The notes under the pieces are model-generated. The model had not been told where the DNA came from. It was given only the letters and a program-made list of their open reading frames with translations, and made no database searches. Made by a program: the position numbers and the translations under genes. A DNA stretch of 64,000 bases from Acidobacteriota bacterium (lineage in GTDB: Bacteria; Acidobacteriota; Blastocatellia; UBA7656), in assembly GCA_040754075.1 (NCBI GenBank), contig JBFMDH010000029.1, positions 1 through 64,000 of the forward strand. The letters run 5' to 3'. Positions 1 through 64,000 of the stretch are shown piece by piece (within the stretch, counting starts at the first letter, position 1; every line of letters starts with the position of its first letter).

Positions 1-1
1 T

Positions 2-109
2 GAACAGTTTCTGGAGATGATTATTTCAAAGTTAGCTCTGGAGCCAAGTTTGATAAAAAATCATCCTGAATACGATTCGTTACGAAATTATGCGGTTATT
101 GCCGCTTAG
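2..109 (+). CDS. C-terminal end of an unidentified protein (5' end outside window)
   Basis: The first in-frame codon at position 2 starts an open stretch of 35 residues ending in TAG at 107-109; the tail reads NHPEYDSLRNYAVIAA. Composition looks protein-like, but it is too short for a family call. Its last 14 bases overlap the end of the SIR2-domain gene on the other strand, so the two genes converge tail to tail. If real, it is the end of a longer gene lying to the left and possibly a defence partner of the SIR2 gene; that is inference. It could also be a chance open frame. Confidence 0.4.
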   Translation, partial: EQFLEMIISKLALEPSLIKNHPEYDSLRNYAVIAA

Positions 110-1316
110 TTTTGTCCGAACCATTGAATAACTCGAAACGGAGTTTATTATCTAACGCATTTTTCTCTGCGTTACTACCTACTTTGAATCTATCACCAAC
201 AGGCTCAAAAAGCTCTTCATCAATAACACGAGCCATTACCTCATTAAAAAAATCAATTGGAATAATCATATCTGATGGCCATCCAGATATCTCGAAGGCA
301 TCCTTCAATGTGAATGTTCCTTGGGCAGTCAATTGATTAACTGCCGCCTGCATGGCAGCAATGACTATGTTTACGCGTTTGTCCTCAAAATCATCTTGTT
401 TAGCCAAATTATTAAAAACAAAAAAACCTGGTGCCGCAGCATCCTTGCCCAAAGGAGATTGGGAAACTTTTGCAATCTGTTCACTAATACTAATGGACTC
501 TCTTTGTGGAATAAAATAGCTTGTTTGTCGAATGACTTTTATGAGATTTTTATGATCGCCTTCTCTATTATCGTATGGAATAACTCTAATTCTATATTTT
601 TCGAGAAATTCACGTATTTGGTCATTTGTCGGGTCGGGAGCAATCCAACAAATAGGCTGAATTACTCCTGCGCCCACTTTAGCAACTTCAAGAACATGCT
701 TAATATTATTATCAGTTAATGAATGTCCGATTATTATTATTCGATTATCATGAAAAACATGAGTCATTTTCTGTCGCCAATATTCCCAATCACGACTAAG
801 CAAAATCTCTTGATATTGAGATTCTGTAAGAATTAAGCCTTTTTCCGATCTTAAATCTCCATGAAGTTTAACAATAATCCCTCTTGTATCTGGTAAAAGG
901 TATTTCATATGGTCTTCAGAATTAGAATGGGATATATAGACTTCATTAATATGGGTTAAATGACGTTGAATTTCATCGTCGTAATTTGTAGTTAAATAGA
1001 CTGCAATAGGCCATTCAGAAATTAATTTATAAATCTCACTTGAGGAAGTTGATTTTAAATTATCTGAAAGAATTTGAAGAAGTCGATGACCTCCAAGGAT
1101 TTTCTTAGCTTCTTCAAAAACTTTTGGGTATTCATTTTTTTTGAAGTGGACTTCAATTTTCTTATGATTTGTTCCTACTGATTCAATTTTAACCGTGTCG
1201 ATAGCAATGGAGGCAAGTTCTGACCAAGAAGGATACCCCATTTCAATAGAAGGGCCAGACCCTATGAATAGCCAAGCCTTACCTGATTTAATATAATCTA
1301 TTAAAAATTCATCCAT
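96..1316 (-). CDS. SIR2-like domain protein (probable NAD-consuming defence protein)
   Basis: A 406-residue protein of the SIR2_2 type. The N-terminal Rossmann-like motifs are visible: GSGPS at residues 19-23 (nucleotide-binding loop), TTNYD at 109-113, KLHGD at 150-154 with the candidate catalytic histidine, and GHSLTDNN at 197-204. Residues from about 280 form an unassigned C-terminal extension. No signal peptide or membrane segment is seen. The start has AAGGAG six bases upstream. The gene is much richer in A+T than the genes to its right, suggesting transfer. SIR2-domain proteins in bacteria commonly act in anti-phage systems by depleting NAD+; that role here is inferred from family and composition. 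The partner gene, if any, would lie left of the window. Confidence 0.8.
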   Translation of the reverse strand: MDEFLIDYIKSGKAWLFIGSGPSIEMGYPSWSELASIAIDTVKIESVGTNHKKIEVHFKKNEYPKVFEEAKKILGGHRLLQILSDNLKSTSSSEIYKLISEWPIAVYLTTNYDDEIQRHLTHINEVYISHSNSEDHMKYLLPDTRGIIVKLHGDLRSEKGLILTESQYQEILLSRDWEYWRQKMTHVFHDNRIIIIGHSLTDNNIKHVLEVAKVGAGVIQPICWIAPDPTNDQIREFLEKYRIRVIPYDNREGDHKNLIKVIRQTSYFIPQRESISISEQIAKVSQSPLGKDAAAPGFFVFNNLAKQDDFEDKRVNIVIAAMQAAVNQLTAQGTFTLKDAFEISGWPSDMIIPIDFFNEVMARVIDEELFEPVGDRFKVGSNAEKNALDNKLRFELFNGSDKTKRQ

Positions 1317-2211
1317 GAACTACTCCTTTTAAGTTTGTAGGTGGAAAGTAAAAAACCAAAGCAAAAGTCTTCTATTGATTATTGATAATGAAACTAAATC
1401 AGACCGCAAGAGATTGGTACACTGACCAGATGACGTTAGATACCGATGTAACCCCGGTTTTTTGGACTTTTTTTGAACAATCCGTCAGGAGTCATCTGCA
1501 CCTATCTCATAAGCTTCGATTTAGAGTGGCTGGAGAAGATTATTAAAGTAGTATTAATTTAGCAAGAAAATATAATCTGGTCTTTACTTATCATATAAAA
1601 AGAAGAAGTTCGTTATTTTATAATAATTTTCTTGGGATATGGATATATATCACTGCTAAAACTCGCAATGATATTGCAGTTATGAAGTAACCCAATCCCG
1701 CACATAAAAGCCGTTGTAATAATGGCAGATGCACCGACGGTTTTATAACAACCTAAGCCCACTTCAACATCAGCCGCGCTCGTGACTTGGGTGCCAGCCT
1801 CTCTCCAATCGCTCTCAGCATTCGGAACCTGAGATGCGCCGTTGTTCGAGTCATAAGTGTGAAAGACCGCGCCGCTTTGTTGACGATGTAACTGCCGTTC
1901 ACAGAACCCGCGATGCGCGCCCCCAGATAACTGAAATGGTTTGTATGCCGATAGCGAATTGTTCACGCTGATTCATACAAACACATCGAAATCGCCGCTC
2001 AACATCTGATAGATAAACTGCCTGTTTGATACAAAGCGTGTCGCCTACTTTAATGTCCGCATCGCTTCTTGCCCGCATCTTTGCGCTGATGCTGACCTTC
2101 GCGCCGCTCGTCATCAGGGCTTTTCGTATGCCGGTTTTCAACACGGGCAAACACATCAGGACAATCACAATGTCCGGAGTGCTTGCCCGGATGCGAGTAA
2201 TTTATCAATGG
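1317..2211. other. 895-bp stretch without a convincing intact gene
   Basis: The left part (about 1320-1620) is A+T-rich and probably carries the promoter of the SIR2 gene. The right part (about 1620-2210) is of ordinary composition and holds overlapping leftward open frames in different registers, including the PilZ-like remnant reported separately. This looks like a decayed gene or the junction between a transferred segment and the host chromosome. No RNA gene or clear repeat was seen. Confidence 0.5.
1899..2168 (-). pseudogene. Possible PilZ-like domain remnant
   Basis: An 89-codon leftward frame contains a stretch resembling the PilZ fold pattern: a GAKVSI-type strand, then DIKVGDTLCIKQ, then a second strand and EQFAIGIQT. 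PilZ domains bind cyclic di-GMP, but the usual N-terminal RxxxR motif is not convincing here. The frame breaks down beyond about 1910 and apparent protein-like sequence continues in another register (1613-1966), as expected for a frameshifted gene. There is no good ribosome site. The assignment rests on weak pattern similarity only. Confidence 0.25.
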
Positions 2212-3825
2212 TTATTTGGTTCGCGAGATTTCATAGATGGTGGTCGTGCCGCTCACTTCATTGGCAGTGACCAGCAACGGTTTATTTGTCGGGCTATCGC
2301 TTGCCGGAACGAAAATCAAACCTTCCGGCGCTAAATCTTTCGCGGTGCCGGCGGCAGGATTGCCCGTGAAATCGCGGTTATTGACGTATTGTACGAAGCG
2401 CGGCGCGTAAGGGTCGGTTATGTCATAAACCATGATGCCGCCGATGCGCTCCAGCCCGATGAATGCATAGGCGCGTCCGTACAGTTCGCCTAAAGTTACG
2501 CCTTCCGGTTCCGGTCCTTTGTTATCGCTGCGCGTATCGAATGAACTGTTGCTGTCATTGCTGGAATTAAACCCGCCGGGGTTAGATTGAGCGGTAATCT
2601 GTTCAAACTGGTCGCCGCTATTGAACACCAACTCGCCGGAGGTTTTTCTGATTGAAAATGAGCGACCACCGAAGACATACAATTTATCGTAATCGCCATC
2701 GCCGTCCGTATCGCCGTTTGCGGCGGTGACGGTCAAGCGTCCAAGTTGCGCATTGCCTTTGAGGGTTGCCGCATCTGGAAAAGCCGTCGGGTCAAGCGTC
2801 AAGGTAGAAACTCTTCTTTCTTCATTGAAGCCCGGATAATCGCGGCTATCGCCTTCATCGGCGGTAATCAAATAGGTCTGCCCGCGATACCTGAAAGTCG
2901 CGATGGCATCTGGTTGATACATTCCCAAGACCGGCCAATTGGCAATGTTGATGCGCCCGCTATTGCTCGCGCCATCGCGGTCACTGGCATCCAAAGCGTT
3001 GCCGATAACTGCGTGGTCTTTGAATCCAAGCCCGATAAGCGATGAAAATTCGCCCTGTTCAATATCGAGTACGCCGATGGCGTTGCCCTCTTGAAGCGTC
3101 ACCCAGGCGGTTTTTGAATCATGCGAAACGGCGATGTATTCCGGTTCCAAATCCTGAGCGACGCTGGCATTCGGTCCAAAGATGCGGATACTGGAATCGA
3201 GATTGGCAAGCGCAAATTGCCCAAAGCCTGCCGTAACGACATCGCTTTGCGTGACGCTGCCAATTCCTCGCTTGATGTCAATAATACTCACGGAGCCTTC
3301 CGGGTCTAGGCTTCCTGCAACATTATAACTATTTGGCTCGCCTTCGTTGGCAACTAAAACTTTCTTGCCGTCCGGTGTGAAGGTCAACATATCCGGGAGC
3401 GCGCCAACGCTTACGGCATTCTGAAAATTGCCGTTGGTATCAAAGAAAACCACTTTGCCCGGATCGGTCTTGACGATTGCTTCAACCGCCACTGCAACCT
3501 TGCCTTTGTGGATGGCGACGCTGTTTGCCTGACGACCGTATGGCGAAAGGTTGATTGAGGAGACAAAAAAAGGCGAGGACGGATCGTGGATGTCAACGAC
3601 ATCAATCGTCGAAGTTGCGCCATTCACAATAAACAGGCGTTGCGTCTGTGGGTCGTGTTCGACGATTTCAGCGCCTCCCGCATTGAATACGCCTGCGGCA
3701 TATGACCCGATGGGTTGAATCGAAATATCCCGTGGTCGCGAAGCGGAGGTAAATGAACACGATAAAATCAGAGCAAAAATCAGCAGTGCAATCAAATGGG
3801 CTTTGGGAGCAAGTAGAATTTTCAC
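2212..3825 (-). CDS. Secreted choice-of-anchor I domain protein (beta-propeller-like)
   Basis: A 537-residue exported protein. A hydrophobic N-terminal segment (about residues 10-25) ends in LILSC, a possible lipobox, so it may be a lipoprotein. The body has repeated propeller-like blades, for example GGAEIVEHDPQTQRLFIVNG near residues 50-70 and YQPDAIATFRYRGQTYLITA, with acidic turns such as DTDGDGDYDK that could bind calcium. This matches choice-of-anchor I proteins, whose substrate is unknown; some are annotated as phytase-like or alkaline-phosphatase-associated. The start is GTG behind AAGGAG. It stands alone and is divergent from the PHP gene, the shared upstream region being 394 bp. Confidence 0.75.
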   Translation of the reverse strand: MKILLAPKAHLIALLIFALILSCSFTSASRPRDISIQPIGSYAAGVFNAGGAEIVEHDPQTQRLFIVNGATSTIDVVDIHDPSSPFFVSSINLSPYGRQANSVAIHKGKVAVAVEAIVKTDPGKVVFFDTNGNFQNAVSVGALPDMLTFTPDGKKVLVANEGEPNSYNVAGSLDPEGSVSIIDIKRGIGSVTQSDVVTAGFGQFALANLDSSIRIFGPNASVAQDLEPEYIAVSHDSKTAWVTLQEGNAIGVLDIEQGEFSSLIGLGFKDHAVIGNALDASDRDGASNSGRINIANWPVLGMYQPDAIATFRYRGQTYLITADEGDSRDYPGFNEERRVSTLTLDPTAFPDAATLKGNAQLGRLTVTAANGDTDGDGDYDKLYVFGGRSFSIRKTSGELVFNSGDQFEQITAQSNPGGFNSSNDSNSSFDTRSDNKGPEPEGVTLGELYGRAYAFIGLERIGGIMVYDITDPYAPRFVQYVNNRDFTGNPAAGTAKDLAPEGLIFVPASDSPTNKPLLVTANEVSGTTTIYEISRTK

Positions 3826-4219
3826 GAATGATCTCCTTACAAGATTGAAATTTATTGATGCCGTTGATCAGCCGTCAGACACCCCGGCAGATTTACCGGA
3901 CACGAGTGCAAAATTAGTTTCGGGACTTTATCAACTCGATGTGACGTTGAAAGAAACAAAGTCTTAACTTCATGTAAAATTCAAGGCAGCGTATTTCGCA
4001 TTGATGAGTTGATGACAGGCGTTAGCTGCTGAGAAATTAAGACCGGTGACCAGAAATCCAATCTACCGTCAGGAAATGCCTCTTTGTTACACTTTGCTCA
4101 CCAAACCTTTTCTTTATATTTAGGAAGCCGTCATCTGAATTTAACACCCATCGTTTATGCTCAGGCTTACGACAGGCAATCACGCAGGAATCTAAATCAA
4201 CTTTTGCGGAGGATAAACG
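3826..4219. promoter_or_regulatory. Divergent intergenic region
   Basis: A 394-bp region between two divergent starts. It must carry the promoters of both the choice-of-anchor I gene (leftward) and the PHP gene (rightward). The only sites I can place firmly are the two ribosome sites, AAGGAG before 3825 and GGAGG at 4208-4212 before the GTG at 4220. No convincing -35/-10 pair, operator or RNA was recognised. Confidence 0.4.
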
Positions 4220-5350
4220 GTGAGCAAACCTTCCAGAATTCGTGTGCTTGAAAAAGGTGTGGTCAATGGCTTTCGCACAGGCGTTTCGCTTCATTGTCAC
4301 ACCCAGCATTCAAAAGAAGTTTTAGATTTTATTCCCTATTACGCTGAACGCATTCCGCTAATCGCAAGCCATTATCGCGTTGCTTGCGCGCGTTACCGGC
4401 AACTGAATGGAAAAGCGATGAATTTTGCGGATGCCTATTGGACGCCGCCTCTGGCAGCGCGAAAGGTTTATGAACTGGAAAAAGAGCAAATCGAAAATCT
4501 GCTGGATGCGCGGGCGCTCATTTCAATTACCGATCACGATACCATCGAATCGGCAACCCGCCTGCACGCCCTTGAGGAATACAAAACCATCCCGGTTTCA
4601 CTCGAATGGACGGTTCCTTTCGGTGAGGCTTATGTGCATCTTGGGGTTCATAACTTGCCGCCTGAGTTTGCCACTCAAATCATGAATGCGCTTGCCGATT
4701 ATACGGCAAATCCGCTTGCTGAACGACTCGGCGAACTGCTTGCCATGCTCAATGATTTGCCAACCGTGCTCATGGTTTTCAATCATCCGTTTTGGGACAT
4801 CGAATGTATCGGGCAAGAGCGCCACAACATTTTGATGAAAGCTTTTCTGATCGAACATGGACGACAGATTCACGCTTTAGAGATTAATGGATTTCGCCCG
4901 TCACTGGAAAACTCGCAAACCATCAAACTGGCAGAGCAGTGGGGGTATCCGGTGATTTCCGGTGGCGACCGTCACGGCTGTGCCGCCAATACCACGCTCA
5001 ATCTGACGAACGCTTTGAACTTCGATGAATTTGTTGATGAAATCCGCCGCGATAAACACAGTGAAATTTTGCTGACCGCTCATCACCAGGAGAATGTGTA
5101 TTTGAGAATGCTCGAAGCCGCAAGCGATGTTGTGCGTTATTACGCCGATCACCCGCTTGGGCGTCGCCATTGGACGGAGCGGGTTTTCATTAAAGGCGAC
5201 AGCGGCGACCGCCCGCTTTCTTATTACTGGAAAGATGGCGAACCGGCTTGGGTGAAACTGCCTTTATGGATGATGCGAATTCTGGGCAGCCGACGCCTGC
5301 GACCGGCAATGCGTCTGGTGATGAATCGCAGCGAGGAGGTGGCATTTTGA
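4220..5350 (+). CDS. PHP-superfamily metal-dependent hydrolase
   Basis: A 376-residue cytoplasmic protein with the metal-ligand motifs of the PHP phosphoesterase superfamily: HCH at residues 25-27, DHD at 104-106, SLEW near 126-129, HLGVH at 139-143, NHP at 187-189 and GGDRH at 247-251. PHP enzymes hydrolyse phosphoesters at a trinuclear metal centre; the substrate here is unknown. The start is GTG with GGAGG seven bases upstream. The stop overlaps the TTG start of the glycosyltransferase (TTGA), so the two are translationally coupled, which suggests a joint role in envelope glycolipid or glycan metabolism (inference). Confidence 0.8.
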   Translation: MSKPSRIRVLEKGVVNGFRTGVSLHCHTQHSKEVLDFIPYYAERIPLIASHYRVACARYRQLNGKAMNFADAYWTPPLAARKVYELEKEQIENLLDARALISITDHDTIESATRLHALEEYKTIPVSLEWTVPFGEAYVHLGVHNLPPEFATQIMNALADYTANPLAERLGELLAMLNDLPTVLMVFNHPFWDIECIGQERHNILMKAFLIEHGRQIHALEINGFRPSLENSQTIKLAEQWGYPVISGGDRHGCAANTTLNLTNALNFDEFVDEIRRDKHSEILLTAHHQENVYLRMLEAASDVVRYYADHPLGRRHWTERVFIKGDSGDRPLSYYWKDGEPAWVKLPLWMMRILGSRRLRPAMRLVMNRSEEVAF

Positions 5351-6573
5351 GAACTTACCCGCGTGTGGCGTTTTTTACCGACTCTTATCACGAAACCAAC
5401 GGCGTAGCCCATACCAGTCGCCGATTCGAGGATTTTGCGCGGCAGGAAAAGCTACCCTTTCTTTGTGTTCGCGCCGCGACTTCAACGGACGTTGAGCGGT
5501 CGGGTTCGATCACGGCGTTGAATTTAAACAGAAGCCGCCTGGGATTTGGTCTCGAACATGATATGCGATTCGATTTTCTGATGTGGCGACATCTGCAACT
5601 GGCGCGGCAAATCACCGGCGATTTCCAAGCCGATTTGATTCATATCACTGGACCAAGCGACATCTGTCAACTCGGCGCGCGAATCGCTTTTCTGCTGCGG
5701 ATTCCCTTAGCGATTTCCTGGCATACCAATCTCCATGAATACGCCGGTAAACGGTTGGACAAGTTATTCCGGTTTTTACCCATCAGGCGACGCCAAGCTT
5801 TATCCGGTTGGGGAGAAGCGAACTCGTTAAAGGCGATTCTCAAATTTTATCGACTGGGGCGCTTGTTGTTTGCGCCAAACGAAGAGTTGGTTGACCTGCT
5901 CAGACAAGAGGTTGATAGACCAACTTATTTAATGCGGCGCGGCGTCAACACAGAGATTTTCAATCCCCGCCACCGCACGATCACTGATGGATTAACGCGC
6001 ATCGGGTATGTCGGCAGGCTTTCTGCGGAAAAGAATGTGCGCTTTTTAGCCGAGTTAGAACAAACTTTGCTGGACGCGGGAAAGCGGGATTTTCGTTTTG
6101 TGATTGTCGGGGATGGCAGCGAACGCACCTGGCTTGAAAACCATTTACGCTTTGCCGAGTTTACCGGCATTTTGCACGGCAAATCGCTATCGAGAGCTTA
6201 TGCCAATATGGATGTCTTCGTTTTTCCTTCAAAAACCGATACCTTTGGCAACGTGATTCTGGAAGCTCAGGCATCGGGCGTGCCGGTGATTGTCACTGCG
6301 GAAGGAGGACCCAAATTTCTGGTCAATCAAAATACCAACGGCTTCATCGCTCGTGAAGAACAGGCGTTTAAAAACTTTTTGCTTCACCTGCTATCCGCGC
6401 CACATTTGCGCGAACAGATGAGCGCCGCCGCCAGACAATTCGCCTGTTGCGCATCGTGGAATAAAGTTTTTGAAACCGTTTACGACGCCTATGACTTGTG
6501 CTTACAACATCGAGGTTACACAAAAGCGCAGAAGCAAATGGTTGCTGCGCATTTCAATTCAGCACGCAATTGA
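5347..6573 (+). CDS. Glycosyltransferase family 4 (GT-B fold)
   Basis: The chosen start is the TTG at 5347, seven bases after GAGGAGG (5333-5339), giving 408 residues; an in-frame ATG at 5248 would overlap the PHP gene by 103 bp and has no ribosome site. The product begins with a GT-B N-terminal strand (RVAFFTDSYHETNGVA). It contains the acceptor-side SWHTNLHEY, then GVNTEIFNP and VGRLSAEKNV, and the nucleotide-sugar-binding E-x7-E region FPSKTDTFGNVILEA. It resembles GDP-mannose-dependent alpha-mannosyltransferases that build glycolipids, but the donor sugar cannot be read from sequence. It is coupled to the PHP gene upstream and followed by a membrane-protein gene. Confidence 0.87.
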   Translation: MRTYPRVAFFTDSYHETNGVAHTSRRFEDFARQEKLPFLCVRAATSTDVERSGSITALNLNRSRLGFGLEHDMRFDFLMWRHLQLARQITGDFQADLIHITGPSDICQLGARIAFLLRIPLAISWHTNLHEYAGKRLDKLFRFLPIRRRQALSGWGEANSLKAILKFYRLGRLLFAPNEELVDLLRQEVDRPTYLMRRGVNTEIFNPRHRTITDGLTRIGYVGRLSAEKNVRFLAELEQTLLDAGKRDFRFVIVGDGSERTWLENHLRFAEFTGILHGKSLSRAYANMDVFVFPSKTDTFGNVILEAQASGVPVIVTAEGGPKFLVNQNTNGFIAREEQAFKNFLLHLLSAPHLREQMSAAARQFACCASWNKVFETVYDAYDLCLQHRGYTKAQKQMVAAHFNSARN

Positions 6574-6650
6574 GATGGTGCGACTCAGTCTTTGACGAAA
6601 TTTCTTTTGCGTGCTGAATCCTTGCGATATTGAACAGGTAAATCTAAACC

Positions 6651-7262
6651 ATGACCCCAGAGCAGGAATTGCCACCTCCGTTTGCTTCGTCAGGTGTCGG
6701 CACAGTGCTTTCGCGGGTGATTCGCCACCCTTTATATTTTTTAATTCGTCGTTGGAATTGGAAATCGGCGCTGTTGAGTTGCATCTTGCGTGGCTCAATT
6801 TTTTTCATTACGAATTTATCAGCCGGGTTTGCTCTGGCAAGTACCGCGATGCTGGTGGAAGCCTCGTTCATTCCGATTACCGCCGGATTCTATGGCGCAA
6901 TCGTTCAGGCGTTTCGCAAAGCCAAACCGGAATGGGCAGCCACCTTGACCGTCATGGGGTTATTGCCAACCATCAACCATTTGCTTGAGTTGCTGATTCA
7001 CACGGCTGCCGCCACTCCCAGACTGAAGCTCAGCATTTTGACTTCCATCACCTTTTCAGCGATTTCTGCGGCATTCAATATTTTTGTGATGCGGCGCGGC
7101 GTGTTGCTTGTCGGGAAACATCAACAGCCTTTGAGCAACGATTTACGACAACTGCCGCGAATGCTTCTCAGTTTTCTCTTCTATGTGCCGGTAAAAACAG
7201 CGCGCTGGTGGCTGGAGAGAATTAAAAAGCCTGCGGTATCTTCGACTCAACCGTTTACCTAA
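6651..7262 (+). CDS. Hypothetical multi-pass membrane protein
   Basis: A 203-residue protein with a short proline-containing N-terminus and roughly four hydrophobic segments: about residues 40-65, 70-90, 100-118 and 128-150, with a further weak one near 170-185. I do not recognise the family. The ribosome site is weak. Its stop overlaps the ATG of the FtsX-like permease by one base (TAATG), a strong sign of translational coupling. It may be an accessory subunit of that permease or belong with the upstream glycosyltransferase; both are inference. Confidence 0.65.
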   Translation: MTPEQELPPPFASSGVGTVLSRVIRHPLYFLIRRWNWKSALLSCILRGSIFFITNLSAGFALASTAMLVEASFIPITAGFYGAIVQAFRKAKPEWAATLTVMGLLPTINHLLELLIHTAAATPRLKLSILTSITFSAISAAFNIFVMRRGVLLVGKHQQPLSNDLRQLPRMLLSFLFYVPVKTARWWLERIKKPAVSSTQPFT

Positions 7263-8353
7263 TGAACAACTCTCTGGTTCTGGCTAATTTATGTCATCGA
7301 AAAATGCGCACCGCGCTAACCGCTGCCGGAGTCGCGCTCGGCATTACCTTGATGGTGTTGACTGCCGGATTAATCAACGGATTCGTCAATTCGCAAGGCA
7401 AGCGCAATTCGGCAGTGACGGCTGAATTGATGATGCGCCCGGCAAACAGCAAATTAGGATTGGGGTTTGAACCCACTTCGACGCTTTCGCTGCCGCTGGC
7501 ATTGGTTGAAGAAATCCGCACGCTTGAGGGCATCGCCGAGGCGATTCCCGTCGGACAATATCTGCAAGACACCGATTTAATCGAAGGAATCAATTATGCA
7601 GCCTTCACCAAAGTTTCCGATATGCGGGTGGTCGAAGGCGAACCGGTCGAACGCGGCAATGAAATAATGATTGATCGCACCGTAGAAAAACTCCGCAACC
7701 TGAAGGTGAGCGATGAAATGCAGGTGTTCGGAAAACCGTTTCGAGTCGTCGGCATTTATGAACCGGAATCTTTAGGAAGATTCAAGATTCCGCTTTCGAC
7801 CATGCAGGCTAATTTAAATCGCCCGTTTCTTTGTTCAATGATTTTGATTAAAGTGCAAGACCCGAATCAACAAGACCGGATGGCAGCGCGCCTCAGAGCG
7901 CGATTTCCTGACTACAGTTTTGTGCTAACCAAAGATTTGCCGGCTTTATTTGCCCGGGGCACACCGGCTTTGCGGGTTTTCAAAAATGTCGTGGTGAGTC
8001 TGGCAGTGCTTATCAGTTCGCTGGTGATGCTGCTTGGCATGTACACGACCATTAAAGAGCGGACGAAGTTGATTGGCATATTAAAGAGCCTCGGCGCATC
8101 GAAATTCTGGATTGTCAGTGAAGTTGAAAAAGAGGCAATGTTAATCAGCCTTTTGGGTATAGGCGTCGGATTCGGTTTGTCATTCGCAGGCAAGGTATTT
8201 ATTCAAAAATTCACTCCGCTGAGAATCGAGTTTGAAACCGTTTGGTATCTCTATGCCTTCCTTTGCGGCACACTTTCGGGCATTCTTGGCTCGCTTTATC
8301 CTGCCTTACAGGCTGCGCATCAAGACCCGGTAAAAGCTCTCAGTTATGAATGA
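7262..8353 (+). CDS. FtsX/MacB-like ABC transporter permease
   Basis: A 363-residue permease with the usual four-helix plan. A first helix lies near residues 15-40, within MRTALTAAGVALGITLMVLT. A periplasmic MacB-type domain covers about 45-235. Three C-terminal helices lie at about 240-265, 290-315 and 330-355, and the FtsX-type end reads LYPALQAAHQDPVKALSYE. Such permeases work with an ATPase in lipoprotein release, macrolide export or cell-wall hydrolase control. No ATPase gene lies next to it, so it must use one encoded elsewhere, or the upstream membrane protein is its dedicated partner. It is the last gene of the rightward run starting at 4220. Confidence 0.82.
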   Translation: MNNSLVLANLCHRKMRTALTAAGVALGITLMVLTAGLINGFVNSQGKRNSAVTAELMMRPANSKLGLGFEPTSTLSLPLALVEEIRTLEGIAEAIPVGQYLQDTDLIEGINYAAFTKVSDMRVVEGEPVERGNEIMIDRTVEKLRNLKVSDEMQVFGKPFRVVGIYEPESLGRFKIPLSTMQANLNRPFLCSMILIKVQDPNQQDRMAARLRARFPDYSFVLTKDLPALFARGTPALRVFKNVVVSLAVLISSLVMLLGMYTTIKERTKLIGILKSLGASKFWIVSEVEKEAMLISLLGIGVGFGLSFAGKVFIQKFTPLRIEFETVWYLYAFLCGTLSGILGSLYPALQAAHQDPVKALSYE

Positions 8354-8411
8354 TGCTTCAACGGATGAAGCGCTTCGGCGATGACCGCAAAACTCGTCAC
8401 CAACCTCTTCA

Positions 8412-8723
8412 TTACAACTCTGCTTTTATTTTTTTGTCGAGCGTACAAGCGGTTTCGACCTGCAAATATAAATCGAATATTCGTTGGGCGCAGTGCTGGA
8501 TTTCGTCATCGGTTGGTTGGTGGTTTTTAATGTGCAGCAGCAGGTCGTGCAAACGGTCATATTCTTCCTCTAGCTCAAAGGGAATATGCGGGCCACCGAG
8601 CGGATTACTGATTAAGGTAAAATAAGGGAGCGAATCGATCAGCCGTTCACTGAGCGGCAAATCCATAATTAAAATCCGCATGACCTGGGTGAGTTTTTCC
8701 AACCCATAGCTATACTTGAACAT
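8412..8723 (-). CDS. Small hypothetical protein
   Basis: A 103-residue, mostly helical and acidic protein with no export signal and no family I recognise. The start ATG at 8723 has a GAGG-type ribosome site at good spacing. Residues about 45-75 (ELEEEYDRLHDLLLHIKN) could form a coiled coil. It lies 172 bp downstream of the winged-helix gene on the same strand and may be the last member of that leftward run. Confidence 0.55.
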   Translation of the reverse strand: MFKYSYGLEKLTQVMRILIMDLPLSERLIDSLPYFTLISNPLGGPHIPFELEEEYDRLHDLLLHIKNHQPTDDEIQHCAQRIFDLYLQVETACTLDKKIKAEL

Positions 8724-8895
8724 GAAATTTCCTCAATGATACCGCGAGCGCGAACCTTACCCCTGCACTTCCGAAACCGCCAATTACTATTGGCAAATCC
8801 ACAATCTTCACTTTAAAAAAGCAATTCCGAATCAACGTTAGAGCGACTTGCAAAATGATTTCCGGCGCGCCCTTTTTTTAAATGGCTATCTGAAG

Positions 8896-9330
8896 TCAGC
8901 AGAAAAATCCGGCAATCGCGGATAAGCAAACTGCCGAGGTCAACAGGCTCGTCAAAACGTTGTGTCCATTTCTGGATTCGAGCGATAAGCGATACCCGAC
9001 ATTGATCATGCTTTCAATCTTTACGCAGTAAGGCGCAAGCTCTCTGCGCAAGCGATGAATGTGAACGCGCAGGCTTCGGGCATTAAAGACGGCACCGCTT
9101 CCCCAGGCGTAATGCCATAGCTCTTCTGATTTGACCGTTCGCTCGGCGCTTTTCGCCAGACGCGAGACAATCAAAAATTCTTTACGCGGCAAAGAAATTA
9201 CTTTGCCCTTATAGGCAATGTAATAACTCGCGTGTTCAATCCGTAAACAGCCGTCATCGTAAAGCTCAGCGTTGTTGATGACCCGGTTATAAGTCAGCAA
9301 CTCGCCTGAAAGAGCCGTGTCCAATGCCAT
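8896..9330 (-). CDS. OmpR-type winged-helix protein with C-terminal membrane tail
   Basis: A 144-residue protein. Residues about 25-115 match the Trans_reg_C winged helix of OmpR/PhoB regulators: ISLPRKEFLIVSRLAKSAER, the recognition region FNARSLRVHIHRLRREL, and the wing INVGYRLS. There is no receiver domain. The last 20 residues are hydrophobic (VLTSLLTSAVCLSAIAGFFC) and could anchor the DNA-binding domain to the membrane. ToxR/CadC regulators have a similar cytoplasmic wing-membrane order but carry a periplasmic sensor that is absent here. The start has GAGG upstream. It follows the receptor, beta-helix, lipoprotein and membrane-peptide genes, so control of that uptake locus is plausible (inference). 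Confidence 0.75.
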   Translation of the reverse strand: MALDTALSGELLTYNRVINNAELYDDGCLRIEHASYYIAYKGKVISLPRKEFLIVSRLAKSAERTVKSEELWHYAWGSGAVFNARSLRVHIHRLRRELAPYCVKIESMINVGYRLSLESRNGHNVLTSLLTSAVCLSAIAGFFC

Positions 9331-9370
9331 AAATCTTTTCCTCTACCTTTTCATCAAGCCTGAATGTCTG

Positions 9371-9487
9371 CTAAACCGGCAAATACAAAATCACCCAACA
9401 AAAGCTGACCATTAACCCGCCGACCAGTAAGCCGCTCAACAAGACCTGTAAAATTTGTCGCCGCATCATGGGGTCGGGCTTGATCAT
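9371..9487 (-). CDS. 38-residue single-span membrane peptide
   Basis: An ATG at 9487 opens 38 codons ending in TAG at 9371. The product has a positively charged N-terminus (MIKPDPMMRRQ) followed by one hydrophobic segment of about 23 residues ending LYLPV, as expected for a small N-in membrane protein. It begins five bases after the stop of the lipoprotein gene and ends 40 bases before the winged-helix gene, with the same strand throughout. The ribosome site is weak, and translation may be coupled to the gene above. Function is unknown. Confidence 0.5.
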   Translation of the reverse strand: MIKPDPMMRRQILQVLLSGLLVGGLMVSFCWVILYLPV

Positions 9488-9492
9488 CACAG

Positions 9493-10215
9493 TCAATCCA
9501 TTACGAAACTGATAAGCTTGTACTTGCCATCCATCTCCAGAAGTGAGCCAAAAAGTCGCAGTTCCTGTTGTTTTCCGGTTTCATCGCGAACTGTTATCAG
9601 TGACGCTTTGTGAATTCGATAGGTTGAATAGGTGTCTTGTCCTTTGGCAAAGCGCAAAGCAACGAATGCATATTTTTTTCCCTGATGTTGGGGATACATT
9701 TTATAAAAACCGCCATCGCTTTTCAGGGTTGCCTGTTGCCAGACAAAATCACAGGTGACATTGGGCAACCTGCTCGACGGCAATTCCGGGAAGAGATAAT
9801 TACAGAATTCATCTTTGGTGATGCGCATCGCCTTGAGGGCTTCAAGGTCTTGGCGGGCAAGCGCGTTTAACAAGTTGCGGCAAAGCGCTTCCGGGCTGGT
9901 CTCGGCGTTTGCCAGGATTCGCCTAGCGGATTGACTCGTTGCAGGAACGGTTTCCGGTTCAGGCTTTCTCGCCGCTAAAACGGCGCGCGCCTCTTCGCGG
10001 GCTTTTTCAATTTGTTTATCGCGTTCGACATTCGTGGTCACTGCCAGATTGTCCTGCGCGCTCATCGGTTCCCGGTTCGCCTTGCAAGCCGTCACCAGAA
10101 TTGCCAGGCAAAATAAAAAGATAAACCCGCAGGCTGTCGGTTGAGCGACAGCCTTACGGTTAATGGGAGTTGCGATTAGCGGGTGTAAACCCATTTTGTC
10201 CATCCTGCTGTCCAA
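9493..10215 (-). CDS. Hypothetical lipoprotein
   Basis: About 240 residues. A hydrophobic signal segment ends in LVTAC, a good lipobox with the cysteine near residue 44. A charged, alanine- and glutamate-rich region follows (about 65-95), then a folded domain of about 120 residues with aromatic strands (YKMYPQHQGKKYAFVALRF). I do not recognise the family. The first ATG at 10215 lies 40 bases inside the end of the beta-helix gene; ATGs at residues 5 and 8 are alternatives, all overlapping that gene. The overlap indicates coupled expression. It probably faces the periplasm as a lipid-anchored accessory of the receptor locus. Confidence 0.65.
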   Translation of the reverse strand: MDSRMDKMGLHPLIATPINRKAVAQPTACGFIFLFCLAILVTACKANREPMSAQDNLAVTTNVERDKQIEKAREEARAVLAARKPEPETVPATSQSARRILANAETSPEALCRNLLNALARQDLEALKAMRITKDEFCNYLFPELPSSRLPNVTCDFVWQQATLKSDGGFYKMYPQHQGKKYAFVALRFAKGQDTYSTYRIHKASLITVRDETGKQQELRLFGSLLEMDGKYKLISFVMD

Positions 10216-11453
10216 TCTGTGGTGGCATCAAAAGCGCCTACATAATTCGCCGTCGTAAAGAACGGGTCGTTGGCAAAACCGGCAGCCACGTTTGCCGCAT
10301 TGAGCGCAGGCGAGGTTGGCAGGGGTCTGAAATCCGGTGCCGTGAGGTTGAACGGGTCACGCAATTGCGGGTCAAGTTGAACAATCTTGTGATCCTGCGC
10401 CATAGCGTTCAACATATCGGCGGTTTGTCCCGCGAAGTTTGCCGGTGTAGCCAGCGCGTTGCCGTTGAAATTGAAAATGAAACCATTGAACGACAATGCG
10501 CCATTATTTAACTGGGTGAAAGTTGCGGCATCACGAACTTCGAGACCGACGTTTTTAAATCCGGTGACGATGAAGTTCCGCAAATCGCCAGCCGTTCCTC
10601 TGCGAATCACCATCCCGTGACGGCTGCCGGGTCCGGTTGCGGGCGAACCCACCAGGGTGATATTGGCAAACTTGGGCGCGGCGCGCGGCAGAAAATCAAA
10701 ACCATTTTCGTTGTTGTCCGCTTCGATGCCGGTATCGCCGGTATCGGAACGTTGCTGCACGACACCGAATTGCACTTTGCCAGTCCAACCGAATGTCCAG
10801 TCAAAATTGTCATCATCCGCGCCGGTGGCAACCAGATGTTTAGCGTTGGCGGTGCCGCCAAACCACTCGAAAGCATCATCGCCGCCCCAAGCCGATTGAA
10901 TGAAATCGAACTCTCCGGCGTTGCCCACACCTTGAAAGGCAAGACAATTCAATTCGTTGTCAGGGCTGATAGCAAAGCCGCCATATTCGATGCGCACATA
11001 TTTCATGATGCCGGAGTTATCTGCCGGGTCGTTGCCGCCGTAAGCGCCGGTGCCGCCTTCGCCTTGTGCGGTGCCTCCGGGCACATTAATCGGCGCGCGT
11101 CCGCTGATAATCAATCCGCCCCAATCACCACGTGCCCGCTGCCCTTCTTTGTTGACGCTGCTAAACACGATGGGAGCATCAGCAGTTCCTTCGGCGATAA
11201 TTTGTGCGCCTTGCCGGATGACCAGGAAAGAACCTTCTGTACCGAGAATGGTCGTTCCGGGTTTAACAACCAGTTTGTTGTTGATGAACACACCGCCAAC
11301 CAGAATGTAGGTGTTCTTGGCTTTTAACTTTAATTTGCCGCTGATTTCACCTTCGAGAACCACCGTAGCGGCTCTGGAAGTCGAACTCAAACCGAGCACG
11401 GTGACGAAAGCTGCTGCCAGAAGCATGGCTTTGCCTAGTGATGGTCTAATCAT
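10176..11453 (-). CDS. Secreted beta-helix protein paired with a TonB receptor
   Basis: The start is the ATG at 11453, which follows AAGGAG and opens a clear signal peptide (MIRPSLGKAMLLAAAFVTVL, cleaved near SRA-AT); longer in-frame starts upstream lack this. The mature protein is about 400 residues, rich in glycine, asparagine and short strands such as GDWGGLIISGRAPIN and MKYVRIEYGGF, typical of right-handed parallel beta-helix proteins. In Bacteroidetes and Acidobacteria such proteins are often encoded just after a TonB-dependent receptor, as here (gap of 104 bp). Its role is probably extracellular or outer-membrane substrate binding; the substrate is unknown. Confidence 0.78.
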   Translation of the reverse strand: MIRPSLGKAMLLAAAFVTVLGLSSTSRAATVVLEGEISGKLKLKAKNTYILVGGVFINNKLVVKPGTTILGTEGSFLVIRQGAQIIAEGTADAPIVFSSVNKEGQRARGDWGGLIISGRAPINVPGGTAQGEGGTGAYGGNDPADNSGIMKYVRIEYGGFAISPDNELNCLAFQGVGNAGEFDFIQSAWGGDDAFEWFGGTANAKHLVATGADDDNFDWTFGWTGKVQFGVVQQRSDTGDTGIEADNNENGFDFLPRAAPKFANITLVGSPATGPGSRHGMVIRRGTAGDLRNFIVTGFKNVGLEVRDAATFTQLNNGALSFNGFIFNFNGNALATPANFAGQTADMLNAMAQDHKIVQLDPQLRDPFNLTAPDFRPLPTSPALNAANVAAGFANDPFFTTANYVGAFDATTDWTAGWTKWVYTR

Positions 11454-11557
11454 GTCTATTCTCCTTAAATTTATATTTAAAAGTTCTCCTGTCCTTGCAG
11501 GCAGGTCGCCGGAATCGCAAATCCGCATTCCCTTGTTCAAGTCTCTTGAAAACTCAG

Positions 11558-14356
11558 TCAAAAGATTTTGTAAGCGATGCCAAACTCGAATGACCGACCA
11601 TTGCGGTAGGTGCGGAAGAGTTCGCTACCGACGCGGTAGTTGTGTTGTCGGTCTAAAAGATTTTCAATCTGAAATTCCACACGCCAGCGGCGCTCGACGC
11701 CGAACCCTTTGGTGAAACTCAAATCAAAATTCGGGTAGCCTTTTTGAATCGTATCCGGCAACCCGAATGCGCCAACCTCAGTGATGCGTTCGCCGGTGTA
11801 GTTGAAAAGCGCGCGGCTCTCAATTCCCCACTTAGGTATTTCATGGTCAAGCACGAAGTTGACAATATTTTTTGCCTGCCCGATGAGCGGACGGTTGGCG
11901 CTGGTGAGAATGCCGACATTTTCTGCGCCAATATCGACGCGCGATTTGACGTAGGTGTAATTGGTATTGACCGAGAAATGTTTCAACCGTTCCCACCAGT
12001 TGCCGAGATTTTTTCGCAACTCGATTTCGACGCCGGTGTTGCGGGCTTTTTCCGCATTGCGAAACGAGGTGCGCAAACTGGTCGTCGCTTCGACCACCAC
12101 TTCTATCGGGTCATCAAGCTGTTTGTGAAAAACCCCGATTGCCAGCAACTCGGTCGCGCCGAAATACCATTCATAACGACCGTCGAAATTGGAAATCAGC
12201 GTTCGTTTAACATCCGGGTTGCCAACTGCCGAACGTCCGCCGGTCACATCGGTAAATTCAAATGGACTCAACTCGCGAAATTGCGGACGCGCCACCGTGC
12301 GACTGAACCCGCCGCGCAGATTCATGGTGCCGTTACGGAAGGTATAAACCAGCCCGGCGCTCGGTAAGACATCGGTGTTATCCAGGTCAGCGGCAATCGG
12401 CACCACTTCCGGGCGATAAGGTTCAAAGGTGTTGACGCGCTGTTCGGATTTTTCAACTCTTGCGCCGCCGATAAAACGCCAGTTTTTCAACGTATAATCC
12501 GCCATCAGATAGCCCGCATAAATATTATGCAGGGCGTCGTAATGGTCTGTGGTGCGGGTTTCTTCGCGGATTTCAAAGCCATTCGTTCCCTTGATATTTT
12601 CCGGCGTAAGCAATTGTTCAGGCGGAAGACTGGTATTGAGGGTGGTTAAAATATTGCCGCGCGGCAGAAAACGAAACCGCCGGGAATCGAATGAACGATC
12701 ACGATTGATGTAACTCGCGCCCAGTTTGGTATTCAGCGAAGCGCTGCCGAAAAAGAAATATTTCGCCAGATCGAATGCCGGTTCGCGGACGTTTTCGCGC
12801 ATTTTGTTGAACAGGTGGAAGAGACTTTGAGTTTGCGCGAAATAGATGAAATCGTTTTGGGTTTCGCTGAATTCATAAAGCGATTCGCGTAAATCCGGTT
12901 CATCGAGGGTGGCGCGCGAATAGGTATAGCGCCAGGTAAAGACGCTGTCGCCGAGCCAGTTGACCAGATGATTGCCCGAAACCTGCCCGGTGTAAATGCG
13001 CTCTTCGATATAACGCAATCGTTGATTGCGAATGACCGAGCCGCGATCAAGATAGAAACCCTCGAAGATGCGCGCTTCGTCGGTCGCCTGATTGGTCAGA
13101 AAATTTTTAAAGAATAGTTTGTTGTTCTTGGTGAGTTCATAGCTGGCGTTCACGGTCATTCCCAATCGCGCCACGAATTCGCTGGAATCGTAATCATAGT
13201 TGGCGTTCGGAACGATGCGTCCGCCTTCGCCCAGCACATAATAATTGCGAATTTCACTCAAAGTTTGCGGCTCGTTTTTAAAACTGAAGGCGCTGACGAA
13301 ACCGAACCTGCCAAAGGTTGCGCCGCCCGACGCGCTCCATCCAAAGGTCGGTCGGGCATCGCTCGTGGTCGGTGTAAAAATGTTATTAAACGATTCGCCG
13401 ATGGTTTCCAGTTGTTCGGGCGTAAACCCACCCGGAATGAAATCATTGCCTCTGAATACGCGCTCGTTTGCAGGGATAGTCGAAGGCAGCGACCGCGCGC
13501 CTCTGCCAAAACCAAAGAAATTTCTTGCGCCGCCGGTGCCGGGATAAGAGAGAAAATCACGGTCATGGGTTCGGGTATTAAAACCCGATGTGAACTTAAT
13601 GGAAAGCGACGCGGCTTTGGGAAAATCGATGGTTTCAAGGCGCACCAACCCGCCGGAAAATTCGCCGGGTTGGTCTGGCGTGAAGGTCTTCAGGATTTTG
13701 ACATTCTGCAAAAGATTGGCAGGAATCAAATCCATTGGCACGACTTTACGGTCAGGTTCAGTAGTTGGCAGTAAGGCATCGTTTAATGAAGTATTGCTGT
13801 AACGTTCGCCGAGTCCGCGCACAAAAACAAAGCGTTCGACCAGCGAAACCCCGGTCACCCGTTGCAAAACGCCTGCGGCATTCGATGACGTATCTTTGCT
13901 GATTTCGCGCGCCGAGATGACTTCCGAAACCATCGAATTGGATTTACGTTCCTGAATAATATCTGCAACATCATTGCTGTTTCCCGCCGTGACGGTAATT
14001 TGTTCGCCTGCGCCAACCGCCTGCAACACCCCATCAATCGGAGTGGTCTCGCCAGCCGTAACCACAACCCCTTCCAGCGTGCTGCCGACAAAGCCTTCTC
14101 GCGAAATTTTCAAGTCGTAAGTTCCCGGCTCAACTTCCAGTGTGTAATCGCCTTCGATACCGGTTTGCGCGGTGATGCCTTTGCCAATAATTTCGATAGT
14201 GGCTTTGATAAGCGGACTGCTATTCGCCTGATTTAAAATAAACCCGCTGATTTTTCCTCTTTTTGTTTGTTGGGTAAAACCATAATGGGGAAATACGCAC
14301 GAAATGGTTAATAAAATACCGATAGCCACCTGGGGCATTTTGGATTTCAGCAGCAT
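11558..14356 (-). CDS. TonB-dependent outer-membrane receptor
   Basis: 932 residues. The order is: signal peptide (about 1-28), a carboxypeptidase-regulatory-like/Ig fold (about 32-115, with ISGFILNQANSSPLIKATIE), a plug domain (about 125-260, with VRGLGERYSNTSLN), and a 22-strand-type beta-barrel to the C-terminal phenylalanine (FEFGIAYKIF), the usual barrel-end signature. The start at 14356 has AAGGAG upstream. These receptors import ligands across the outer membrane with TonB energy. It heads a leftward run with a beta-helix protein, lipoprotein, membrane peptide and winged-helix protein, so this looks like an uptake locus with its own regulator; the ligand is not evident. Confidence 0.9.
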   Translation of the reverse strand: MLLKSKMPQVAIGILLTISCVFPHYGFTQQTKRGKISGFILNQANSSPLIKATIEIIGKGITAQTGIEGDYTLEVEPGTYDLKISREGFVGSTLEGVVVTAGETTPIDGVLQAVGAGEQITVTAGNSNDVADIIQERKSNSMVSEVISAREISKDTSSNAAGVLQRVTGVSLVERFVFVRGLGERYSNTSLNDALLPTTEPDRKVVPMDLIPANLLQNVKILKTFTPDQPGEFSGGLVRLETIDFPKAASLSIKFTSGFNTRTHDRDFLSYPGTGGARNFFGFGRGARSLPSTIPANERVFRGNDFIPGGFTPEQLETIGESFNNIFTPTTSDARPTFGWSASGGATFGRFGFVSAFSFKNEPQTLSEIRNYYVLGEGGRIVPNANYDYDSSEFVARLGMTVNASYELTKNNKLFFKNFLTNQATDEARIFEGFYLDRGSVIRNQRLRYIEERIYTGQVSGNHLVNWLGDSVFTWRYTYSRATLDEPDLRESLYEFSETQNDFIYFAQTQSLFHLFNKMRENVREPAFDLAKYFFFGSASLNTKLGASYINRDRSFDSRRFRFLPRGNILTTLNTSLPPEQLLTPENIKGTNGFEIREETRTTDHYDALHNIYAGYLMADYTLKNWRFIGGARVEKSEQRVNTFEPYRPEVVPIAADLDNTDVLPSAGLVYTFRNGTMNLRGGFSRTVARPQFRELSPFEFTDVTGGRSAVGNPDVKRTLISNFDGRYEWYFGATELLAIGVFHKQLDDPIEVVVEATTSLRTSFRNAEKARNTGVEIELRKNLGNWWERLKHFSVNTNYTYVKSRVDIGAENVGILTSANRPLIGQAKNIVNFVLDHEIPKWGIESRALFNYTGERITEVGAFGLPDTIQKGYPNFDLSFTKGFGVERRWRVEFQIENLLDRQHNYRVGSELFRTYRNGRSFEFGIAYKIF

Positions 14357-14720
14357 TTGTTCTCCTTAATATTCACGCTGATTTGCTGAACTGACGCCGA
14401 ATGCGAAAGCGTTAAAAAACCGGCTATATTGCGATGTAAATCAAGCGTGGTTTGTGAAGCAGTGACTCTATCAGAAGGATGTTACGGTGCTGTGAAACCA
14501 AGATAAACTTTAGGTAAACGGAAAGTAAATTATTTGTAAAACAGGTGGCTAAGGATTACCGGGAGGAAACATTAAAAATGAAACGGCTCGCGTAAATTAT
14601 ATGCGGCTGCCGTGAGGATGTTGGCTTGCGCCTTGTAAACCGCCTGCATTTCAGGCGGCAAACCTATCGGAAGGTGATGAAACACCTTCAGGTTAAAAAT
14701 TCATTGATGGCGCAAGTCCA
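14357..14720. other. Intergenic region between two leftward genes
   Basis: 364 bp. The left half presumably carries the promoter of the TonB receptor. The right half holds the nested palindromic element described separately (14623-14719). No coding sequence was recognised. Confidence 0.5.
14623..14719. repeat. Nested palindromic element (outer stem with two inner hairpins)
   Basis: The ends form an inverted repeat: CTTGCGCC at 14625-14632 with GGCGCAAG at 14709-14716, extended by GG/CC across a one-base bulge. Inside are two perfect seven-base stems: CCGCCTG 14640-14646 with CAGGCGG 14652-14658 (five-base loop), and GAAGGTG 14670-14676 with CACCTTC 14683-14689 (six-base loop). The second is framed by AACCT/AGGTT (14661-14665, 14690-14694). 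The design resembles a dispersed intergenic palindromic repeat or folded RNA rather than a simple terminator, since no T-run follows on either strand. It sits just after the stop of the leftward gene at 14721. Confidence 0.65.
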
Positions 14721-15098
14721 TTAAACGGATTCGCAATCGCTGTGGTTGTGAGGTTCAAAATGTTCGAGCAATCGACCTAAATCAGCGGCGCTTTCAATCG
14801 CCTGGCTGAGAACTTCTTTATCGGTATTCGGACATTTGCCGACAAGCGCCAATTCGCCTTCGGCGTTATGGGTGAATTTCAATGAGCCGCTTGCATCAGT
14901 TGCAGTGACCACAACCGTAAAATCCTGGTCTTCGAGATTATGTTCGAGTTGATAGGACACCGAATCTTTCGGCAATAATTTTTTCAGCGCGTTTTCGATT
15001 TTCTGCGCCTGGCGCTTTCGTTTCTTGAACTCGGCACGCTGTTCTTTGGTTTGCGCTTTCGTCCAGGCAGCAAGGGCATATTCTTTTAAGGTTTTCAA
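14721..15098 (-). CDS. Small hypothetical cytoplasmic protein
   Basis: The preferred start is the TTG at 15098, which has AGGAG eight bases upstream and gives 125 residues; an in-frame ATG at 15140 would add 14 residues but has no ribosome site. The N-terminal half is strongly basic and helical (WTKAQTKEQRAEFKKRKRQA, about residues 11-30). The C-terminal half is acidic with likely beta-strands and a histidine-containing end (HFEPHNHSDCESV). The family is not recognised. It is a single gene followed by the nested palindrome. Confidence 0.55.
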   Translation of the reverse strand: MKTLKEYALAAWTKAQTKEQRAEFKKRKRQAQKIENALKKLLPKDSVSYQLEHNLEDQDFTVVVTATDASGSLKFTHNAEGELALVGKCPNTDKEVLSQAIESAADLGRLLEHFEPHNHSDCESV

Positions 15099-15140
15099 AT
15101 GGCTATTCTCCTGTAATGAGTTTTGCCTCACTGAAAGCAA

Positions 15141-15491
15141 GGCGTCAGTTTACCAAATCGGGGTTGAATTTAACGTGAGCAAACTCTGAAATCAAGGTAA
15201 ACCGATACTTCTTCGGTTTTATTGCGAAGATATTGTGGGCTGAGCTAACCAATCTTTAAATTAAACCTGCATTCAACACTGCTTTATCGGTCATCAGTCC
15301 TCCGCTGTTTTGTAGGGTTTTACCTGACCATTTCTCACACCAGATTTAATCAACTTCTTACACGAAATTCAGCCGCATTTAATATGCCCTCTCTATACTG
15401 CCGGTGCAGTCAATTTTTTTGTTCAACTCGTCAATTCAATCTCTGTCCATCGCAAGATTGAATACGCACAAAATTTCTTGGAGGAGAAGTC
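15141..15491. promoter_or_regulatory. Intergenic region upstream of the Oar-like receptor
   Basis: 351 bp between divergent genes, so it must contain both promoters. The only certain site is GGAGGAG at 15480-15486 before the GTG start at 15492. No confident -35/-10 pair was placed and no other structure was seen. Confidence 0.4.
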
Positions 15492-18400
15492 GTGAATCAT
15501 AAAACTCATGTTCTATTTATTTTGGCGCGAAGCCTAATGGCAATCAGTTTGGTATTCGCCATGCTGATTCCTGCTCACGCGCAATTTGACAGCGCCACCG
15601 TGCTTGGCACCGTAAAAGATTCAAGCGGCGCGGTTATCCCGGCGGTGACCGTTTCATTAAAAAATCTCGATACCGGCATTATCACCACCGCACAGACCGA
15701 TGAAAACGGCGATTTTCAATTTACCAATGTGAGGATTGGCAATTATCGGGTGACCGCTGAAAAGGAGGGTTTTTCAACCGCCGTTGCCGAGCGCGTCAAT
15801 GTGACCGTAAATGCCCGCCAGCGCGTTGACCTCGCAATGCAACCGGGCACCTTATCGGAAAGCGTGATTGTCACTGCCGGGGTTGCCCTGTTGGAAACCG
15901 ATTCCAGTGTGCGCGGTCAGGTGGTGCAGCGTGAACAGATTGTCAACCTGCCGCTCAACGGTCGTTCCTATGCGAATCTCGCGCTGCTAACGCCGGGGGT
16001 GCGCGAGTCTTCGCAAAACGGTATCACCACTGCCGGACGCGAAGCCGCATTCAATGTCAACGGGCTTCGCAATACGGTCAATAACTTTCTACTTGATGGC
16101 GTCGACAACAACGCCTACGGCACCAGTAATCAGGGATTTTCGGCACAGGTCGTACAGGTATCGCCCGATGCCGTGCAGGAATTCAAGGTGCAGACCAATA
16201 CCTATAGCGCCGAGTTTGGTCGTAGCGGGGGCGCGGTAATCAATGCTTCGTATCGCAGCGGCACCAATCAATTTCATGGCAATGTCTGGGAATATCACCG
16301 CAACACGGCGTTGAATGCCGTAGGGTTTTTCAAACCCGCTGGCGGCAACAAACCGCCGCTTATTCGTAATCAATTCGGATTCACCTTAGGAGGGCCGATT
16401 TTAAAAGACCGGACATTCTTTTTCCTGGACTATGAAGGCTTTCGGCAGATTTCCAAAAACCTGGTGTTTTCGACGCTTCCCTCGCTTGCGCAACGCAATG
16501 GGATTTTATCGGTCGATGTGCGCAATCCATTTACCGGCACCATCCATCAAGCGGGCAATGCGATTCCCATGACCGCTTTCGCCCGTAAAGTTCTCAGTGA
16601 ACTGCCTGCGCCAAACGTTGCAGGGACGCCGAACTTTCAAAATCTGGTTCCCAATCGGGCATACAACGACAAATTCAATATCCGGTTAGACCACACCTTC
16701 AGTCAGCACCTGAATGCCTTCATCCGCATCAGTCACCGCAAAGTCAATAACTTTGAGGGACCAAACATTCCCGGACCATCGGGCAGCAATCAAAATGGAT
16801 TGGTTGGCGTGCTCAATCAACAACTCGCGGCAGGCGCGACCTACATCCTTGCCAATGCGTCGGTGCTCGATATACGACTGGGAATTATGCGTACCGAAGC
16901 CGGTAAAAAGCCGCCGCTTACGGGCGGACCCAGTATGCTGCAACTCTACGGCATCACCGGGTTGCCCGATGACCCGACCATCACCGGCGGACTAACGACT
17001 CAAACGATTACAGGATTTTCCCAGCTCGGTCGCCAGTCTACCAATCCGCAATTTCAGAACCCCTCGCATGTCAATCCGCGCCTGAATTACTCGTGGACTT
17101 GGGGGCGTCACAGTTTAAAAACCGGTTATGAATATCTGCGCGTCAACACCGATGTGCAAGACACCAATCCGCTCATGGGACTTGATACCTACAGTGGACA
17201 GTTCAGCCGTCCAAGCGGAGCTTTAGCGAATAACCTTTATAATCTCGCCGATTTTATGTTTGGCGCACGGTCGCAATATGAACTGGCAGATTTATTGGTG
17301 GTGAATTTGCGCCAGCGATTGCATTACGCTTATCTACAGGATGATTTTAAAGTCAATCCGAAACTGACGCTCAATATCGGTTTGCGGTATGAATTTTCAA
17401 CGCCGATTTATGAAGCCGAAAACCGCCAGTCCAACTATGACCCGACCGGCAATGCCATCGTGCAGGCAAAAGACGGTTCGCTTGCCGACCGTGGACTGGT
17501 CAAACCGGATTACAATAATTTCGGGCCACGTCTGGGCTTTGCCTATAATCTGTTCGATAAAACGGTGCTGAGAGGCGGTTATGGTGTCGGCTTTGTCTTC
17601 TTTAACCGTTTGGGAAGCGCCGACCTTCTGGCAACCAATTTTCCGCAAATCACCCGCGCTAATATCACCCAGGATGGACGCAATGTTGCCGGTGGACTCT
17701 GCACCGGAAATAATTTCAGCGGTTGTTTTCGCACCACGCAGGCAGGCTACCCAACGGGTCTACCGAACAATGTGACGCTCTTTATTCCTCGCGACAAAGC
17801 CACGCCTTATATTCAGAACTGGCAGCTTTCTCTTCAACGCGAACTCACAAAAAATATGCTGATTGATATTGCCTACGTAGGCAATCACGCGATCAAACAG
17901 GTGTTGCTTGCGGATTTAAATCAGGCGCGTCCCTTGACCACAGCAGAACTGGCGTTGCCTGCGGCGCAACGACCAACTTTAGATCAGCGCCGACCGATTC
18001 AAGGCTTCCGTTCCATATCAGCAGTCTTGCCGGCGGCATTTTCAAATTACCAGGCATTACAAATCAAATTTGAACGCCGATTTTCGCAAGGGCTTTATCT
18101 GCTGAATTCCTTCACCTGGTCAAAAGCCATAGACAACGTCAGCCAGGTGTTGGAAGAACCCAACGGCAACGATGGACGTCCGCAAAATTTGTACAATCTG
18201 GCAGCCGACCGCGGACTGTCGGCATACGACCAGCCGTTTAACAACACCACCAGCTTTGTCTGGGAATTGCCTTTCGGCAAAGGGCGGGCTTTCGGTCGCG
18301 AACTGTCGCCGTGGCTTGATGGAGTGATTGGCGGCTGGGCAGTTACCGGCATCAACACGATGTTGAGCGGTCAAACCATCAATCTGCGTTATCAGCCTTC

Positions 18401-18797
18401 ACCGGTTACGGCGAACCTGCCGTCATTTCTTGGCGGCATCGCTTTGCGCCCGAACGTGAGCGGCGAAGTGTTAGCGCCAAGCGGACAGCGCACTATTGAT
18501 AATTATTTCAACAAAGCGAACATCACCCTGCCAACCGTTGACCAGCCTTTTGGAACGGCGGGGCGGAACATTGTTCGCAGCCAGGCATTTTTCCAGTTCG
18601 ATTTCGGCTTGCAGAAGAATTTCCGTCTGCCGATTTCTGAAGTTTCGCGGCTGGAATTTCGCATGGAAACCTTCAATCTTTTGAACAAAACCAATTTCGG
18701 CGCGGCTAACCCTGATCGCAGCAGTTCAGCGTTTGGCACGATTCGCTCAACCTTCCCGGCGCGGCAGATTCAATTTGCTTTAAAACTGGCTTTCTAA
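15492..18797 (+). CDS. Oar-like TonB-dependent receptor with carboxypeptidase-regulatory domain
   Basis: 1,101 residues. The start is GTG with GGAGGAG upstream. A signal peptide runs to about residue 31 (ending PAHA-QF). An Ig-like carboxypeptidase-regulatory domain covers about 35-115 (TVLGTVKDSSGAVIPAVTV). A plug domain covers about 120-260, including NLPLNGRSYANLALLTPGV and NVNGLRNTVNNFLLDGVDNN. A long barrel ends in FALKLAF with the terminal phenylalanine. This architecture is the hallmark of the large Oar-like receptors expanded in Acidobacteria, thought to handle large oligosaccharides or peptides. It is unpaired, with no SusD-like gene beside it. A 13-bp-stem hairpin follows 52 bases after the stop. 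Confidence 0.92.
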   Translation: MNHKTHVLFILARSLMAISLVFAMLIPAHAQFDSATVLGTVKDSSGAVIPAVTVSLKNLDTGIITTAQTDENGDFQFTNVRIGNYRVTAEKEGFSTAVAERVNVTVNARQRVDLAMQPGTLSESVIVTAGVALLETDSSVRGQVVQREQIVNLPLNGRSYANLALLTPGVRESSQNGITTAGREAAFNVNGLRNTVNNFLLDGVDNNAYGTSNQGFSAQVVQVSPDAVQEFKVQTNTYSAEFGRSGGAVINASYRSGTNQFHGNVWEYHRNTALNAVGFFKPAGGNKPPLIRNQFGFTLGGPILKDRTFFFLDYEGFRQISKNLVFSTLPSLAQRNGILSVDVRNPFTGTIHQAGNAIPMTAFARKVLSELPAPNVAGTPNFQNLVPNRAYNDKFNIRLDHTFSQHLNAFIRISHRKVNNFEGPNIPGPSGSNQNGLVGVLNQQLAAGATYILANASVLDIRLGIMRTEAGKKPPLTGGPSMLQLYGITGLPDDPTITGGLTTQTITGFSQLGRQSTNPQFQNPSHVNPRLNYSWTWGRHSLKTGYEYLRVNTDVQDTNPLMGLDTYSGQFSRPSGALANNLYNLADFMFGARSQYELADLLVVNLRQRLHYAYLQDDFKVNPKLTLNIGLRYEFSTPIYEAENRQSNYDPTGNAIVQAKDGSLADRGLVKPDYNNFGPRLGFAYNLFDKTVLRGGYGVGFVFFNRLGSADLLATNFPQITRANITQDGRNVAGGLCTGNNFSGCFRTTQAGYPTGLPNNVTLFIPRDKATPYIQNWQLSLQRELTKNMLIDIAYVGNHAIKQVLLADLNQARPLTTAELALPAAQRPTLDQRRPIQGFRSISAVLPAAFSNYQALQIKFERRFSQGLYLLNSFTWSKAIDNVSQVLEEPNGNDGRPQNLYNLAADRGLSAYDQPFNNTTSFVWELPFGKGRAFGRELSPWLDGVIGGWAVTGINTMLSGQTINLRYQPSPVTANLPSFLGGIALRPNVSGEVLAPSGQRTIDNYFNKANITLPTVDQPFGTAGRNIVRSQAFFQFDFGLQKNFRLPISEVSRLEFRMETFNLLNKTNFGAANPDRSSSAFGTIRSTFPARQIQFALKLAF

Positions 18798-18849
18798 CCG
18801 CTTAAAGCAGTTTGCAATTGATTTCGCTGAGCGAATGAACGTCAGGAAC

Positions 18850-18884
18850 AATGTAGGGGCAGCCCTGGTGTCTGCCCCTACATT
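18850..18884. repeat. Perfect 13-bp stem hairpin with GTAGGGGCAG core
   Basis: AATGTAGGGGCAG at 18850-18862 is exactly complementary to CTGCCCCTACATT at 18872-18884, with a nine-base loop. The GTAGGGGC...GCCCCTAC core resembles a palindromic repeat seen dispersed between genes in many environmental bacteria (established only by general recollection). It lies 52 bases after the Oar-like receptor stop and could also help end that transcript, although no T-run follows. Confidence 0.75.
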
Positions 18885-18991
18885 CAATTGCTAATCGCGC
18901 TAAATTTTAAAAGTCGCGGTCTTCGACTGCCGCTTAATCGCGGTTTGACAATCTGCGCTAAATCCGCATGCGCAGAATCTCCAATAGGTCT

Positions 18992-19474
18992 TCATCCTTT
19001 GGTTAAGCTCTTATCTCCCAAAAGCGCGTCGTAATAATTTTCTTGCAGCAGAGAAGCCATCCCTTCAGGCTTCCGCATGATTGCCATTCGCTCATCCGTC
19101 CCGCGCAACAGACGAGAGATAACCTTAATCAGTTCATCTGCATCAACGGGTTTGACCAGATAAGCATCGGCTCCCGCCGCATAAGCTTCATCAATCGTTT
19201 TTGAATAGGCTTGAGCCGAACAAAAAATAATCGGCGTTTGGGGATTTTGCTCGCGAACTTTCTCACACAGATTGACCCCGCAACCATCCGGCAACAGCGT
19301 ATCAAAGATGTAGAGGTCAAATCTCGTGGCGCTCATTTTACTCAATCCGGCTGCTATGGTTTGCGCATAATCAAACTCGTAGCCCGAAGTTTCAAGCACA
19401 TAGCTGAGCAGTTCGCACGAATCATAATGGTCATCAATGCAAAGAATGCGTTTATTTGCTCGGTTCAATTGCAC
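18992..19474 (-). CDS. Stand-alone response-regulator receiver protein
   Basis: 160 residues with one CheY-like receiver domain: acidic pair D14-D15, phospho-acceptor D58 (in YIFDTLLPDGCG), S86 (FCSAQ) and K108 (LVKPV). The remaining 40 residues are a short tail without a DNA-binding domain. The ribosome site is weak. No kinase is adjacent, so its partner is elsewhere. It probably works by phosphorylation-dependent protein contact. It ends facing the end of the Oar-like receptor gene (convergent). Confidence 0.85.
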   Translation of the reverse strand: MQLNRANKRILCIDDHYDSCELLSYVLETSGYEFDYAQTIAAGLSKMSATRFDLYIFDTLLPDGCGVNLCEKVREQNPQTPIIFCSAQAYSKTIDEAYAAGADAYLVKPVDADELIKVISRLLRGTDERMAIMRKPEGMASLLQENYYDALLGDKSLTKG

Positions 19475-19821
19475 ACCCCCGCTTTTTATATTTGGGGAAA
19501 AGAGATTCGGTGAGTGTATATCGAATGTTGGTGATGAGGATTAGGGCAAAATTATTTTAGCATTGATGCAGGACGCTGTGTAAAGCGGTTATACAAAACC
19601 GTGGGGAGTAATGGTTGACGAATTCATGCGGGGCAACCGGAGTGCCCTTACCCGGATTGCCCGCATCGGTGAGAGCGTTGGCAAAATTCGAGACAAAGAT
19701 TGATTTCAGATATAAAACCTGTTTGAACCGTTCACCCAACATTTAGCACCGGCTCGATAGGTTTTGTAGACTCTTCAAGCACACCTCAACTTCTGTCGAA
19801 CTCGCGTTACCTGATGACGGT
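19475..19821. other. Intergenic region
   Basis: 347 bp between two leftward genes. It should hold the promoter of the receiver gene. Nothing else was recognised: no convincing small gene, repeat or RNA. Confidence 0.4.
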
Positions 19822-20310
19822 TTATTTCACCTTCACCGCGCCTGCCGCGTCCAACGCTTTGCGCGCCTGACCGGCGCGGTCACGGTGTGTATAAACCCCA
19901 ACCAGAATGCCGCCTTGCTGTATCTCTTCATTGTAAAATTTGGCTTCGTGCTCAGGCATGCCAAGCCCAATCAAAGCGCCGGTCAATCCTCCGGCGGCGG
20001 CTCCGGCTCCGAGTCCTGCAAGCGTTGCGACGATTGGTCCCGCGGCAACCAAACCTATCCCCGGAATCGCCACAATACCAAGAGCGACGAGTCCCGCGGC
20101 AACCGCACCTAAAACCCCGCCTATCGTTGCACCGGTAGCCGCGCCTTCAGGAGCTTTGGTCGCCATCGATAAACCAAATTCCCGACCGCGCGTTGCATCG
20201 CTCATCAATATACTGATGTCGTCACGTGACCAACCATAATGAATCAGGTCTTCAACGGCACGCTCCGCATCTGCGCGGGATTTGAACAATCCAGTAACCA
20301 GAGTAGCCAT
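19822..20310 (-). CDS. General stress protein 17M/YflT-like protein
   Basis: 162 residues. The N-terminal 45 residues match the YflT/17M ferredoxin-like fold (VTGLFKSRADAERAVEDLIH). The centre (about 60-115) is a glycine/alanine-rich hydrophobic glycine-zipper stretch (GATIGGVLGAVAAGLVALG) that could insert in or associate with a membrane. The C-terminal fold returns with GILVGVYTHRDRAGQARKAL. Family members are stress-induced; biochemical function is unknown. The start has GGAGG upstream. It is a single gene. Confidence 0.8.
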   Translation of the reverse strand: MATLVTGLFKSRADAERAVEDLIHYGWSRDDISILMSDATRGREFGLSMATKAPEGAATGATIGGVLGAVAAGLVALGIVAIPGIGLVAAGPIVATLAGLGAGAAAGGLTGALIGLGMPEHEAKFYNEEIQQGGILVGVYTHRDRAGQARKALDAAGAVKVK

Positions 20311-20717
20311 AAATATTCCTCCACGATTAAGTTGTCATTTGCAGAGGTTCATAGAGCAACGAGAGTGCCAATAATTTTCAGGTTTTATTTATTCTGAGTA
20401 ATATTGCGGCGAGTCTTGCTAGCGCGTTGAAAGGATTCAACTTTCTTCATCTCAACTGCCCCCTCAAAAACGCCATGCATCAGCGGCAATTGAGCCTGCG
20501 TCTTTTTTTGATGCAAAGAGCAGTATCCCGATGTACCGAATCAATATCTAAAATTGAAAGTAGCGGGTTTGAACGTAGAAGCTTATAGCTTGAACCCTGA
20601 ACCCATCGTCGGTTTATGGTTAGCCATTGCCTGGCATTCAAATTCAGCCAGCCCGCATGCACTTTAAAATCACTTTGCTTCAGATTGGCAAAATTTCAAT
20701 CAATCATCATTTTGCCT
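20311..20717. other. Intergenic region after the giant LysM gene
   Basis: 407 bp between two leftward genes. Its right end carries the 8-bp-stem hairpin at 20687-20716, directly after the giant gene's stop. Its left end presumably carries the stress-protein promoter. No gene was recognised. Confidence 0.45.
20687..20716 (-). terminator. Hairpin directly after the giant gene
   Basis: GGCAAAAT at 20687-20694 pairs perfectly with ATTTTGCC at 20709-20716 across a 14-base loop, beginning two bases after the stop codon of the 4,127-residue protein. There is no strong U-run on the leftward transcript, so termination efficiency is uncertain. Confidence 0.35.
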
Positions 20718-23700
20718 TCAACGGTTTGCGTTCACCTGAAAGACCAGATTGAGCATATCCAGCAAAGGTTGCGTAAGCGCCGCATCGAGTGAAGAGAAAA
20801 GTCCTATCTCAAAAATCAACAAACCGCCGGTTGAGGATGCGCCGGAGGTTAACGCGGTAATCGTTGTGACAAGTGTCGCCACAAAATCGGGATCATTCAA
20901 GTTGTACGCATACAGCGGCACAAACAGCACAGGCAGTTTGCTGATTAAACTCGTCAATCCGGCTCCCGAATTATCACAAGGATTGCTGCTCGTTGTTGAA
21001 GCAACCAGTTGATAGCCATACTGACAGGTGAGTTTGATATTGTGAGAGTTGCCGCTGGTGTCGGCGCTGAACAGGTCTTTAAATACCTGATTCAAACTGG
21101 CAGCCAAATCATCGCCCTGGTTAATTAAAATACAACTGGTGTTGCGAATGAGCGGGGTCATCATATTTGAAAAACGCACCAACGGCGTTTGATAAATAAA
21201 CGCCGGATTGGTCGCCGCAAAACTCACCAGATTCTGATTGCGCGAAACGTAAACCCCGCCCCAGGCATTTTCGGTCATCACAATATCGAGTCCGTCAAAT
21301 TCAACCACCTGTTTCACCTGTCCGAAAGCCGCCACCTGATTCACAGAACTTTCGCCGTCAGGGTATGAATAAACCCGAACGGTTGTGCCGCCATCATCCG
21401 GCAATTGATAGATGACCACATTGCCGGTCACTTTATCGGTGGTATAGACAAAAATTTTCGACGGGAACATTGCCGGTTGATTTGCGAATGGCGTCACCAC
21501 CAGTGACGCGAGATACCCTGAACCATCCGATGCGAGAAGCGATTCCAAACTGAAATTATAGGTTTGTTGCGTCAGTCCTTGTGCCGCATCAAGCAGCCCA
21601 CCCGATTGCGAAGCATTGGTGTAAGCCAGCCAGGCATTGGCAACCGCAGTAATCAGTTGATTGAAGATATTCATCGCCGCCAGCGCCGTCCCGTTCTGGG
21701 TTCCCGGTTTCCAACCGGCGAGTTGCGCCAGATCGGTTTTCAACACCGGGTAGACGCTGCTGAACTGAGCCAGCGCATTAAATAACGTTTCAAAGCATTG
21801 CGCGGCATCATTCACATCGGTCAACAAAACGCCTCTTGCCATTGCCGACTGCGGCGCGCTGTTGAACGTGACACTCAGATAATCCGTATCCTGCGCGGCG
21901 TCCTGTCGCACATAGGTCATCGCATAGTTCCACATCTTCGCTTCATCAACGCTTTGGGCTTGCGGATACTCGCTCTCGCCGGTTTGCGAAATCAATGAAG
22001 GCGGCGTCGGATAGGAACGCAACGGCAACGGAACTTCAACCTGCCCGATGTAGGAATTGATGTTCTTTAATTCGCTCACCGTCGAATCAATCGGAATGAT
22101 GAACGAAAGCCAGGACGATGCCTGATAGTCGCCAATGTTTGCAGCGCCGCTTTGAATGTCGTATTCCATTTCATTCATCACATAGTTCAAATCCAGAAAC
22201 AGCTTTTTGTATTGCGCGATGGATTTGCTGTTGAACATAAAATTCAACAACGAACCGCTGTTCGATAGCGGCGCTTTCGAGGTTGAAAGCGTGAAATCGG
22301 GAATCACTTGAACCGCATAAACGGTTGTGTGGGTATTGAGCAATCCGCTTTGTGTTGCAAGGTCGGATGCCAGGGTCTCGGCATCCATCGGCGGATTGAA
22401 TTTTTGCCCGACTTTATAAAGCGTATCGCCTGCAACCACCGGAACCGTCTGGTTATTCACGCTGATGCTGCTTACCGAAAAAATATCCGGCAGGTTTTCG
22501 TTGGCAAGGGCAACCTCTTTCACACTGGCATTGAAATATTCCGCAAGCGAATCAAAGGTATCGCTTGCGGCAATCGCTTTACTGATTTGCGCGATATTGA
22601 TGACGATGCCTGGCGCAAATAATCCGCCACCGGCAGTCACCTGTAAATTCGCCGCTAAATTCTCAACATCGGTTTTGTAATAGGCAGCGATGGTTTGCAA
22701 AGTGACTAAATCAATTGGTGTTTGCATGGCATCGGCAATCTGTTGAATGGTCGCGCTCTGTCCGTTCAAACTCACGGTCGCCGCTTTGTTGAGGATGCGG
22801 GTTAAATCATCAATCACACCCGCGAGATATTGCTCACTCACATTGAATGCCTGAGCGATGGTGGCAATCACATCGCTTGCCCCGGTGGTGTACATCATCA
22901 CATTGGGATTACCGGAAAGACGCGGCGCGGTGTCCGGGTCGGCAAACGGCGATTGCACACTCACCGGGTATTGAATAATCGAATCAATCGCGTAACCGTT
23001 CGATAGATTGATGAGCAGTTGTTGATACAAGGCTTCTTGAGCGGCTTTGAGCGCCGGGTCGTTCGGCACAGGCGCATTCACATTCAAAATATAATCGACG
23101 CTATTTTGCAGAGCTTCAGCAAGGTTGGCTTTCGCCGCAACCACTCCCGTATAAGCCGCGTGTTGCGGGTCAAGTCCATAAGCCGGTACGGCAAATTCCG
23201 GCGCGAGGAAATTATCTACGGCTGCGAGAAAATCGCTCACCCAAATATCCAAATCGACAGCCTGAAAATTTTTCGGCGTCGCCGGTTGCAGTTGTCCCTG
23301 ACTGTAATCCTGAATCGGAATGTTTGACCGCGAAATCAGTTCGGTTGCCAGCGGTTTGATAGCATAAAAACCCGGCGACTGATTTTGAATCTCGAACTCA
23401 CTGAAGCCATTGGCGCTGAAATTGACTGCAAACAATGGCGGCGCGCTGTTGGCATTTTGCCCTTCAACGTCTTGTTGCCCGGTGGCAATCTTCAACCCGA
23501 CAAAGGCTTGGGTTTCAAATGCCAGCGCGAAATCACCGAGATTCAATGCCTGTCCGTCAGACGCGCTGCTGCGCGGCGCAATCGTCGAACGATCCAAGGC
23601 AACGCCTGTCACATCGACATAATCGTTTGGCGGCGTAGTTTTGAATTCCGGGTCAATCAAATCGGCGTCGCGCTGCATTTCCAGTTTCACATCCACAGGG

Positions 23701-26700
23701 AAAATGATGTCGGGGTAAGCGGCGGTAATCGGTTGATTGATGACGGCAGCATTGGGCGGCAATAAAAACGGCGCATTGGGCGCAACCAAAGTGTTGATGG
23801 TTTGATTGGCAATCACTAAATCATCAATGGTCGTCGTCACACCGGATTCCAGATTAAAGCGCGTGATGAGCGACACCAACGTATCATTGGCGTTGGTCAC
23901 TAAATGAATGCCCTGTTTAGTGAACTCGGTTTGATTCGGATAGACGGTGACGCCTGCCTGCAAAAATCCCTGCAACGTGCTGTTGACCATTCCCAAATCA
24001 TTCAATGAAGTCAATTGATAGGCGCTGATGATTTCGGCAAGCGATTGGGTGACGACAGGCGTTGTCGTGGTCGCAGCTTTCACTTGTGGCAGGTTGCAAA
24101 CCAAAAAGGCATTGGCGGCAATGAGTCCCGGCAGGCTTTCGATTTGCGTGGCGAAATCGGCAAGCGACATCTGCAAACCTTTTGCCGCAAACGCCGCAAG
24201 CAAAGTGTTGAAGGTATCGTAATCGCCAATCGGAACGGTGATGTTGCTCAGGGTAATTGATTTGCCCGATGCAAAAATCCCCGTGAGGTTTTGATTGGCA
24301 TTGGCTAAATCGGCAACCGATTCATCATAAAGCGCAATAATGTCTGAGAGTTTTTCGTTGCCGCTCGCTTCATAGAATGAATAGAACGGTCCCTTTGCCG
24401 AATCGATTGTAACCAGACTGGGAATCGCTAGGGTTGCGCCGGTCTTCAAAGCGGTCACCGCATTGGCGACCGCGAGTTGTTGCAAGGTGATATAGTTGTC
24501 GCTGGCAATCGTCGCAAGGGTTTCGCCATCGCTTAACGGCGCGGCATTCGATTTTTCATAAAGCGCATCGCCTGCGGTAAAGAAATTCGCGACCGTCGCG
24601 TTCAAGCTGACTATCTGCGCCAGGGTGATTTGTGGGAATGCCGCAAATTCCGCAAGGATGCTTTGCACGCTGTCGCCCTGTTGAATCACATAGTCGTTGA
24701 TATTAATAGTTGCAGATTCCACAAAAACGCCTTGCAAATTCTGGTTGGCAACGGCGACGTCGGCAACTTCCACGTCAAGGTTTTGCCCTTGCAACTGGGC
24801 GTTGAAATAATTGGCGAGGTCTTGCAAAGTGGCAATCACTTTGCCGGTGTTGGGGTCAGTCGCGCCGGTCTGAATGCTCAAGCCTTGATAGGTATATGTG
24901 ATATTGGTCGCCAACAGATTCGTGGCTGTGGCATTAGCGCAGGCAAGCCCTGCAACCGAAGCGAAATTATTTTTTGCAACGCTTGCGAAGGTGTTGTCCG
25001 AGGCTTCGGCAAATTGCAAAGCGCTTGTCCGGTTCGGCAGCGCGATGACGGTTGCGGTATTTAAAACCGCTCCCTGATTTTGCGTCACCATTGGCAATGC
25101 CTGAATGCCGGTTGCCGTTTGAATGGTGGTCAAAGTGTCGCCTTGTCTGACGATGTAAAACACCGGGATTTGAATAGTGGAAGCGAAGAAGCTATTGGCA
25201 TCGGTATTTTGATTGGCGGCAGCAAGGGCTTCAAGCGTCGCCGCGTCATCGCCCGCTTTGCTGCCAAAATAAATTTCGGCAATCGCAGCAAACGTGTCAC
25301 TGCCACCAATCGAATGATTGTACTGCTGCAACCACATCGCGGTTGACAGGAAAAGATATGCCGAATTGATAAAGTTGGTCAGCGCGTTTCTTTGGGCAAT
25401 GGCGTAGCGGGTTGGCAAAACCGTTGGCGAGGTCTGGCTCATCGTCGTGCTCAGATAAAACGTCAAATCATAGTTCTGCGTTTGCCCGACCACCTGTTTT
25501 TGTTGCACTTGATAATAGAGCTGGCGGTATTTTTCCTGATGGGCGCTGGCGCTATAGACCGCTGTTGCGAAGGGATTGCCGGGGATAGGAAGGTATTTTG
25601 AAACGTCGAGACCGATTTCAACATTCAACAGCGGCGCGTTGTTTTGCGAAGTGAACTGATAGGAACTCGCAATTCCCGCCCACTGCGAAAGCCCTATGAT
25701 GGTGTCGAAATAACCAACCGGAATTTGCAGATTCGCTATCGGTTTATCGGGCGGCGTGCGATTGCCGTAGATGTCCTGAAACGCAAAACTGAAGGTCGCC
25801 GCGCCGAGTTGATTGGCGTCGCCGCTTGCCACTTTGGTGATGCCCGCATAAGGATTACTGGCTGCGTCCGGCAATCCGCTGGCAACCGGAACATTGTTGA
25901 GTTGCGCGAATTTGTAAATCGGCACCACCTGTTGGAAGTCCCAAACCGTATCATCTGTCGATTGATTTGCCGGAAGCGGCAGCCCGCCGGTTTGCGTCGG
26001 GTCGGGTTGCACGGGTCCAACCGGCGGCATCTCGCCGCTATCTGAAAACAAGATGTCGCCGACGATTTCAAATCCGAGCAGGTTATAAAGCGATTGCGTC
26101 AGTTGCTCAGGGGATTCGGGATTTTGTTCGGGGTTCGGGCGCGTCAGTTGGAAACCGATATTACCGGCAGTAACGGTTGTATAAGGCGCAGTATCGCTGC
26201 CATCGCTGATTTCCGCAAAGACATTGACTTTCGATGCATCAATATTATCGCCAATCACCGCCGAGTTATTGAAAGCATAGAGCGTGCGACTCGGACTCGC
26301 GGCATTGCTTTGTGAAGCGAGTAACACCACCAACCAAAGAGTCGCGGTGTTGCCGTTTGCGAAAACGCTGTCGGGAAGTCCCGCGCCGCTTTGGCTGGCA
26401 TAGTTGATATAGAATCCGCCGGTGCCAACGATGCTGCCTTCCCAGAGAAATTTCAAAACATCAGTGGCATCGTTGAAGTTGGCATAATAATCGCCGGAGT
26501 CGGGAATGCCGGTTTTCAACATCGCGATATTTTCAAGGCTTTCACCCACAGGGCTATGGGTTTCAGTCGAGAGATTGGTTTTCAAAATATAGGTATTCGT
26601 GAGGTCAAGCACATCCGATGCATAGCCGTTGTTATTGGCGCTTGAAGCGTTCGGTTGATACAACAGGGCGAGCGTCGCGCTGTCTTTAGTTGAAGGATTG

Positions 26701-29700
26701 GTGAGGTAATTGTAAATCTCTCTTAGCAAATCATTGCCGGTCTGGTCTGCGCCAACCCATAGATAGGTGTTCGGCAAATAGGCGTTGGTGGTTTGCGATT
26801 GAATGCGCGACACATTGAGTTGAATGGCGGTCGCCCAGTAATAATTCTGCACCGGGTTGGTCTGCATCACCGGCGAGTTCACATAACTGCCGCTGATTAA
26901 ATCAAACGGCGCGGGATTAGTTAAGCCTTCGACTTTGGCAATCAGGGTGTCCGGCAGTAACCAGACCGTCGGTTGTCCGGCATTACCGCTTTGATTCGGG
27001 AAGAGCGAAGTTTCAGAAACCTGCCAGATGAAATTTTTGTCTAGCGTGTAACGCACAGGAACATCCTGTAAAAGCGGCATGCGTTCGGGACCCGTGCTGA
27101 TATCCGGCGAAAACGTCGTGCTCGGATAATCGCCGGTCGTTGCGCTGGTGAGTTTGATGACGATTTCATTTGCCGGAACCGTGAGCGTCGTTCCTTGCGC
27201 CACGGGGTTTGCAAAATTGACGTTGGGATTTAAGGCGACAATTTGCGGCGCGGGAACGCCGACGGCTGCGGCAATCTCGGCAAGCGTCATCTGATTTGCC
27301 AAAGTGTAGGTGCCGGTCGGCATGAATTCGACCCATTCGGCTTGCCCTGTATTCTGGAAAGTAATATCGAATTCGTTAGTGATTGTAGACGGCACGGCGA
27401 ATTGTTGACCGGTCATTTGATAAAGCGGGCAGAGACTGGTCGATTCGGCAATCTGGTCTTTGAAATGTTGAATGGTCAGTTTGAAATCATTTGCGGTTTG
27501 CGGGTTTGGAATGCGCATGCCGTGAAGCATAAAGCGCGACACCATCGCCGCCATATTATTGAAATCGCCATTCGCGATGAGATACGAAAGCAGCGTTTGA
27601 ATATCGATGGCTTGCAATCCGGCAATCGTTAAGGTTGTCGTGGTCGGCACAAAAACATCAGGCGTGGTTTCGACCATCTCTGCGAGTTCTTCGAGGTTGA
27701 AATTATAAAGCGCGGCAATTTTGGCAAAGGTTTCGCCTTCGGCAATCGGATGCGAGACGTTGGCAATATCGAGAATCGCAAGCGGCGCAAGCAAGCTCGT
27801 GGATTGATTATTTGCGGTCGCTACGTCAACCGCTGCGCCAAACAAATTCCCAAGAATATTGAATGAATCGCTCGGCGCAATCTGATGTTGCAATTGCGGA
27901 ATGTTGATGGTCGCGGGCAACGGACTCAGGGTTGAATTCGCGGCTTTAATATTATTTTCAATCGCTGTGAGTTGTGATGGTTCGAGTTCGGTTAAGAGGA
28001 AATATCCTGCCACTAAATCAAGCGTATCACCGGCTCTTGAAGTATAAGTGAAGTTCTGCGAAGCCGGTTGTTGCACCACGCCTTCATCGGTAAGCACAAC
28101 CGTCGGAATCGTCAGCACTGTACCCACCGGCAACGGTTGAGTGAAATCGACGTTGGGATTACTACTTTGACTGAGTTCAAGAATGACCTGACGCAGCCAG
28201 CCAAATAACGGGTCGATTTGATTGGCAACCGGAATCGCGAAATGGGTCGCGGCAATGTTTGCGAGCGTATCGCCGCTTTGTACGGTGTAGGCGGTGTTGT
28301 TTCCGACAACCACGATGCCTTGCGCGTTGATGGTCAGTTGCGGAATCTGTAGTTGCGCGCCAGCGGTCAGCGGATTGCGGAAATCAATCGTGTTGTTGGA
28401 ATCAATGATGAGTTGGGTGAACCATCGCAGGTCTCTCGCGTCAGGGCTTTCGAGATTGCGAACTAAATAATATGCCGCAATGAAATCAAGCGTGTCGCCG
28501 GTTTGCGTGGTGTAGGTCGTCGCCGGGTAATTGACAATGGCGTTCAACTGAAAGATGGAATCGTTTGCTCCGTTTTGCGCGACGATGCCGGTGTTGCCGT
28601 TAAAATTCGCGGCAATTTTCGCGAGCGTATCACCACTCTTGATTTGATATTTGACGATGCGTTGCCCACCGTCGGTGTATTGAATACCTAAATTGGTCAG
28701 CGTGGTTTTGGTATTGAGCGCGACGTCTTGATTGGCGAAAGCGATACTCGTAGCCGTGGTCGCATACGACAGATTTTTCACCATCCCGTCTAAAGAATCA
28801 CCCGGTTGAACCTGATATTGATAGGCATTGAGCGCATCGATTGCCGCCTGCACCGCCGATTTGGCAATCATAAAAAAGTAATCCCGGAAAATTACTGTCG
28901 CGAGTGATTGCGGCGCGCTGCCGGTTGGTTGTTCAGCGGTTTGCTGTCCACCGTTATTTTGAAACGGGTCTTGGGCGACATTCGATTCGGCGTTGGCGAG
29001 TCGTTCCTGAAAATAATTACTGAGATTTGTTTGATACTGCTCATCAACCATGGTCTGCGAATTGAAATTCACCGTCGCGTTAGTTCCCGCAATCATCGAC
29101 AGGTCTGGAATCATCGGAAAGATGGTGGCGCTGATTTCGGCTTGCGAACTATCGGCGGAACCGGTCACTTGAAAAGTGAAATTTTTGCCGATAAACGCCG
29201 AGAGGTTTTGATAAATCGTCACCCCCGGTTGCGCAAACACGGTTTGCTCGGCATCGGGCGCAGTGAGCGCATTGTAAATATTTTGCAAATCCGTTGCGGC
29301 AATCGTCGTGTTCAAATTTTGTGTAAGCGCATTGATCGTCCAGGCGAGCACGCCGTGAACCAAACGATTGAATGGCAGTTCCGATGCGTCGTCGCGCAAA
29401 ACTTTTCTGGTGTCTTTTGATGAGGTGAGATTCAGGGGCAAGCTGTTCTCGACAAACGGCAGCATGACGGCTTGAACCTGTGGCGTCGTATTGGTTGATG
29501 ATGAACATTCGGGAATGGCGACGGTGAACGCCGGAACCAAAGCCATCGCCAGATTGAAGGTCTGATTACCAAAGACATTCACCGGCTGCCAGTTCAAGGT
29601 CACTGGCGTTGTGGCAATTTGCGCGGCAAGCCCTTTGCGCATGACGGCGCGCGCAAGCATCTGCGGTTGCAATGCCTGTTGGTTGCCATCCGAGCCGGCG

Positions 29701-32700
29701 ATAGCCCAAGGCGTCGGTTGTGTGTGCCCGATGGTAAACGACAGGTTCAAGGTCATGCTGAATTTGAAATGAATGCGAATGAATAGAATTTTCACGCTGG
29801 CTTCGACCGAAACGCCTGCCGACAAACTGATGAGAATTGGCTTATAAGATTCGATGGTTAGCGTCGCGCTTGCGTAAGCCACAATGCTGATGCTCACTTG
29901 AATAATGACAAAATTAACCGTGCCGTAAACTTTTCCGACGATGGAAATCGTCCCTTGAATCCAGTAATAGCGGTCGCTTGGCACTGCCTTGTCATTCGGA
30001 TTGAACCAGCCAATGACGCCTTGCAGAATGCCTTGCACGGTAAGCGACGCGCCCGCTGACAAGACGCCTTCATCAATGGTTTTGCCGACGCCAAGCGATA
30101 GCCCGATGCCGAATTCGATAACCGGATTGAAATTGCCATTGGTGATTTTCGGCACCCGCGTCGAGGTATCGCCATTGAGTAAGGCGAAATAAAATCCGCC
30201 GTAACCGACAAACGGAAACACCTGCACGCTGAAGGAGCGCGAAAAGTCGTTATTCCACGGGAAGCCGAAATCAATGCGGAAATTGCCATTGGTATAAATA
30301 TCGATGACGATGATGGGAAGCGTTACCGAGACTTCACCAAATTCGAGATGGCGCATGGCATCCGGCAATTTGAGTTCGATGTGATAAACCCCGATGGTAT
30401 CGGTAACTTTTTTATAAAGGATTTCAAATTGCAATCCGCCGAAACTGCCCGCCTTTGCGCCGCCCAGCGCAATGAGCAAGCCATAGACCTGCGGGTCATT
30501 GAAAACCACTGCCAGCGTCACGGTTCCCATCACCGTGAATTTCGTGCCGATTAACCAATTGCTGTTCTGGCTGAACGATAATCCTTTGAGTTGCGCGAGT
30601 GGATTTTTCGAGGCGTCATCGACGGGTTGCAACATCTGTTCAAGGGCGTTGATGACAGCGGTGACATTATCAAGCCCGGTGGTATCGATGGCGATATGTT
30701 GCCCGATGCCGAGGTATTCCATATCAAGCAGCGCCGCGCCCGCGCCGGGTGTTGCCGGTGGCTGGTCGTTGAGTAAATCCCATTTCAAAGGATTGTTCTG
30801 GTCATAAGTGGTGCCGAGGAAATCGCCGCCGAGTTCGATGTCAACCGTTCCTTGACCGAGTTTTTTGGAATAGGTCAACTTGATAAACGATAATTTAATA
30901 ATAAGCAAATCAATCGGGCTGCTCGGCGTATATGCGATGCTGACATCTTTGGTGGTGAGGTTGATTTCCAGCGAGAGGTTTTTAAGCGCAATGTCATTCA
31001 AGACATCCCAGGGGGCGCTCAGTTTAAAATCGGATTTGTGTTCAACCAGACCAACCAGATATTCAATCATTTCGCCGACATTTAAATTACCGATGCTGAC
31101 CGTGAGAATTTTCTGCGTCGTTTGATCAACGGTTTTGCTGGTCAGCGTACAGCTCAAGGTTGTGCCGCGAAAATTTATCGAAAAACTCAAGGTGGTGTTG
31201 TTGGATTGAAATTGATAACTGACTTTGACATCGAGGTCATTGACTTTGAATTCACCCTGTACATAACCGGAATAAGTGGGTGTTGCCTGCGGGTTGGCGC
31301 GCGCCGATTGCAGGCTGAATGATGCATCAATTTCAAATGGGTGATTTTCAATTAAGTTGAGTTGCCATTGAATAGCGGCGCTGAATGAATAGGTATTGTC
31401 CTGAGTGTTGAAAGAAGCCGCGAGTTCCGTGATGTCGAGATTCTGCAATTCCGAAGGAATAGTCAGGTTCCAACTCGATGGCAGAAACATTTTCACTATA
31501 TTGACGAGCGGCAGTTTTTCGCCGGGAGCCATCGCCCCGGAAAAAATCCATCCGCCGCCACCATCCGGCTTTTGCGCTGTGAGAATAAAGTCGGTATCGA
31601 GAAAATTGATTAAGGCATCGAATTCACCCGATAGCGCCGTCTGGTCGTAAACAATATTTAGTGACACCTGCTCTAAGGACAGTTCCGTTACTCCGAGCGG
31701 TATCGTCCAGCCTTTGGGATATTCGTCCGAAACCGTATCAATGGTTGCCGAGAATGCGTAGGACTTGCTTGTCGGTTGCGCCAGCATGTTGAGTTCGGTA
31801 ATTGTCAATGCATCATTGGGAAGCGGCAGATCACCGACGAAATGTTTAATGACCTGAATGACCGGAATGGTATTACCCGGCGGCAGAAATCCTTGAATCG
31901 TCAAATTGGGCAGCGAAATCATCATGACGATATCGAAATCGCCGACGATGGTAAACGTTGCCGCAAACTTCGCTGCGATATTCGATAGCGAGGGTTGCAA
32001 TGGGTCAGGGATAAGAAAACTGACGCTGATGTCATCAAGGACGATGATATTCGGAGGAATAATCGCCCAGGATAAATCTGCCAGCGCCACCCCGATGTAC
32101 AGACTGACAATCTCTTTGCTCTCAGGAGAGATGGCGATGGAAAAATTGGTAATTTTAAAATGATTGCCAAGCGGATATTCGGACGGAATCAAACTATTCA
32201 AATCGCCGCCGGAAACCAACGAGGATAAATCGGACAAACCGGTTAAGAGCAATTTCGTTGGGTCGAGATGCTCAAGGTCTAAATCGAAAGTGATGATGGC
32301 GGGCGGCGATTCCCATAGTTGCATGATGATGGGAATGGCGATGGCGCTTCCCAATTGAATCGTCGTGATGAGCGCCGCGGCGGTTTCCAGAGTAGAGGTG
32401 CCGTCGGTGGTCGTGGTGGTCGCGGTCACTGAAATAACTACCGAAACATTTACCGCGCCAAGCGAGATCGTCGAAGGCAACGCGGCAGTTTGCAGATTCA
32501 TATCGGGCGCTTGCGTGAGGTCTGCAACATTCGTGAACGTGCCATTCAAAACAGGCGCAGATGAGGCGCTGATGAGCCAATCAATCGGCGCAATCGGCGC
32601 GGAATCATTGCGCAGAGTGCCGATGAAATTGAACCCTTGAACGACATTGGGATATTGATTGGAACCGTCACTGGTATAGGATTCGATAACGAATACCGCG

Positions 32701-33101
32701 TTATCAAAAAACAGGGCATCGATTAACTCTCCGGCGAGTTTCGGAAAGGCTTGCGAGAAATTCCATTGGCTGGCGTTTTGAAAAATTGCCAGCGTCAATT
32801 CGGGCGTGCCATCCGTAGCCGAATTCACCAGATAAAACGTTGCGACGGCACGCAGCGTCTGTTGATTCAGGTTGAAAGTTCCCTGATAAACCAGCGTTTT
32901 ATCGGTTTGCGAAGTCAATTGAAAATCATCAATGACTAAACTCATTTTATCGGGCGGCGAAGCGGTATTACCGGGAATGGCGTTCTCAATCAGATTGGTG
33001 ATGTCGGTTGAGTTCAGCGTATTAACCGCCGGTAAACTCAATTGATTGGTGTTTGGTGAAATATAGGCGCTGAGATTATTTTTGAGGGTTGTCAGGTTCA
33101 T
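20718..33101 (-). CDS. Giant 4,127-residue LysM-repeat protein
   Basis: One uninterrupted gene of 12.4 kb. The start ATG has GAGAGGA upstream; no signal peptide. Residues 1-1,200 are beta-rich with repeated strands; about 960-1,150 form a conserved block (GYGGFYFALLNGD, YYWIQGTISIVGKVYGTVNF) that looks related to the DUF6603 family. From about 1,425 to 3,570 there are roughly 20 LysM-like modules, the clearest being VQPGDSLDGMV, IKSGDTLAKIAANF, TQTGDTLDFIAAYY, VQSGDTLANIAATHF, VRQGDTLTTIQ and VVAGDTLYKVGQKF. Many are followed by an AVANQNL-like turn. About 2,000-2,570 and 3,600-4,127 are unassigned. LysM binds N-acetylglucosamine glycans such as peptidoglycan. It is the last and largest gene of the 20-kb operon. 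The function is not known to me. Confidence 0.85.
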   Translation of the reverse strand: MNLTTLKNNLSAYISPNTNQLSLPAVNTLNSTDITNLIENAIPGNTASPPDKMSLVIDDFQLTSQTDKTLVYQGTFNLNQQTLRAVATFYLVNSATDGTPELTLAIFQNASQWNFSQAFPKLAGELIDALFFDNAVFVIESYTSDGSNQYPNVVQGFNFIGTLRNDSAPIAPIDWLISASSAPVLNGTFTNVADLTQAPDMNLQTAALPSTISLGAVNVSVVISVTATTTTTDGTSTLETAAALITTIQLGSAIAIPIIMQLWESPPAIITFDLDLEHLDPTKLLLTGLSDLSSLVSGGDLNSLIPSEYPLGNHFKITNFSIAISPESKEIVSLYIGVALADLSWAIIPPNIIVLDDISVSFLIPDPLQPSLSNIAAKFAATFTIVGDFDIVMMISLPNLTIQGFLPPGNTIPVIQVIKHFVGDLPLPNDALTITELNMLAQPTSKSYAFSATIDTVSDEYPKGWTIPLGVTELSLEQVSLNIVYDQTALSGEFDALINFLDTDFILTAQKPDGGGGWIFSGAMAPGEKLPLVNIVKMFLPSSWNLTIPSELQNLDITELAASFNTQDNTYSFSAAIQWQLNLIENHPFEIDASFSLQSARANPQATPTYSGYVQGEFKVNDLDVKVSYQFQSNNTTLSFSINFRGTTLSCTLTSKTVDQTTQKILTVSIGNLNVGEMIEYLVGLVEHKSDFKLSAPWDVLNDIALKNLSLEINLTTKDVSIAYTPSSPIDLLIIKLSFIKLTYSKKLGQGTVDIELGGDFLGTTYDQNNPLKWDLLNDQPPATPGAGAALLDMEYLGIGQHIAIDTTGLDNVTAVINALEQMLQPVDDASKNPLAQLKGLSFSQNSNWLIGTKFTVMGTVTLAVVFNDPQVYGLLIALGGAKAGSFGGLQFEILYKKVTDTIGVYHIELKLPDAMRHLEFGEVSVTLPIIVIDIYTNGNFRIDFGFPWNNDFSRSFSVQVFPFVGYGGFYFALLNGDTSTRVPKITNGNFNPVIEFGIGLSLGVGKTIDEGVLSAGASLTVQGILQGVIGWFNPNDKAVPSDRYYWIQGTISIVGKVYGTVNFVIIQVSISIVAYASATLTIESYKPILISLSAGVSVEASVKILFIRIHFKFSMTLNLSFTIGHTQPTPWAIAGSDGNQQALQPQMLARAVMRKGLAAQIATTPVTLNWQPVNVFGNQTFNLAMALVPAFTVAIPECSSSTNTTPQVQAVMLPFVENSLPLNLTSSKDTRKVLRDDASELPFNRLVHGVLAWTINALTQNLNTTIAATDLQNIYNALTAPDAEQTVFAQPGVTIYQNLSAFIGKNFTFQVTGSADSSQAEISATIFPMIPDLSMIAGTNATVNFNSQTMVDEQYQTNLSNYFQERLANAESNVAQDPFQNNGGQQTAEQPTGSAPQSLATVIFRDYFFMIAKSAVQAAIDALNAYQYQVQPGDSLDGMVKNLSYATTATSIAFANQDVALNTKTTLTNLGIQYTDGGQRIVKYQIKSGDTLAKIAANFNGNTGIVAQNGANDSIFQLNAIVNYPATTYTTQTGDTLDFIAAYYLVRNLESPDARDLRWFTQLIIDSNNTIDFRNPLTAGAQLQIPQLTINAQGIVVVGNNTAYTVQSGDTLANIAATHFAIPVANQIDPLFGWLRQVILELSQSSNPNVDFTQPLPVGTVLTIPTVVLTDEGVVQQPASQNFTYTSRAGDTLDLVAGYFLLTELEPSQLTAIENNIKAANSTLSPLPATINIPQLQHQIAPSDSFNILGNLFGAAVDVATANNQSTSLLAPLAILDIANVSHPIAEGETFAKIAALYNFNLEELAEMVETTPDVFVPTTTTLTIAGLQAIDIQTLLSYLIANGDFNNMAAMVSRFMLHGMRIPNPQTANDFKLTIQHFKDQIAESTSLCPLYQMTGQQFAVPSTITNEFDITFQNTGQAEWVEFMPTGTYTLANQMTLAEIAAAVGVPAPQIVALNPNVNFANPVAQGTTLTVPANEIVIKLTSATTGDYPSTTFSPDISTGPERMPLLQDVPVRYTLDKNFIWQVSETSLFPNQSGNAGQPTVWLLPDTLIAKVEGLTNPAPFDLISGSYVNSPVMQTNPVQNYYWATAIQLNVSRIQSQTTNAYLPNTYLWVGADQTGNDLLREIYNYLTNPSTKDSATLALLYQPNASSANNNGYASDVLDLTNTYILKTNLSTETHSPVGESLENIAMLKTGIPDSGDYYANFNDATDVLKFLWEGSIVGTGGFYINYASQSGAGLPDSVFANGNTATLWLVVLLASQSNAASPSRTLYAFNNSAVIGDNIDASKVNVFAEISDGSDTAPYTTVTAGNIGFQLTRPNPEQNPESPEQLTQSLYNLLGFEIVGDILFSDSGEMPPVGPVQPDPTQTGGLPLPANQSTDDTVWDFQQVVPIYKFAQLNNVPVASGLPDAASNPYAGITKVASGDANQLGAATFSFAFQDIYGNRTPPDKPIANLQIPVGYFDTIIGLSQWAGIASSYQFTSQNNAPLLNVEIGLDVSKYLPIPGNPFATAVYSASAHQEKYRQLYYQVQQKQVVGQTQNYDLTFYLSTTMSQTSPTVLPTRYAIAQRNALTNFINSAYLFLSTAMWLQQYNHSIGGSDTFAAIAEIYFGSKAGDDAATLEALAAANQNTDANSFFASTIQIPVFYIVRQGDTLTTIQTATGIQALPMVTQNQGAVLNTATVIALPNRTSALQFAEASDNTFASVAKNNFASVAGLACANATATNLLATNITYTYQGLSIQTGATDPNTGKVIATLQDLANYFNAQLQGQNLDVEVADVAVANQNLQGVFVESATININDYVIQQGDSVQSILAEFAAFPQITLAQIVSLNATVANFFTAGDALYEKSNAAPLSDGETLATIASDNYITLQQLAVANAVTALKTGATLAIPSLVTIDSAKGPFYSFYEASGNEKLSDIIALYDESVADLANANQNLTGIFASGKSITLSNITVPIGDYDTFNTLLAAFAAKGLQMSLADFATQIESLPGLIAANAFLVCNLPQVKAATTTTPVVTQSLAEIISAYQLTSLNDLGMVNSTLQGFLQAGVTVYPNQTEFTKQGIHLVTNANDTLVSLITRFNLESGVTTTIDDLVIANQTINTLVAPNAPFLLPPNAAVINQPITAAYPDIIFPVDVKLEMQRDADLIDPEFKTTPPNDYVDVTGVALDRSTIAPRSSASDGQALNLGDFALAFETQAFVGLKIATGQQDVEGQNANSAPPLFAVNFSANGFSEFEIQNQSPGFYAIKPLATELISRSNIPIQDYSQGQLQPATPKNFQAVDLDIWVSDFLAAVDNFLAPEFAVPAYGLDPQHAAYTGVVAAKANLAEALQNSVDYILNVNAPVPNDPALKAAQEALYQQLLINLSNGYAIDSIIQYPVSVQSPFADPDTAPRLSGNPNVMMYTTGASDVIATIAQAFNVSEQYLAGVIDDLTRILNKAATVSLNGQSATIQQIADAMQTPIDLVTLQTIAAYYKTDVENLAANLQVTAGGGLFAPGIVINIAQISKAIAASDTFDSLAEYFNASVKEVALANENLPDIFSVSSISVNNQTVPVVAGDTLYKVGQKFNPPMDAETLASDLATQSGLLNTHTTVYAVQVIPDFTLSTSKAPLSNSGSLLNFMFNSKSIAQYKKLFLDLNYVMNEMEYDIQSGAANIGDYQASSWLSFIIPIDSTVSELKNINSYIGQVEVPLPLRSYPTPPSLISQTGESEYPQAQSVDEAKMWNYAMTYVRQDAAQDTDYLSVTFNSAPQSAMARGVLLTDVNDAAQCFETLFNALAQFSSVYPVLKTDLAQLAGWKPGTQNGTALAAMNIFNQLITAVANAWLAYTNASQSGGLLDAAQGLTQQTYNFSLESLLASDGSGYLASLVVTPFANQPAMFPSKIFVYTTDKVTGNVVIYQLPDDGGTTVRVYSYPDGESSVNQVAAFGQVKQVVEFDGLDIVMTENAWGGVYVSRNQNLVSFAATNPAFIYQTPLVRFSNMMTPLIRNTSCILINQGDDLAASLNQVFKDLFSADTSGNSHNIKLTCQYGYQLVASTTSSNPCDNSGAGLTSLISKLPVLFVPLYAYNLNDPDFVATLVTTITALTSGASSTGGLLIFEIGLFSSLDAALTQPLLDMLNLVFQVNANR

Positions 33102-33134
33102 AGTTCCTCTCGACTACAGGGCTTCGCCGTAAGC

Positions 33135-34568
33135 TTATAAATTGTTAATTTGAAAGCGGGTCACAACCGGTAAATGGTCGCTGATACAATTGACGATGAA
33201 TTCGGCGGCTCGCCTTGCATGAGTGAAATAGCCGTTCGTCAGGTCGGTCATAAAATTTCCATAATTCAGGAGATAAGGTATCAGCGCGCCGGAATAGACA
33301 TAATTGCCATTGACCAGGTTGCGGGTTGTGCAAGGCGTCCCATTAGCCGGATTGGTGTATTGATAATTGCCCGATTGCTTTTCGTAATTGATGGAGTTTT
33401 TAAAGAGGCGCAGGGTGGTTTGCTTTCTGGCATTATCGGCTAACACGCCGTTTTGCATGACGGCGGCAACCAGATTGAATACGGGCCCGTTATAATTTGC
33501 CGGCGGGTTCACCGGATTGATATTGCCGTTCGCATTACGATAGAACAGGTTATCAATCCCCAGCCAATAATAATCGGTTGGCGTGTTGGTATTGATAACG
33601 CCATTGCGATCCTCCAACCTGACAGCGGTGCGGTTTCCGGGAGGCGCATTATAAGGAACCCAAATGTTATTACAGTTGGCACCCGAACCGGCGAAATTGA
33701 CCGTGAAAACGGTGTAAGCATCAAACGCCAGATTTTGCTGGTCATTGGAATTGATATTGAAATCGCCGCCGACAATCGCCTGATTAATATTGGTGGGCGT
33801 GTTGACGTTTGTGGTATCCAACACGCGATAGAGTTCTCTGGTGTAACCGCATAACTGAACGCCGTAACGAGTGCTCGCAGGGCTGTTCGGCGCGTGAAAT
33901 ACAATCATCGGCAAAAGCTTATCGACATTCGTGCCTTGCGTGTTGACCAGTCTCACAACCGCATAAGCCGGTCGTCGGCACAAATCCAATCGGTAATCGC
34001 CTCCGTGAATCGGTTTAGGAACCGGGAAATCCAAATTGCCAAAGGCATAGGCGTTGGCGGGGTTAAAAACCGGAGATGTATACCATCCATAATTTCCATT
34101 AAAAGGGTTGGGCGGTCGTCCGTTTAACACCAGACTGATGTTGTGGGTTCCGCCCGGACCTTTGCCTGCTGACAAATTATCCGGGGTTATCAGCATGGTG
34201 AATTTATTGGCATTCGGTCGCCAGAAAACCGCGTAGCCTTCCGAATGTCCTTGCTGCGTATAGCCCAGTTGATTGAAGTTATTAATCGGGCGTGCCTGAT
34301 TGGCAATCACCGCTCCCGGAATGTAATCGTATTGCCAGCCGTTTACGCCTTTTGCAAGACCATCCAAACTGTTCAAGGCTTTGCGAATGTAATCCAGATA
34401 AGCGACGCCGCCGCTTCTGAGTTCCATCAAAAAGAAGATGTCGGCATCGGCTTCGTGAATCACATTCGCGACAAAATTGCATACCGGAACATAATAAGGA
34501 CCGCGCGCAGCGTTTCGCGTATCGCCGAACACCTCTACATTCCAGTACATCACGGTAAGGTTTGCCAT
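33135..34568 (-). CDS. DNase I-fold endonuclease/exonuclease/phosphatase (EEP) protein
   Basis: 477 residues with the EEP catalytic motifs in order: MYWNVEVFG (N10), FFLMEL (E49), FHAPNSPAS (histidine), VGGDFNIN near 275, and SDHLP near 463-467 with the catalytic histidine H465. All key residues look intact, so it is probably an active phosphodiesterase: nuclease, sphingomyelinase-like or inositol phosphatase. The substrate cannot be told. No signal peptide is visible. It lies between the 1,260-residue gene (15-bp gap) and the giant LysM gene (33-bp gap). A nuclease-like enzyme inside this operon suggests an effector or processing role (inference). Confidence 0.8.
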   Translation of the reverse strand: MANLTVMYWNVEVFGDTRNAARGPYYVPVCNFVANVIHEADADIFFLMELRSGGVAYLDYIRKALNSLDGLAKGVNGWQYDYIPGAVIANQARPINNFNQLGYTQQGHSEGYAVFWRPNANKFTMLITPDNLSAGKGPGGTHNISLVLNGRPPNPFNGNYGWYTSPVFNPANAYAFGNLDFPVPKPIHGGDYRLDLCRRPAYAVVRLVNTQGTNVDKLLPMIVFHAPNSPASTRYGVQLCGYTRELYRVLDTTNVNTPTNINQAIVGGDFNINSNDQQNLAFDAYTVFTVNFAGSGANCNNIWVPYNAPPGNRTAVRLEDRNGVINTNTPTDYYWLGIDNLFYRNANGNINPVNPPANYNGPVFNLVAAVMQNGVLADNARKQTTLRLFKNSINYEKQSGNYQYTNPANGTPCTTRNLVNGNYVYSGALIPYLLNYGNFMTDLTNGYFTHARRAAEFIVNCISDHLPVVTRFQINNL

Positions 34569-34583
34569 AGGACTCCTTGCGAT

Positions 34584-37500
34584 TTATTTGAGTAATTTTT
34601 GCGGTTGCTTCTGATTCTGCTTTTTGGTCTTGGCATAAGCCGCGTACCAACCGAGCGTCGTATTGTCCTGATTGTTCGGGTCGCCAAATAGATAAATATT
34701 GGTCTGCCCGTAAGGCGGGAATTGCACCATAAAAAATTTCAAGGCGATGTTGTCGAACTTCATCATGTAAGTCGTACCCGACACCACGAATTCAATATCG
34801 CCGATGCTCAATTTCAACACGCTTTCAATCGGTATCTCTTTGCTTGCGCCGCTTGAACCGGGCAATTTAATCCCTAAAAAGACTTCGAGATTTTTGGCAT
34901 TCGGCGACCACGCGGCAATTAGCGAGGCGGTGAAATCCATCTTCGCGGCAAGCCCGCCCGGACTTCCTAAATTCAAATCGAATTGCAGTCCGTACCACGG
35001 ATAAGTCAGTGAACTCAGATTAAGCGGCGAATCAATCGGCATGAAACCCAAATCGGTTGGCGCGACTTTTTCTTTGCCCTGAATGAAGGCTTTCAACTTT
35101 AACGGAAAATGATTGTATAAACTGGTGGCGCGCGCCGCGCTTTTTGCAATGTCAAAGCTCAACTGCCCGGCATCGAAGGTGAAAGTCGGCGGCGGCGCGC
35201 TCGTCCCTGCGGGCGGGTCTGGTACGAAATTCATGTGAATCGCCAGATTGGAAAAACTCAATCCACCCGCCGTGTTGGTTGCTGCATCATCCCCGAATGA
35301 AAAGACATCGAATTGCGGGAGTTTCTGAAAATGCAGGGTGCCCCAGAAAATAAAATCGGCTTGCGCGGTTTGCCCGACGCCTGTGCCGCCCGGGGTTATC
35401 ACGGTGTTGAATTGCGCCTTGAGAATTTCGACGCTATCCAATACCTGACTGGTCATTTTGTAGATGTTGTCGCCCTGTTCGGTGAACACGTAAGACTCGG
35501 TGTCGCCCTGTTTTTGATAGACCCCGTTCAGCAAAATGTTATTGCCGTGGGCGCTGTTTTGCTGAATCGCGAGTTCGCCAAACAAACTGTTGATGTAGAG
35601 TTCGATTTGGCTTGCGAAACTGACAATCGCTGAATTCTCAAAGAGCACTTTGAGGGTCAGAACTTTGAATTGATAATCGGTCTGGTTGTAAGTGAGGTCG
35701 GTTGAATCATCATAATAAATCAAGCCGAAAAGCGATGAATCCTGCGTCGAAAGCGAGGTGTCGGTGTGATTGATCGGGGTGATATTGATGCCGATGTGAT
35801 GCGCATAAAATAACGATGGGTCAACGCCTGCCGCGATGCCCTGCATTTGTGGCGGCAACTGCGCAAGCGGCACAAACGCTTGCAAAGCAAGAATGCCATT
35901 CCAGTTGGGATTGGTAATGTTACTGACGAAATTGACAAACTCCGGTTCATTGGCGCTGCGGGTAATTGCATCCTGCAAGACATCGAGCAATTGCGTCTGG
36001 GTTTTCGAGACATCGGTATTGAAATCACTGCCTGAAATCCACAGGTTGGTGTCGGCTGCAAGGTCTGTCAAAGCCTTGCCATAAAATTTAAAAATCAGCA
36101 GCGTGCTGCCATCCACCCAACTGTTCCAGGTGTTCGGCGACAGGTTGAATGTCCAACCTTGAATGACGATTTCACCAAATGCCGCATAGCGAAACAGCAA
36201 GGATTGATATTGCTCGAACTGCGCCTGAGTTAACACTGTGAGCAAGCCGGTTTGATAATCGCCGGCGCTGGCGTAGAAAATATCCTGCAACTTATCGAGT
36301 TGCGTCATCACCGTCGAATCGCTGATTTTGCTGGCGAGAATCGTCAGTGCCTGGGTGGTCAACTGGTAATAATTGAACGAGCAAAAATTGAGCAAATCTT
36401 CGGGATTGGAAATTACCAGAAAAAGTTGATTGGTTTGCAAAGCGGCTTTGAGCGCGCCGGTCACATTGGTCAGTTGCAACTGGCGCACTTGCAAAGCCGC
36501 CTGTTGGAGGTTGCTTTGATAGGTGTTGTAATCGCTCGCGCTGAGTCGCGATTGCAAAGCGCCGTCATAGGCATCAACATCGGCATAGGCGACATTCAAC
36601 ATGGATTGCAATGCCGAAATCACCGATTGCGGAACCCCCTGTTGTTGCAAAACAGCAAATGATTGTGCGGTGAGTTCGTAGTAAGACGATTGCGCCAGCG
36701 CCAGCGATTGCCACTGACTGAAACTGCTATCGAAAGTCGCCAGCAAGCCTTGCGGCGTGGTGCCGGTGCGACTCACAGTATCACCACTGGTTGAGGCGCT
36801 CGGCGGCTGAAGAAATGAATAAATCGTGTTGCGGCGCACAGGACTGAGGATTTGCAACTCGAATTGTTGAAAGTTGTCATAAGTGTCCGCGACGACGCCC
36901 GCATAAGGCACCATCGGAAAACTGTTCGGCGTTGAACCGGGCGCGGCATTATTCGAGGTTAAAGCCGGAAAGCCGCCCGCCGTCACTTCCATAAAACCCA
37001 GCGATGTCGTTTGCCCGCTTGATGGTTCGTATAAAACCGAATCGTCGGGTTGCGCGAAATACTGCACGCTTGCAGGAGCATCGGCAGCGGGCGCGGTTGA
37101 ACTGTCGTTGGTGACATAGACCCATGAAGTGGTCGCGCCTGCGGTCAACATGGGTGACGCCAAATCACCATTATTCTTACTAACCAATTTTCCATCCGCA
37201 GTATTTGCGGCAGGCGGCGTATATTGCGGCGCAAAAGCGTTCTGGTTGGGAATGAAATGCAGGGTGTTATTTGCCGCATTCATCAACCCGACATATTCGA
37301 CGCCCGATAGTCCGCACATCAGTCGAGCGGTCGGGGTTTGCGCGTCGCCCGTGGTCTGGGCGTTTTTTTCAACGTTGATGGCAAACGCGCCCGTCGGCAC
37401 GGCGTAGAGCGGCGCGCCCTGTTCGGGTTCGACTTCATCGGGGTTTGGCGCAAATACGAATCCCGCAAGCGCATCGGGCAGGGGGGTGAGTTGAATTTTA

Positions 37501-38366
37501 TTGCCGTCGTTGGTGCGAAAGTGGGTTTCAAGCGCGCCGCTTCCCTGCCCTGTGCCGTTTTGCCCGTTAAATGAAAAATAGGTTCGCGAGGCATCCATCA
37601 CATCAAGCAAGAACAGGCTCGCCCAGGCGTTGATTGCCGAATCGCTATCGGGCGGATTGAACACCGGGTAGCGATTGGATGTGATATTGCCCGGTGAATT
37701 CGGATCATTGAGATAATAGCGCAACGCGACATCGAGATGGTTTTCATCAAGCGTGGCGTCGGTGACATTGAAGGGAAATTGCAAACAACCGGCTTGCGCG
37801 CCACACACAGGCAGATATGCCGCGCCAATCGAACTGACTTTTTGCGTACCGAAATAGGAAGTGATGCAGATGGCATCGTTGCTATCCGGTGACTGGGCAA
37901 TTTTAAATTGATTGTTAGGCAAATCCACCGTCACCGGACAACCACCGGCAAACAACAGCGTGAAATTGCTGCTCAGGGTGAGTGAGGTTTCGCGCAGTTG
38001 ATAGGTTGTCGGATTGATGGCATCGGCAAGCATCACCGAGGCAATCAGCGGTTGATTATTGGAAGCCGCCTGCGGATTGACGAACCAGGCGAAGCGCGCT
38101 TTTTTATAACTATCGCCCCAGATGTAAGTGCGCGCCGCTTTGACAAAATCATTTTCATCATAATCAGTGGTATCGAGAAAAATGAAAACGCCCGCGTAGG
38201 GTTGTCCTGCGAGTTGTTGCCAGGCGGCATCGAGTGTCAAACTCGACGGGTCTTGTTTATCGTCGGTTGGCAATAGAAAAGCGACGGTTTTATTGGGCGC
38301 ACTCCCATTACACACTGCAAAGTACAAAGAAGAGACCGCCGAGCGTTGAAAATTCATGGCTGCCAT
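34584..38366 (-). CDS. 1,260-residue protein of unknown function (giant-operon member)
   Basis: Start ATG with GAGG six bases upstream; no signal peptide. The N-terminal 150 residues look like an alpha/beta domain (FIFLDTTDYDENDF). The middle (about 540-760) is helical and glutamine-rich, as in QQQGVPQSVISALQSMLNVA, perhaps a coiled coil. The C-terminal 250 residues are beta-rich and end in LFGDPNNQDNTTLGWYAAYA, a style resembling the beta-rich N-terminal part of the giant LysM protein. No family is recognised. It begins 13 bases after the stop of the 444-residue gene, so it is tightly co-transcribed. Confidence 0.7.
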   Translation of the reverse strand: MAAMNFQRSAVSSLYFAVCNGSAPNKTVAFLLPTDDKQDPSSLTLDAAWQQLAGQPYAGVFIFLDTTDYDENDFVKAARTYIWGDSYKKARFAWFVNPQAASNNQPLIASVMLADAINPTTYQLRETSLTLSSNFTLLFAGGCPVTVDLPNNQFKIAQSPDSNDAICITSYFGTQKVSSIGAAYLPVCGAQAGCLQFPFNVTDATLDENHLDVALRYYLNDPNSPGNITSNRYPVFNPPDSDSAINAWASLFLLDVMDASRTYFSFNGQNGTGQGSGALETHFRTNDGNKIQLTPLPDALAGFVFAPNPDEVEPEQGAPLYAVPTGAFAINVEKNAQTTGDAQTPTARLMCGLSGVEYVGLMNAANNTLHFIPNQNAFAPQYTPPAANTADGKLVSKNNGDLASPMLTAGATTSWVYVTNDSSTAPAADAPASVQYFAQPDDSVLYEPSSGQTTSLGFMEVTAGGFPALTSNNAAPGSTPNSFPMVPYAGVVADTYDNFQQFELQILSPVRRNTIYSFLQPPSASTSGDTVSRTGTTPQGLLATFDSSFSQWQSLALAQSSYYELTAQSFAVLQQQGVPQSVISALQSMLNVAYADVDAYDGALQSRLSASDYNTYQSNLQQAALQVRQLQLTNVTGALKAALQTNQLFLVISNPEDLLNFCSFNYYQLTTQALTILASKISDSTVMTQLDKLQDIFYASAGDYQTGLLTVLTQAQFEQYQSLLFRYAAFGEIVIQGWTFNLSPNTWNSWVDGSTLLIFKFYGKALTDLAADTNLWISGSDFNTDVSKTQTQLLDVLQDAITRSANEPEFVNFVSNITNPNWNGILALQAFVPLAQLPPQMQGIAAGVDPSLFYAHHIGINITPINHTDTSLSTQDSSLFGLIYYDDSTDLTYNQTDYQFKVLTLKVLFENSAIVSFASQIELYINSLFGELAIQQNSAHGNNILLNGVYQKQGDTESYVFTEQGDNIYKMTSQVLDSVEILKAQFNTVITPGGTGVGQTAQADFIFWGTLHFQKLPQFDVFSFGDDAATNTAGGLSFSNLAIHMNFVPDPPAGTSAPPPTFTFDAGQLSFDIAKSAARATSLYNHFPLKLKAFIQGKEKVAPTDLGFMPIDSPLNLSSLTYPWYGLQFDLNLGSPGGLAAKMDFTASLIAAWSPNAKNLEVFLGIKLPGSSGASKEIPIESVLKLSIGDIEFVVSGTTYMMKFDNIALKFFMVQFPPYGQTNIYLFGDPNNQDNTTLGWYAAYAKTKKQNQKQPQKLLK

Positions 38367-38379
38367 GATTCACCTCAAT

Positions 38380-39714
38380 TTAAGACTGAAAATACAGGTT
38401 GAGCAGATCGCCTTTCGCGACCGGCAGGTCGTAAACATCCTGACCGCTGTATTGAAATGTCGGGTTATTGCCGCCTGACCCGTAGGTGAGCAGGGCAAAG
38501 TTCACTGGCGGCGCGCCTCGAAACGGGGCGTCTTGTGGCGATTTAAATGGCGCAGCCAAACCGAACGTCCGAAAGTATTGATAGGTCGGATAGCTGGTCG
38601 GTAAATCTTCAACAACCAGCGGAAAGTTTGAACAACCGGACAAATCAAACAGATTGCGTGCCGTGGTGCCAACCGGAACAGAAAGACTTTGCGCGCCAAA
38701 TGGCGTATTGACGCATACGCCGATTTCCGGCACGGCGATGGCGCGTCCGCGAAAATACGAACAGATAATCGGCAAATTGCCTTTGGCTACAGTCGCGCAA
38801 GTTTGCCCTTGCAAATAAGCCGCCGTCGCCGCGTACAAATCGCTCAGCGTATCTGCGCCAATGAGCGTGACATTGTCATAAAGGGCGGCATTATCGGGGC
38901 GATTACCCGGCGCAAGTTGTGGCGGATAAAACAGCCTGTAATAACGCCGCGCCGCGTTGCTCTGTTGCAAATCAATGATGCCGCCGATGCCGCCGGTTGA
39001 GACGGGAATAGTAGGCGGGCGATTGCTTCCTAAAAATGCATCAAAAGCGATACGTTGATTGCCGCTCGTATCGGTGAGGCGCGCGACCTGGTAATAAGCG
39101 ACATTGCCTGGCACAAAACCGTTCAGGGAACTCACGGGCGCAAGGGTTGACATGGTTTGATTGATAGCCGATTCAACTCTGAGCCGCATTCCCGGAAGCA
39201 AATCGACGTAGCCATTTTGCGCGTCAAAACCATAGCGATAGTAAAGCGTTTCAGCCAGTGATAGCGGCATGGATTCGGCTACCGCCTGGGCGATGGCATA
39301 TGCCCCGCCTGAACGCAGACAACCTTGCGCGAGTTCCAGGGCTTCGAGTTGCACACGAAAAGCGTCGAATGATTTTCTCAGTTGAGCGCGCGCCTGAGCG
39401 CTCGTTCCCCACACATTTTTCGGTTGAATCGTCACCACCGCCACAGGGGTTGGCATTTGCTGTGACAGCGCGACATTCCAACTCAACGAGAAATCGACAT
39501 TGTTAGCATTCTGGGAGATGCCGCAGGTGTTTTGCTGAATGCTTTTGGTATACATCGAATAGAGGTTGAGTTGAATGGGTTGGGTGAAGACGCTCTTTGA
39601 ATACGTGAGATTGGGCGGAACGAGATAAGGCGTCTCGGCATATTGATTGGGTGGCGTGTCATTGCCGACGTATTGAGGAATGACATTGAAAGCACCGGAT
39701 ACGATATTCGCCAT
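38380..39714 (-). CDS. Paralogous giant-operon protein B (444 residues)
   Basis: Start ATG with AGGAG upstream. It shares a conserved core with the 411-residue protein upstream: a helix around LRKSFDAFRVQLEALELAQG, the strand DLLPGMRLRVES, the block ARRYYRLFYPPQ, VTLIGADTLSDL, a GRAIAVPEI segment and VPVGTTARNLFDL. The C-termini both end in a DVYDLPVAKGDLL-type strand. The VPVGTT-RNL segment weakly recalls an SLBB-type beta-grasp turn, but this is not secure. No signal peptide is seen. It likely arose by tandem duplication and diverged; a structural or ligand-binding role is inference. Confidence 0.7.
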   Translation of the reverse strand: MANIVSGAFNVIPQYVGNDTPPNQYAETPYLVPPNLTYSKSVFTQPIQLNLYSMYTKSIQQNTCGISQNANNVDFSLSWNVALSQQMPTPVAVVTIQPKNVWGTSAQARAQLRKSFDAFRVQLEALELAQGCLRSGGAYAIAQAVAESMPLSLAETLYYRYGFDAQNGYVDLLPGMRLRVESAINQTMSTLAPVSSLNGFVPGNVAYYQVARLTDTSGNQRIAFDAFLGSNRPPTIPVSTGGIGGIIDLQQSNAARRYYRLFYPPQLAPGNRPDNAALYDNVTLIGADTLSDLYAATAAYLQGQTCATVAKGNLPIICSYFRGRAIAVPEIGVCVNTPFGAQSLSVPVGTTARNLFDLSGCSNFPLVVEDLPTSYPTYQYFRTFGLAAPFKSPQDAPFRGAPPVNFALLTYGSGGNNPTFQYSGQDVYDLPVAKGDLLNLYFQS

Positions 39715-39815
39715 CGGTTGTCTCCTGGTTCACAGCGCCTAAAAAGCGGTGAACCGCTCGAATGATTGCAAGCGAAAAGGTTTTCAATCATTCAACAAAA
39801 GTTCATTGCTTGGAA

Positions 39816-41051
39816 TCAGGCAAGATTGGGAAGCGTCAGCGCATCGCCTTTAACCACCGGCAAATCGAATACATCCATTGCGCCTGCGGTCAACTGGGTG
39901 GTATCGACCGCGCCGAAATTGACGCCGCTGGGTTGATAAGACGAATCCAGCAACGGACCCCATTGGCGATAGAGACTGAAAAATTGAAAGAAGCCAATGT
40001 TAGGCGCGGCGGTAGTGAACGATGAATTGATCAACTGGTCAACCAGATTGCGAACCGTCGTGCCGACCGGAACATAAACCTGTTGATAGTTAAGTCGTGT
40101 GAGGATTTCAGGGATAGCAATATCGCGTCCGCGAAAGATGGTGCAAAGAATCGGCGCATTGCCGGATGCGGCGCTCGCGCAATTGCCCGATGGATAAGCG
40201 TTGGTTGCGGTGGTCAGGTCGGCAAGCGTGTCCGCGCCGATTAAGGTCACGTTGCGGTCACGACCGGCGGTGCCAGGACAATCGGGACTTGAGAAAGCTG
40301 GCGGGTAAAATAGTCTGTAATAACGTCGCGCCGAATTTGCGCCTTGAAAATCGATGATGCCGCCTGCGCCGGGCAAGCCGCAGTTGGGCGCATCGATGGA
40401 TGGCGGAGTAATCTGTCCTAAGAATCCATCAAAACTCAACCGCTGGTCGGTGCGGCGCGTGAGGTTGTAATAACCGACGCCATTTCCCGCGTAGCCATTG
40501 AGCGCTTTGGTTTGTCCGGCGCTGGCGATAAATTGATACGAGGCATATTCAACTCTGAGGCGCATGCCGGGTTGCAGGTCGATGTAGTTATTCACTTTGT
40601 CAAAGCTGTAGCGAAAATAGAGGCTTTCATCGAGCGTCAGCGGCAAAGATTCGGCGACCCGTTGCGCGACATAAAATGCGCCGCCGGGTTTCAAACACTT
40701 GTTGGTCAATTCGAGCGTTTCAAGCTGTTGGCGAAAGGCATCAAATGAGGCTCTCAGCGCCGCGCGTTTCCCGGCATCGCCTGCCCAGACATTGGTCGGC
40801 GATACGGTGACCACTGCCTGCGCAGCGTTCCAGCTTAATTGAAAATCATTATTCGCGCCGCCGGTATTGATATTGCAGGAGGCGCTGGTTTGACCTGCAA
40901 CATTATCAATGTTGACGGTGATGGTTGGGAAAGTGTTGGCATTGGCGCTGACATTCGGTGGAAGGACAAATGGGGAAGCGACCGGTTTACCGTCGTTTCC
41001 GGTGAACTGCTGTTGAACGCTAAAGTTGCCATTAAGGGGAGTGGAACTCAT
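39816..41051 (-). CDS. Paralogous giant-operon protein A (411 residues)
   Basis: First gene of the operon; start ATG with AAGGAG upstream. It shares with the 444-residue protein the landmarks LRASFDAFRQQLETLEL, DLQPGMRLRVEY, ARRYYRLFYPPA, VTLIGADTLADL, GRDIAIPEI, VPVGTTVRNLVD and DVFDLPVVKGDAL. The N-terminal about 90 residues are more variable and strand-rich. It has no export signal and no recognised family. The 101-bp gap to the next gene is the widest inside the operon. The retained pair suggests two non-identical subunits of one assembly (inference). Confidence 0.7.
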   Translation of the reverse strand: MSSTPLNGNFSVQQQFTGNDGKPVASPFVLPPNVSANANTFPTITVNIDNVAGQTSASCNINTGGANNDFQLSWNAAQAVVTVSPTNVWAGDAGKRAALRASFDAFRQQLETLELTNKCLKPGGAFYVAQRVAESLPLTLDESLYFRYSFDKVNNYIDLQPGMRLRVEYASYQFIASAGQTKALNGYAGNGVGYYNLTRRTDQRLSFDGFLGQITPPSIDAPNCGLPGAGGIIDFQGANSARRYYRLFYPPAFSSPDCPGTAGRDRNVTLIGADTLADLTTATNAYPSGNCASAASGNAPILCTIFRGRDIAIPEILTRLNYQQVYVPVGTTVRNLVDQLINSSFTTAAPNIGFFQFFSLYRQWGPLLDSSYQPSGVNFGAVDTTQLTAGAMDVFDLPVVKGDALTLPNLA

Positions 41052-41104
41052 AGCTTTCTCCTTATTTAATTTTGCGTGAGGATAGGCAGGGCATACTCTC
41101 CCTT

Positions 41105-41146
41105 AACAGGAAGAGCAACCCGATTTCCTGTTCATTGAAACAGGAA
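41105..41146 (-). promoter_or_regulatory. Three copies of an 8-base motif, two forming a hairpin, in the giant-operon leader
   Basis: AACAGGAA occurs at 41105-41112 and 41139-41146, and its exact complement TTCCTGTT at 41125-41132. The last two form a perfect 8-bp stem with a six-base loop. They lie 54-95 bases upstream of the first start codon of the operon, well placed for a repressor operator or a leader-RNA control element. The identity of any binder is unknown. Confidence 0.4.
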
Positions 41147-41418
41147 CCGCCTGTGCTATTTGACTCCCTCCCAGGGCAAAGGCAGGATCCCCCCAGTCAA
41201 TCGAAACCATGTTGCAGAATAGCTAATTTTGCCCAAAAACAGACGCTTTGAACTGCTGTGTAGCTTTGACCGGAAACCGCTTTACCAAAAACCGGTTAAG
41301 GCGGAATACTCAGTCTCAGCTTTTGGAGTTGTTGCAAACTTAAAAGGTCGATTTTAAGTTTTACCGACCCGTAGCTGGTATTTTTTTATAACCCGATTTT
41401 CGTAGAGTGACGCATTGA

Positions 41419-41446
41419 AGTTTATTCAAGCAATTGATTCTGTCAA
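41419..41446 (-). promoter_or_regulatory. Candidate sigma-70-type promoter for the giant operon
   Basis: On the leftward strand there is a perfect TTGACA (41441-41446), a 16-base spacer, and TAAACT (41419-41424; four of six matches to TATAAT). It lies about 370 bases before the first start codon, implying a long leader that includes the repeated 8-base motif. Promoter rules in this lineage are not well known, so this is tentative. Confidence 0.3.
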
Positions 41447-42327
41447 GAAGATTCCTGAGATAGACAGAGATTTATTAAAAATTTAACCAAAAATAAAAAT
41501 ATTTCGATAAAGCGTTCGGTGACGAATGAGGGGTTGCGGAAGCAGTCGCTGATGGTTCGGTGCGATTTTCAGGCTCGGCAAATTTTTGTCCGTCAGGTTG
41601 CCGGTGAATCATTGATACCCGACCGGAAAATAAACCGGCTCTCAGAAGGCAAGACCCGGTCAGCGCGCTTTGAGCAATCCTCCACATTCAGGTGTGCAAA
41701 ATTTCGCTGCCTATGGTGCCCGCCCTCGCTCAAAATCGTAAATTGAGCCAATCCTCGAAGTCGGTTGCCGATTTAGCTACGGCACAGCTATTGCGATTTT
41801 GATTGTGATAAGGCACTTCGAGGGTATCGCCTCGACAACGGTGTGAAGGAATCGTCAGATATGATCGTCAAAACGATAGACTGTTGACAATGCCACAACC
41901 GCACAGGTTGGTTTCGCGGTCTTTTGTTGAGGCAATACCCGGCGGCGGGAACTGAGAGACGAATCACAAGGGTAGCTCATTTCCGCACCCAGGGAGAATC
42001 AACAAATGAAGACCGGAATCACCATTCCTGTAACTCCCCTTTTCATCCCGGTGATTCGCTTATCGCAATGCCGCAAGCCTTTTCCCCCACCCCGCCGTCA
42101 AAGACCCGATTTATCCCAAGCCGATAATCTGTTGAATTCGTCAATTTCCTGCGCTGGCTGTCTTTCATCAATGGAGCGGGCAACCTTGAACCCATTGCAG
42201 GAGGGGCGAAACCGACAAACCGGTAAACGGGCAATCGCCTGATGGCTATTTGAACCATACAAACTTGTCTATAGATGCGCTAATCACAAGGCACAATCTG
42301 CCGAATTAGCGGAAAGGAGAAAAAGCC

Positions 42328-43509
42328 ATGTCGAAAACAGTTAACCGAAAAACCGATTTATTGCCGATTCGTTTAACGCTGCTGATCATTCTTGCCTTGC
42401 TTCCCTTGCAGGTTAGCTTCGCAAAACGCCCGGCAGCACAGGCATTTGAAGTCACTGCCGTAACCCTTGCGTCATCCCCGACCCGATACGAAGGTCCTTG
42501 CCCTGGGGTCATAAAATTTTCCGGCTCGATCACCGTCAATGGCAGAGGCACCGTCAAGTACACCTTTGCCCGAAGCGATGGAGCCACAGGACCAGTCTTC
42601 ACCCTCAATTTCGATAGGGCGGGAACCAAACCCGTAGAGACGACCTGGACGTTAGGCGGCGCTGCGTTGCCAACCTTCACAGGATGGGAAGCCATCCGCA
42701 TTCTGTCACCCAAACCGATGATGTCGAACAAAGCCGGGTTTACCTTAACCTGTCAGCGAGCCGAGCCTTTCCGGGTGACTGCTGCCAGGCTTTCAGCTTC
42801 GCCACAGCGATATGAAGGTCATTGCCCCGGCATCATCAAATTCCCCGGAACGATTACTGCAAACGGCAAAGGAACGGTTAAATACACCTTCCTGCGCAGC
42901 GATAATGCAACCGCGCCGGTCTTTACGCTGGTCTTTGACGAGCCGGGCACGAAACCGGTGCAGACCACCTGGACGCTGGGCGGGGCGACATTAAAGACCT
43001 ACAGCGGCTGGGAGGCAATTAAAATTCTGTCGCCGAACGTGATGGAATCCAACCGCGCAACCTTTGAACTGATATGCGAACAGCCGCAGCCGGTCGCGAA
43101 ACTCGATCTTGCGGTCGCCAAAGAACTCATCAAAATCGGTGGACAAGTGGGCGGCGCTGGCGCGAAGAGTGCGATTAGCGGCGGAACGATTACGCTCACG
43201 GGTGCCGATTCATTTCTGCAATCGGGAGGCAAGTGCGCTTTCAATATCACCTACACGGTGGTGAATTACGGCACGGTTGCCTCAACTCAGTTCATCAATC
43301 GTATTCGTTGCGATAATGAAGTGGTCAGCATTCAAAGCGACGTATCGGTTCCCGCCGGAGCTACTCGACAAATCAATACGCAGGCTTACCTGCCGCCCGG
43401 TGTGCATGTCTTGACGCTTTCGCTTGATGACGAACACACCATTGCTGAGGCCAACGAACTCAACAATGTCATCAAAATCAAGATAATCGTCAACTGTTCG
43501 AGCGAGTAA
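42328..43509 (+). CDS. Secreted protein with a tandem domain duplication and a CARDB-like C-terminus
   Basis: 393 residues. The start has AAGGAG upstream, followed by a signal peptide (about 1-33). Two homologous modules of about 95-100 residues follow, at about 40-140 and 148-250. They share YEG-CPG-IKF, GTVKYTF-RSD-AT-PVFTL, GTKPV-TTWTLGGA and GWEAI-ILSP. Each has two cysteines that could pair. The C-terminal 130 residues look like a CARDB/Ig-type fold (DEHTIAEANELNNVIKIKI). It is probably an extracellular adhesive or binding protein. It precedes the inhibitor and protease genes on the same strand, with a 179-bp gap to the inhibitor. Confidence 0.7.
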   Translation: MSKTVNRKTDLLPIRLTLLIILALLPLQVSFAKRPAAQAFEVTAVTLASSPTRYEGPCPGVIKFSGSITVNGRGTVKYTFARSDGATGPVFTLNFDRAGTKPVETTWTLGGAALPTFTGWEAIRILSPKPMMSNKAGFTLTCQRAEPFRVTAARLSASPQRYEGHCPGIIKFPGTITANGKGTVKYTFLRSDNATAPVFTLVFDEPGTKPVQTTWTLGGATLKTYSGWEAIKILSPNVMESNRATFELICEQPQPVAKLDLAVAKELIKIGGQVGGAGAKSAISGGTITLTGADSFLQSGGKCAFNITYTVVNYGTVASTQFINRIRCDNEVVSIQSDVSVPAGATRQINTQAYLPPGVHVLTLSLDDEHTIAEANELNNVIKIKIIVNCSSE

Positions 43510-43688
43510 GCCATAAATAAAAACATCCCGGCTGCTCAAGCGGTTGGGAAAACCTGAATGTGCCTGAAGAATTGACAACGACCCTCCTTTGATACAACGC
43601 CCGGAGTTGCTGGAAACAATCTGGTGACACTTGCGGAAGGAGGAATCCGAGCCTCTGCTTCAGGAAGGTTTGTGAGAGGATGGCTATC

Positions 43689-44114
43689 ATGCAGAAACGA
43701 CGAAATCAGGTATGCGGTCTGATTATTCTTTTAATCGCCGGTTGCTCCGGCATATCCGCACAGAACAAGTGCTCTGACACTTCTGCAAAATGTCAGACGA
43801 TAACGGTCACCGATAAAGACAATGACGGCAAAATCACGCTGAAGCCGGGCGACCGGCTCATCATCAAACTGGAGATGCGAGCCGGCACCGGCTACAACTG
43901 GGAAATCGCCAAAAATGATTCCGCCAGATTGATGCCCATTGGTGAACCGACAGTTGAAAGCCCGGAAGAAGTGCCGGGCGCAGTGGAATATCAAATTTTT
44001 CAATTCAAAGCCAAAGCGACCGGCGCTTGTGTCGTCGAGTTGCACTACCTGCGCCCCTGGGAAAAAGATGTCGAACCTTTAAAGAAATTCAAACTTGCGG
44101 TGCAGATAGGTTAG
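43689..44114 (+). CDS. Chagasin-type (I42) cysteine-protease inhibitor, lipoprotein
   Basis: The start is the ATG at 43689, nine bases after GAGAGG; an ATG at 43680 abuts that site and is less likely. The product is 141 residues, with a signal segment ending LIAGC (lipobox, cysteine near 19). The mature part shows chagasin features: a beta-sandwich beginning LKPGDRLIIKL, the loop GTGYNWE (counterpart of NPTTGY-W), and RPWE (the RPW loop). Chagasin family members block papain-fold proteases by inserting these loops in the active cleft. The next gene encodes a papain-family protease, so the pair is probably an enzyme with its own inhibitor protecting the cell envelope. Confidence 0.8.
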   Translation: MQKRRNQVCGLIILLIAGCSGISAQNKCSDTSAKCQTITVTDKDNDGKITLKPGDRLIIKLEMRAGTGYNWEIAKNDSARLMPIGEPTVESPEEVPGAVEYQIFQFKAKATGACVVELHYLRPWEKDVEPLKKFKLAVQIG

Positions 44115-44130
44115 CGCGCCACGCTTTGCC

Positions 44131-44152
44131 CTCATCCTCGCGTAAGGATGAG
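44131..44152 (+). promoter_or_regulatory. 8-bp-stem hairpin between inhibitor and protease genes
   Basis: CTCATCCT at 44131-44138 pairs perfectly with AGGATGAG at 44145-44152 across a six-base loop. It sits 16 bases after the inhibitor stop, with no T-run following, so it may set relative expression of inhibitor and protease rather than terminate. Confidence 0.4.
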
Positions 44153-44304
44153 TATGGTTATGCGTGGCTACGGTCACGGCAAAGCGCCTGGTCTATGGTT
44201 TGGCGTGAACCGAAGAAAGCGACCTTGGGCGATGAAGTCCATCAAAGTCACAAAGAGTTTTCTTCAACCGAGCCATTTGAAGTGGCTTGAGAAAGAGAGG
44301 ATTT

Positions 44305-45396
44305 ATGAAAAACTTTCGAGCATTATCTATATTGACTGTAGCTTTGCTGATGTTGGCGAGTTTGCCGCTGCCCATCAGCTATTCACAACAGATTGATTAT
44401 GCACAACGCGAACGGCAAGCGCCTCCCGCCATACGAGCAACGCTTGCAACCCTTCGCAATGAAATTCAAACCAAGCGGTTTACCTTTCAGGTAGGCTACA
44501 CCTTAGCCGCGGATCGCAATCTGGAGCAACTGGCAGGCTTAAAACCGCCGACCAATCTGGCAGCGATTGCCAACAAACAAAACGCTCTGGCGGTTCAACT
44601 CCTGCGCATCGATAACGCCTCGCGCGAGGAATATGCCAGATTGAATCCCAATGTCAAACTGCCCGAACTGTCGCTGCAATGCAATCCTTCTGCGGCAGCT
44701 TTTGATTGGCGAAAGCTTGGCAAGGTGACGCCCGTGCGCGATCAGGGAGGCTGTGGAAGTTGCTGGGCGTTTGCCACCATCGGAGCCTATGAAGGCAGCT
44801 ATCTGATACGCAATGGCGGAAGCCCGGATGCCAGCGAACAGGATGTCCTCAGTTGCAGCGGCTTGGGCACTTGTGCCGGCGGGTGGTGGGCGTTTGATTT
44901 TCTGCTCGGCAAAGGCGATGCGTCAGAAGCCAGCTACCCTTACACGGCAACTGATAGCCCCTGCAATGCGTCGATTCCAGACCCGTATTGGGCGACGACC
45001 TGGGGGTATGTGAAACCCGGCGGCGCAACCCCATCGGTGGGTGAGATGAAACAGGCGCTGTGCCAATACGGCCCGTTAGCAGTTGCGGTTCGCGTCACCA
45101 CCGCGTTCAGGCATTACACGGCGGGCGTGTTCAATGAAAATGCTTCCGGTTCGGTCAATCACGGTGTCACGTTGATTGGTTGGGACGATACCAAAGGCGC
45201 GTGGTTAATCAAGAATTCCTGGGGCACTGGCTGGGGCGATACCTGTGGGTATGGCTCACAACGCGGCTATATGTGGATTACCTATGGCAGCAACAGCATC
45301 GGTTATGCAGCAGCTTGGGTGCGGGCGAAGAGCCGGTATTACAAATTGCCGGACACCTATTACAGATTGGTGCCAAAGATTATCCCGACCCCGTAA
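44305..45396 (+). CDS. Secreted papain-family (C1A) cysteine protease
   Basis: The start is the ATG at 44305 behind AGAGAGG; an in-frame TTG at 44287 is less likely. 363 residues: signal peptide about 1-28, a propeptide-like region about 29-130, then the catalytic domain. All catalytic elements are present: Q147 (oxyanion hole), C153 in GGCGSCWAF, H286 in VNHGVTLIGW, and N304 in IKNSWGTGW. Extra cysteines suggest disulphides and export. The propeptide lacks a clear ERFNIN motif. It follows the chagasin-like inhibitor (190 bp) and precedes the short peptides with GG leaders, making it a candidate processing protease for them (inference). Confidence 0.88.
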   Translation: MKNFRALSILTVALLMLASLPLPISYSQQIDYAQRERQAPPAIRATLATLRNEIQTKRFTFQVGYTLAADRNLEQLAGLKPPTNLAAIANKQNALAVQLLRIDNASREEYARLNPNVKLPELSLQCNPSAAAFDWRKLGKVTPVRDQGGCGSCWAFATIGAYEGSYLIRNGGSPDASEQDVLSCSGLGTCAGGWWAFDFLLGKGDASEASYPYTATDSPCNASIPDPYWATTWGYVKPGGATPSVGEMKQALCQYGPLAVAVRVTTAFRHYTAGVFNENASGSVNHGVTLIGWDDTKGAWLIKNSWGTGWGDTCGYGSQRGYMWITYGSNSIGYAAAWVRAKSRYYKLPDTYYRLVPKIIPTP

Positions 45397-45458
45397 TCAT
45401 TCCAACTGGATGTTTGCTTGCGCAGGCGAAATAGCGATTTGAGCCTGAAGCAACAAGC

Positions 45459-45518
45459 CGCCTCAGCCGCAACGAGAAACCGCCGGCAAGCCGCCTTTTC
45501 TGCATTGTGGCTGAGGCG
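45459..45518. terminator. Long inverted repeat between convergent genes
   Basis: CGCCTCAGCC at 45459-45468 pairs perfectly with GGCTGAGGCG at 45509-45518. The pairing extends inwards by four more positions (GCAA with TTGT, one wobble), giving a 14-bp stem around a 32-base GC-rich loop. It lies between the protease end (45396) and the end of the small membrane gene (45580), a fitting place for a two-way terminator. There is no strong T-run on either side. Confidence 0.45.
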
Positions 45519-45579
45519 ATAAATCTCTTCCCCGAATTTCTGCCTGCTGATTCGGTTTTACCTGACCTATGCAAGCGAG

Positions 45580-45756
45580 TTAAATTTTCCAAAGTAAAAT
45601 ACCCACCAGCAATAGGAGATAAAACCTGAGAATCAGGCGCACAGGCTCCTTTGGGTGAAGATTGGGCGACCTTGTCCAATGCTCCGATTTCGCGTCCAGG
45701 CTACCTGTAGTTACATTCTGCTGTTCTTTTACATCAAACAAATTTTCTTCATCCAT
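45580..45756 (-). CDS. 58-residue single-span membrane peptide
   Basis: The ATG at 45756 has a strong GGAGG seven bases upstream. The product begins with an acidic soluble segment (MDEENLFDVKEQQ) and ends with a C-terminal membrane span, RLILRFYLLLLVGILLWKI, preceded by basic residues; it is probably tail-anchored with the N-terminus inside. It is divergent from the four GG-leader peptides, with a shared 323-bp upstream region. No family is recognised. A role in export of, or protection against, those peptides would fit the position (inference only). Confidence 0.6.
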   Translation of the reverse strand: MDEENLFDVKEQQNVTTGSLDAKSEHWTRSPNLHPKEPVRLILRFYLLLLVGILLWKI

Positions 45757-46079
45757 ACCTTCGCCTCCATTAGTGAGAGCTTTGTCCTATATTGACAACA
45801 TAAAAAACGGCTTCAAAAAATCGCGTTTTATTTGCCAGGTGAGCGATTGGAGGTCTTACGGATTAGTTGATCAGGTCAATCGCTTATTGCGGCTTATATA
45901 TGGCTCACGGCGAGGCATCATAGCGTGAGAAAATGAATGTCATAATAAAGAGCTATCGAAGCGGTCTAATTTTTCCTGCCCGATGATAGTTTTTGTTGTC
46001 CATTTTCGCCTTAGCAGATGAGACGCACGAATGCCGTGCGACGTGAGTATTCGATTGGAAACAAGAAAAGGAGCAGAAA
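45757..46079. promoter_or_regulatory. Divergent region between membrane peptide and GG-leader peptides
   Basis: 323 bp that must hold the promoters of both transcripts. TTGACA at 45796-45801 is present, but no matching -10 box is seen at proper spacing. The only firm sites are the ribosome sites GGAGG before 45756 and AAGGAG before 46080. Confidence 0.35.
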
Positions 46080-46259
46080 ATGGCTACGAATGAAACGATT
46101 GAAATGGACGACCTGGAACCGGTTGGTGAGGTCAAGGGTGGCACAACCATCGCGTCCGTTACCGATTTAACCATAGACCCCTTTAACAGCAGCACCTCAA
46201 GTAGCAGCCGCCATCCATCTGGAATAAACGTCTGTTTGAGTGATGGTTCTGTACGTTAA
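46080..46259 (+). CDS. GG-leader peptide 1 (RiPP precursor-like, 59 residues)
   Basis: Start ATG with AAGGAG six bases upstream. The leader of 21 residues is acidic and ends MDDLEPVGEVKGG. The core is threonine/serine-rich: TTIASVTDLTIDPFNSST, then a serine run, with a single cysteine near residue 52. The leader matches the three peptides downstream, which identifies the four as a family. With one cysteine it cannot form several lanthionine rings. It is the first gene of the peptide operon; a weak hairpin (CCCGC/GCGGG) lies between it and peptide 2. Confidence 0.65.
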   Translation: MATNETIEMDDLEPVGEVKGGTTIASVTDLTIDPFNSSTSSSSRHPSGINVCLSDGSVR

Positions 46260-46328
46260 GGCAAAGCGTATAACCCCCGCTTTTCGTGATGAGGGGCGGG
46301 TTTATTTAATTTAGAGGAGAAACTAATA

Positions 46329-46532
46329 ATGAAAATGACTGAACAGAACAAACAAGACATTAACCATGAAAATGGGCTTAGTGACCTGGAGCCGATAGCC
46401 AATGTAAAAGGCGGGAACACAACCTGGACGGGAAGCGTCACCCTTAACGCAAACACCGCCGTTGGTGTCACCTATACCAGTAGAGAATCAACTTTAACCT
46501 ATAGTGGAGAGTCAGGTGGAATAAACGAGTGA
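46329..46532 (+). CDS. GG-leader peptide 2 (RiPP precursor-like, 67 residues)
   Basis: Start ATG with GAGGAGA nine bases upstream. The leader is about 29 residues, ending LSDLEPIANVKGG. The core begins NTTWTGSVTLNANT and contains many threonines and serines but no cysteine. That opening is shared with the core of peptide 4. The alternating pattern suggests beta-strand formation. Modification, if any, is unknown, since no modifying enzyme is adjacent. Confidence 0.65.
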   Translation: MKMTEQNKQDINHENGLSDLEPIANVKGGNTTWTGSVTLNANTAVGVTYTSRESTLTYSGESGGINE

Positions 46533-46624
46533 GCGTTTTCGCCGCCAACTTACGCCTGAACAGGTGAGCGCCAGTGAGGCGCTCAAGCGATGAACAGCTT
46601 ATCAATGAAAAGGAGACAACCGTG

Positions 46625-46780
46625 ATGAACAAGCAAGACAAACAAGAGCCAGACAACCACCAATCGGTGATTGAGGATTTGACCCTCAGCGAAGACCAGG
46701 CAGCAGAACTCAAAGGCGGCCCGGTCGACCATACCATTGAGGTCTACTTTCACGTGATTGATGCAACTCGCAATCGGTAA
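46625..46780 (+). CDS. GG-leader peptide 3 (RiPP precursor-like, 51 residues)
   Basis: Start ATG at 46625 (GTG at 46622 is an alternative) with AGGAG upstream. The leader is 32 residues, with VIEDLTLSEDQAAELKGG at its end. The core of 19 residues, PVDHTIEVYFHVIDATRNR, has no cysteine and is more charged and aromatic than the others. The leader match to peptide 4 (VIEDL...KGGP) is the strongest in the set. Confidence 0.65.
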   Translation: MNKQDKQEPDNHQSVIEDLTLSEDQAAELKGGPVDHTIEVYFHVIDATRNR

Positions 46781-46800
46781 ATAAAAAGGAGAGTGAATCA

Positions 46801-46944
46801 ATGAATCAACCAGAAAACGATAACTCGACGGTCATCGAAGACCTGCCGGTTGATGAGGCGCGGCAGGATCATGTCAAAGGCGGTCCCACTAACACGTATA
46901 CAGGAGTGACGACCATAAACGCCGGAACCTTGACCATCAGATAG
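46801..46944 (+). CDS. GG-leader peptide 4 (RiPP precursor-like, 47 residues)
   Basis: Start ATG with AAAGGAG upstream. The leader is 28 residues, with VIEDLPVDEARQDHVKGG at its end. The 19-residue core, PTNTYTGVTTINAGTLTIR, lacks cysteine and shares NT-[WY]TG-T-NA-T with peptide 2. It is the last gene before a strong terminator at 47004-47034, so the four peptides form one transcript. Confidence 0.65.
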   Translation: MNQPENDNSTVIEDLPVDEARQDHVKGGPTNTYTGVTTINAGTLTIR

Positions 46945-47003
46945 GCAGCGACCATTTGGACGCGCCCCGGATGAGCAGTCCAGGCGAGCCGAATATCTAC
47001 CAC

Positions 47004-47034
47004 CACCGGCTGGTTATCAGATGACCAGCCGGTG
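47004..47034 (+). terminator. Rho-independent terminator of the peptide operon
   Basis: CACCGGCTGGT at 47004-47014 pairs perfectly with ACCAGCCGGTG at 47024-47034 (11-bp stem, nine-base loop), followed by CTCTATTTTA. It lies 60 bases after the stop of peptide 4. Confidence 0.8.
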
Positions 47035-47096
47035 CTCTATTTTACTGGCGACTTACCGGATGGCTTTGAACAGGTCTTTAACTTCTGCGAAGGTGA

Positions 47097-47420
47097 AATC
47101 CGTTTACCAATCCTGAAACCGGCAAGAAGTATGTAAGCATTTTGCGCGCGTGGGCTGTAGTCTGCCGGCTCGCCAAGCTAAGCGACCTGCACGTTCACAA
47201 CCTGCGCCATACCTTCGGCACCCTAGCGATTGAAAATGGCGCGACCTTACCGGAGATAAAAGAAGTGATGGGGCATAAATCCATCACCTCAACTGAAGGT
47301 TATGTTCACGCCACGGAAGCTGGTAAAAACCGCGCGGTTGAGGCGGTTTTACGAAAGCCCGGTCACATTACGGTCACACGGGAAGAAATAGAGAAACGAT
47401 TGAAGATTGTAGATGGTTGA
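47097..47420 (+). pseudogene. Tyrosine recombinase (phage-type integrase) C-terminal remnant
   Basis: The surviving frame begins after a stop near 47096 with FTNPETGKKYVSILRAWAVV and contains the catalytic HNLRHTF (H and second R), MGHKS and the tyrosine in TEGYVH. The N-terminal DNA-binding domain and the first catalytic arginine are missing, so it is a broken gene. An internal ATG at 47142 could start a 92-residue product, but it would not be a working recombinase. It ends 10 bases before the tRNA 3'-end fragment at 47431, the usual neighbourhood of an integrase and its attachment site. Confidence 0.8.
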
Positions 47421-47739
47421 AAAGAAAATGACCGGGAGGCACGGACTCGAACCCCGACAGGCGGATTCAGAGGCTGTTCCAGCCTTCTTTTCCTATTATC
47501 AATGAGTTCTATTCAATGCTTACCTGTTTGATGTTGTTAAGCACTTAAATCGCTCTCCTTTGCTTGAGCGCATTCCAGTTTCACTGTGTATCGCTGCCTT
47601 GGTGCACAAATGGAGCCGGTTTCCAACCCGCGTAGAAATGGTCAAGCATTCCCGTAACCTTTGCCGGAAGGGTCTGGACGCTTGCAGAACAAGCGGACAA
47701 GGTCATTGCAAACAGGACTTGCGCAACTTTAGACAAAGC
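47421..47739. other. Intergenic region holding the tRNA fragment
   Basis: 319 bp. The left end carries the tRNA-like attachment fragment (47431-47472) and a short perfect hairpin AGGCTG-TTC-CAGCCT at 47471-47485. The rest, up to the end of the DsbA-like gene, holds no gene I can defend. Confidence 0.45.
47431..47472 (-). repeat. tRNA-Gln 3'-end fragment (probable att site)
   Basis: These 42 bases match the 3' part of the intact tRNA-Gln at 55311-55352 at 37 of 42 positions, in the same orientation. The variable loop, T-arm and acceptor end are present; the 5' half is missing, so it is not a functional tRNA. A partial tRNA next to an integrase remnant is the classical sign of an integrated element, here one spanning or bordering 47.4-55.3 kb. 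Confidence 0.75.
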
Positions 47740-48567
47740 TTAATTAGCTCCTTTAGTAGGTGCTCGACTGTTCTCAATCTCGCTGCTTGTCGATTTTGCG
47801 CGTTCAGCTTTTATCAGCCGGGCAAGTGAATCAGAATCCAGGGCGCCAGGTATTAACTGGTCGCCGACGAGATAAGTCGGCGTCCCATTTATATTGAGCA
47901 ACTCGGCTAAGCGGATATTGCGCTCGAGCGCCGCGCTGATCTTTGGATCGGACATATCCTTTTGCAGTTTGGCATAGTCGAGGTTGAGACCTTCAGAGAC
48001 AGCTTTGATCAGGTCTTCGCCAGCGCCGGCAGCAGCAAGCAGCGCCTGGTGAAATTCGGCATATTTACCTTGCCGGCTGGCTGCGAGCGCGGCGCGGGCG
48101 GCGCTCAGAGACTGAGCGCCAAGGATCGGAAATTCCTTATAGACGATCCGCAGCGAGCTATCGTTTGCCAACAAAGTCTGCAAACCTGGCATTGTCTTTT
48201 TACAGTAGCCGCAAAAATAGTCGAAGAATACAACAACCGTTACGTCGCCCTTCGCATTGCCGGTGACCGGCGAATCTGCGTCCGAGTAGATTTCTGATCG
48301 AAGCAGCTTCATATTCGCTGCCGTCGTCTCTCTCTTCTGCTTTTCTTCCTGTGCCTGCAATGCCATCATCGCCTCGCGGACGACTAAGGGATTCTTGATA
48401 AGGTATTCACGGACAACATTCTCAATCGCCTCGCGCTCCGGTTTTGAGATTTCACCGGTCTTCGCAGGAACCTTCGTCTTCCGCTTTACCTGTGCCGTCG
48501 TGTTCGTGGCACTTACAATAGCGATGATTGTTGCGGTGATAATAAGACTAAGAAATCTTTTGTTCAT
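47740..48567 (-). CDS. DsbA/ScsC-like thiol-disulphide oxidoreductase
   Basis: 275 residues. The start has GAGGG upstream, followed by a signal peptide of about 25 residues. A charged helical stalk covers about 40-90, comparable to the oligomerising N-terminus of ScsC-type proteins. The thioredoxin-fold domain has the CGYC active site at 119-122 (FFDYFCGYCKKTMPG) and a cis-proline loop NGTPTYLVG near 227-235. It acts in the periplasm on protein thiols, as oxidase or isomerase. It lies 65 bases after the cysteine-containing secreted protein gene on the same strand, which may be its substrate (inference). Confidence 0.87.
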   Translation of the reverse strand: MNKRFLSLIITATIIAIVSATNTTAQVKRKTKVPAKTGEISKPEREAIENVVREYLIKNPLVVREAMMALQAQEEKQKRETTAANMKLLRSEIYSDADSPVTGNAKGDVTVVVFFDYFCGYCKKTMPGLQTLLANDSSLRIVYKEFPILGAQSLSAARAALAASRQGKYAEFHQALLAAAGAGEDLIKAVSEGLNLDYAKLQKDMSDPKISAALERNIRLAELLNINGTPTYLVGDQLIPGALDSDSLARLIKAERAKSTSSEIENSRAPTKGAN

Positions 48568-48632
48568 GATAATCCCTCAAAGTGAAATAGGACGCTTCGG
48601 TCGTTTATTGCCGAAGCGTCCTATGAAAGATT

Positions 48633-50693
48633 CTAGTAGTTGTAATGAAGAGTTACTTTAGGAAAAGGAACGTCGCTAGGACAAACAGGATGGTAGTAGG
48701 CATTTTCAAGGTCAACGATACCGATTGGATCGATCAGACCAACCAAAGTGGCGATGTTCTTGAAGGTAGCCTGAAAATTCGTAGTCGATAAGAGCGCCAG
48801 ATGAACTTGAGCGTATCTCCTTTTGATGTAGTAGCCGGCGATACGGCCAAACCGCTTATCGACCTCAGCCTCGATCTCAGGGCTGGTGATCAGGTCAAAA
48901 TTTGACGCTGCCAGTTTTTCATACAACTCCATTTGCGCCCTGATCGTCGTGATCGCGGTTTGCGCCTTTTGATAGTTCTCAACATAGGTCTTAACTGTGT
49001 CGATAACTTTCTCCAGTTTAGAAACCTTCTCGGCTTTCGCAGCCACGGAACCCAACTTTGATAAGGTCCCAAAAACTGAAGTCACAAATGAAACCGGCGC
49101 GGTCAATTGATCTTTCACAGTCGACAGACAAGTGTCGTTGTCTTTCGCACAAGCGAATAGAGAACACTGAACCGGGCGACTGCTGGGACAGGTCTGGTAG
49201 CAGGTGAACCGATCGGCTCGGCCATTAAAGTCTGGCGGGCATTTCGGTCTACATTGCGCCTCTTCCCGCACGTAGCCGATTGGGCAAGTGTTCGTACTCT
49301 CAAAGGGCACCGGGCCGCCGCGCGCCTTTGCTTGCACCCAGCAAAACGGCAAGCGATCGGCGGCGACTTTATCGGCAATCCACTTCAGGACGTCGTGGTA
49401 ACCATTTTCGTCGAGTGGAGGGCTGTCACGCAGAAGCGTTTCACCCTCACTGAAGGTTTGCCCCTTAGGGGTGATACTCACGACATCGGCATCTTCGCCC
49501 AACCGGACTGCCGGCGGCGTAAAGGAAGCGGCATTACATCTCGACAGCGCTTCAGAATGCGAGACCACCGGCTTATCGCCAGTGCCTACGCTGTTTGTCG
49601 CATCGATGTAACACTCGACTGTCCGCAAAGGAACTTTCGTTCCCTGGCAGAGTGTCGAGAGGTCTGCATCGGCCCACTGAGTTTGCGGGTTGGAATTGGC
49701 ATCATAGCCGATAACCACATGGTTCTGCGTCAGGTTGACGCAACGCATTTCGTTGGCGTTGAAATTGGCGAAGAAAGTCTTGGGTTTGAGGGTTAGAGGT
49801 CCACTACCGTAAGTGTCAGGAAATGTCCGTGCTGCCTTCACCGCACTTTCCCGCACCCAGCTCCCGTTGTCAAATTGAATCTTCGTCGCGTTTTCTATGA
49901 CCTCTCCTGCGAGCGAGAGGCCGACAAATCGAGTTCCCTTTATCGTCCCGCTGTATCGATGACTTGGAATCTGGTCCCTTATAGTAATGGTCAAGTTGTT
50001 TCCGTTTTGGGTGATCGTATACCTGCTATCGCCTGGGCGGCCCGCCTGATCGACGGGGATCCAGGTGCCACTGAGATCGAGAATCACTTCAGGTTTATTT
50101 GTGGCCACCCGTATCCAGAAGTATCCGTTGGACCAATTGATCCGACTGCCATCAGCAGTCGGCGTTCCGGTTAGCCCATCAGAAGTCTTGAAACGGTCGC
50201 CTACATAGACGGCGGTCGATTTGACACCGTGGCCATTGTCGATCGAAAGATTGAATCCGTCCTGCGCGATCGAGGCGAGGCCAGCGATTGGCAGGCTCTT
50301 ATCGTCGAACATCATCCATTTGTAATTCAAATCTGGAGTTGCTCCGAAGACGGTTTGTCTAACCCAAAAGTAGCGGGCCGGCTTCGTCCAGTCTATTCGC
50401 GTGCCGTCGGGCGTGACCGTTCCACTCATTCCGTCGGACGTCGTAAACGTCCTGCCAGTCAGAACGGCGGTTGATTTCGTGCCATAGCCGTTATCAAGAG
50501 AGAGATTCGCGCCGTTTTGCTTGATCACGGCTGATTTGTCGAATTGAACAGCCTTGTCGTTATACATTACCCAGGTTCCGCTGAGATCGGGCGTTTGAGC
50601 GCTTGCACCGACCGCGAAAATCGGTAAAGCAAGCAAGAGCAGCGCTAATCTGAAAATGCCGACTGATACGCTATTCGGGTTTATCGGGTTCAT
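48633..50693 (-). CDS. Secreted protein with three beta repeats, a cysteine-rich centre and a helical tail
   Basis: 686 residues. Start ATG with AGGA upstream, then a signal peptide cut near residue 32 (SAQTP). Two clear and one diverged beta repeat of about 75-90 residues follow (LSGTWVMYNDK, LNYKWMMFDDK, LSGTWIPVDQ), each with an NLSIDNG-type strand. A cysteine-rich stretch lies near 465-530 (CPIGYVREEAQCRPKCPP), then a helical tail at about 540-640. I know no family for the whole. The neighbouring DsbA-like enzyme may form its disulphides. It is probably periplasmic or extracellular; the role is unknown. Confidence 0.65.
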   Translation of the reverse strand: MNPINPNSVSVGIFRLALLLLALPIFAVGASAQTPDLSGTWVMYNDKAVQFDKSAVIKQNGANLSLDNGYGTKSTAVLTGRTFTTSDGMSGTVTPDGTRIDWTKPARYFWVRQTVFGATPDLNYKWMMFDDKSLPIAGLASIAQDGFNLSIDNGHGVKSTAVYVGDRFKTSDGLTGTPTADGSRINWSNGYFWIRVATNKPEVILDLSGTWIPVDQAGRPGDSRYTITQNGNNLTITIRDQIPSHRYSGTIKGTRFVGLSLAGEVIENATKIQFDNGSWVRESAVKAARTFPDTYGSGPLTLKPKTFFANFNANEMRCVNLTQNHVVIGYDANSNPQTQWADADLSTLCQGTKVPLRTVECYIDATNSVGTGDKPVVSHSEALSRCNAASFTPPAVRLGEDADVVSITPKGQTFSEGETLLRDSPPLDENGYHDVLKWIADKVAADRLPFCWVQAKARGGPVPFESTNTCPIGYVREEAQCRPKCPPDFNGRADRFTCYQTCPSSRPVQCSLFACAKDNDTCLSTVKDQLTAPVSFVTSVFGTLSKLGSVAAKAEKVSKLEKVIDTVKTYVENYQKAQTAITTIRAQMELYEKLAASNFDLITSPEIEAEVDKRFGRIAGYYIKRRYAQVHLALLSTTNFQATFKNIATLVGLIDPIGIVDLENAYYHPVCPSDVPFPKVTLHYNY

Positions 50694-50716
50694 GAGGTTT
50701 GTCCTTTCTAAATATC

Positions 50717-51079
50717 TTAAGGTTTCAATTCATCAACAAGAATGGTTTCCATCTCGAATAAGTTGCTCTTGGTCACGAAACCGCTGGCGCCCGCGGCGAA
50801 GGCGGCGTCGCGAAGTTCTTCCTCGTTGAAGGCCGTGACCATGCAGATATTGGCTCTGGGAAATTCCGCGAGAATCTCGCGGATCGCGGCGATCCCGTCT
50901 TTATGAGGCATTTGCCAATCCATCAAGACCCAATCGGGGAGATGCTTTCGGTAGAGCGCAACCGCTTTACCGCCATCACCACATTCAAAAACCTCATCAA
51001 CCGAGAGCGGTAAAAAACTCCGCAAAAGCAGGCGGATTTGCTGGCTGTCATCCACGATTAACACTTTCATTTGTGCCAT
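50717..51079 (-). CDS. Single-domain response-regulator receiver
   Basis: 120 residues, only a CheY-like domain: acidic D10-D11, phospho-acceptor D54 in LMDWQMP, the threonine in MVTAFN, and lysine in FVTKSN. There is no output domain. It sits between the kinase-regulator pair upstream and the secreted protein downstream on the same strand. A 13-bp-stem hairpin (51147-51179) separates it from the regulator gene, so it may be read at a lower level or on its own. It may accept phosphate from the neighbouring kinase (inference). Confidence 0.83.
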   Translation of the reverse strand: MAQMKVLIVDDSQQIRLLLRSFLPLSVDEVFECGDGGKAVALYRKHLPDWVLMDWQMPHKDGIAAIREILAEFPRANICMVTAFNEEELRDAAFAAGASGFVTKSNLFEMETILVDELKP

Positions 51080-51146
51080 ACCAAAAACGAGCGTTGCCGT
51101 AATTTCGGTTAGTAAAGATAGGTTGGAACGAAGGGAGTTGGAATAG

Positions 51147-51179
51147 GTAGTTCCACGTAAAAAGCCTACGTGGAACTAC
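51147..51179. repeat. Perfect 13-bp inverted repeat (GTAGTTCCACGTA)
   Basis: GTAGTTCCACGTA at 51147-51159 is exactly complementary to TACGTGGAACTAC at 51167-51179, with a seven-base loop. It is 44 bases after the NarL-type regulator stop and 67 bases before the receiver gene start on the leftward strand. No U-run follows. It could be an intergenic repeat, an operator or a processing hairpin. Confidence 0.7.
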
Positions 51180-51223
51180 GTATTTCGACGGGAGGTGTTG
51201 GATTTGGGGTTTGGCTTGGTCGC

Positions 51224-51880
51224 TTAGAACAATTCGGATTTATGCTGTAGGGCGAATTTGAAAAGCGCATGACTGCCGTGAAGATCGAGTTTTTCGCAGA
51301 TATTCGAGCGGTGCTTTTCGACGGTTCGCGGACTGATGAAAAGCTGTTCGCCGATTTCTCTGGTCGTTAAGTTTTCGGCGATTAGTTTAAGAATACGGCG
51401 TTCGGTTTGCGTCAGGTCACCAATTGACGGCTGTTTTTCGGTGAGTTGAAGGTTGCGCCGACTCCGGTTGATGAGAAACGAAGTCAATGCGTGGCTCGTG
51501 AAATGATTTTTTGACGCGACCGCTTTGATACATTCGACAATCTCGCTCAAGGCACTATCTTTCAGGACAAAGCCTTTCGCCCCGAGGTCAATCGCTTCGT
51601 TAAATAAATCTTCGTCGCGATGCATGGTCAGAAAAATAATTTCCGTTGTGAGTTTTTTCGCTTTGATCTCACGCGCCGCTTCAAAACCGTTCATCACGGG
51701 CATATCAACATCGAGAATGGTAATCTGCGGAGCAAATTTTTCGATGGCTTCGAGGGCTTCCTGCCCGTTTTTGACCTCAGCCAAAACCATAAATTTACTC
51801 TCTTCTTCAATGGTTTCCCGCAGACCTTTCCGCACAATCGGATGGTCGTCGGCAATGAGGATGGTAATCTCGTTGTTCAT
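51224..51880 (-). CDS. NarL/LuxR-type response regulator
   Basis: 218 residues. A receiver domain at 1-120 has acidic D11-D12 and phospho-acceptor D57 (ILDVDMP). A LuxR-type helix-turn-helix at about 150-205 reads LTQTERRILKLIAENLTTRE then SPRTVEKHRSNI. It starts nine bases after the sensor-kinase stop with no strong ribosome site, so its translation is probably coupled to the kinase. The pair is a complete two-component system. Targets are unknown; the receiver gene and secreted-protein genes downstream are candidates. Confidence 0.9.
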   Translation of the reverse strand: MNNEITILIADDHPIVRKGLRETIEEESKFMVLAEVKNGQEALEAIEKFAPQITILDVDMPVMNGFEAAREIKAKKLTTEIIFLTMHRDEDLFNEAIDLGAKGFVLKDSALSEIVECIKAVASKNHFTSHALTSFLINRSRRNLQLTEKQPSIGDLTQTERRILKLIAENLTTREIGEQLFISPRTVEKHRSNICEKLDLHGSHALFKFALQHKSELF

Positions 51881-51889
51881 CGTTTTTTA

Positions 51890-54800
51890 TCAAACAAGAC
51901 GGATTTCGACTTGAATGGATGTTCCTTTGCCGATCTTCGATTGAATCGAAAACTCGCCGTTTAACAACTGTGCCCTTTCCCGCAACCCGACCAACCCGAG
52001 TCCGCCGGATTTGATATTTTCGACTTCAAAACCCTTCCCGTTATCTTCAATGGTAATCATAATCCGGCTTTCGGTTCGTTTGATTTTCACGCTCGCGCTT
52101 GAGGCGTTGGCATGTTTGATAATGTTATTCAAGGATTCCTGAACGATTCGATAAAAGCTGATTTCTTCGCTTTCATTGAAAAGATTATCAATCGAGGCGA
52201 CCTCGCATTCGACCTCGACGACACCCGAGATTTTCTTGCACATTGAGATCAAAGCCTTCGTCAGACCCAACCGGTCAAGCAGTTGCGGGCGCAGATTGTT
52301 GGTTATCTCGCGCACTTCATCAAGCGCCAGAGTTGCCGATTCGGAAATCCTGTCGAGTTCTTTGGCAACCCGCGCTTTATCATCACCCTTTTTGATGCCG
52401 AGCATCGCCCGATTTTTGATAATCACCAAACTTTGCCCCAAACCGTCGTGCAATTCGGCGGCGATGCGTTTACGTTCGGCTTCCTGCGATTCGATCAACT
52501 GCCGCGAAAAAGCGGTTTTGGTTTCGGCAATGGTTCGTAGATGCGAGACGCGGTTGTAATAGATCAAACCTGTGATGAGCGCAACCGCTAATGCCGCCAA
52601 AACACGAAACCACCAGGTTTGATAAAAATACGGATGCACGATGATTTTCACCATCGCGCCGTCCGTGTTCCAAACGCCGTTGGCGTTGGCGGCGATGACG
52701 CGAAACCGATATTCGCCGTGCGGCAAATATGAATAATTCGCTATGCGCTCTCGTCCGGCTTCAACCCAATTTTCTTCAAACCCTTCAAGTTTGTATTTGA
52801 ATTTTATCTGTTCGGATTTAATCAAACTCAAACCTGTGTAATGGATTTCAAGATTCGATTGTCCCGGACTCAGTTCGATTGCGGATTGCGGATGGCGGAT
52901 TGCGGATTGAAAATGATTTGGGTCAACAGATTTTCTATCTATTGAAATGTTTTCGATGACGACAGGCGGCGGATGCGGATTGATTTTTTCGGCTTCGGGG
53001 TCAATGATGGCGACTCCGCCCATGGTCGCAAACCAGAGTTTGCCGTCTCTGGTTTTTATTGCCGAAGGAATCCTGCCGCCGTTGCATTCGGCATTGAGCA
53101 TTCCGTCTTTTTCGTCGTAAGAAACGCTGTTGAGTTTGGGAATTTTACCGTCAGCAAACTCATTCAACTCCTGACGGCTTACACGATGAATACCGCGATT
53201 CGAGGACATCCAAAAATTGCCGCGACCATCTTCAAGAATCGCAAAAACGCCGTTGTTGAAAAGCCCGTGTTCGACGCGGTAATTGAAAAACTTGCCGTCC
53301 TTATATCGAACTAAGCCATCGCCATAAGTCCCGAACCACAAAACGCCTTCTGCATCTTCGTAAATGGCACGGACGAATCCTCGCGGACTGTTTTCGACAT
53401 CGCCGAAATTGAAAAACTTGCCGTCTTTGAATTGCGATAATCCGTCAAATGTCCCTAACCAAAGGCTGCCGTTGCGGTCAAAGTGAACTGTTATTATTTT
53501 GTCATTTAGCAAACCGTCTTTGACCGTGTAATGAGCAATTTCGTTGTCGTCTTTATATTTGTATAAGCCTTCTTCAGTTGCTATCCAGATATTGCCTGCC
53601 TGGTCGGAAGCAAAATCGGTCGCTCCGTTTGGAATATCGTTTTTACCAATTCGCCTGACGGACGAAGGCTCTTCAAATCGCCCGAATCCGCCTTCGCCTT
53701 GATAACCGAGCCAAACCCGCGCCGAGGTGTCTTCCCACAAACCGCGCATATAAAGCGGAAACCCCGCTGTATATTTAAGTCTTAAATTCGTAATTTTTCC
53801 GTCCGAGTAACGATTAACGCCTTGTACCGTGCCGATGAAAATATCTCCTTTGCTGGTTTGCAGCAGAGGATAAACTTCATTTCTGTTGAGACCGTCTTTC
53901 ACGGATAAAGAAGTAATAAGCTGTCGCCGCAAACGACGCAGTCCGGTGGTTGTCGCCAACCAAAAATTGCCTTCGCGGTCAGTAATACCGGGGCCTGCCG
54001 GAACAGATTTGCCTGAGTTATACGAAGTGAATTGCCCGTCCTTAAATCTTACCAATTGCCCGTTAACCGGCGCGTCCAGATTTGCCGTCCCGAAAACGAA
54101 CCAAATGCTTCCTTCTGCATCATCGAAAATCGTTTGGAGATTCAATTCTTTCAAAGCGGGAATTTCATTTTTCGTCAACGTCGTTACTTTCCCGTCCGCG
54201 AGGCGGCAAAGTTTCTCTTTGAACCTAATCCATAAAGCACCTTGGTTATCTTCGTAAGCCAGCAAACTATTGACTAAAGTTAGATATTCAGACGGCTGAC
54301 TGAGAGCATAATTTGTCGTCTGTCCGGCTTTCTGCCACGTCACTTTGTTTCGTTCAAACGTCCATTTCGCCCCCGATTTTCCATAATAAAAACGTTTGAC
54401 GCCTTTTTCTTTTTGGTCGGAAACCGGAATAAACTTGCCATCCCGCAAATAATAAAATCTGTCAGCGCCCTCGATAACGGCATTTCCATTCCCATCCGAA
54501 ACAATAGCGATTGAACTGCCAAAGGTTTCGGGAGGCTGATACGAAGCGAACGCGCCGTTTCGATAAACCGTGACCACGCCATTTTCAGCCGCCGCCCAGA
54601 CCGCGCCGTCTTTGTCAACAAAAATCCCTGAGAACCGATTGTTGAGAATGCCTTTCGTGTTGCCTTTATCAAAAATCGTAAAACGCACGCCGTCAAATCG
54701 CGCCAGCCCGTCAAACGTCGAAAGCCACAAATAACCATCGGGCGTTTGCGCGACCCCCGTGACAGTGTTTTGCGGCAAGCCGTTTGCGGTCGTCCAGGTG

Positions 54801-54904
54801 TCAAAGCCGTATTCCTGAGCCTTCGCCAAAGTGGATAAACCAACGACGATATAAACGGATAGCGTCAGGAATCTTAAACTCCAATGTCGTGACTTGATAT
54901 ACAT
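51890..54904 (-). CDS. Reg_prop-type hybrid membrane sensor histidine kinase
   Basis: 1,004 residues. A signal peptide (about 1-29) leads into two seven-bladed Reg_prop beta-propellers (about 35-640), with repeats such as TPDGYLWLSTFDGLARFDG and DRNGSLWLGTFDGLSQF. A Y_Y_Y domain follows (about 690-760, YSYLPHGEYRFRVIAANANG) and one membrane helix (about 768-788, YQTWWFRVLAALAVALITGL). The HisKA_3 dimerisation domain has phospho-acceptor H819 in AAELHDG, and the HATPase end has NNIIKHANA, DNGKGF and GLGLVGLRERAQ. It lacks its own receiver domain. This class usually senses carbohydrates outside the cell. It is co-transcribed with the NarL-type regulator. Confidence 0.92.
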   Translation of the reverse strand: MYIKSRHWSLRFLTLSVYIVVGLSTLAKAQEYGFDTWTTANGLPQNTVTGVAQTPDGYLWLSTFDGLARFDGVRFTIFDKGNTKGILNNRFSGIFVDKDGAVWAAAENGVVTVYRNGAFASYQPPETFGSSIAIVSDGNGNAVIEGADRFYYLRDGKFIPVSDQKEKGVKRFYYGKSGAKWTFERNKVTWQKAGQTTNYALSQPSEYLTLVNSLLAYEDNQGALWIRFKEKLCRLADGKVTTLTKNEIPALKELNLQTIFDDAEGSIWFVFGTANLDAPVNGQLVRFKDGQFTSYNSGKSVPAGPGITDREGNFWLATTTGLRRLRRQLITSLSVKDGLNRNEVYPLLQTSKGDIFIGTVQGVNRYSDGKITNLRLKYTAGFPLYMRGLWEDTSARVWLGYQGEGGFGRFEEPSSVRRIGKNDIPNGATDFASDQAGNIWIATEEGLYKYKDDNEIAHYTVKDGLLNDKIITVHFDRNGSLWLGTFDGLSQFKDGKFFNFGDVENSPRGFVRAIYEDAEGVLWFGTYGDGLVRYKDGKFFNYRVEHGLFNNGVFAILEDGRGNFWMSSNRGIHRVSRQELNEFADGKIPKLNSVSYDEKDGMLNAECNGGRIPSAIKTRDGKLWFATMGGVAIIDPEAEKINPHPPPVVIENISIDRKSVDPNHFQSAIRHPQSAIELSPGQSNLEIHYTGLSLIKSEQIKFKYKLEGFEENWVEAGRERIANYSYLPHGEYRFRVIAANANGVWNTDGAMVKIIVHPYFYQTWWFRVLAALAVALITGLIYYNRVSHLRTIAETKTAFSRQLIESQEAERKRIAAELHDGLGQSLVIIKNRAMLGIKKGDDKARVAKELDRISESATLALDEVREITNNLRPQLLDRLGLTKALISMCKKISGVVEVECEVASIDNLFNESEEISFYRIVQESLNNIIKHANASSASVKIKRTESRIMITIEDNGKGFEVENIKSGGLGLVGLRERAQLLNGEFSIQSKIGKGTSIQVEIRLV

Positions 54905-55311
54905 TTTGAATGGAAAATATTTATAACATATTTTGGCGGGTAATTTGATTTTAAGTTGTAAATCGAGAAACTACCGTAAGCTTCCCCGTCGAGTTGACAG
55001 TTCAAAAGTAGCGGTTTCGGCATGCCATTGTCTGTGGGTGGGAATTGGCCACTGTTGTGTAGTGGATGAAGAGACAAAAATTCAACCCGGACTTTCATTC
55101 TGATTGCACCTCGTTCGGGGCTGGTCAGAAGCGGTTATTGATCCTGGGTTGAAACATCGGTACAAAAGACAGCTTTTAGGGTTTTCATGGTGTCTCGAAT
55201 GTCATGGATGATCCCTAACTTCGTGGGGGTTCGCCTAAGCCCGTGCACCAAGCGCGCCAAAAAAGCAAAAGCCGCTCAAGAAGGCGGCTTCTAAACGATT
55301 GAAACGAAATA
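54905..55311. other. Intergenic region between sensor kinase and tRNA-Gln
   Basis: 407 bp. The left part is A+T-rich and probably carries the sensor-kinase promoter. The right end holds the tRNA terminator hairpin (55269-55290). No gene was recognised in between. Confidence 0.45.
55255..55290 (-). terminator. Rho-independent terminator after tRNA-Gln
   Basis: On the leftward strand a 7-bp stem, AAGCCGC (complement of 55284-55290) with GCGGCTT (complement of 55269-55275), and an eight-base loop is followed by a T-rich run (TTGCTTTTTT). It begins 21 bases after the tRNA 3' end. Confidence 0.7.
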
Positions 55312-55382
55312 CTGGGAGGCAGGGATTCGAACCCCGATAGGCGGATCCAGAGACCGCAGTCCTACCATTGAACGACCTCCCA
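55312..55382 (-). tRNA. tRNA-Gln (anticodon CUG)
   Basis: A complete cloverleaf is readable. The acceptor stem TGGGAGG/CCTCCCA is a perfect 7 bp. The D-arm is GTTC/GGAC. The anticodon stem GCGGT/TCCGC has one mismatch next to a loop with CTG at positions 34-36. The T-arm CGGGG/CCCTG encloses TTCGAAT. CCA is not encoded. A terminator follows. Its 3' end is duplicated at 47431-47472 in the same orientation, so it was probably the integration target of a mobile element. Confidence 0.85.
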
Positions 55383-55552
55383 TTGATTTGTCAAAAACGA
55401 CCCTCAGACTATAGCGAACCGGCTTTTTTATTGTCAAGTTTTACGCTTTTTAATAAACCAAGATGACGCTTCGCTGCACCTGGTGGTAAGTTATCTCTCC
55501 CGGTCGAGTTGATTTTCACTGTCACCCACATTGAGTTTTTCGGAGGAGCCTT

Positions 55553-58500
55553 ATGAATCACCGCAAATATTTTTTCTGTCTCATGCTGACTCTGGCAATG
55601 ATTAGTTCAATCGCTCTACGACAACCCACCGAGGCGCAAACTTCGGCTAACCGCGCGGTCACTGCCCTGCCTTCGTTTTATGAACCGGCAATCTCTCCAG
55701 ACCGCAATGAAATCGCTTTCGTTTCGGGCGGCGACATCTGGACAGTGCCAACCGCAGGCGGCGAAGCGCGGCTGCTGGTTTCCCATCCGGCAACCGAATC
55801 GCGCCCGCTCTATTCGCCCGACGGCAAACGTCTCGCCTTCGTATCGGCGCGCACCGGCAATGGCGACATCTATATCCTCAATCTCTCGACAGGCGATTTG
55901 CAACGACTCACATTCGACGACGCAGCAGAACAACTCAACAACTGGTCGCGGGATGGCAAATGGCTCTACTTTCATTCCGGCAGCAAAGAGATTTCCGGGC
56001 GCGGCGACATCTATCGCGTCAGCATCGACGGCGGCACGCCTATGCAAGTGACTGCCGACCGTTACACCAATGAATTTTTTGCAGCCCCCGCACCCGATGG
56101 CTCAACCCTTGCCTTCAATGCGCGCGGCAACGCTTCGGCGCAATGGTGGCGCAAGGGTCATTCGCACCTCGATGAATCGGAAATCTGGCTCATGCGCGAA
56201 GGCGAAGCCAGCACCTATGAACGCCTCACCGAAGGCGGCGCGAAAGAGTTGTGGGCAATGTGGGGCGTCGACGGAAAAAATATTTATTACGTCTCAGACC
56301 GCAGCGGCGCGCAAAACCTCTGGACGCGCCCGCTCAAAGGTCAAGCGCGGCAACTGACGCAATTCAAAGACGGGCGAGTGCTCTATCCGACGATTTCTTA
56401 CGATGGCAAAACCATCGTTTTTGAACGCGATTTCGGCATCTGGAAATTTGATACGGCAAACCATCAAGCCAGCGAAGTCAACATCACGCGACGCGGCGCT
56501 GCCTCCGCCGCCGCGGTTGAACACCTGACCCTCACTTCACAATTCAATGAACTGGCGCTGTCGCCCGATGGCAAAAAAGTGGCGTTCATCGCGCGCGGCG
56601 AAATTTTTGCCGCCTCTGCCAAAGATGGCGGCGACGGGGCGCGCGTCACGAATACGCCCGCGCCCGAATCCCATATCGTGTGGCTCGCAGACAGCAAGCG
56701 CCTCGTCTATGCTTCGACACGCGATGGCGCGCCGCATCTTTTCCTATATGACTTCGCGCAAAATAAAGAGACCCAACTCACAAACGGCGCGAGCGCAGAC
56801 ACTTTGCCTGCGGTGTCGCCCGATGGCAAGATGGTTGCCTTCGTTCGTGATGCGAAAGCCTTGCGGGTTATCGACCTCGAATCGAAACAAGAGCGTGAGT
56901 TGGCAACCGGCTTTCTCGACCGCCCGCCGTTTGACCCGGATCGCCCAATCATCTGGTCGCCCGACAGTCGTTGGATTGCCTTTATGAATGTCGGCGAACG
57001 CGCATTTAAAAATATTCAGGTGGTTCAAGCCGCAGGCGGAACCAGTAAACCCATCAGCTTCCTGAGCAACGCCTTTTCAAATGCGATGGCTTGGAGTCCC
57101 GACGGCACTTACATTTTATTCAATAGCAGTCAGCGCACCGAATCGCCGAGCCTGGCGCGCATCGATTTGTTGCCGCGCACTCCGAAATTCCGCGAAGACC
57201 AGTTCACCGCTTTATTCAAAGACACCACGCCGCGCACCCAGCCGCCACGCACCCCTGCGCCGCAGGACAATACGCCAACCGCGCAACCCAACAAAGAAGA
57301 ACCGAAAAAAGATAACTCGAAAAATGTGGAAATCGTTTTTGAGGGCATCAACCGCCGCTTGAACATTCTGCCGATTGGCGTTGATGTCAACTCGTTCACC
57401 ATCAGTCCCGATGGCAAAACTTTGTTGATGCAGGCAAGCGGCTCAGGTCAGTTCAATCTCTATACCTATCCGCTTGATGAACTGACGCGGGAAAACGCGG
57501 TCGCAAGGCAACTCACCACCACACCCGGCTTTAAAACCGACGCCCAATTTACCCCTGATGGTCGTGAAGTTTTTTACCTCGAAGGCGGACGCATCAACAT
57601 CATCACCCTGGACAATCGGCAATCGCGCCCGCTTGCGGTCACTGCCGAAATGGATGTCGATTTCGCCAAAGAAAAACACGAAGTCTTCAGGCAGGCGTGG
57701 ACGCTTTTACGCGATAATTTTTATGACGCCAATTTTCACGGCGCGAACTGGGAAGCGGTGCGCGAAACCTTTGCGCCGCATATTGCCGGCGCGCGCACCG
57801 GCGATGAACTGCGCCGCCTGATTAATTTGATGGTCGGCGAATTGAACGCTTCGCATCTCGGCATCAATCCGCCATTCAACCAAGCCGCGCAAACTTCAGC
57901 AGTCGGCAGACCCGGTCTACGCTTTGACCGCGCAACCTATGAGGCATCAGGGAAACTAAGAATCACCGAAGTCATCGCGCTTTCGCCCGCGGCGATTGCC
58001 AATATCAAAACGGGCGAATACCTCATCGCGGTTGACGGCACAACCATCAATGCGCGAACCAACCTCGATGAACTGCTCACCAATAAAGTCAATCGCCGCG
58101 TGGCGCTCACCATCGCGGCTTCCGCCGACGGCGCAACCTCCCGCGAAGTCGCCATCAAACCGGTGAGCAACGGCACAGAAGCGGGACTGCTTTATCGCGA
58201 TTGGGTCGCCAAAAATCGCGCGTATGTTGACCGCGCAAGCCAGGGGCGGCTCGGCTATGTGCATATTCCAGATATGTCCGACGCTTCGCTTGCGCAACTC
58301 TATGTTGACCTCGACGCCGAAAATCACCGACGCGAAGGGGTCGTGGTTGATATTCGCAACAACAACGGCGGCTTTGTGAATGTTTACGCCATTGATGTGT
58401 TTGCGCGGCGCGGCTATATCACCATGACGCCGCGCGGCTATCCGTCATCGCCGATGCGCACCATGAATGGGCAACGCGCACTGGAACTTCCGACTATTTT

Positions 58501-58816
58501 AATCACCAATCAACATTCGCTTTCCGATGCCGAAGATTTCACCGAAGGCTACCGCAGTTTGAAACTCGGTAAAGTCGTCGGCGAACCGACCTCGGGGTGG
58601 ATCATTTATACCTGGAATCTCGGCTTGATTGACGGCTCGACGTTTCGCGTGCCGCGCATGAAATGCGAAGACAGCAATGGCAAAAACATGGAACTGGTGC
58701 CGCGTCCGGTCGATATTCCGGTATCGCGTCCGATTGGCGAAACCTACACCGATAGGGATTCGCAACTCGATACCGCGGTTCGCGAATTAACGAAACAACT
58801 CGGCGCGAAAAAATGA
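55553..58816 (+). CDS. Tricorn-like protease (PD40 beta-propeller, PDZ, S41 peptidase)
   Basis: 1,087 residues. Start ATG behind GGAGG, then a signal peptide (about 1-28, ending EAQ-TS). PD40/WD40-like blades run from about 40 to 690, with repeated SPDGK motifs (PLYSPDGKRLAFVS, LSPDGKKVAFIA). A proline-rich insert lies near 560-590. A tricorn C1 region has the candidate catalytic H729 (NFHGANW), a PDZ domain follows at about 790-870, and the S41 catalytic part has the candidate nucleophile S991 (HSLSDAEDF) and GEPTSGW. Tricorn-family enzymes degrade oligopeptides; this one is exported. It is a single gene followed by a long terminator-like hairpin. Confidence 0.9.
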   Translation: MNHRKYFFCLMLTLAMISSIALRQPTEAQTSANRAVTALPSFYEPAISPDRNEIAFVSGGDIWTVPTAGGEARLLVSHPATESRPLYSPDGKRLAFVSARTGNGDIYILNLSTGDLQRLTFDDAAEQLNNWSRDGKWLYFHSGSKEISGRGDIYRVSIDGGTPMQVTADRYTNEFFAAPAPDGSTLAFNARGNASAQWWRKGHSHLDESEIWLMREGEASTYERLTEGGAKELWAMWGVDGKNIYYVSDRSGAQNLWTRPLKGQARQLTQFKDGRVLYPTISYDGKTIVFERDFGIWKFDTANHQASEVNITRRGAASAAAVEHLTLTSQFNELALSPDGKKVAFIARGEIFAASAKDGGDGARVTNTPAPESHIVWLADSKRLVYASTRDGAPHLFLYDFAQNKETQLTNGASADTLPAVSPDGKMVAFVRDAKALRVIDLESKQERELATGFLDRPPFDPDRPIIWSPDSRWIAFMNVGERAFKNIQVVQAAGGTSKPISFLSNAFSNAMAWSPDGTYILFNSSQRTESPSLARIDLLPRTPKFREDQFTALFKDTTPRTQPPRTPAPQDNTPTAQPNKEEPKKDNSKNVEIVFEGINRRLNILPIGVDVNSFTISPDGKTLLMQASGSGQFNLYTYPLDELTRENAVARQLTTTPGFKTDAQFTPDGREVFYLEGGRINIITLDNRQSRPLAVTAEMDVDFAKEKHEVFRQAWTLLRDNFYDANFHGANWEAVRETFAPHIAGARTGDELRRLINLMVGELNASHLGINPPFNQAAQTSAVGRPGLRFDRATYEASGKLRITEVIALSPAAIANIKTGEYLIAVDGTTINARTNLDELLTNKVNRRVALTIAASADGATSREVAIKPVSNGTEAGLLYRDWVAKNRAYVDRASQGRLGYVHIPDMSDASLAQLYVDLDAENHRREGVVVDIRNNNGGFVNVYAIDVFARRGYITMTPRGYPSSPMRTMNGQRALELPTILITNQHSLSDAEDFTEGYRSLKLGKVVGEPTSGWIIYTWNLGLIDGSTFRVPRMKCEDSNGKNMELVPRPVDIPVSRPIGETYTDRDSQLDTAVRELTKQLGAKK

Positions 58817-58868
58817 GCAATCCGAATTCGCGACCGTTTGCGTAAAACAAGAACTGCATAAGAAAGTA

Positions 58869-58933
58869 TGAAGCAGGAACGATGAACGATGAACAAAAGA
58901 TTTTATACTTCATCGTTTATCATTCCTGCTTCA
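58869..58933 (+). terminator. Long stem-loop (25-bp stem, two mismatches) after the tricorn-like gene
   Basis: 58869-58893 pairs with 58909-58933: 25 base pairs with only two imperfect positions and a 15-base loop (CAAAAGATTTTATAC). The outer part is TGAAGCAGGAA/TTCCTGCTTCA. It starts 52 bases after the stop. It is far longer than a standard terminator and could instead be a small palindromic mobile element or a folded RNA. Confidence 0.6.
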
Positions 58934-58987
58934 GGTTTAAAAAATACGACCATCAGTTCTCAGGACTGATTTGAAAGGAGAAAAACT

Positions 58988-59377
58988 TTGGCAACCCCTG
59001 AACAGATAAACGAAATCGTTGCGGCTTATTTTGCTGCAACCCGCGCGATGGATAAAGCGGCTTGGCTTGCGACTTTTGCCGAAGACGGTGTGAGCATTGA
59101 CCCGGTTGGCGCGCCGCCAATGGATACGAATGAAAAACGCGCAGCATTTTTTGACGGTATTGTCGGCGCATTTGAAACCGTGGGTCTAAGCGAACAGGAA
59201 ATTTATCTTGCAGACAACAGCGCCGCTGTGAAATGGACGGGGCAAGGCACAGGCAAAAACGGGCGCGAAGTGAGCTTTGCAGGCATAGATGTTTTTGAAA
59301 TTAATGACCAAGGCAAAATACACAGCATACGCGGCTATTGGAACCCTGCGGCAATGATGGCGGAATTGCTGGGCTAA
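58988..59377 (+). CDS. SnoaL/NTF2-fold protein
   Basis: 129 residues with a TTG start behind AAAGGAG. The cone-shaped NTF2-like fold is suggested by INEIVAAYFAATRAMDKAAW at the N-terminus, the LATFAEDGVSIDPVG turn, and VFEINDQGKIHSIRGYWNPA near the end, as in SnoaL-like polyketide cyclases and ketosteroid-isomerase-type proteins. The substrate is unknown and catalytic acids cannot be assigned with certainty. No export signal. It is a single gene between the tricorn-like protease and a leftward secreted protein. Confidence 0.78.
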   Translation: MATPEQINEIVAAYFAATRAMDKAAWLATFAEDGVSIDPVGAPPMDTNEKRAAFFDGIVGAFETVGLSEQEIYLADNSAAVKWTGQGTGKNGREVSFAGIDVFEINDQGKIHSIRGYWNPAAMMAELLG

Positions 59378-59484
59378 TCAATAGTTTTGCGATGCCGCTT
59401 TTTTACAGCGACCTGGTGAAGTCATATCCGACGACCTGCAAAATTCATTGGATAATCGTTCATCTCAGTTGGCAAAAAGCATGC

Positions 59485-60525
59485 TCAACGTTTTGGTTTA
59501 CCCTGGGCAAAGATCGACTTGCCGGCTTTCTCTTCAAAATAAGTTACTTCCTCTACGCGGGTGCCGCGCAAGATGAATTGCACACTCACATCAGGCTTTC
59601 CTTCAAATTTGAAGTGCACAATATTTTTCTCGACGTTTCCGGCAGCATCAGATATTTGTCCGCTACCTGTCTGTCGAAGAAAATATTTTAGCGAGCCTGC
59701 ATTCCATCGCAATTTCCCGTCAACTCCATCCACCACCACATTCATAAGTAAAGGTTCATCTTGAGCTTCAAATTCATATCGTCCAGCCAACTGCTCAACC
59801 ATCCCGCCGCTCAATGCTGAGCGCCTGTCCGAAGTTGCCGAATCAGTCGTGACATCAGCCGCCTGCTCTTTCGATGAATCGGGAATACGTTTCACAGAAA
59901 CCTTCGAGGCGGAATCGGTCGCCTCGCTTTCCGCCGCCACGTCTATGGTTTGAGTCGAGGTATTGGTTGCAGAAGACTTGGGACGATTGCCGCGAGGCGC
60001 GGATTCACGCGGTTCACCGGTTCCAGCCACAGGCGAATCGACGCGGCTATCCGGTGAGCGGCGCGGCACATTGGCGATGGCGCTGGCGAACAGGTCGCGG
60101 CTGTAATAACCAACGCGGCTGACTCCGTCACTCGTCTCGCCCGATGCGTAAGTCAAAACGATGTGCGCGGTGGCAAAATACTCTTCGAGCTTTCCTTTGC
60201 TGTTGGTTTGCGAAGCCGTGGGTCGCGCCGGCAACCTTAAAGCCTGCAAAACATCGGCACGGTCGCGCGTCGCCGGATAAATCGCTTCAATGCGTTCAAC
60301 AACTGAAGTCTCACCATTATACTGTACAAAAATCTTTTCGCTCGCGTTTGTAGATTGGTATTCGGAAAGCGTATCGCTTATCTGGCGCGCGGCTTGACCG
60401 AGCACCCGTTCCACATCGGTTTTGGTGCTTTTGCCCGGTGTGAGTCCTTTGTAGGAACTCTGCCCGAAACCCGCGACACAGCCGAACAACACCAAAATCA
60501 TCATCATCGAAACTCTGTTTACCAT
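59485..60525 (-). CDS. Secreted hypothetical protein
   Basis: 346 residues from the ATG at 60525 (a GTG three bases upstream is also possible), with AGGAGG upstream. A signal peptide covers about 1-22 (VLFGCVAGFGQ, possibly a lipobox at FGC). The N-terminal domain (about 24-135, YKGLTPGKSTKTDVERVLG) looks like a small SmpA/BamE-like or periplasmic binding fold. The centre (about 150-230) is low-complexity, rich in serine, arginine and threonine. A C-terminal beta domain of about 100 residues follows (AGRYEFEAQDEPLLMNVVVD). I do not recognise a named family. It is 40 bases downstream of the large Ig-like protein gene on the same strand and probably co-transcribed. Confidence 0.65.
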   Translation of the reverse strand: MVNRVSMMMILVLFGCVAGFGQSSYKGLTPGKSTKTDVERVLGQAARQISDTLSEYQSTNASEKIFVQYNGETSVVERIEAIYPATRDRADVLQALRLPARPTASQTNSKGKLEEYFATAHIVLTYASGETSDGVSRVGYYSRDLFASAIANVPRRSPDSRVDSPVAGTGEPRESAPRGNRPKSSATNTSTQTIDVAAESEATDSASKVSVKRIPDSSKEQAADVTTDSATSDRRSALSGGMVEQLAGRYEFEAQDEPLLMNVVVDGVDGKLRWNAGSLKYFLRQTGSGQISDAAGNVEKNIVHFKFEGKPDVSVQFILRGTRVEEVTYFEEKAGKSIFAQGKPKR

Positions 60526-60565
60526 CACGCTTACCTCCTAGCTTTTTTGGACAACCGGTCAGCGA

Positions 60566-63500
60566 TTACTTGGGTTGCGTTCCATAGCGATAAACGACAA
60601 AGGTGCCAAGGCCGTAATCTGCGCCTAGCCCGATACTGACCCACTTCGCATTTGGGCGCACTCGAAAGATATATTTCCCAATCTGTTTAAAATTTCGGCC
60701 GACATAGCCGGTTTTTTGTTCGATCATCTCGACATCGCCCTCTACTCTCACGCCACCGGCCGCCGGAGGCTGGAAGTCTCTATCGGGGAGCGAGGCTGAG
60801 AAGTTCCCGGTGACGGTAATGGTAATCTCCTCACCGGGACTAATGGCACCAGGAGGGACGCCATCGAATTGCCACTCAACCGTTACGTTGCCTCCCTCTG
60901 ACGGCGGATAGGCGTATTTCAGGGTGGCGGAGTTCAAGCCGTAGGTGTAATCGGTTCTGCCGCCACAACAGACATGGGCATAGGCGTCTTTGACCTGGGG
61001 ATTCGCCAGTTGCAAGCTGCCTCCGGGCGGAGTTGTCACAGCCGGTTTTTGGGCTGGCGGACGGTTGTCCGTTTGATTGGGTTTGTCATCATCGGGTATC
61101 TCTTCAACTTTCGGTTTGCTCTTTGCTTTGCCGGTTGGCCTGGTCGTTGGGTGGTCAGCGTCTTCCGGCAATTCTTCAACCTGCGGTTTGGTCGCAGAAT
61201 CGCGAGGCTCATATTCATCCCGAAACCGCGCGACCTCCTCCATCAGACAAGGAAAGCCCTCAGCAGCCATCTCCGCTTCCTCGATATAAGAGTTGGCTGA
61301 TGTCATCTGCCGGGTTCGCTCAACCGCGAGTTTGGCGCTGGCGCGCAGTTGGGCGATGCGCCGCTGCGCCTGTAATCCGCGTTGAACCGCGCTTAGGGCT
61401 TGGGCAACGAGCGGTCGGCTTTTGATTGATGCAGGGATTTGCTGCGCCAGATTGAGCGCCTGCTGAAAACGGCAATTCTCCAGAGATTCCGCCAGAAGAT
61501 TTGCTGTGCGGCGCACGGTGCGAAAGTATTCAAGCTCTTCCGTCGCTTTACTCACATCACAACCATTGATGCGCGCTTTGTTAATCTCTGCTTCAGCGGA
61601 TTCAAGGTTGTCCTCTTCAAGCAATGAGCGAATATTTGCCAGTGCAGGCATACAAGCGCCCTGCCTCGTGCACTCATCGGCTTTCCTTGGCAAGTCTGCG
61701 GCAAGTCCGAGTTCGGCGCTCGCGTCAAGCAGCGCCTGATTGATGGCTCGTACTCGCTCATTCATCGGGTCAATGTTGCACAGGGCGTTGTTATACTCGG
61801 CTAAGTTTTTTTCGGCTTCCGCTTTCGCCTTCCGAATTGATTCAAGCAGGCGGAGCGCATCTTCAACTGAGGTGATGTTCGGAGAGCTGAAGAGGTCGCT
61901 GTTGCGACTCGCGACTAACTCAGCCAGGTCGTCGAATCGCTTCTTCAAGTTAAGCGGCAAGCGGTTGATAAATCGCGGGTCTAGCCCGTGAAGTTTCTTC
62001 AAGTCATTAATCGCCTGCGCCAGTGCGTCACGGCGTTTATCCAGGTCTTTGCTTAAAGCGGTGCCTCTGTCGTAATCGGCACGAATCTGTTTTGCTATGA
62101 CTTCAGCGGTTCGCGCTTCAACATCAATTCTGGGGATGAGGTCTTGGGCTTCCTTGAGGGTCTGTCTCACCGCTTCAACCTCTTTCGCCAGAATCGCCAA
62201 TTTGCGCGAATCCTCGCCAGCCAATTTATCTAACCTGCCAATCTCGGCAGCCAGACGAATGGCATCCTGATAGTGACGTTTAATCGTAGCGCCGTCGGTG
62301 ACAGCCGAACACCTTTCGGCAAGGGCGGTCGCAAGCTTGAGTTTCTCTGCAACCTCCTGAGCCTTCCGGTTCGCTTCAACTTCATAGCGTTCGAGATTGC
62401 TCTTGAGTTGCGCGGCGTTTGCACAACGAAGTTGGTCGCCCGGTCCGTTAAAGCCCGTAACTTGCCTTCTAAAATTGTTCAACTCGGTGACGGTTGCGCC
62501 AACTCGCTGATTAATGAGTTTCAGTTGTCCGACGCGGCTTTGCACTTGACCGGGTAAAGTGGCGGCTTCTTTGGCATCTTTATCCCAGGCGGCGACCTTG
62601 CCTTCAAGCACGGTGAGGTCTTTACCAAGCGCCGTCCAATCGCGTTCCAGATGAAGCGTGACAATGCGTGGCGTGCTTGAAGGCATCAGCAAATCCGGCG
62701 TAATATCGCTGTCTCTGGGTATGTAGTTGTCGTGATAGGCATCAACCTTTAGACCCGAACGAAATTCTGCAACCGAGTAGGGGGCGCTGTCCTTCAGTTC
62801 AAAGCGGGCTTCACCAAACTCGTTGGTATTTTCTATCCCCACCAGCTTTCCCTTAAACCGAATCCGCACGTCGGTGTTGCTCAAAGGTTGCTGCGTGAAA
62901 CTGTCAATAATCTCGACGACCAGGCGGATCGGCGTATCTTCCGACGGCGGGTCTTCGCCCGGCTCCATCACAAAGGTTGCCGAAGCCGTGGCATCGGTGT
63001 ATTGATAATCCCGGCGCACCTGAGCGATTTTGGTCTGGCGTTTATAGCCCTGTGCTGTTGCTGTAATTATAACGCTTGTGGCATCAATGCCGATGACATC
63101 CCTTATCATTGCCAGCCCTGTGGCATCAGTGGCTGTAGAGATTTTTTCGACGCTTACTGTCCCCCCGACAATGGGCGCTTGATTTTTATCGCTTGCCAGG
63201 ACTTTCACACTAACCAGATTGTTGCCTTCGGATTTCTTCGATTTCTCTTTCAGCCGATACGGGGGCAGATTTTTTTCCCCTTCGCCCTGAGCGATTTGCA
63301 CGTCACTACTCAGGGTCTCGAAATATTCCTGAGAAATTTCCAGGCTGAATTTTCCATACGCCTTGAGGGTTATCCGCGCGGTGCCTGAACCATCGGTCGT
63401 GCCTTTATAAATGCCCGAGGTAACGCCTGCCTGTCCGGTTAAGACAACCTCTGCACCCACGACGTTGCTAAGGTCTTTGGCATTTTGAACCTGAACGACC

Positions 63501-64000
63501 ACTTCAACATTGGTTTCAACGACCGTTTTTTTGGTGAGCTTGATGGTCGGTGCGGTGATGGTTTTTCCGCTCTGAAATTTATTTAAAGAGATACGCACCT
63601 CACCGCTCTGATAGCCGTCCTTACCGGCATGTATGGCATAGGTATAGGCGCGCACCCCTAAAGTCGCATCGCCGTTTTGGTCGGTGTAGCCGTCGGCTTC
63701 GCTGCGCCGCGACCCGCCGATATCGCTAAATACAATTCTTGCCCCTGGTATCGGTTCTTGTTTTTCGCCTTCAACGTGAACCTTAACTTTAATCAATTTT
63801 GAATCGTCATCAGATGAAACTTTCTTTATCTCTATAGAACGATATATCGTTGTGCCTGATAGCTTGATGTTGCCCGTCCATTGTAAATCGTCCTTGCTCA
63901 CTTCAATCGTCACTTCTGAAGTCTCGCCGGCCCGTACCTCCAGGGTGACCTGACCATTGGCGTGGGTCTCTTCCCGATAATCGGCAGGTCTGATATCCGG
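60566..64000 (-). CDS. Large Ig-like and coiled-coil protein, cut by the right edge
   Basis: The frame stays open to the window edge, where the first 29 codons read as protein (THANGQVTLEVRAGETSEV), so the true start lies outside; a GTG at 63913 is not the start. At least 1,144 residues are present. Four to five carboxypeptidase-regulatory/Ig-like domains fill the first about 440 residues (GARIVFSDIGGSRRSEADGY, VEVVLTGQAGVTSGIYKG). Long helical, coiled-coil-prone segments cover about 460-950. A proline/lysine-rich linker follows (RPTGKAKSKPKVEEIPDDD), then a beta C-terminal domain of about 100 residues with a CC pair (YAHVCCGGRTDYTYG). It is probably a cell-surface or periplasmic scaffold. 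It is followed 40 bases on by the secreted protein gene. Confidence 0.75.
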   Translation of the reverse strand, partial: PDIRPADYREETHANGQVTLEVRAGETSEVTIEVSKDDLQWTGNIKLSGTTIYRSIEIKKVSSDDDSKLIKVKVHVEGEKQEPIPGARIVFSDIGGSRRSEADGYTDQNGDATLGVRAYTYAIHAGKDGYQSGEVRISLNKFQSGKTITAPTIKLTKKTVVETNVEVVVQVQNAKDLSNVVGAEVVLTGQAGVTSGIYKGTTDGSGTARITLKAYGKFSLEISQEYFETLSSDVQIAQGEGEKNLPPYRLKEKSKKSEGNNLVSVKVLASDKNQAPIVGGTVSVEKISTATDATGLAMIRDVIGIDATSVIITATAQGYKRQTKIAQVRRDYQYTDATASATFVMEPGEDPPSEDTPIRLVVEIIDSFTQQPLSNTDVRIRFKGKLVGIENTNEFGEARFELKDSAPYSVAEFRSGLKVDAYHDNYIPRDSDITPDLLMPSSTPRIVTLHLERDWTALGKDLTVLEGKVAAWDKDAKEAATLPGQVQSRVGQLKLINQRVGATVTELNNFRRQVTGFNGPGDQLRCANAAQLKSNLERYEVEANRKAQEVAEKLKLATALAERCSAVTDGATIKRHYQDAIRLAAEIGRLDKLAGEDSRKLAILAKEVEAVRQTLKEAQDLIPRIDVEARTAEVIAKQIRADYDRGTALSKDLDKRRDALAQAINDLKKLHGLDPRFINRLPLNLKKRFDDLAELVASRNSDLFSSPNITSVEDALRLLESIRKAKAEAEKNLAEYNNALCNIDPMNERVRAINQALLDASAELGLAADLPRKADECTRQGACMPALANIRSLLEEDNLESAEAEINKARINGCDVSKATEELEYFRTVRRTANLLAESLENCRFQQALNLAQQIPASIKSRPLVAQALSAVQRGLQAQRRIAQLRASAKLAVERTRQMTSANSYIEEAEMAAEGFPCLMEEVARFRDEYEPRDSATKPQVEELPEDADHPTTRPTGKAKSKPKVEEIPDDDKPNQTDNRPPAQKPAVTTPPGGSLQLANPQVKDAYAHVCCGGRTDYTYGLNSATLKYAYPPSEGGNVTVEWQFDGVPPGAISPGEEITITVTGNFSASLPDRDFQPPAAGGVRVEGDVEMIEQKTGYVGRNFKQIGKYIFRVRPNAKWVSIGLGADYGLGTFVVYRYGTQPK

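Follow-up and report, generated by a model that had tools for sequence, protein, structure and literature searches.

Double-glycine precursor peptides of an acidobacterium with cores resembling segments of unrelated protein families

What is made from four short genes that lie in tandem and share a leader, by which route could the products leave the cell, and what might they do outside it? The genes are located in a stretch of 64,000 nucleotides, here called the window, on contig C29 of an acidobacterial genome (7.58 Mb, 68 contigs) near that of Chloracidobacterium sp. UBA7656, a member of the same family. The original prediction described them as a RiPP-like precursor array with good ribosome sites, different cores and a strong terminator at its end. 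All four ORFs are present at positions 46080-46944, all on the plus strand, and the array is organized as follows.

46080..46259, plus strand: precursor peptide 1 (59 aa), with leader MATNETIEMDDLEPVGEVKGG and a 38-aa core whose C-terminus, HPSGINVCLSDGSVR, is the DUF1559 H-X9-DG motif
46276..46300, plus strand: terminator-like hairpin between peptides 1 and 2
46329..46532, plus strand: precursor peptide 2 (67 aa), with leader end LSDLEPIANVKGG and a 38-aa Thr/Ser-rich core
46625..46780 (GTG alternative start at 46622), plus strand: precursor peptide 3 (51 aa), with leader end IEDLTLSEDQAAELKGG and core PVDHTIEVYFHVIDATRNR
46801..46944, plus strand: precursor peptide 4 (47 aa), with leader end IEDLPVDEARQDHVKGG and a core that is a PATR, or autotransporter beta-strand, repeat
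47004..47034, plus strand: terminator-like hairpin 3' of the array, with 14 pairs and a T-rich tail

Each of the four genes has AAGGAG or GAGGAG 6-9 bases 5' of its ATG, in agreement with the ribosome sites described. The terminator at the end of the array was found as well, together with the second hairpin between peptides 1 and 2; the stretch has five terminator-like sites where 1.8 would be expected, and a single promoter-like site, which does not exceed expectation. The leader had been given the form [MI]xDLxxxE...[VL]KGG. DL and KGG are common to all four peptides, but the motif is looser than that, peptide 2 having LSDL, and the DL-to-KGG spacing is four residues less in peptides 1 and 2. 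These shorter leaders (DLEPVGEVKGG and DLEPIANVKGG) resemble the leader DLETRDDVKGG of peptide c5d. With a shared leader ending in KGG and differing cores, the reading as a double-glycine precursor array holds. Directly downstream of the array, positions 47142-47420 encode 92 aa from the C-terminus of an integrase of phage type (PF00589, E 1.1e-11), and upstream of the array (42328-45396) a CARDB protein, a chagasin-type protease inhibitor and a papain-type protease are encoded in series. On its minus strand, the window also has a single 4127-aa open reading frame (20718-33101).

The term RiPP-like did not find support. The three large genes that were scanned at the array locus on contig C5 of the same genome encode an HlyD protein, a foldase-like protein and a transporter, and many cores look like stretches of ordinary proteins. 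No modifying enzyme was found among these three genes and the six non-precursor ORFs scanned in the window. It is correct that the four window cores hold one cysteine between them, and lanthipeptide or other RiPP chemistry was considered unlikely on account of this single cysteine and the lack of a modifying enzyme among the scanned genes. The motif CxxxCxxC is absent from all 23 listed window ORFs of at least 200 aa, and the four window peptides gave no match to NHLP or Nif11 leader domains in Pfam (E <= 0.1) or NCBIfam (E <= 10). Bacteriocin IIc family PF10439 has no match in the genome at E <= 0.001.

We then asked how far the leader extends beyond the window. With a leader profile, 16 sites scored E < 0.001; they fall into four arrays (four each on C29 and C23, five on C5 and three on C10), which gives the genome at least 16 precursors. 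Of these sites, 15 had been used to build the profile, and the sixteenth, C23:63232, which had not, scores 4.9e-6. Two further candidate precursors, c5f and c10z, have variant leaders. When a profile made from 15 non-window leaders was run against the six frames of the window, peptides 4 and 3 were recovered with E 2.3e-9 and 3.3e-8, at 34.8 and 31.1 bits, compared with a best score of 10.0 bits in 20 codon-shuffled windows. Peptide 1 (E 2.4) was outranked by an unrelated frame (position 48221, E 1.9), and the profile missed peptide 2, so that the window peptides have an acidic leader ending in GG which an independent profile recovers only in peptides 3 and 4. In the reverse test, the four window leaders were made into a profile, and this recovers three C23 leaders (E 1.2e-5 to 6.9e-4). 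Outside this genome, leader matches occur in 2/7 genomes of the family and in 2/8 of the order, these being the same two genomes, and in one of 396 genomes of a phylum sample at E <= 0.001, which is the host genome itself (UBA7656 is evidently outside the sample). Absence of the leader from other genomes, which would have spoken against the original prediction, is thus seen only in part: the leader recurs in three more arrays and in UBA7656, but the phylum sample returned the host only. A close relative of window peptide 3, with core PVDHTIEVHLHVIRR, is encoded inside the transporter locus of UBA7656 (L042, 8024-8167). The UBA7656 array (L042, 7900-8170 and 10705-11037) also contains a start-less leader tail (DEQADETKGG) directly after a precursor and one ORF with two leader-GG units, which, judged from their sequences, look like signs of recombination at the leader end.

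The original prediction had stated that the window lacks a C39 transporter, and had left chemistry and export open. Indeed, the window ORFs of at least 80 aa yielded no relative of the C39 transporter, HlyD or isomerase described below. A putative cognate C39-peptidase ABC transporter and an HlyD protein are encoded on C5, with precursors beside them: an array of five precursors lies between an HlyD gene (PF13437, E 4.5e-16) and a divergent gene for a 314-aa protein, followed by a gene for a 1044-aa transporter. The latter contains cyclic-nucleotide domains at its N-terminus (PF00027, E 2.7e-38, two cNMP stretches), a C39 peptidase (PF03412, E 2.2e-33) and ABC transporter domains. No Pfam match below 0.06 was obtained for the 314-aa protein, which is assigned to the SurA type by fold only: the best structural matches of its model (mean pLDDT 96.0) are the foldases SurA and PrsA, with a top E of 9.4e-5 and whole-length TM-scores of 0.2-0.4. 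UBA7656 has the same gene order with extra genes in between, the transporters being 84% and the 314-aa proteins 60% identical to those of C5.

When GTDB genomes were scanned with the N-terminal 452 residues of the transporter as query, seeded by two short patterns, 79 transporter loci were obtained. Judged by record title, 53 of them are Verrucomicrobia-type; the remainder come from Gemmatimonadetes, Acidobacteria, Hydrogenedentota and other groups. Relatives of the 314-aa protein are present in 70 of the 79 loci and HlyD in 53, many loci being cut short. The Verrucomicrobia-type loci L054-L114 have the same module, but their leaders (DLKPxKDAKGG, for example) precede cores that are rich in Gly and repeat-like, so that the product is of another kind.

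Based on gene content, the C39-ABC/SurA/HlyD module of C5 is most likely the exporter of the peptides, and the likeness of the leaders suggests that the window array may use the C5 transporter. Export is thus partly answered and no chemistry need be assumed; since no modifying enzyme is present among the genes scanned at C5, the cores are probably exported unmodified. We therefore regard the peptides, with considerable confidence, as predicted exported peptides.

Related exporters are known. PteB is the C39 transporter of the Synechococcus EbfG proteins. The bacteriocin clusters of cyanobacterial groups I, II and VI contain SurA, a long C39 ABC transporter and HlyD (Wang, Fewer and Sivonen 2011, PMC3140520), and that paper describes the same combination as here of a long-type transporter with nucleotide-binding domain, SurA, HlyD and double-glycine precursors with diverse cores, many of them unannotated. 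Hundreds of double-glycine peptides are known; in the passages of the paper that deal with them here, their cores are given only as diverse and Gly/Cys/Ser/Thr-rich, with no likeness to other families mentioned (PMC3140520), whereas many of the present cores match family segments. A Nostoc plasmid carries an annotated set of cyclic nucleotide-regulated exporter, HlyD and PpiC-type isomerase, the same exporter type; its four tandem GG proteins are near-identical, unlike the differing cores here. The small double-glycine proteins EbfG1-4 of Synechococcus are needed for biofilm, and a matrix role is shown for that organism (PMC9981879; PMC4997328); their likeness to the present peptides lies in the small double-glycine type.

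The cores do differ, as had been noted, but the first reading overlooked their likeness to segments of unrelated families. We collected 38 cores (18 from the host genome, seven from UBA7656 and 13 from one acidobacterial, two gemmatimonad and one hydrogenedentota genome), with lengths of 14-38 residues in the host and 14-46 over all. Family likeness was found for 17 of them, including 10/18 in the host and 2/4 in the window: eight resemble the tube protein Hcp, four the DUF1559 pseudopilin, two RTX, and one each PATR, DUF5908 and an injection-system ATPase. The other 21, window peptides 2 and 3 among them, match nothing by the tests used. Members of the H-X9-DG/DUF1559 and Hcp families are complete proteins, whereas the cores that follow an export leader here are mere pieces, 14-46 residues long.

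In the window, the core of peptide 1 matches TIGR04294 (H-X9-DG, E 9.8e-7), over the cut-off, and positions 228-259 of PF07596 (E 0.0034), below it; that of peptide 4 matches TIGR02601 (PATR, E 4.6e-6), over the cut-off, and PF12951 (E 1.8e-5), just below. Elsewhere, c5d matches the start of DUF1559 (E 9.7e-6), c5e DUF5908 (E 3.3e-5), c5a the start of Hcp (E 0.0028), c10a and G6e RTX (E 1e-5 and 4.2e-5) and c10b an AAA Walker A segment (E 0.0047). Curated cut-offs are passed by the TIGR04294, TIGR02601, c5d and two RTX matches and by none of the other family matches. Single core matches are weak, as expected of short pieces, and several lie below curated cut-offs. The best PDB matches of L052a and c5a are PA0085 (E 0.43) and EvpC (E 0.24), both of which we take to be Hcps, and neither is significant alone; c23b gave no PDB match. 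Over 21 residues, core c10b shares 81% identity with an ATPase from a Serratia plasmid, where the neighbouring genes encode a tape-measure and a sheath protein of a contractile injection system. In a plasmid search, c10b matched ATPases (86.4% at best, E 3e-4) and c5d matched DUF1559 (76.5% over 17 residues, E 0.2). That search gave one weak match each for c23b (E 0.7), c23d (0.7) and c5b (9), four for window peptide 2 (E 8-10) and none for c23c. Tentative readings of G6h, c23d and c23b as dockerin-like, BNR-like or esterase-like, some of them based on weak matches, were left uncounted, as were c5b and c5e as Hcp despite nominal p values of 0.033 and 0.027.

Could such short likenesses arise by chance? 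Local models were built from 29 Hcps, including the host's own (L127, a wrong ORF, was dropped), and from 21 pilins (L139 dropped). On the Hcp model, none of 1000 shuffles reached the score of c5a, c23a, c10c, L052a, L128 or L102a, and shuffle p values were 0.002 for L046 and 0.003 for L102b; on the DUF1559 model, 0/1000 reached those of window peptide 1, c5c, c5d and L102c. None of 16 control cores fell below p 0.05. Control cores came from other collected peptides with near-duplicates omitted, and were picked after the cores had been read, not blind. A second set, of 25 control cores, gave no Pfam match up to E 0.5; it includes the single 8-residue gemmatimonad core from L103 and a planctomycete one from L106, both outside the 38. 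Chance likeness was rejected on the basis of these shuffles and control cores.

The reading frame was examined with 25 of 39 cores (the 38 plus the start-less G6h). The omitted ones, of which some are matches and some not, are c5e, c5f, c10c, c10z, G6b, G6e, G6g, four of L051 and three of L102. In frame, the 25 cores gave seven Pfam matches at E <= 0.005, one of which, a ferredoxin transit peptide match of L102c, is probably spurious. The 125 other-frame translations of the same DNA gave no Pfam match below E 0.2. When six frames of nine array stretches were run against the Hcp model, the top eight rows all came from seven cores, covering model zones 6-27, 8-21, 16-33, 45-64, 46-64, 100-119 and 113-139, and the next row, another frame, scored 2.6 bits; L102b, at 1.6 bits, is within noise in this test. 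On the pilin model, the top four rows were the four DUF1559-like cores, with the next at 1.7 bits. There were no Hcp or DUF1559 remnants above noise in other frames of the nine stretches, and decayed full-length fusions were rejected for this reason.

These results bear on the possibility that the peptides are by-products of shuffling: short pieces of coding sequence would be caught by a leader cassette through recombination, and the majority of the resulting peptides would serve no selected function. The start-less leader tail and double-leader ORF of UBA7656 fit this explanation, as do the neighbouring peptides c5c and c5d, which carry adjacent DUF1559 segments (model positions 25-39 and 46-62), and the multicopy nature of some parents (52 PF07596 matches in the hydrogenedentota genome, G400). 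However, random capture should place most fragments out of frame or antisense, where the 125 translations gave no match, and it was rejected on that ground. Moreover, the motifs DGSVR, DGTSNT and LLPA-Q are spelled with different synonymous codons in different genes, with serine from both codon boxes, and the likeness has therefore been kept at the protein level. GC content is host-like (leaders 0.475, cores 0.510, window 0.501), which together with the codons led us to reject recent DNA copying. Also against shuffling, two cores from two phyla cover nearly identical zones of the Hcp model (45-64 and 46-64), with a common end point. Taken together, we consider the shuffling explanation unlikely, and hold with high confidence that the family likeness of the cores is real.

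This likeness has to be accounted for by any reading of function. Double-glycine pheromones of Gram-positive bacteria use C39 transporters, and each core might accordingly be a signal sensed by relatives of the producer. Such a role would leave the resemblance to Hcp or pilin segments without a reason, and we judge it very improbable.

Another question is whether the producer possesses the parent proteins itself. In the host genome, PF07596 finds nothing at E <= 1 except two of the GG-leader peptides, and the c10b segment, matched in three of six relatives (G002, G004 and G005), gave no other match in its own genome. The LLPA[VI]Q form of the hydrogenedentota core L102c is in none of 20 pilins extracted from the same genome. 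No Hcp genes were found in two further genomes with Hcp-like cores (completeness not given), where the sole Hcp matches at E <= 1 are a GG peptide in one and a match of E 0.9 in the other. The host has two Hcps of its own, one in an apparent T6SS locus, which rank 17 and 26 among the 29 for c5a, 20 and 28 for c23a, and 12 and 28 for c10c. Own-genome misses of the joined-core search are weak evidence, because the own Hcps likewise went unreported by it. The host also has a pilin (L244) with the blocks LLPAIQ, GDGSVRF and ISDGTSNT (TIGR04294, E 3.4e-4), to which c5c is identical at 9/14 positions, by eye. Because of these two Hcps and this pilin, the cores are not strictly non-self.

Unusually placed blocks resembling DUF1559, Hcp, RTX or BNR were seen in this pilin (L244, 6891-8021) and at L245 (7443-10598, UBA7656), L246 (6758-9597, G002) and L247 (7069-7593, G156). 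The proteins concerned look exported: in G002, a 164-aa protein has HTNWILIESVS and SDGSVRFI and a 310-aa protein has LLPAVQK near its end; in UBA7656, a 314-aa protein has GDGSVR, DGTSNT and an RTX-like run; and in G156, a 174-aa protein has GDGSVRM, and LIGLLLPAIQN at its extreme end. The neighbours of the L245-L247 proteins are, by eye, presumably an ECF sigma factor and a Ser/Thr kinase. Such blocks in relatives' proteins are a possible wider pattern.

That the own pilin and these relatives' proteins carry the same DUF1559-type blocks would fit peptides of the surface or biofilm matrix, which as strand or helix modules would assemble on the producer's own surface, like EbfG of Synechococcus. 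Most parent families of the cores form extended assemblies, and the likeness to Hcp, PATR, RTX and pilins would then reflect common assembly-prone segments. EbfG double-glycine proteins are surface and matrix proteins, and EbfG1-3 form amyloid (PMC9981879). Yet the cores within an array are wholly different, as against the four near-identical tandem proteins of the Nostoc locus, and neither the AAA Walker A nor the DUF5908 segment is of a type known as surface material. We regard both the surface role and this account of the likeness as doubtful.

The explanation that we favour is that the peptides are exported interface mimics, to which as a whole we give about an even chance. In such a mechanism, the C39 domain would cut each precursor after GG and the ABC-HlyD conduit would export unmodified cores, of 14-38 residues in the host genome. 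The cores would be selected mimics, acting outside the cell as loose strands or helices, and would pair with parent-type proteins of neighbouring bacteria, whose assembly would thereby be blocked or capped. Antagonistic interface mimicry is ranked first because the parents are mainly assembly proteins that seem often to be missing, or of another subtype, in the producer. From what the sequences suggest, the antagonistic role is a tentative proposal, possible rather than probable; surface assembly and non-functional shuffling rank closely behind it. Mimicry of surface targets has against it that an AAA ATPase is no surface protein.

What is new is the content of the cores, many of which resemble segments of unrelated families, also in gemmatimonad and hydrogenedentota genomes; this points to an undescribed use of mimicry. 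A literature search that covered few subscription journals found no account of double-glycine peptide cores resembling DUF1559 or Hcp segments. It is conceivable, if rather unlikely, that several phyla run an exported repertoire of protein-fragment mimics, each a copy of some conserved segment, that jam tubes, pilins and other assembly proteins of other bacteria; the producer would then escape harm by lacking such proteins or having them in another subtype. Should many cores prove to be selected pieces of named assembly proteins, the sequence alone would tell what they target, their function would become directly testable, and natural inhibitors of contractile tubes and pili might be found among them.
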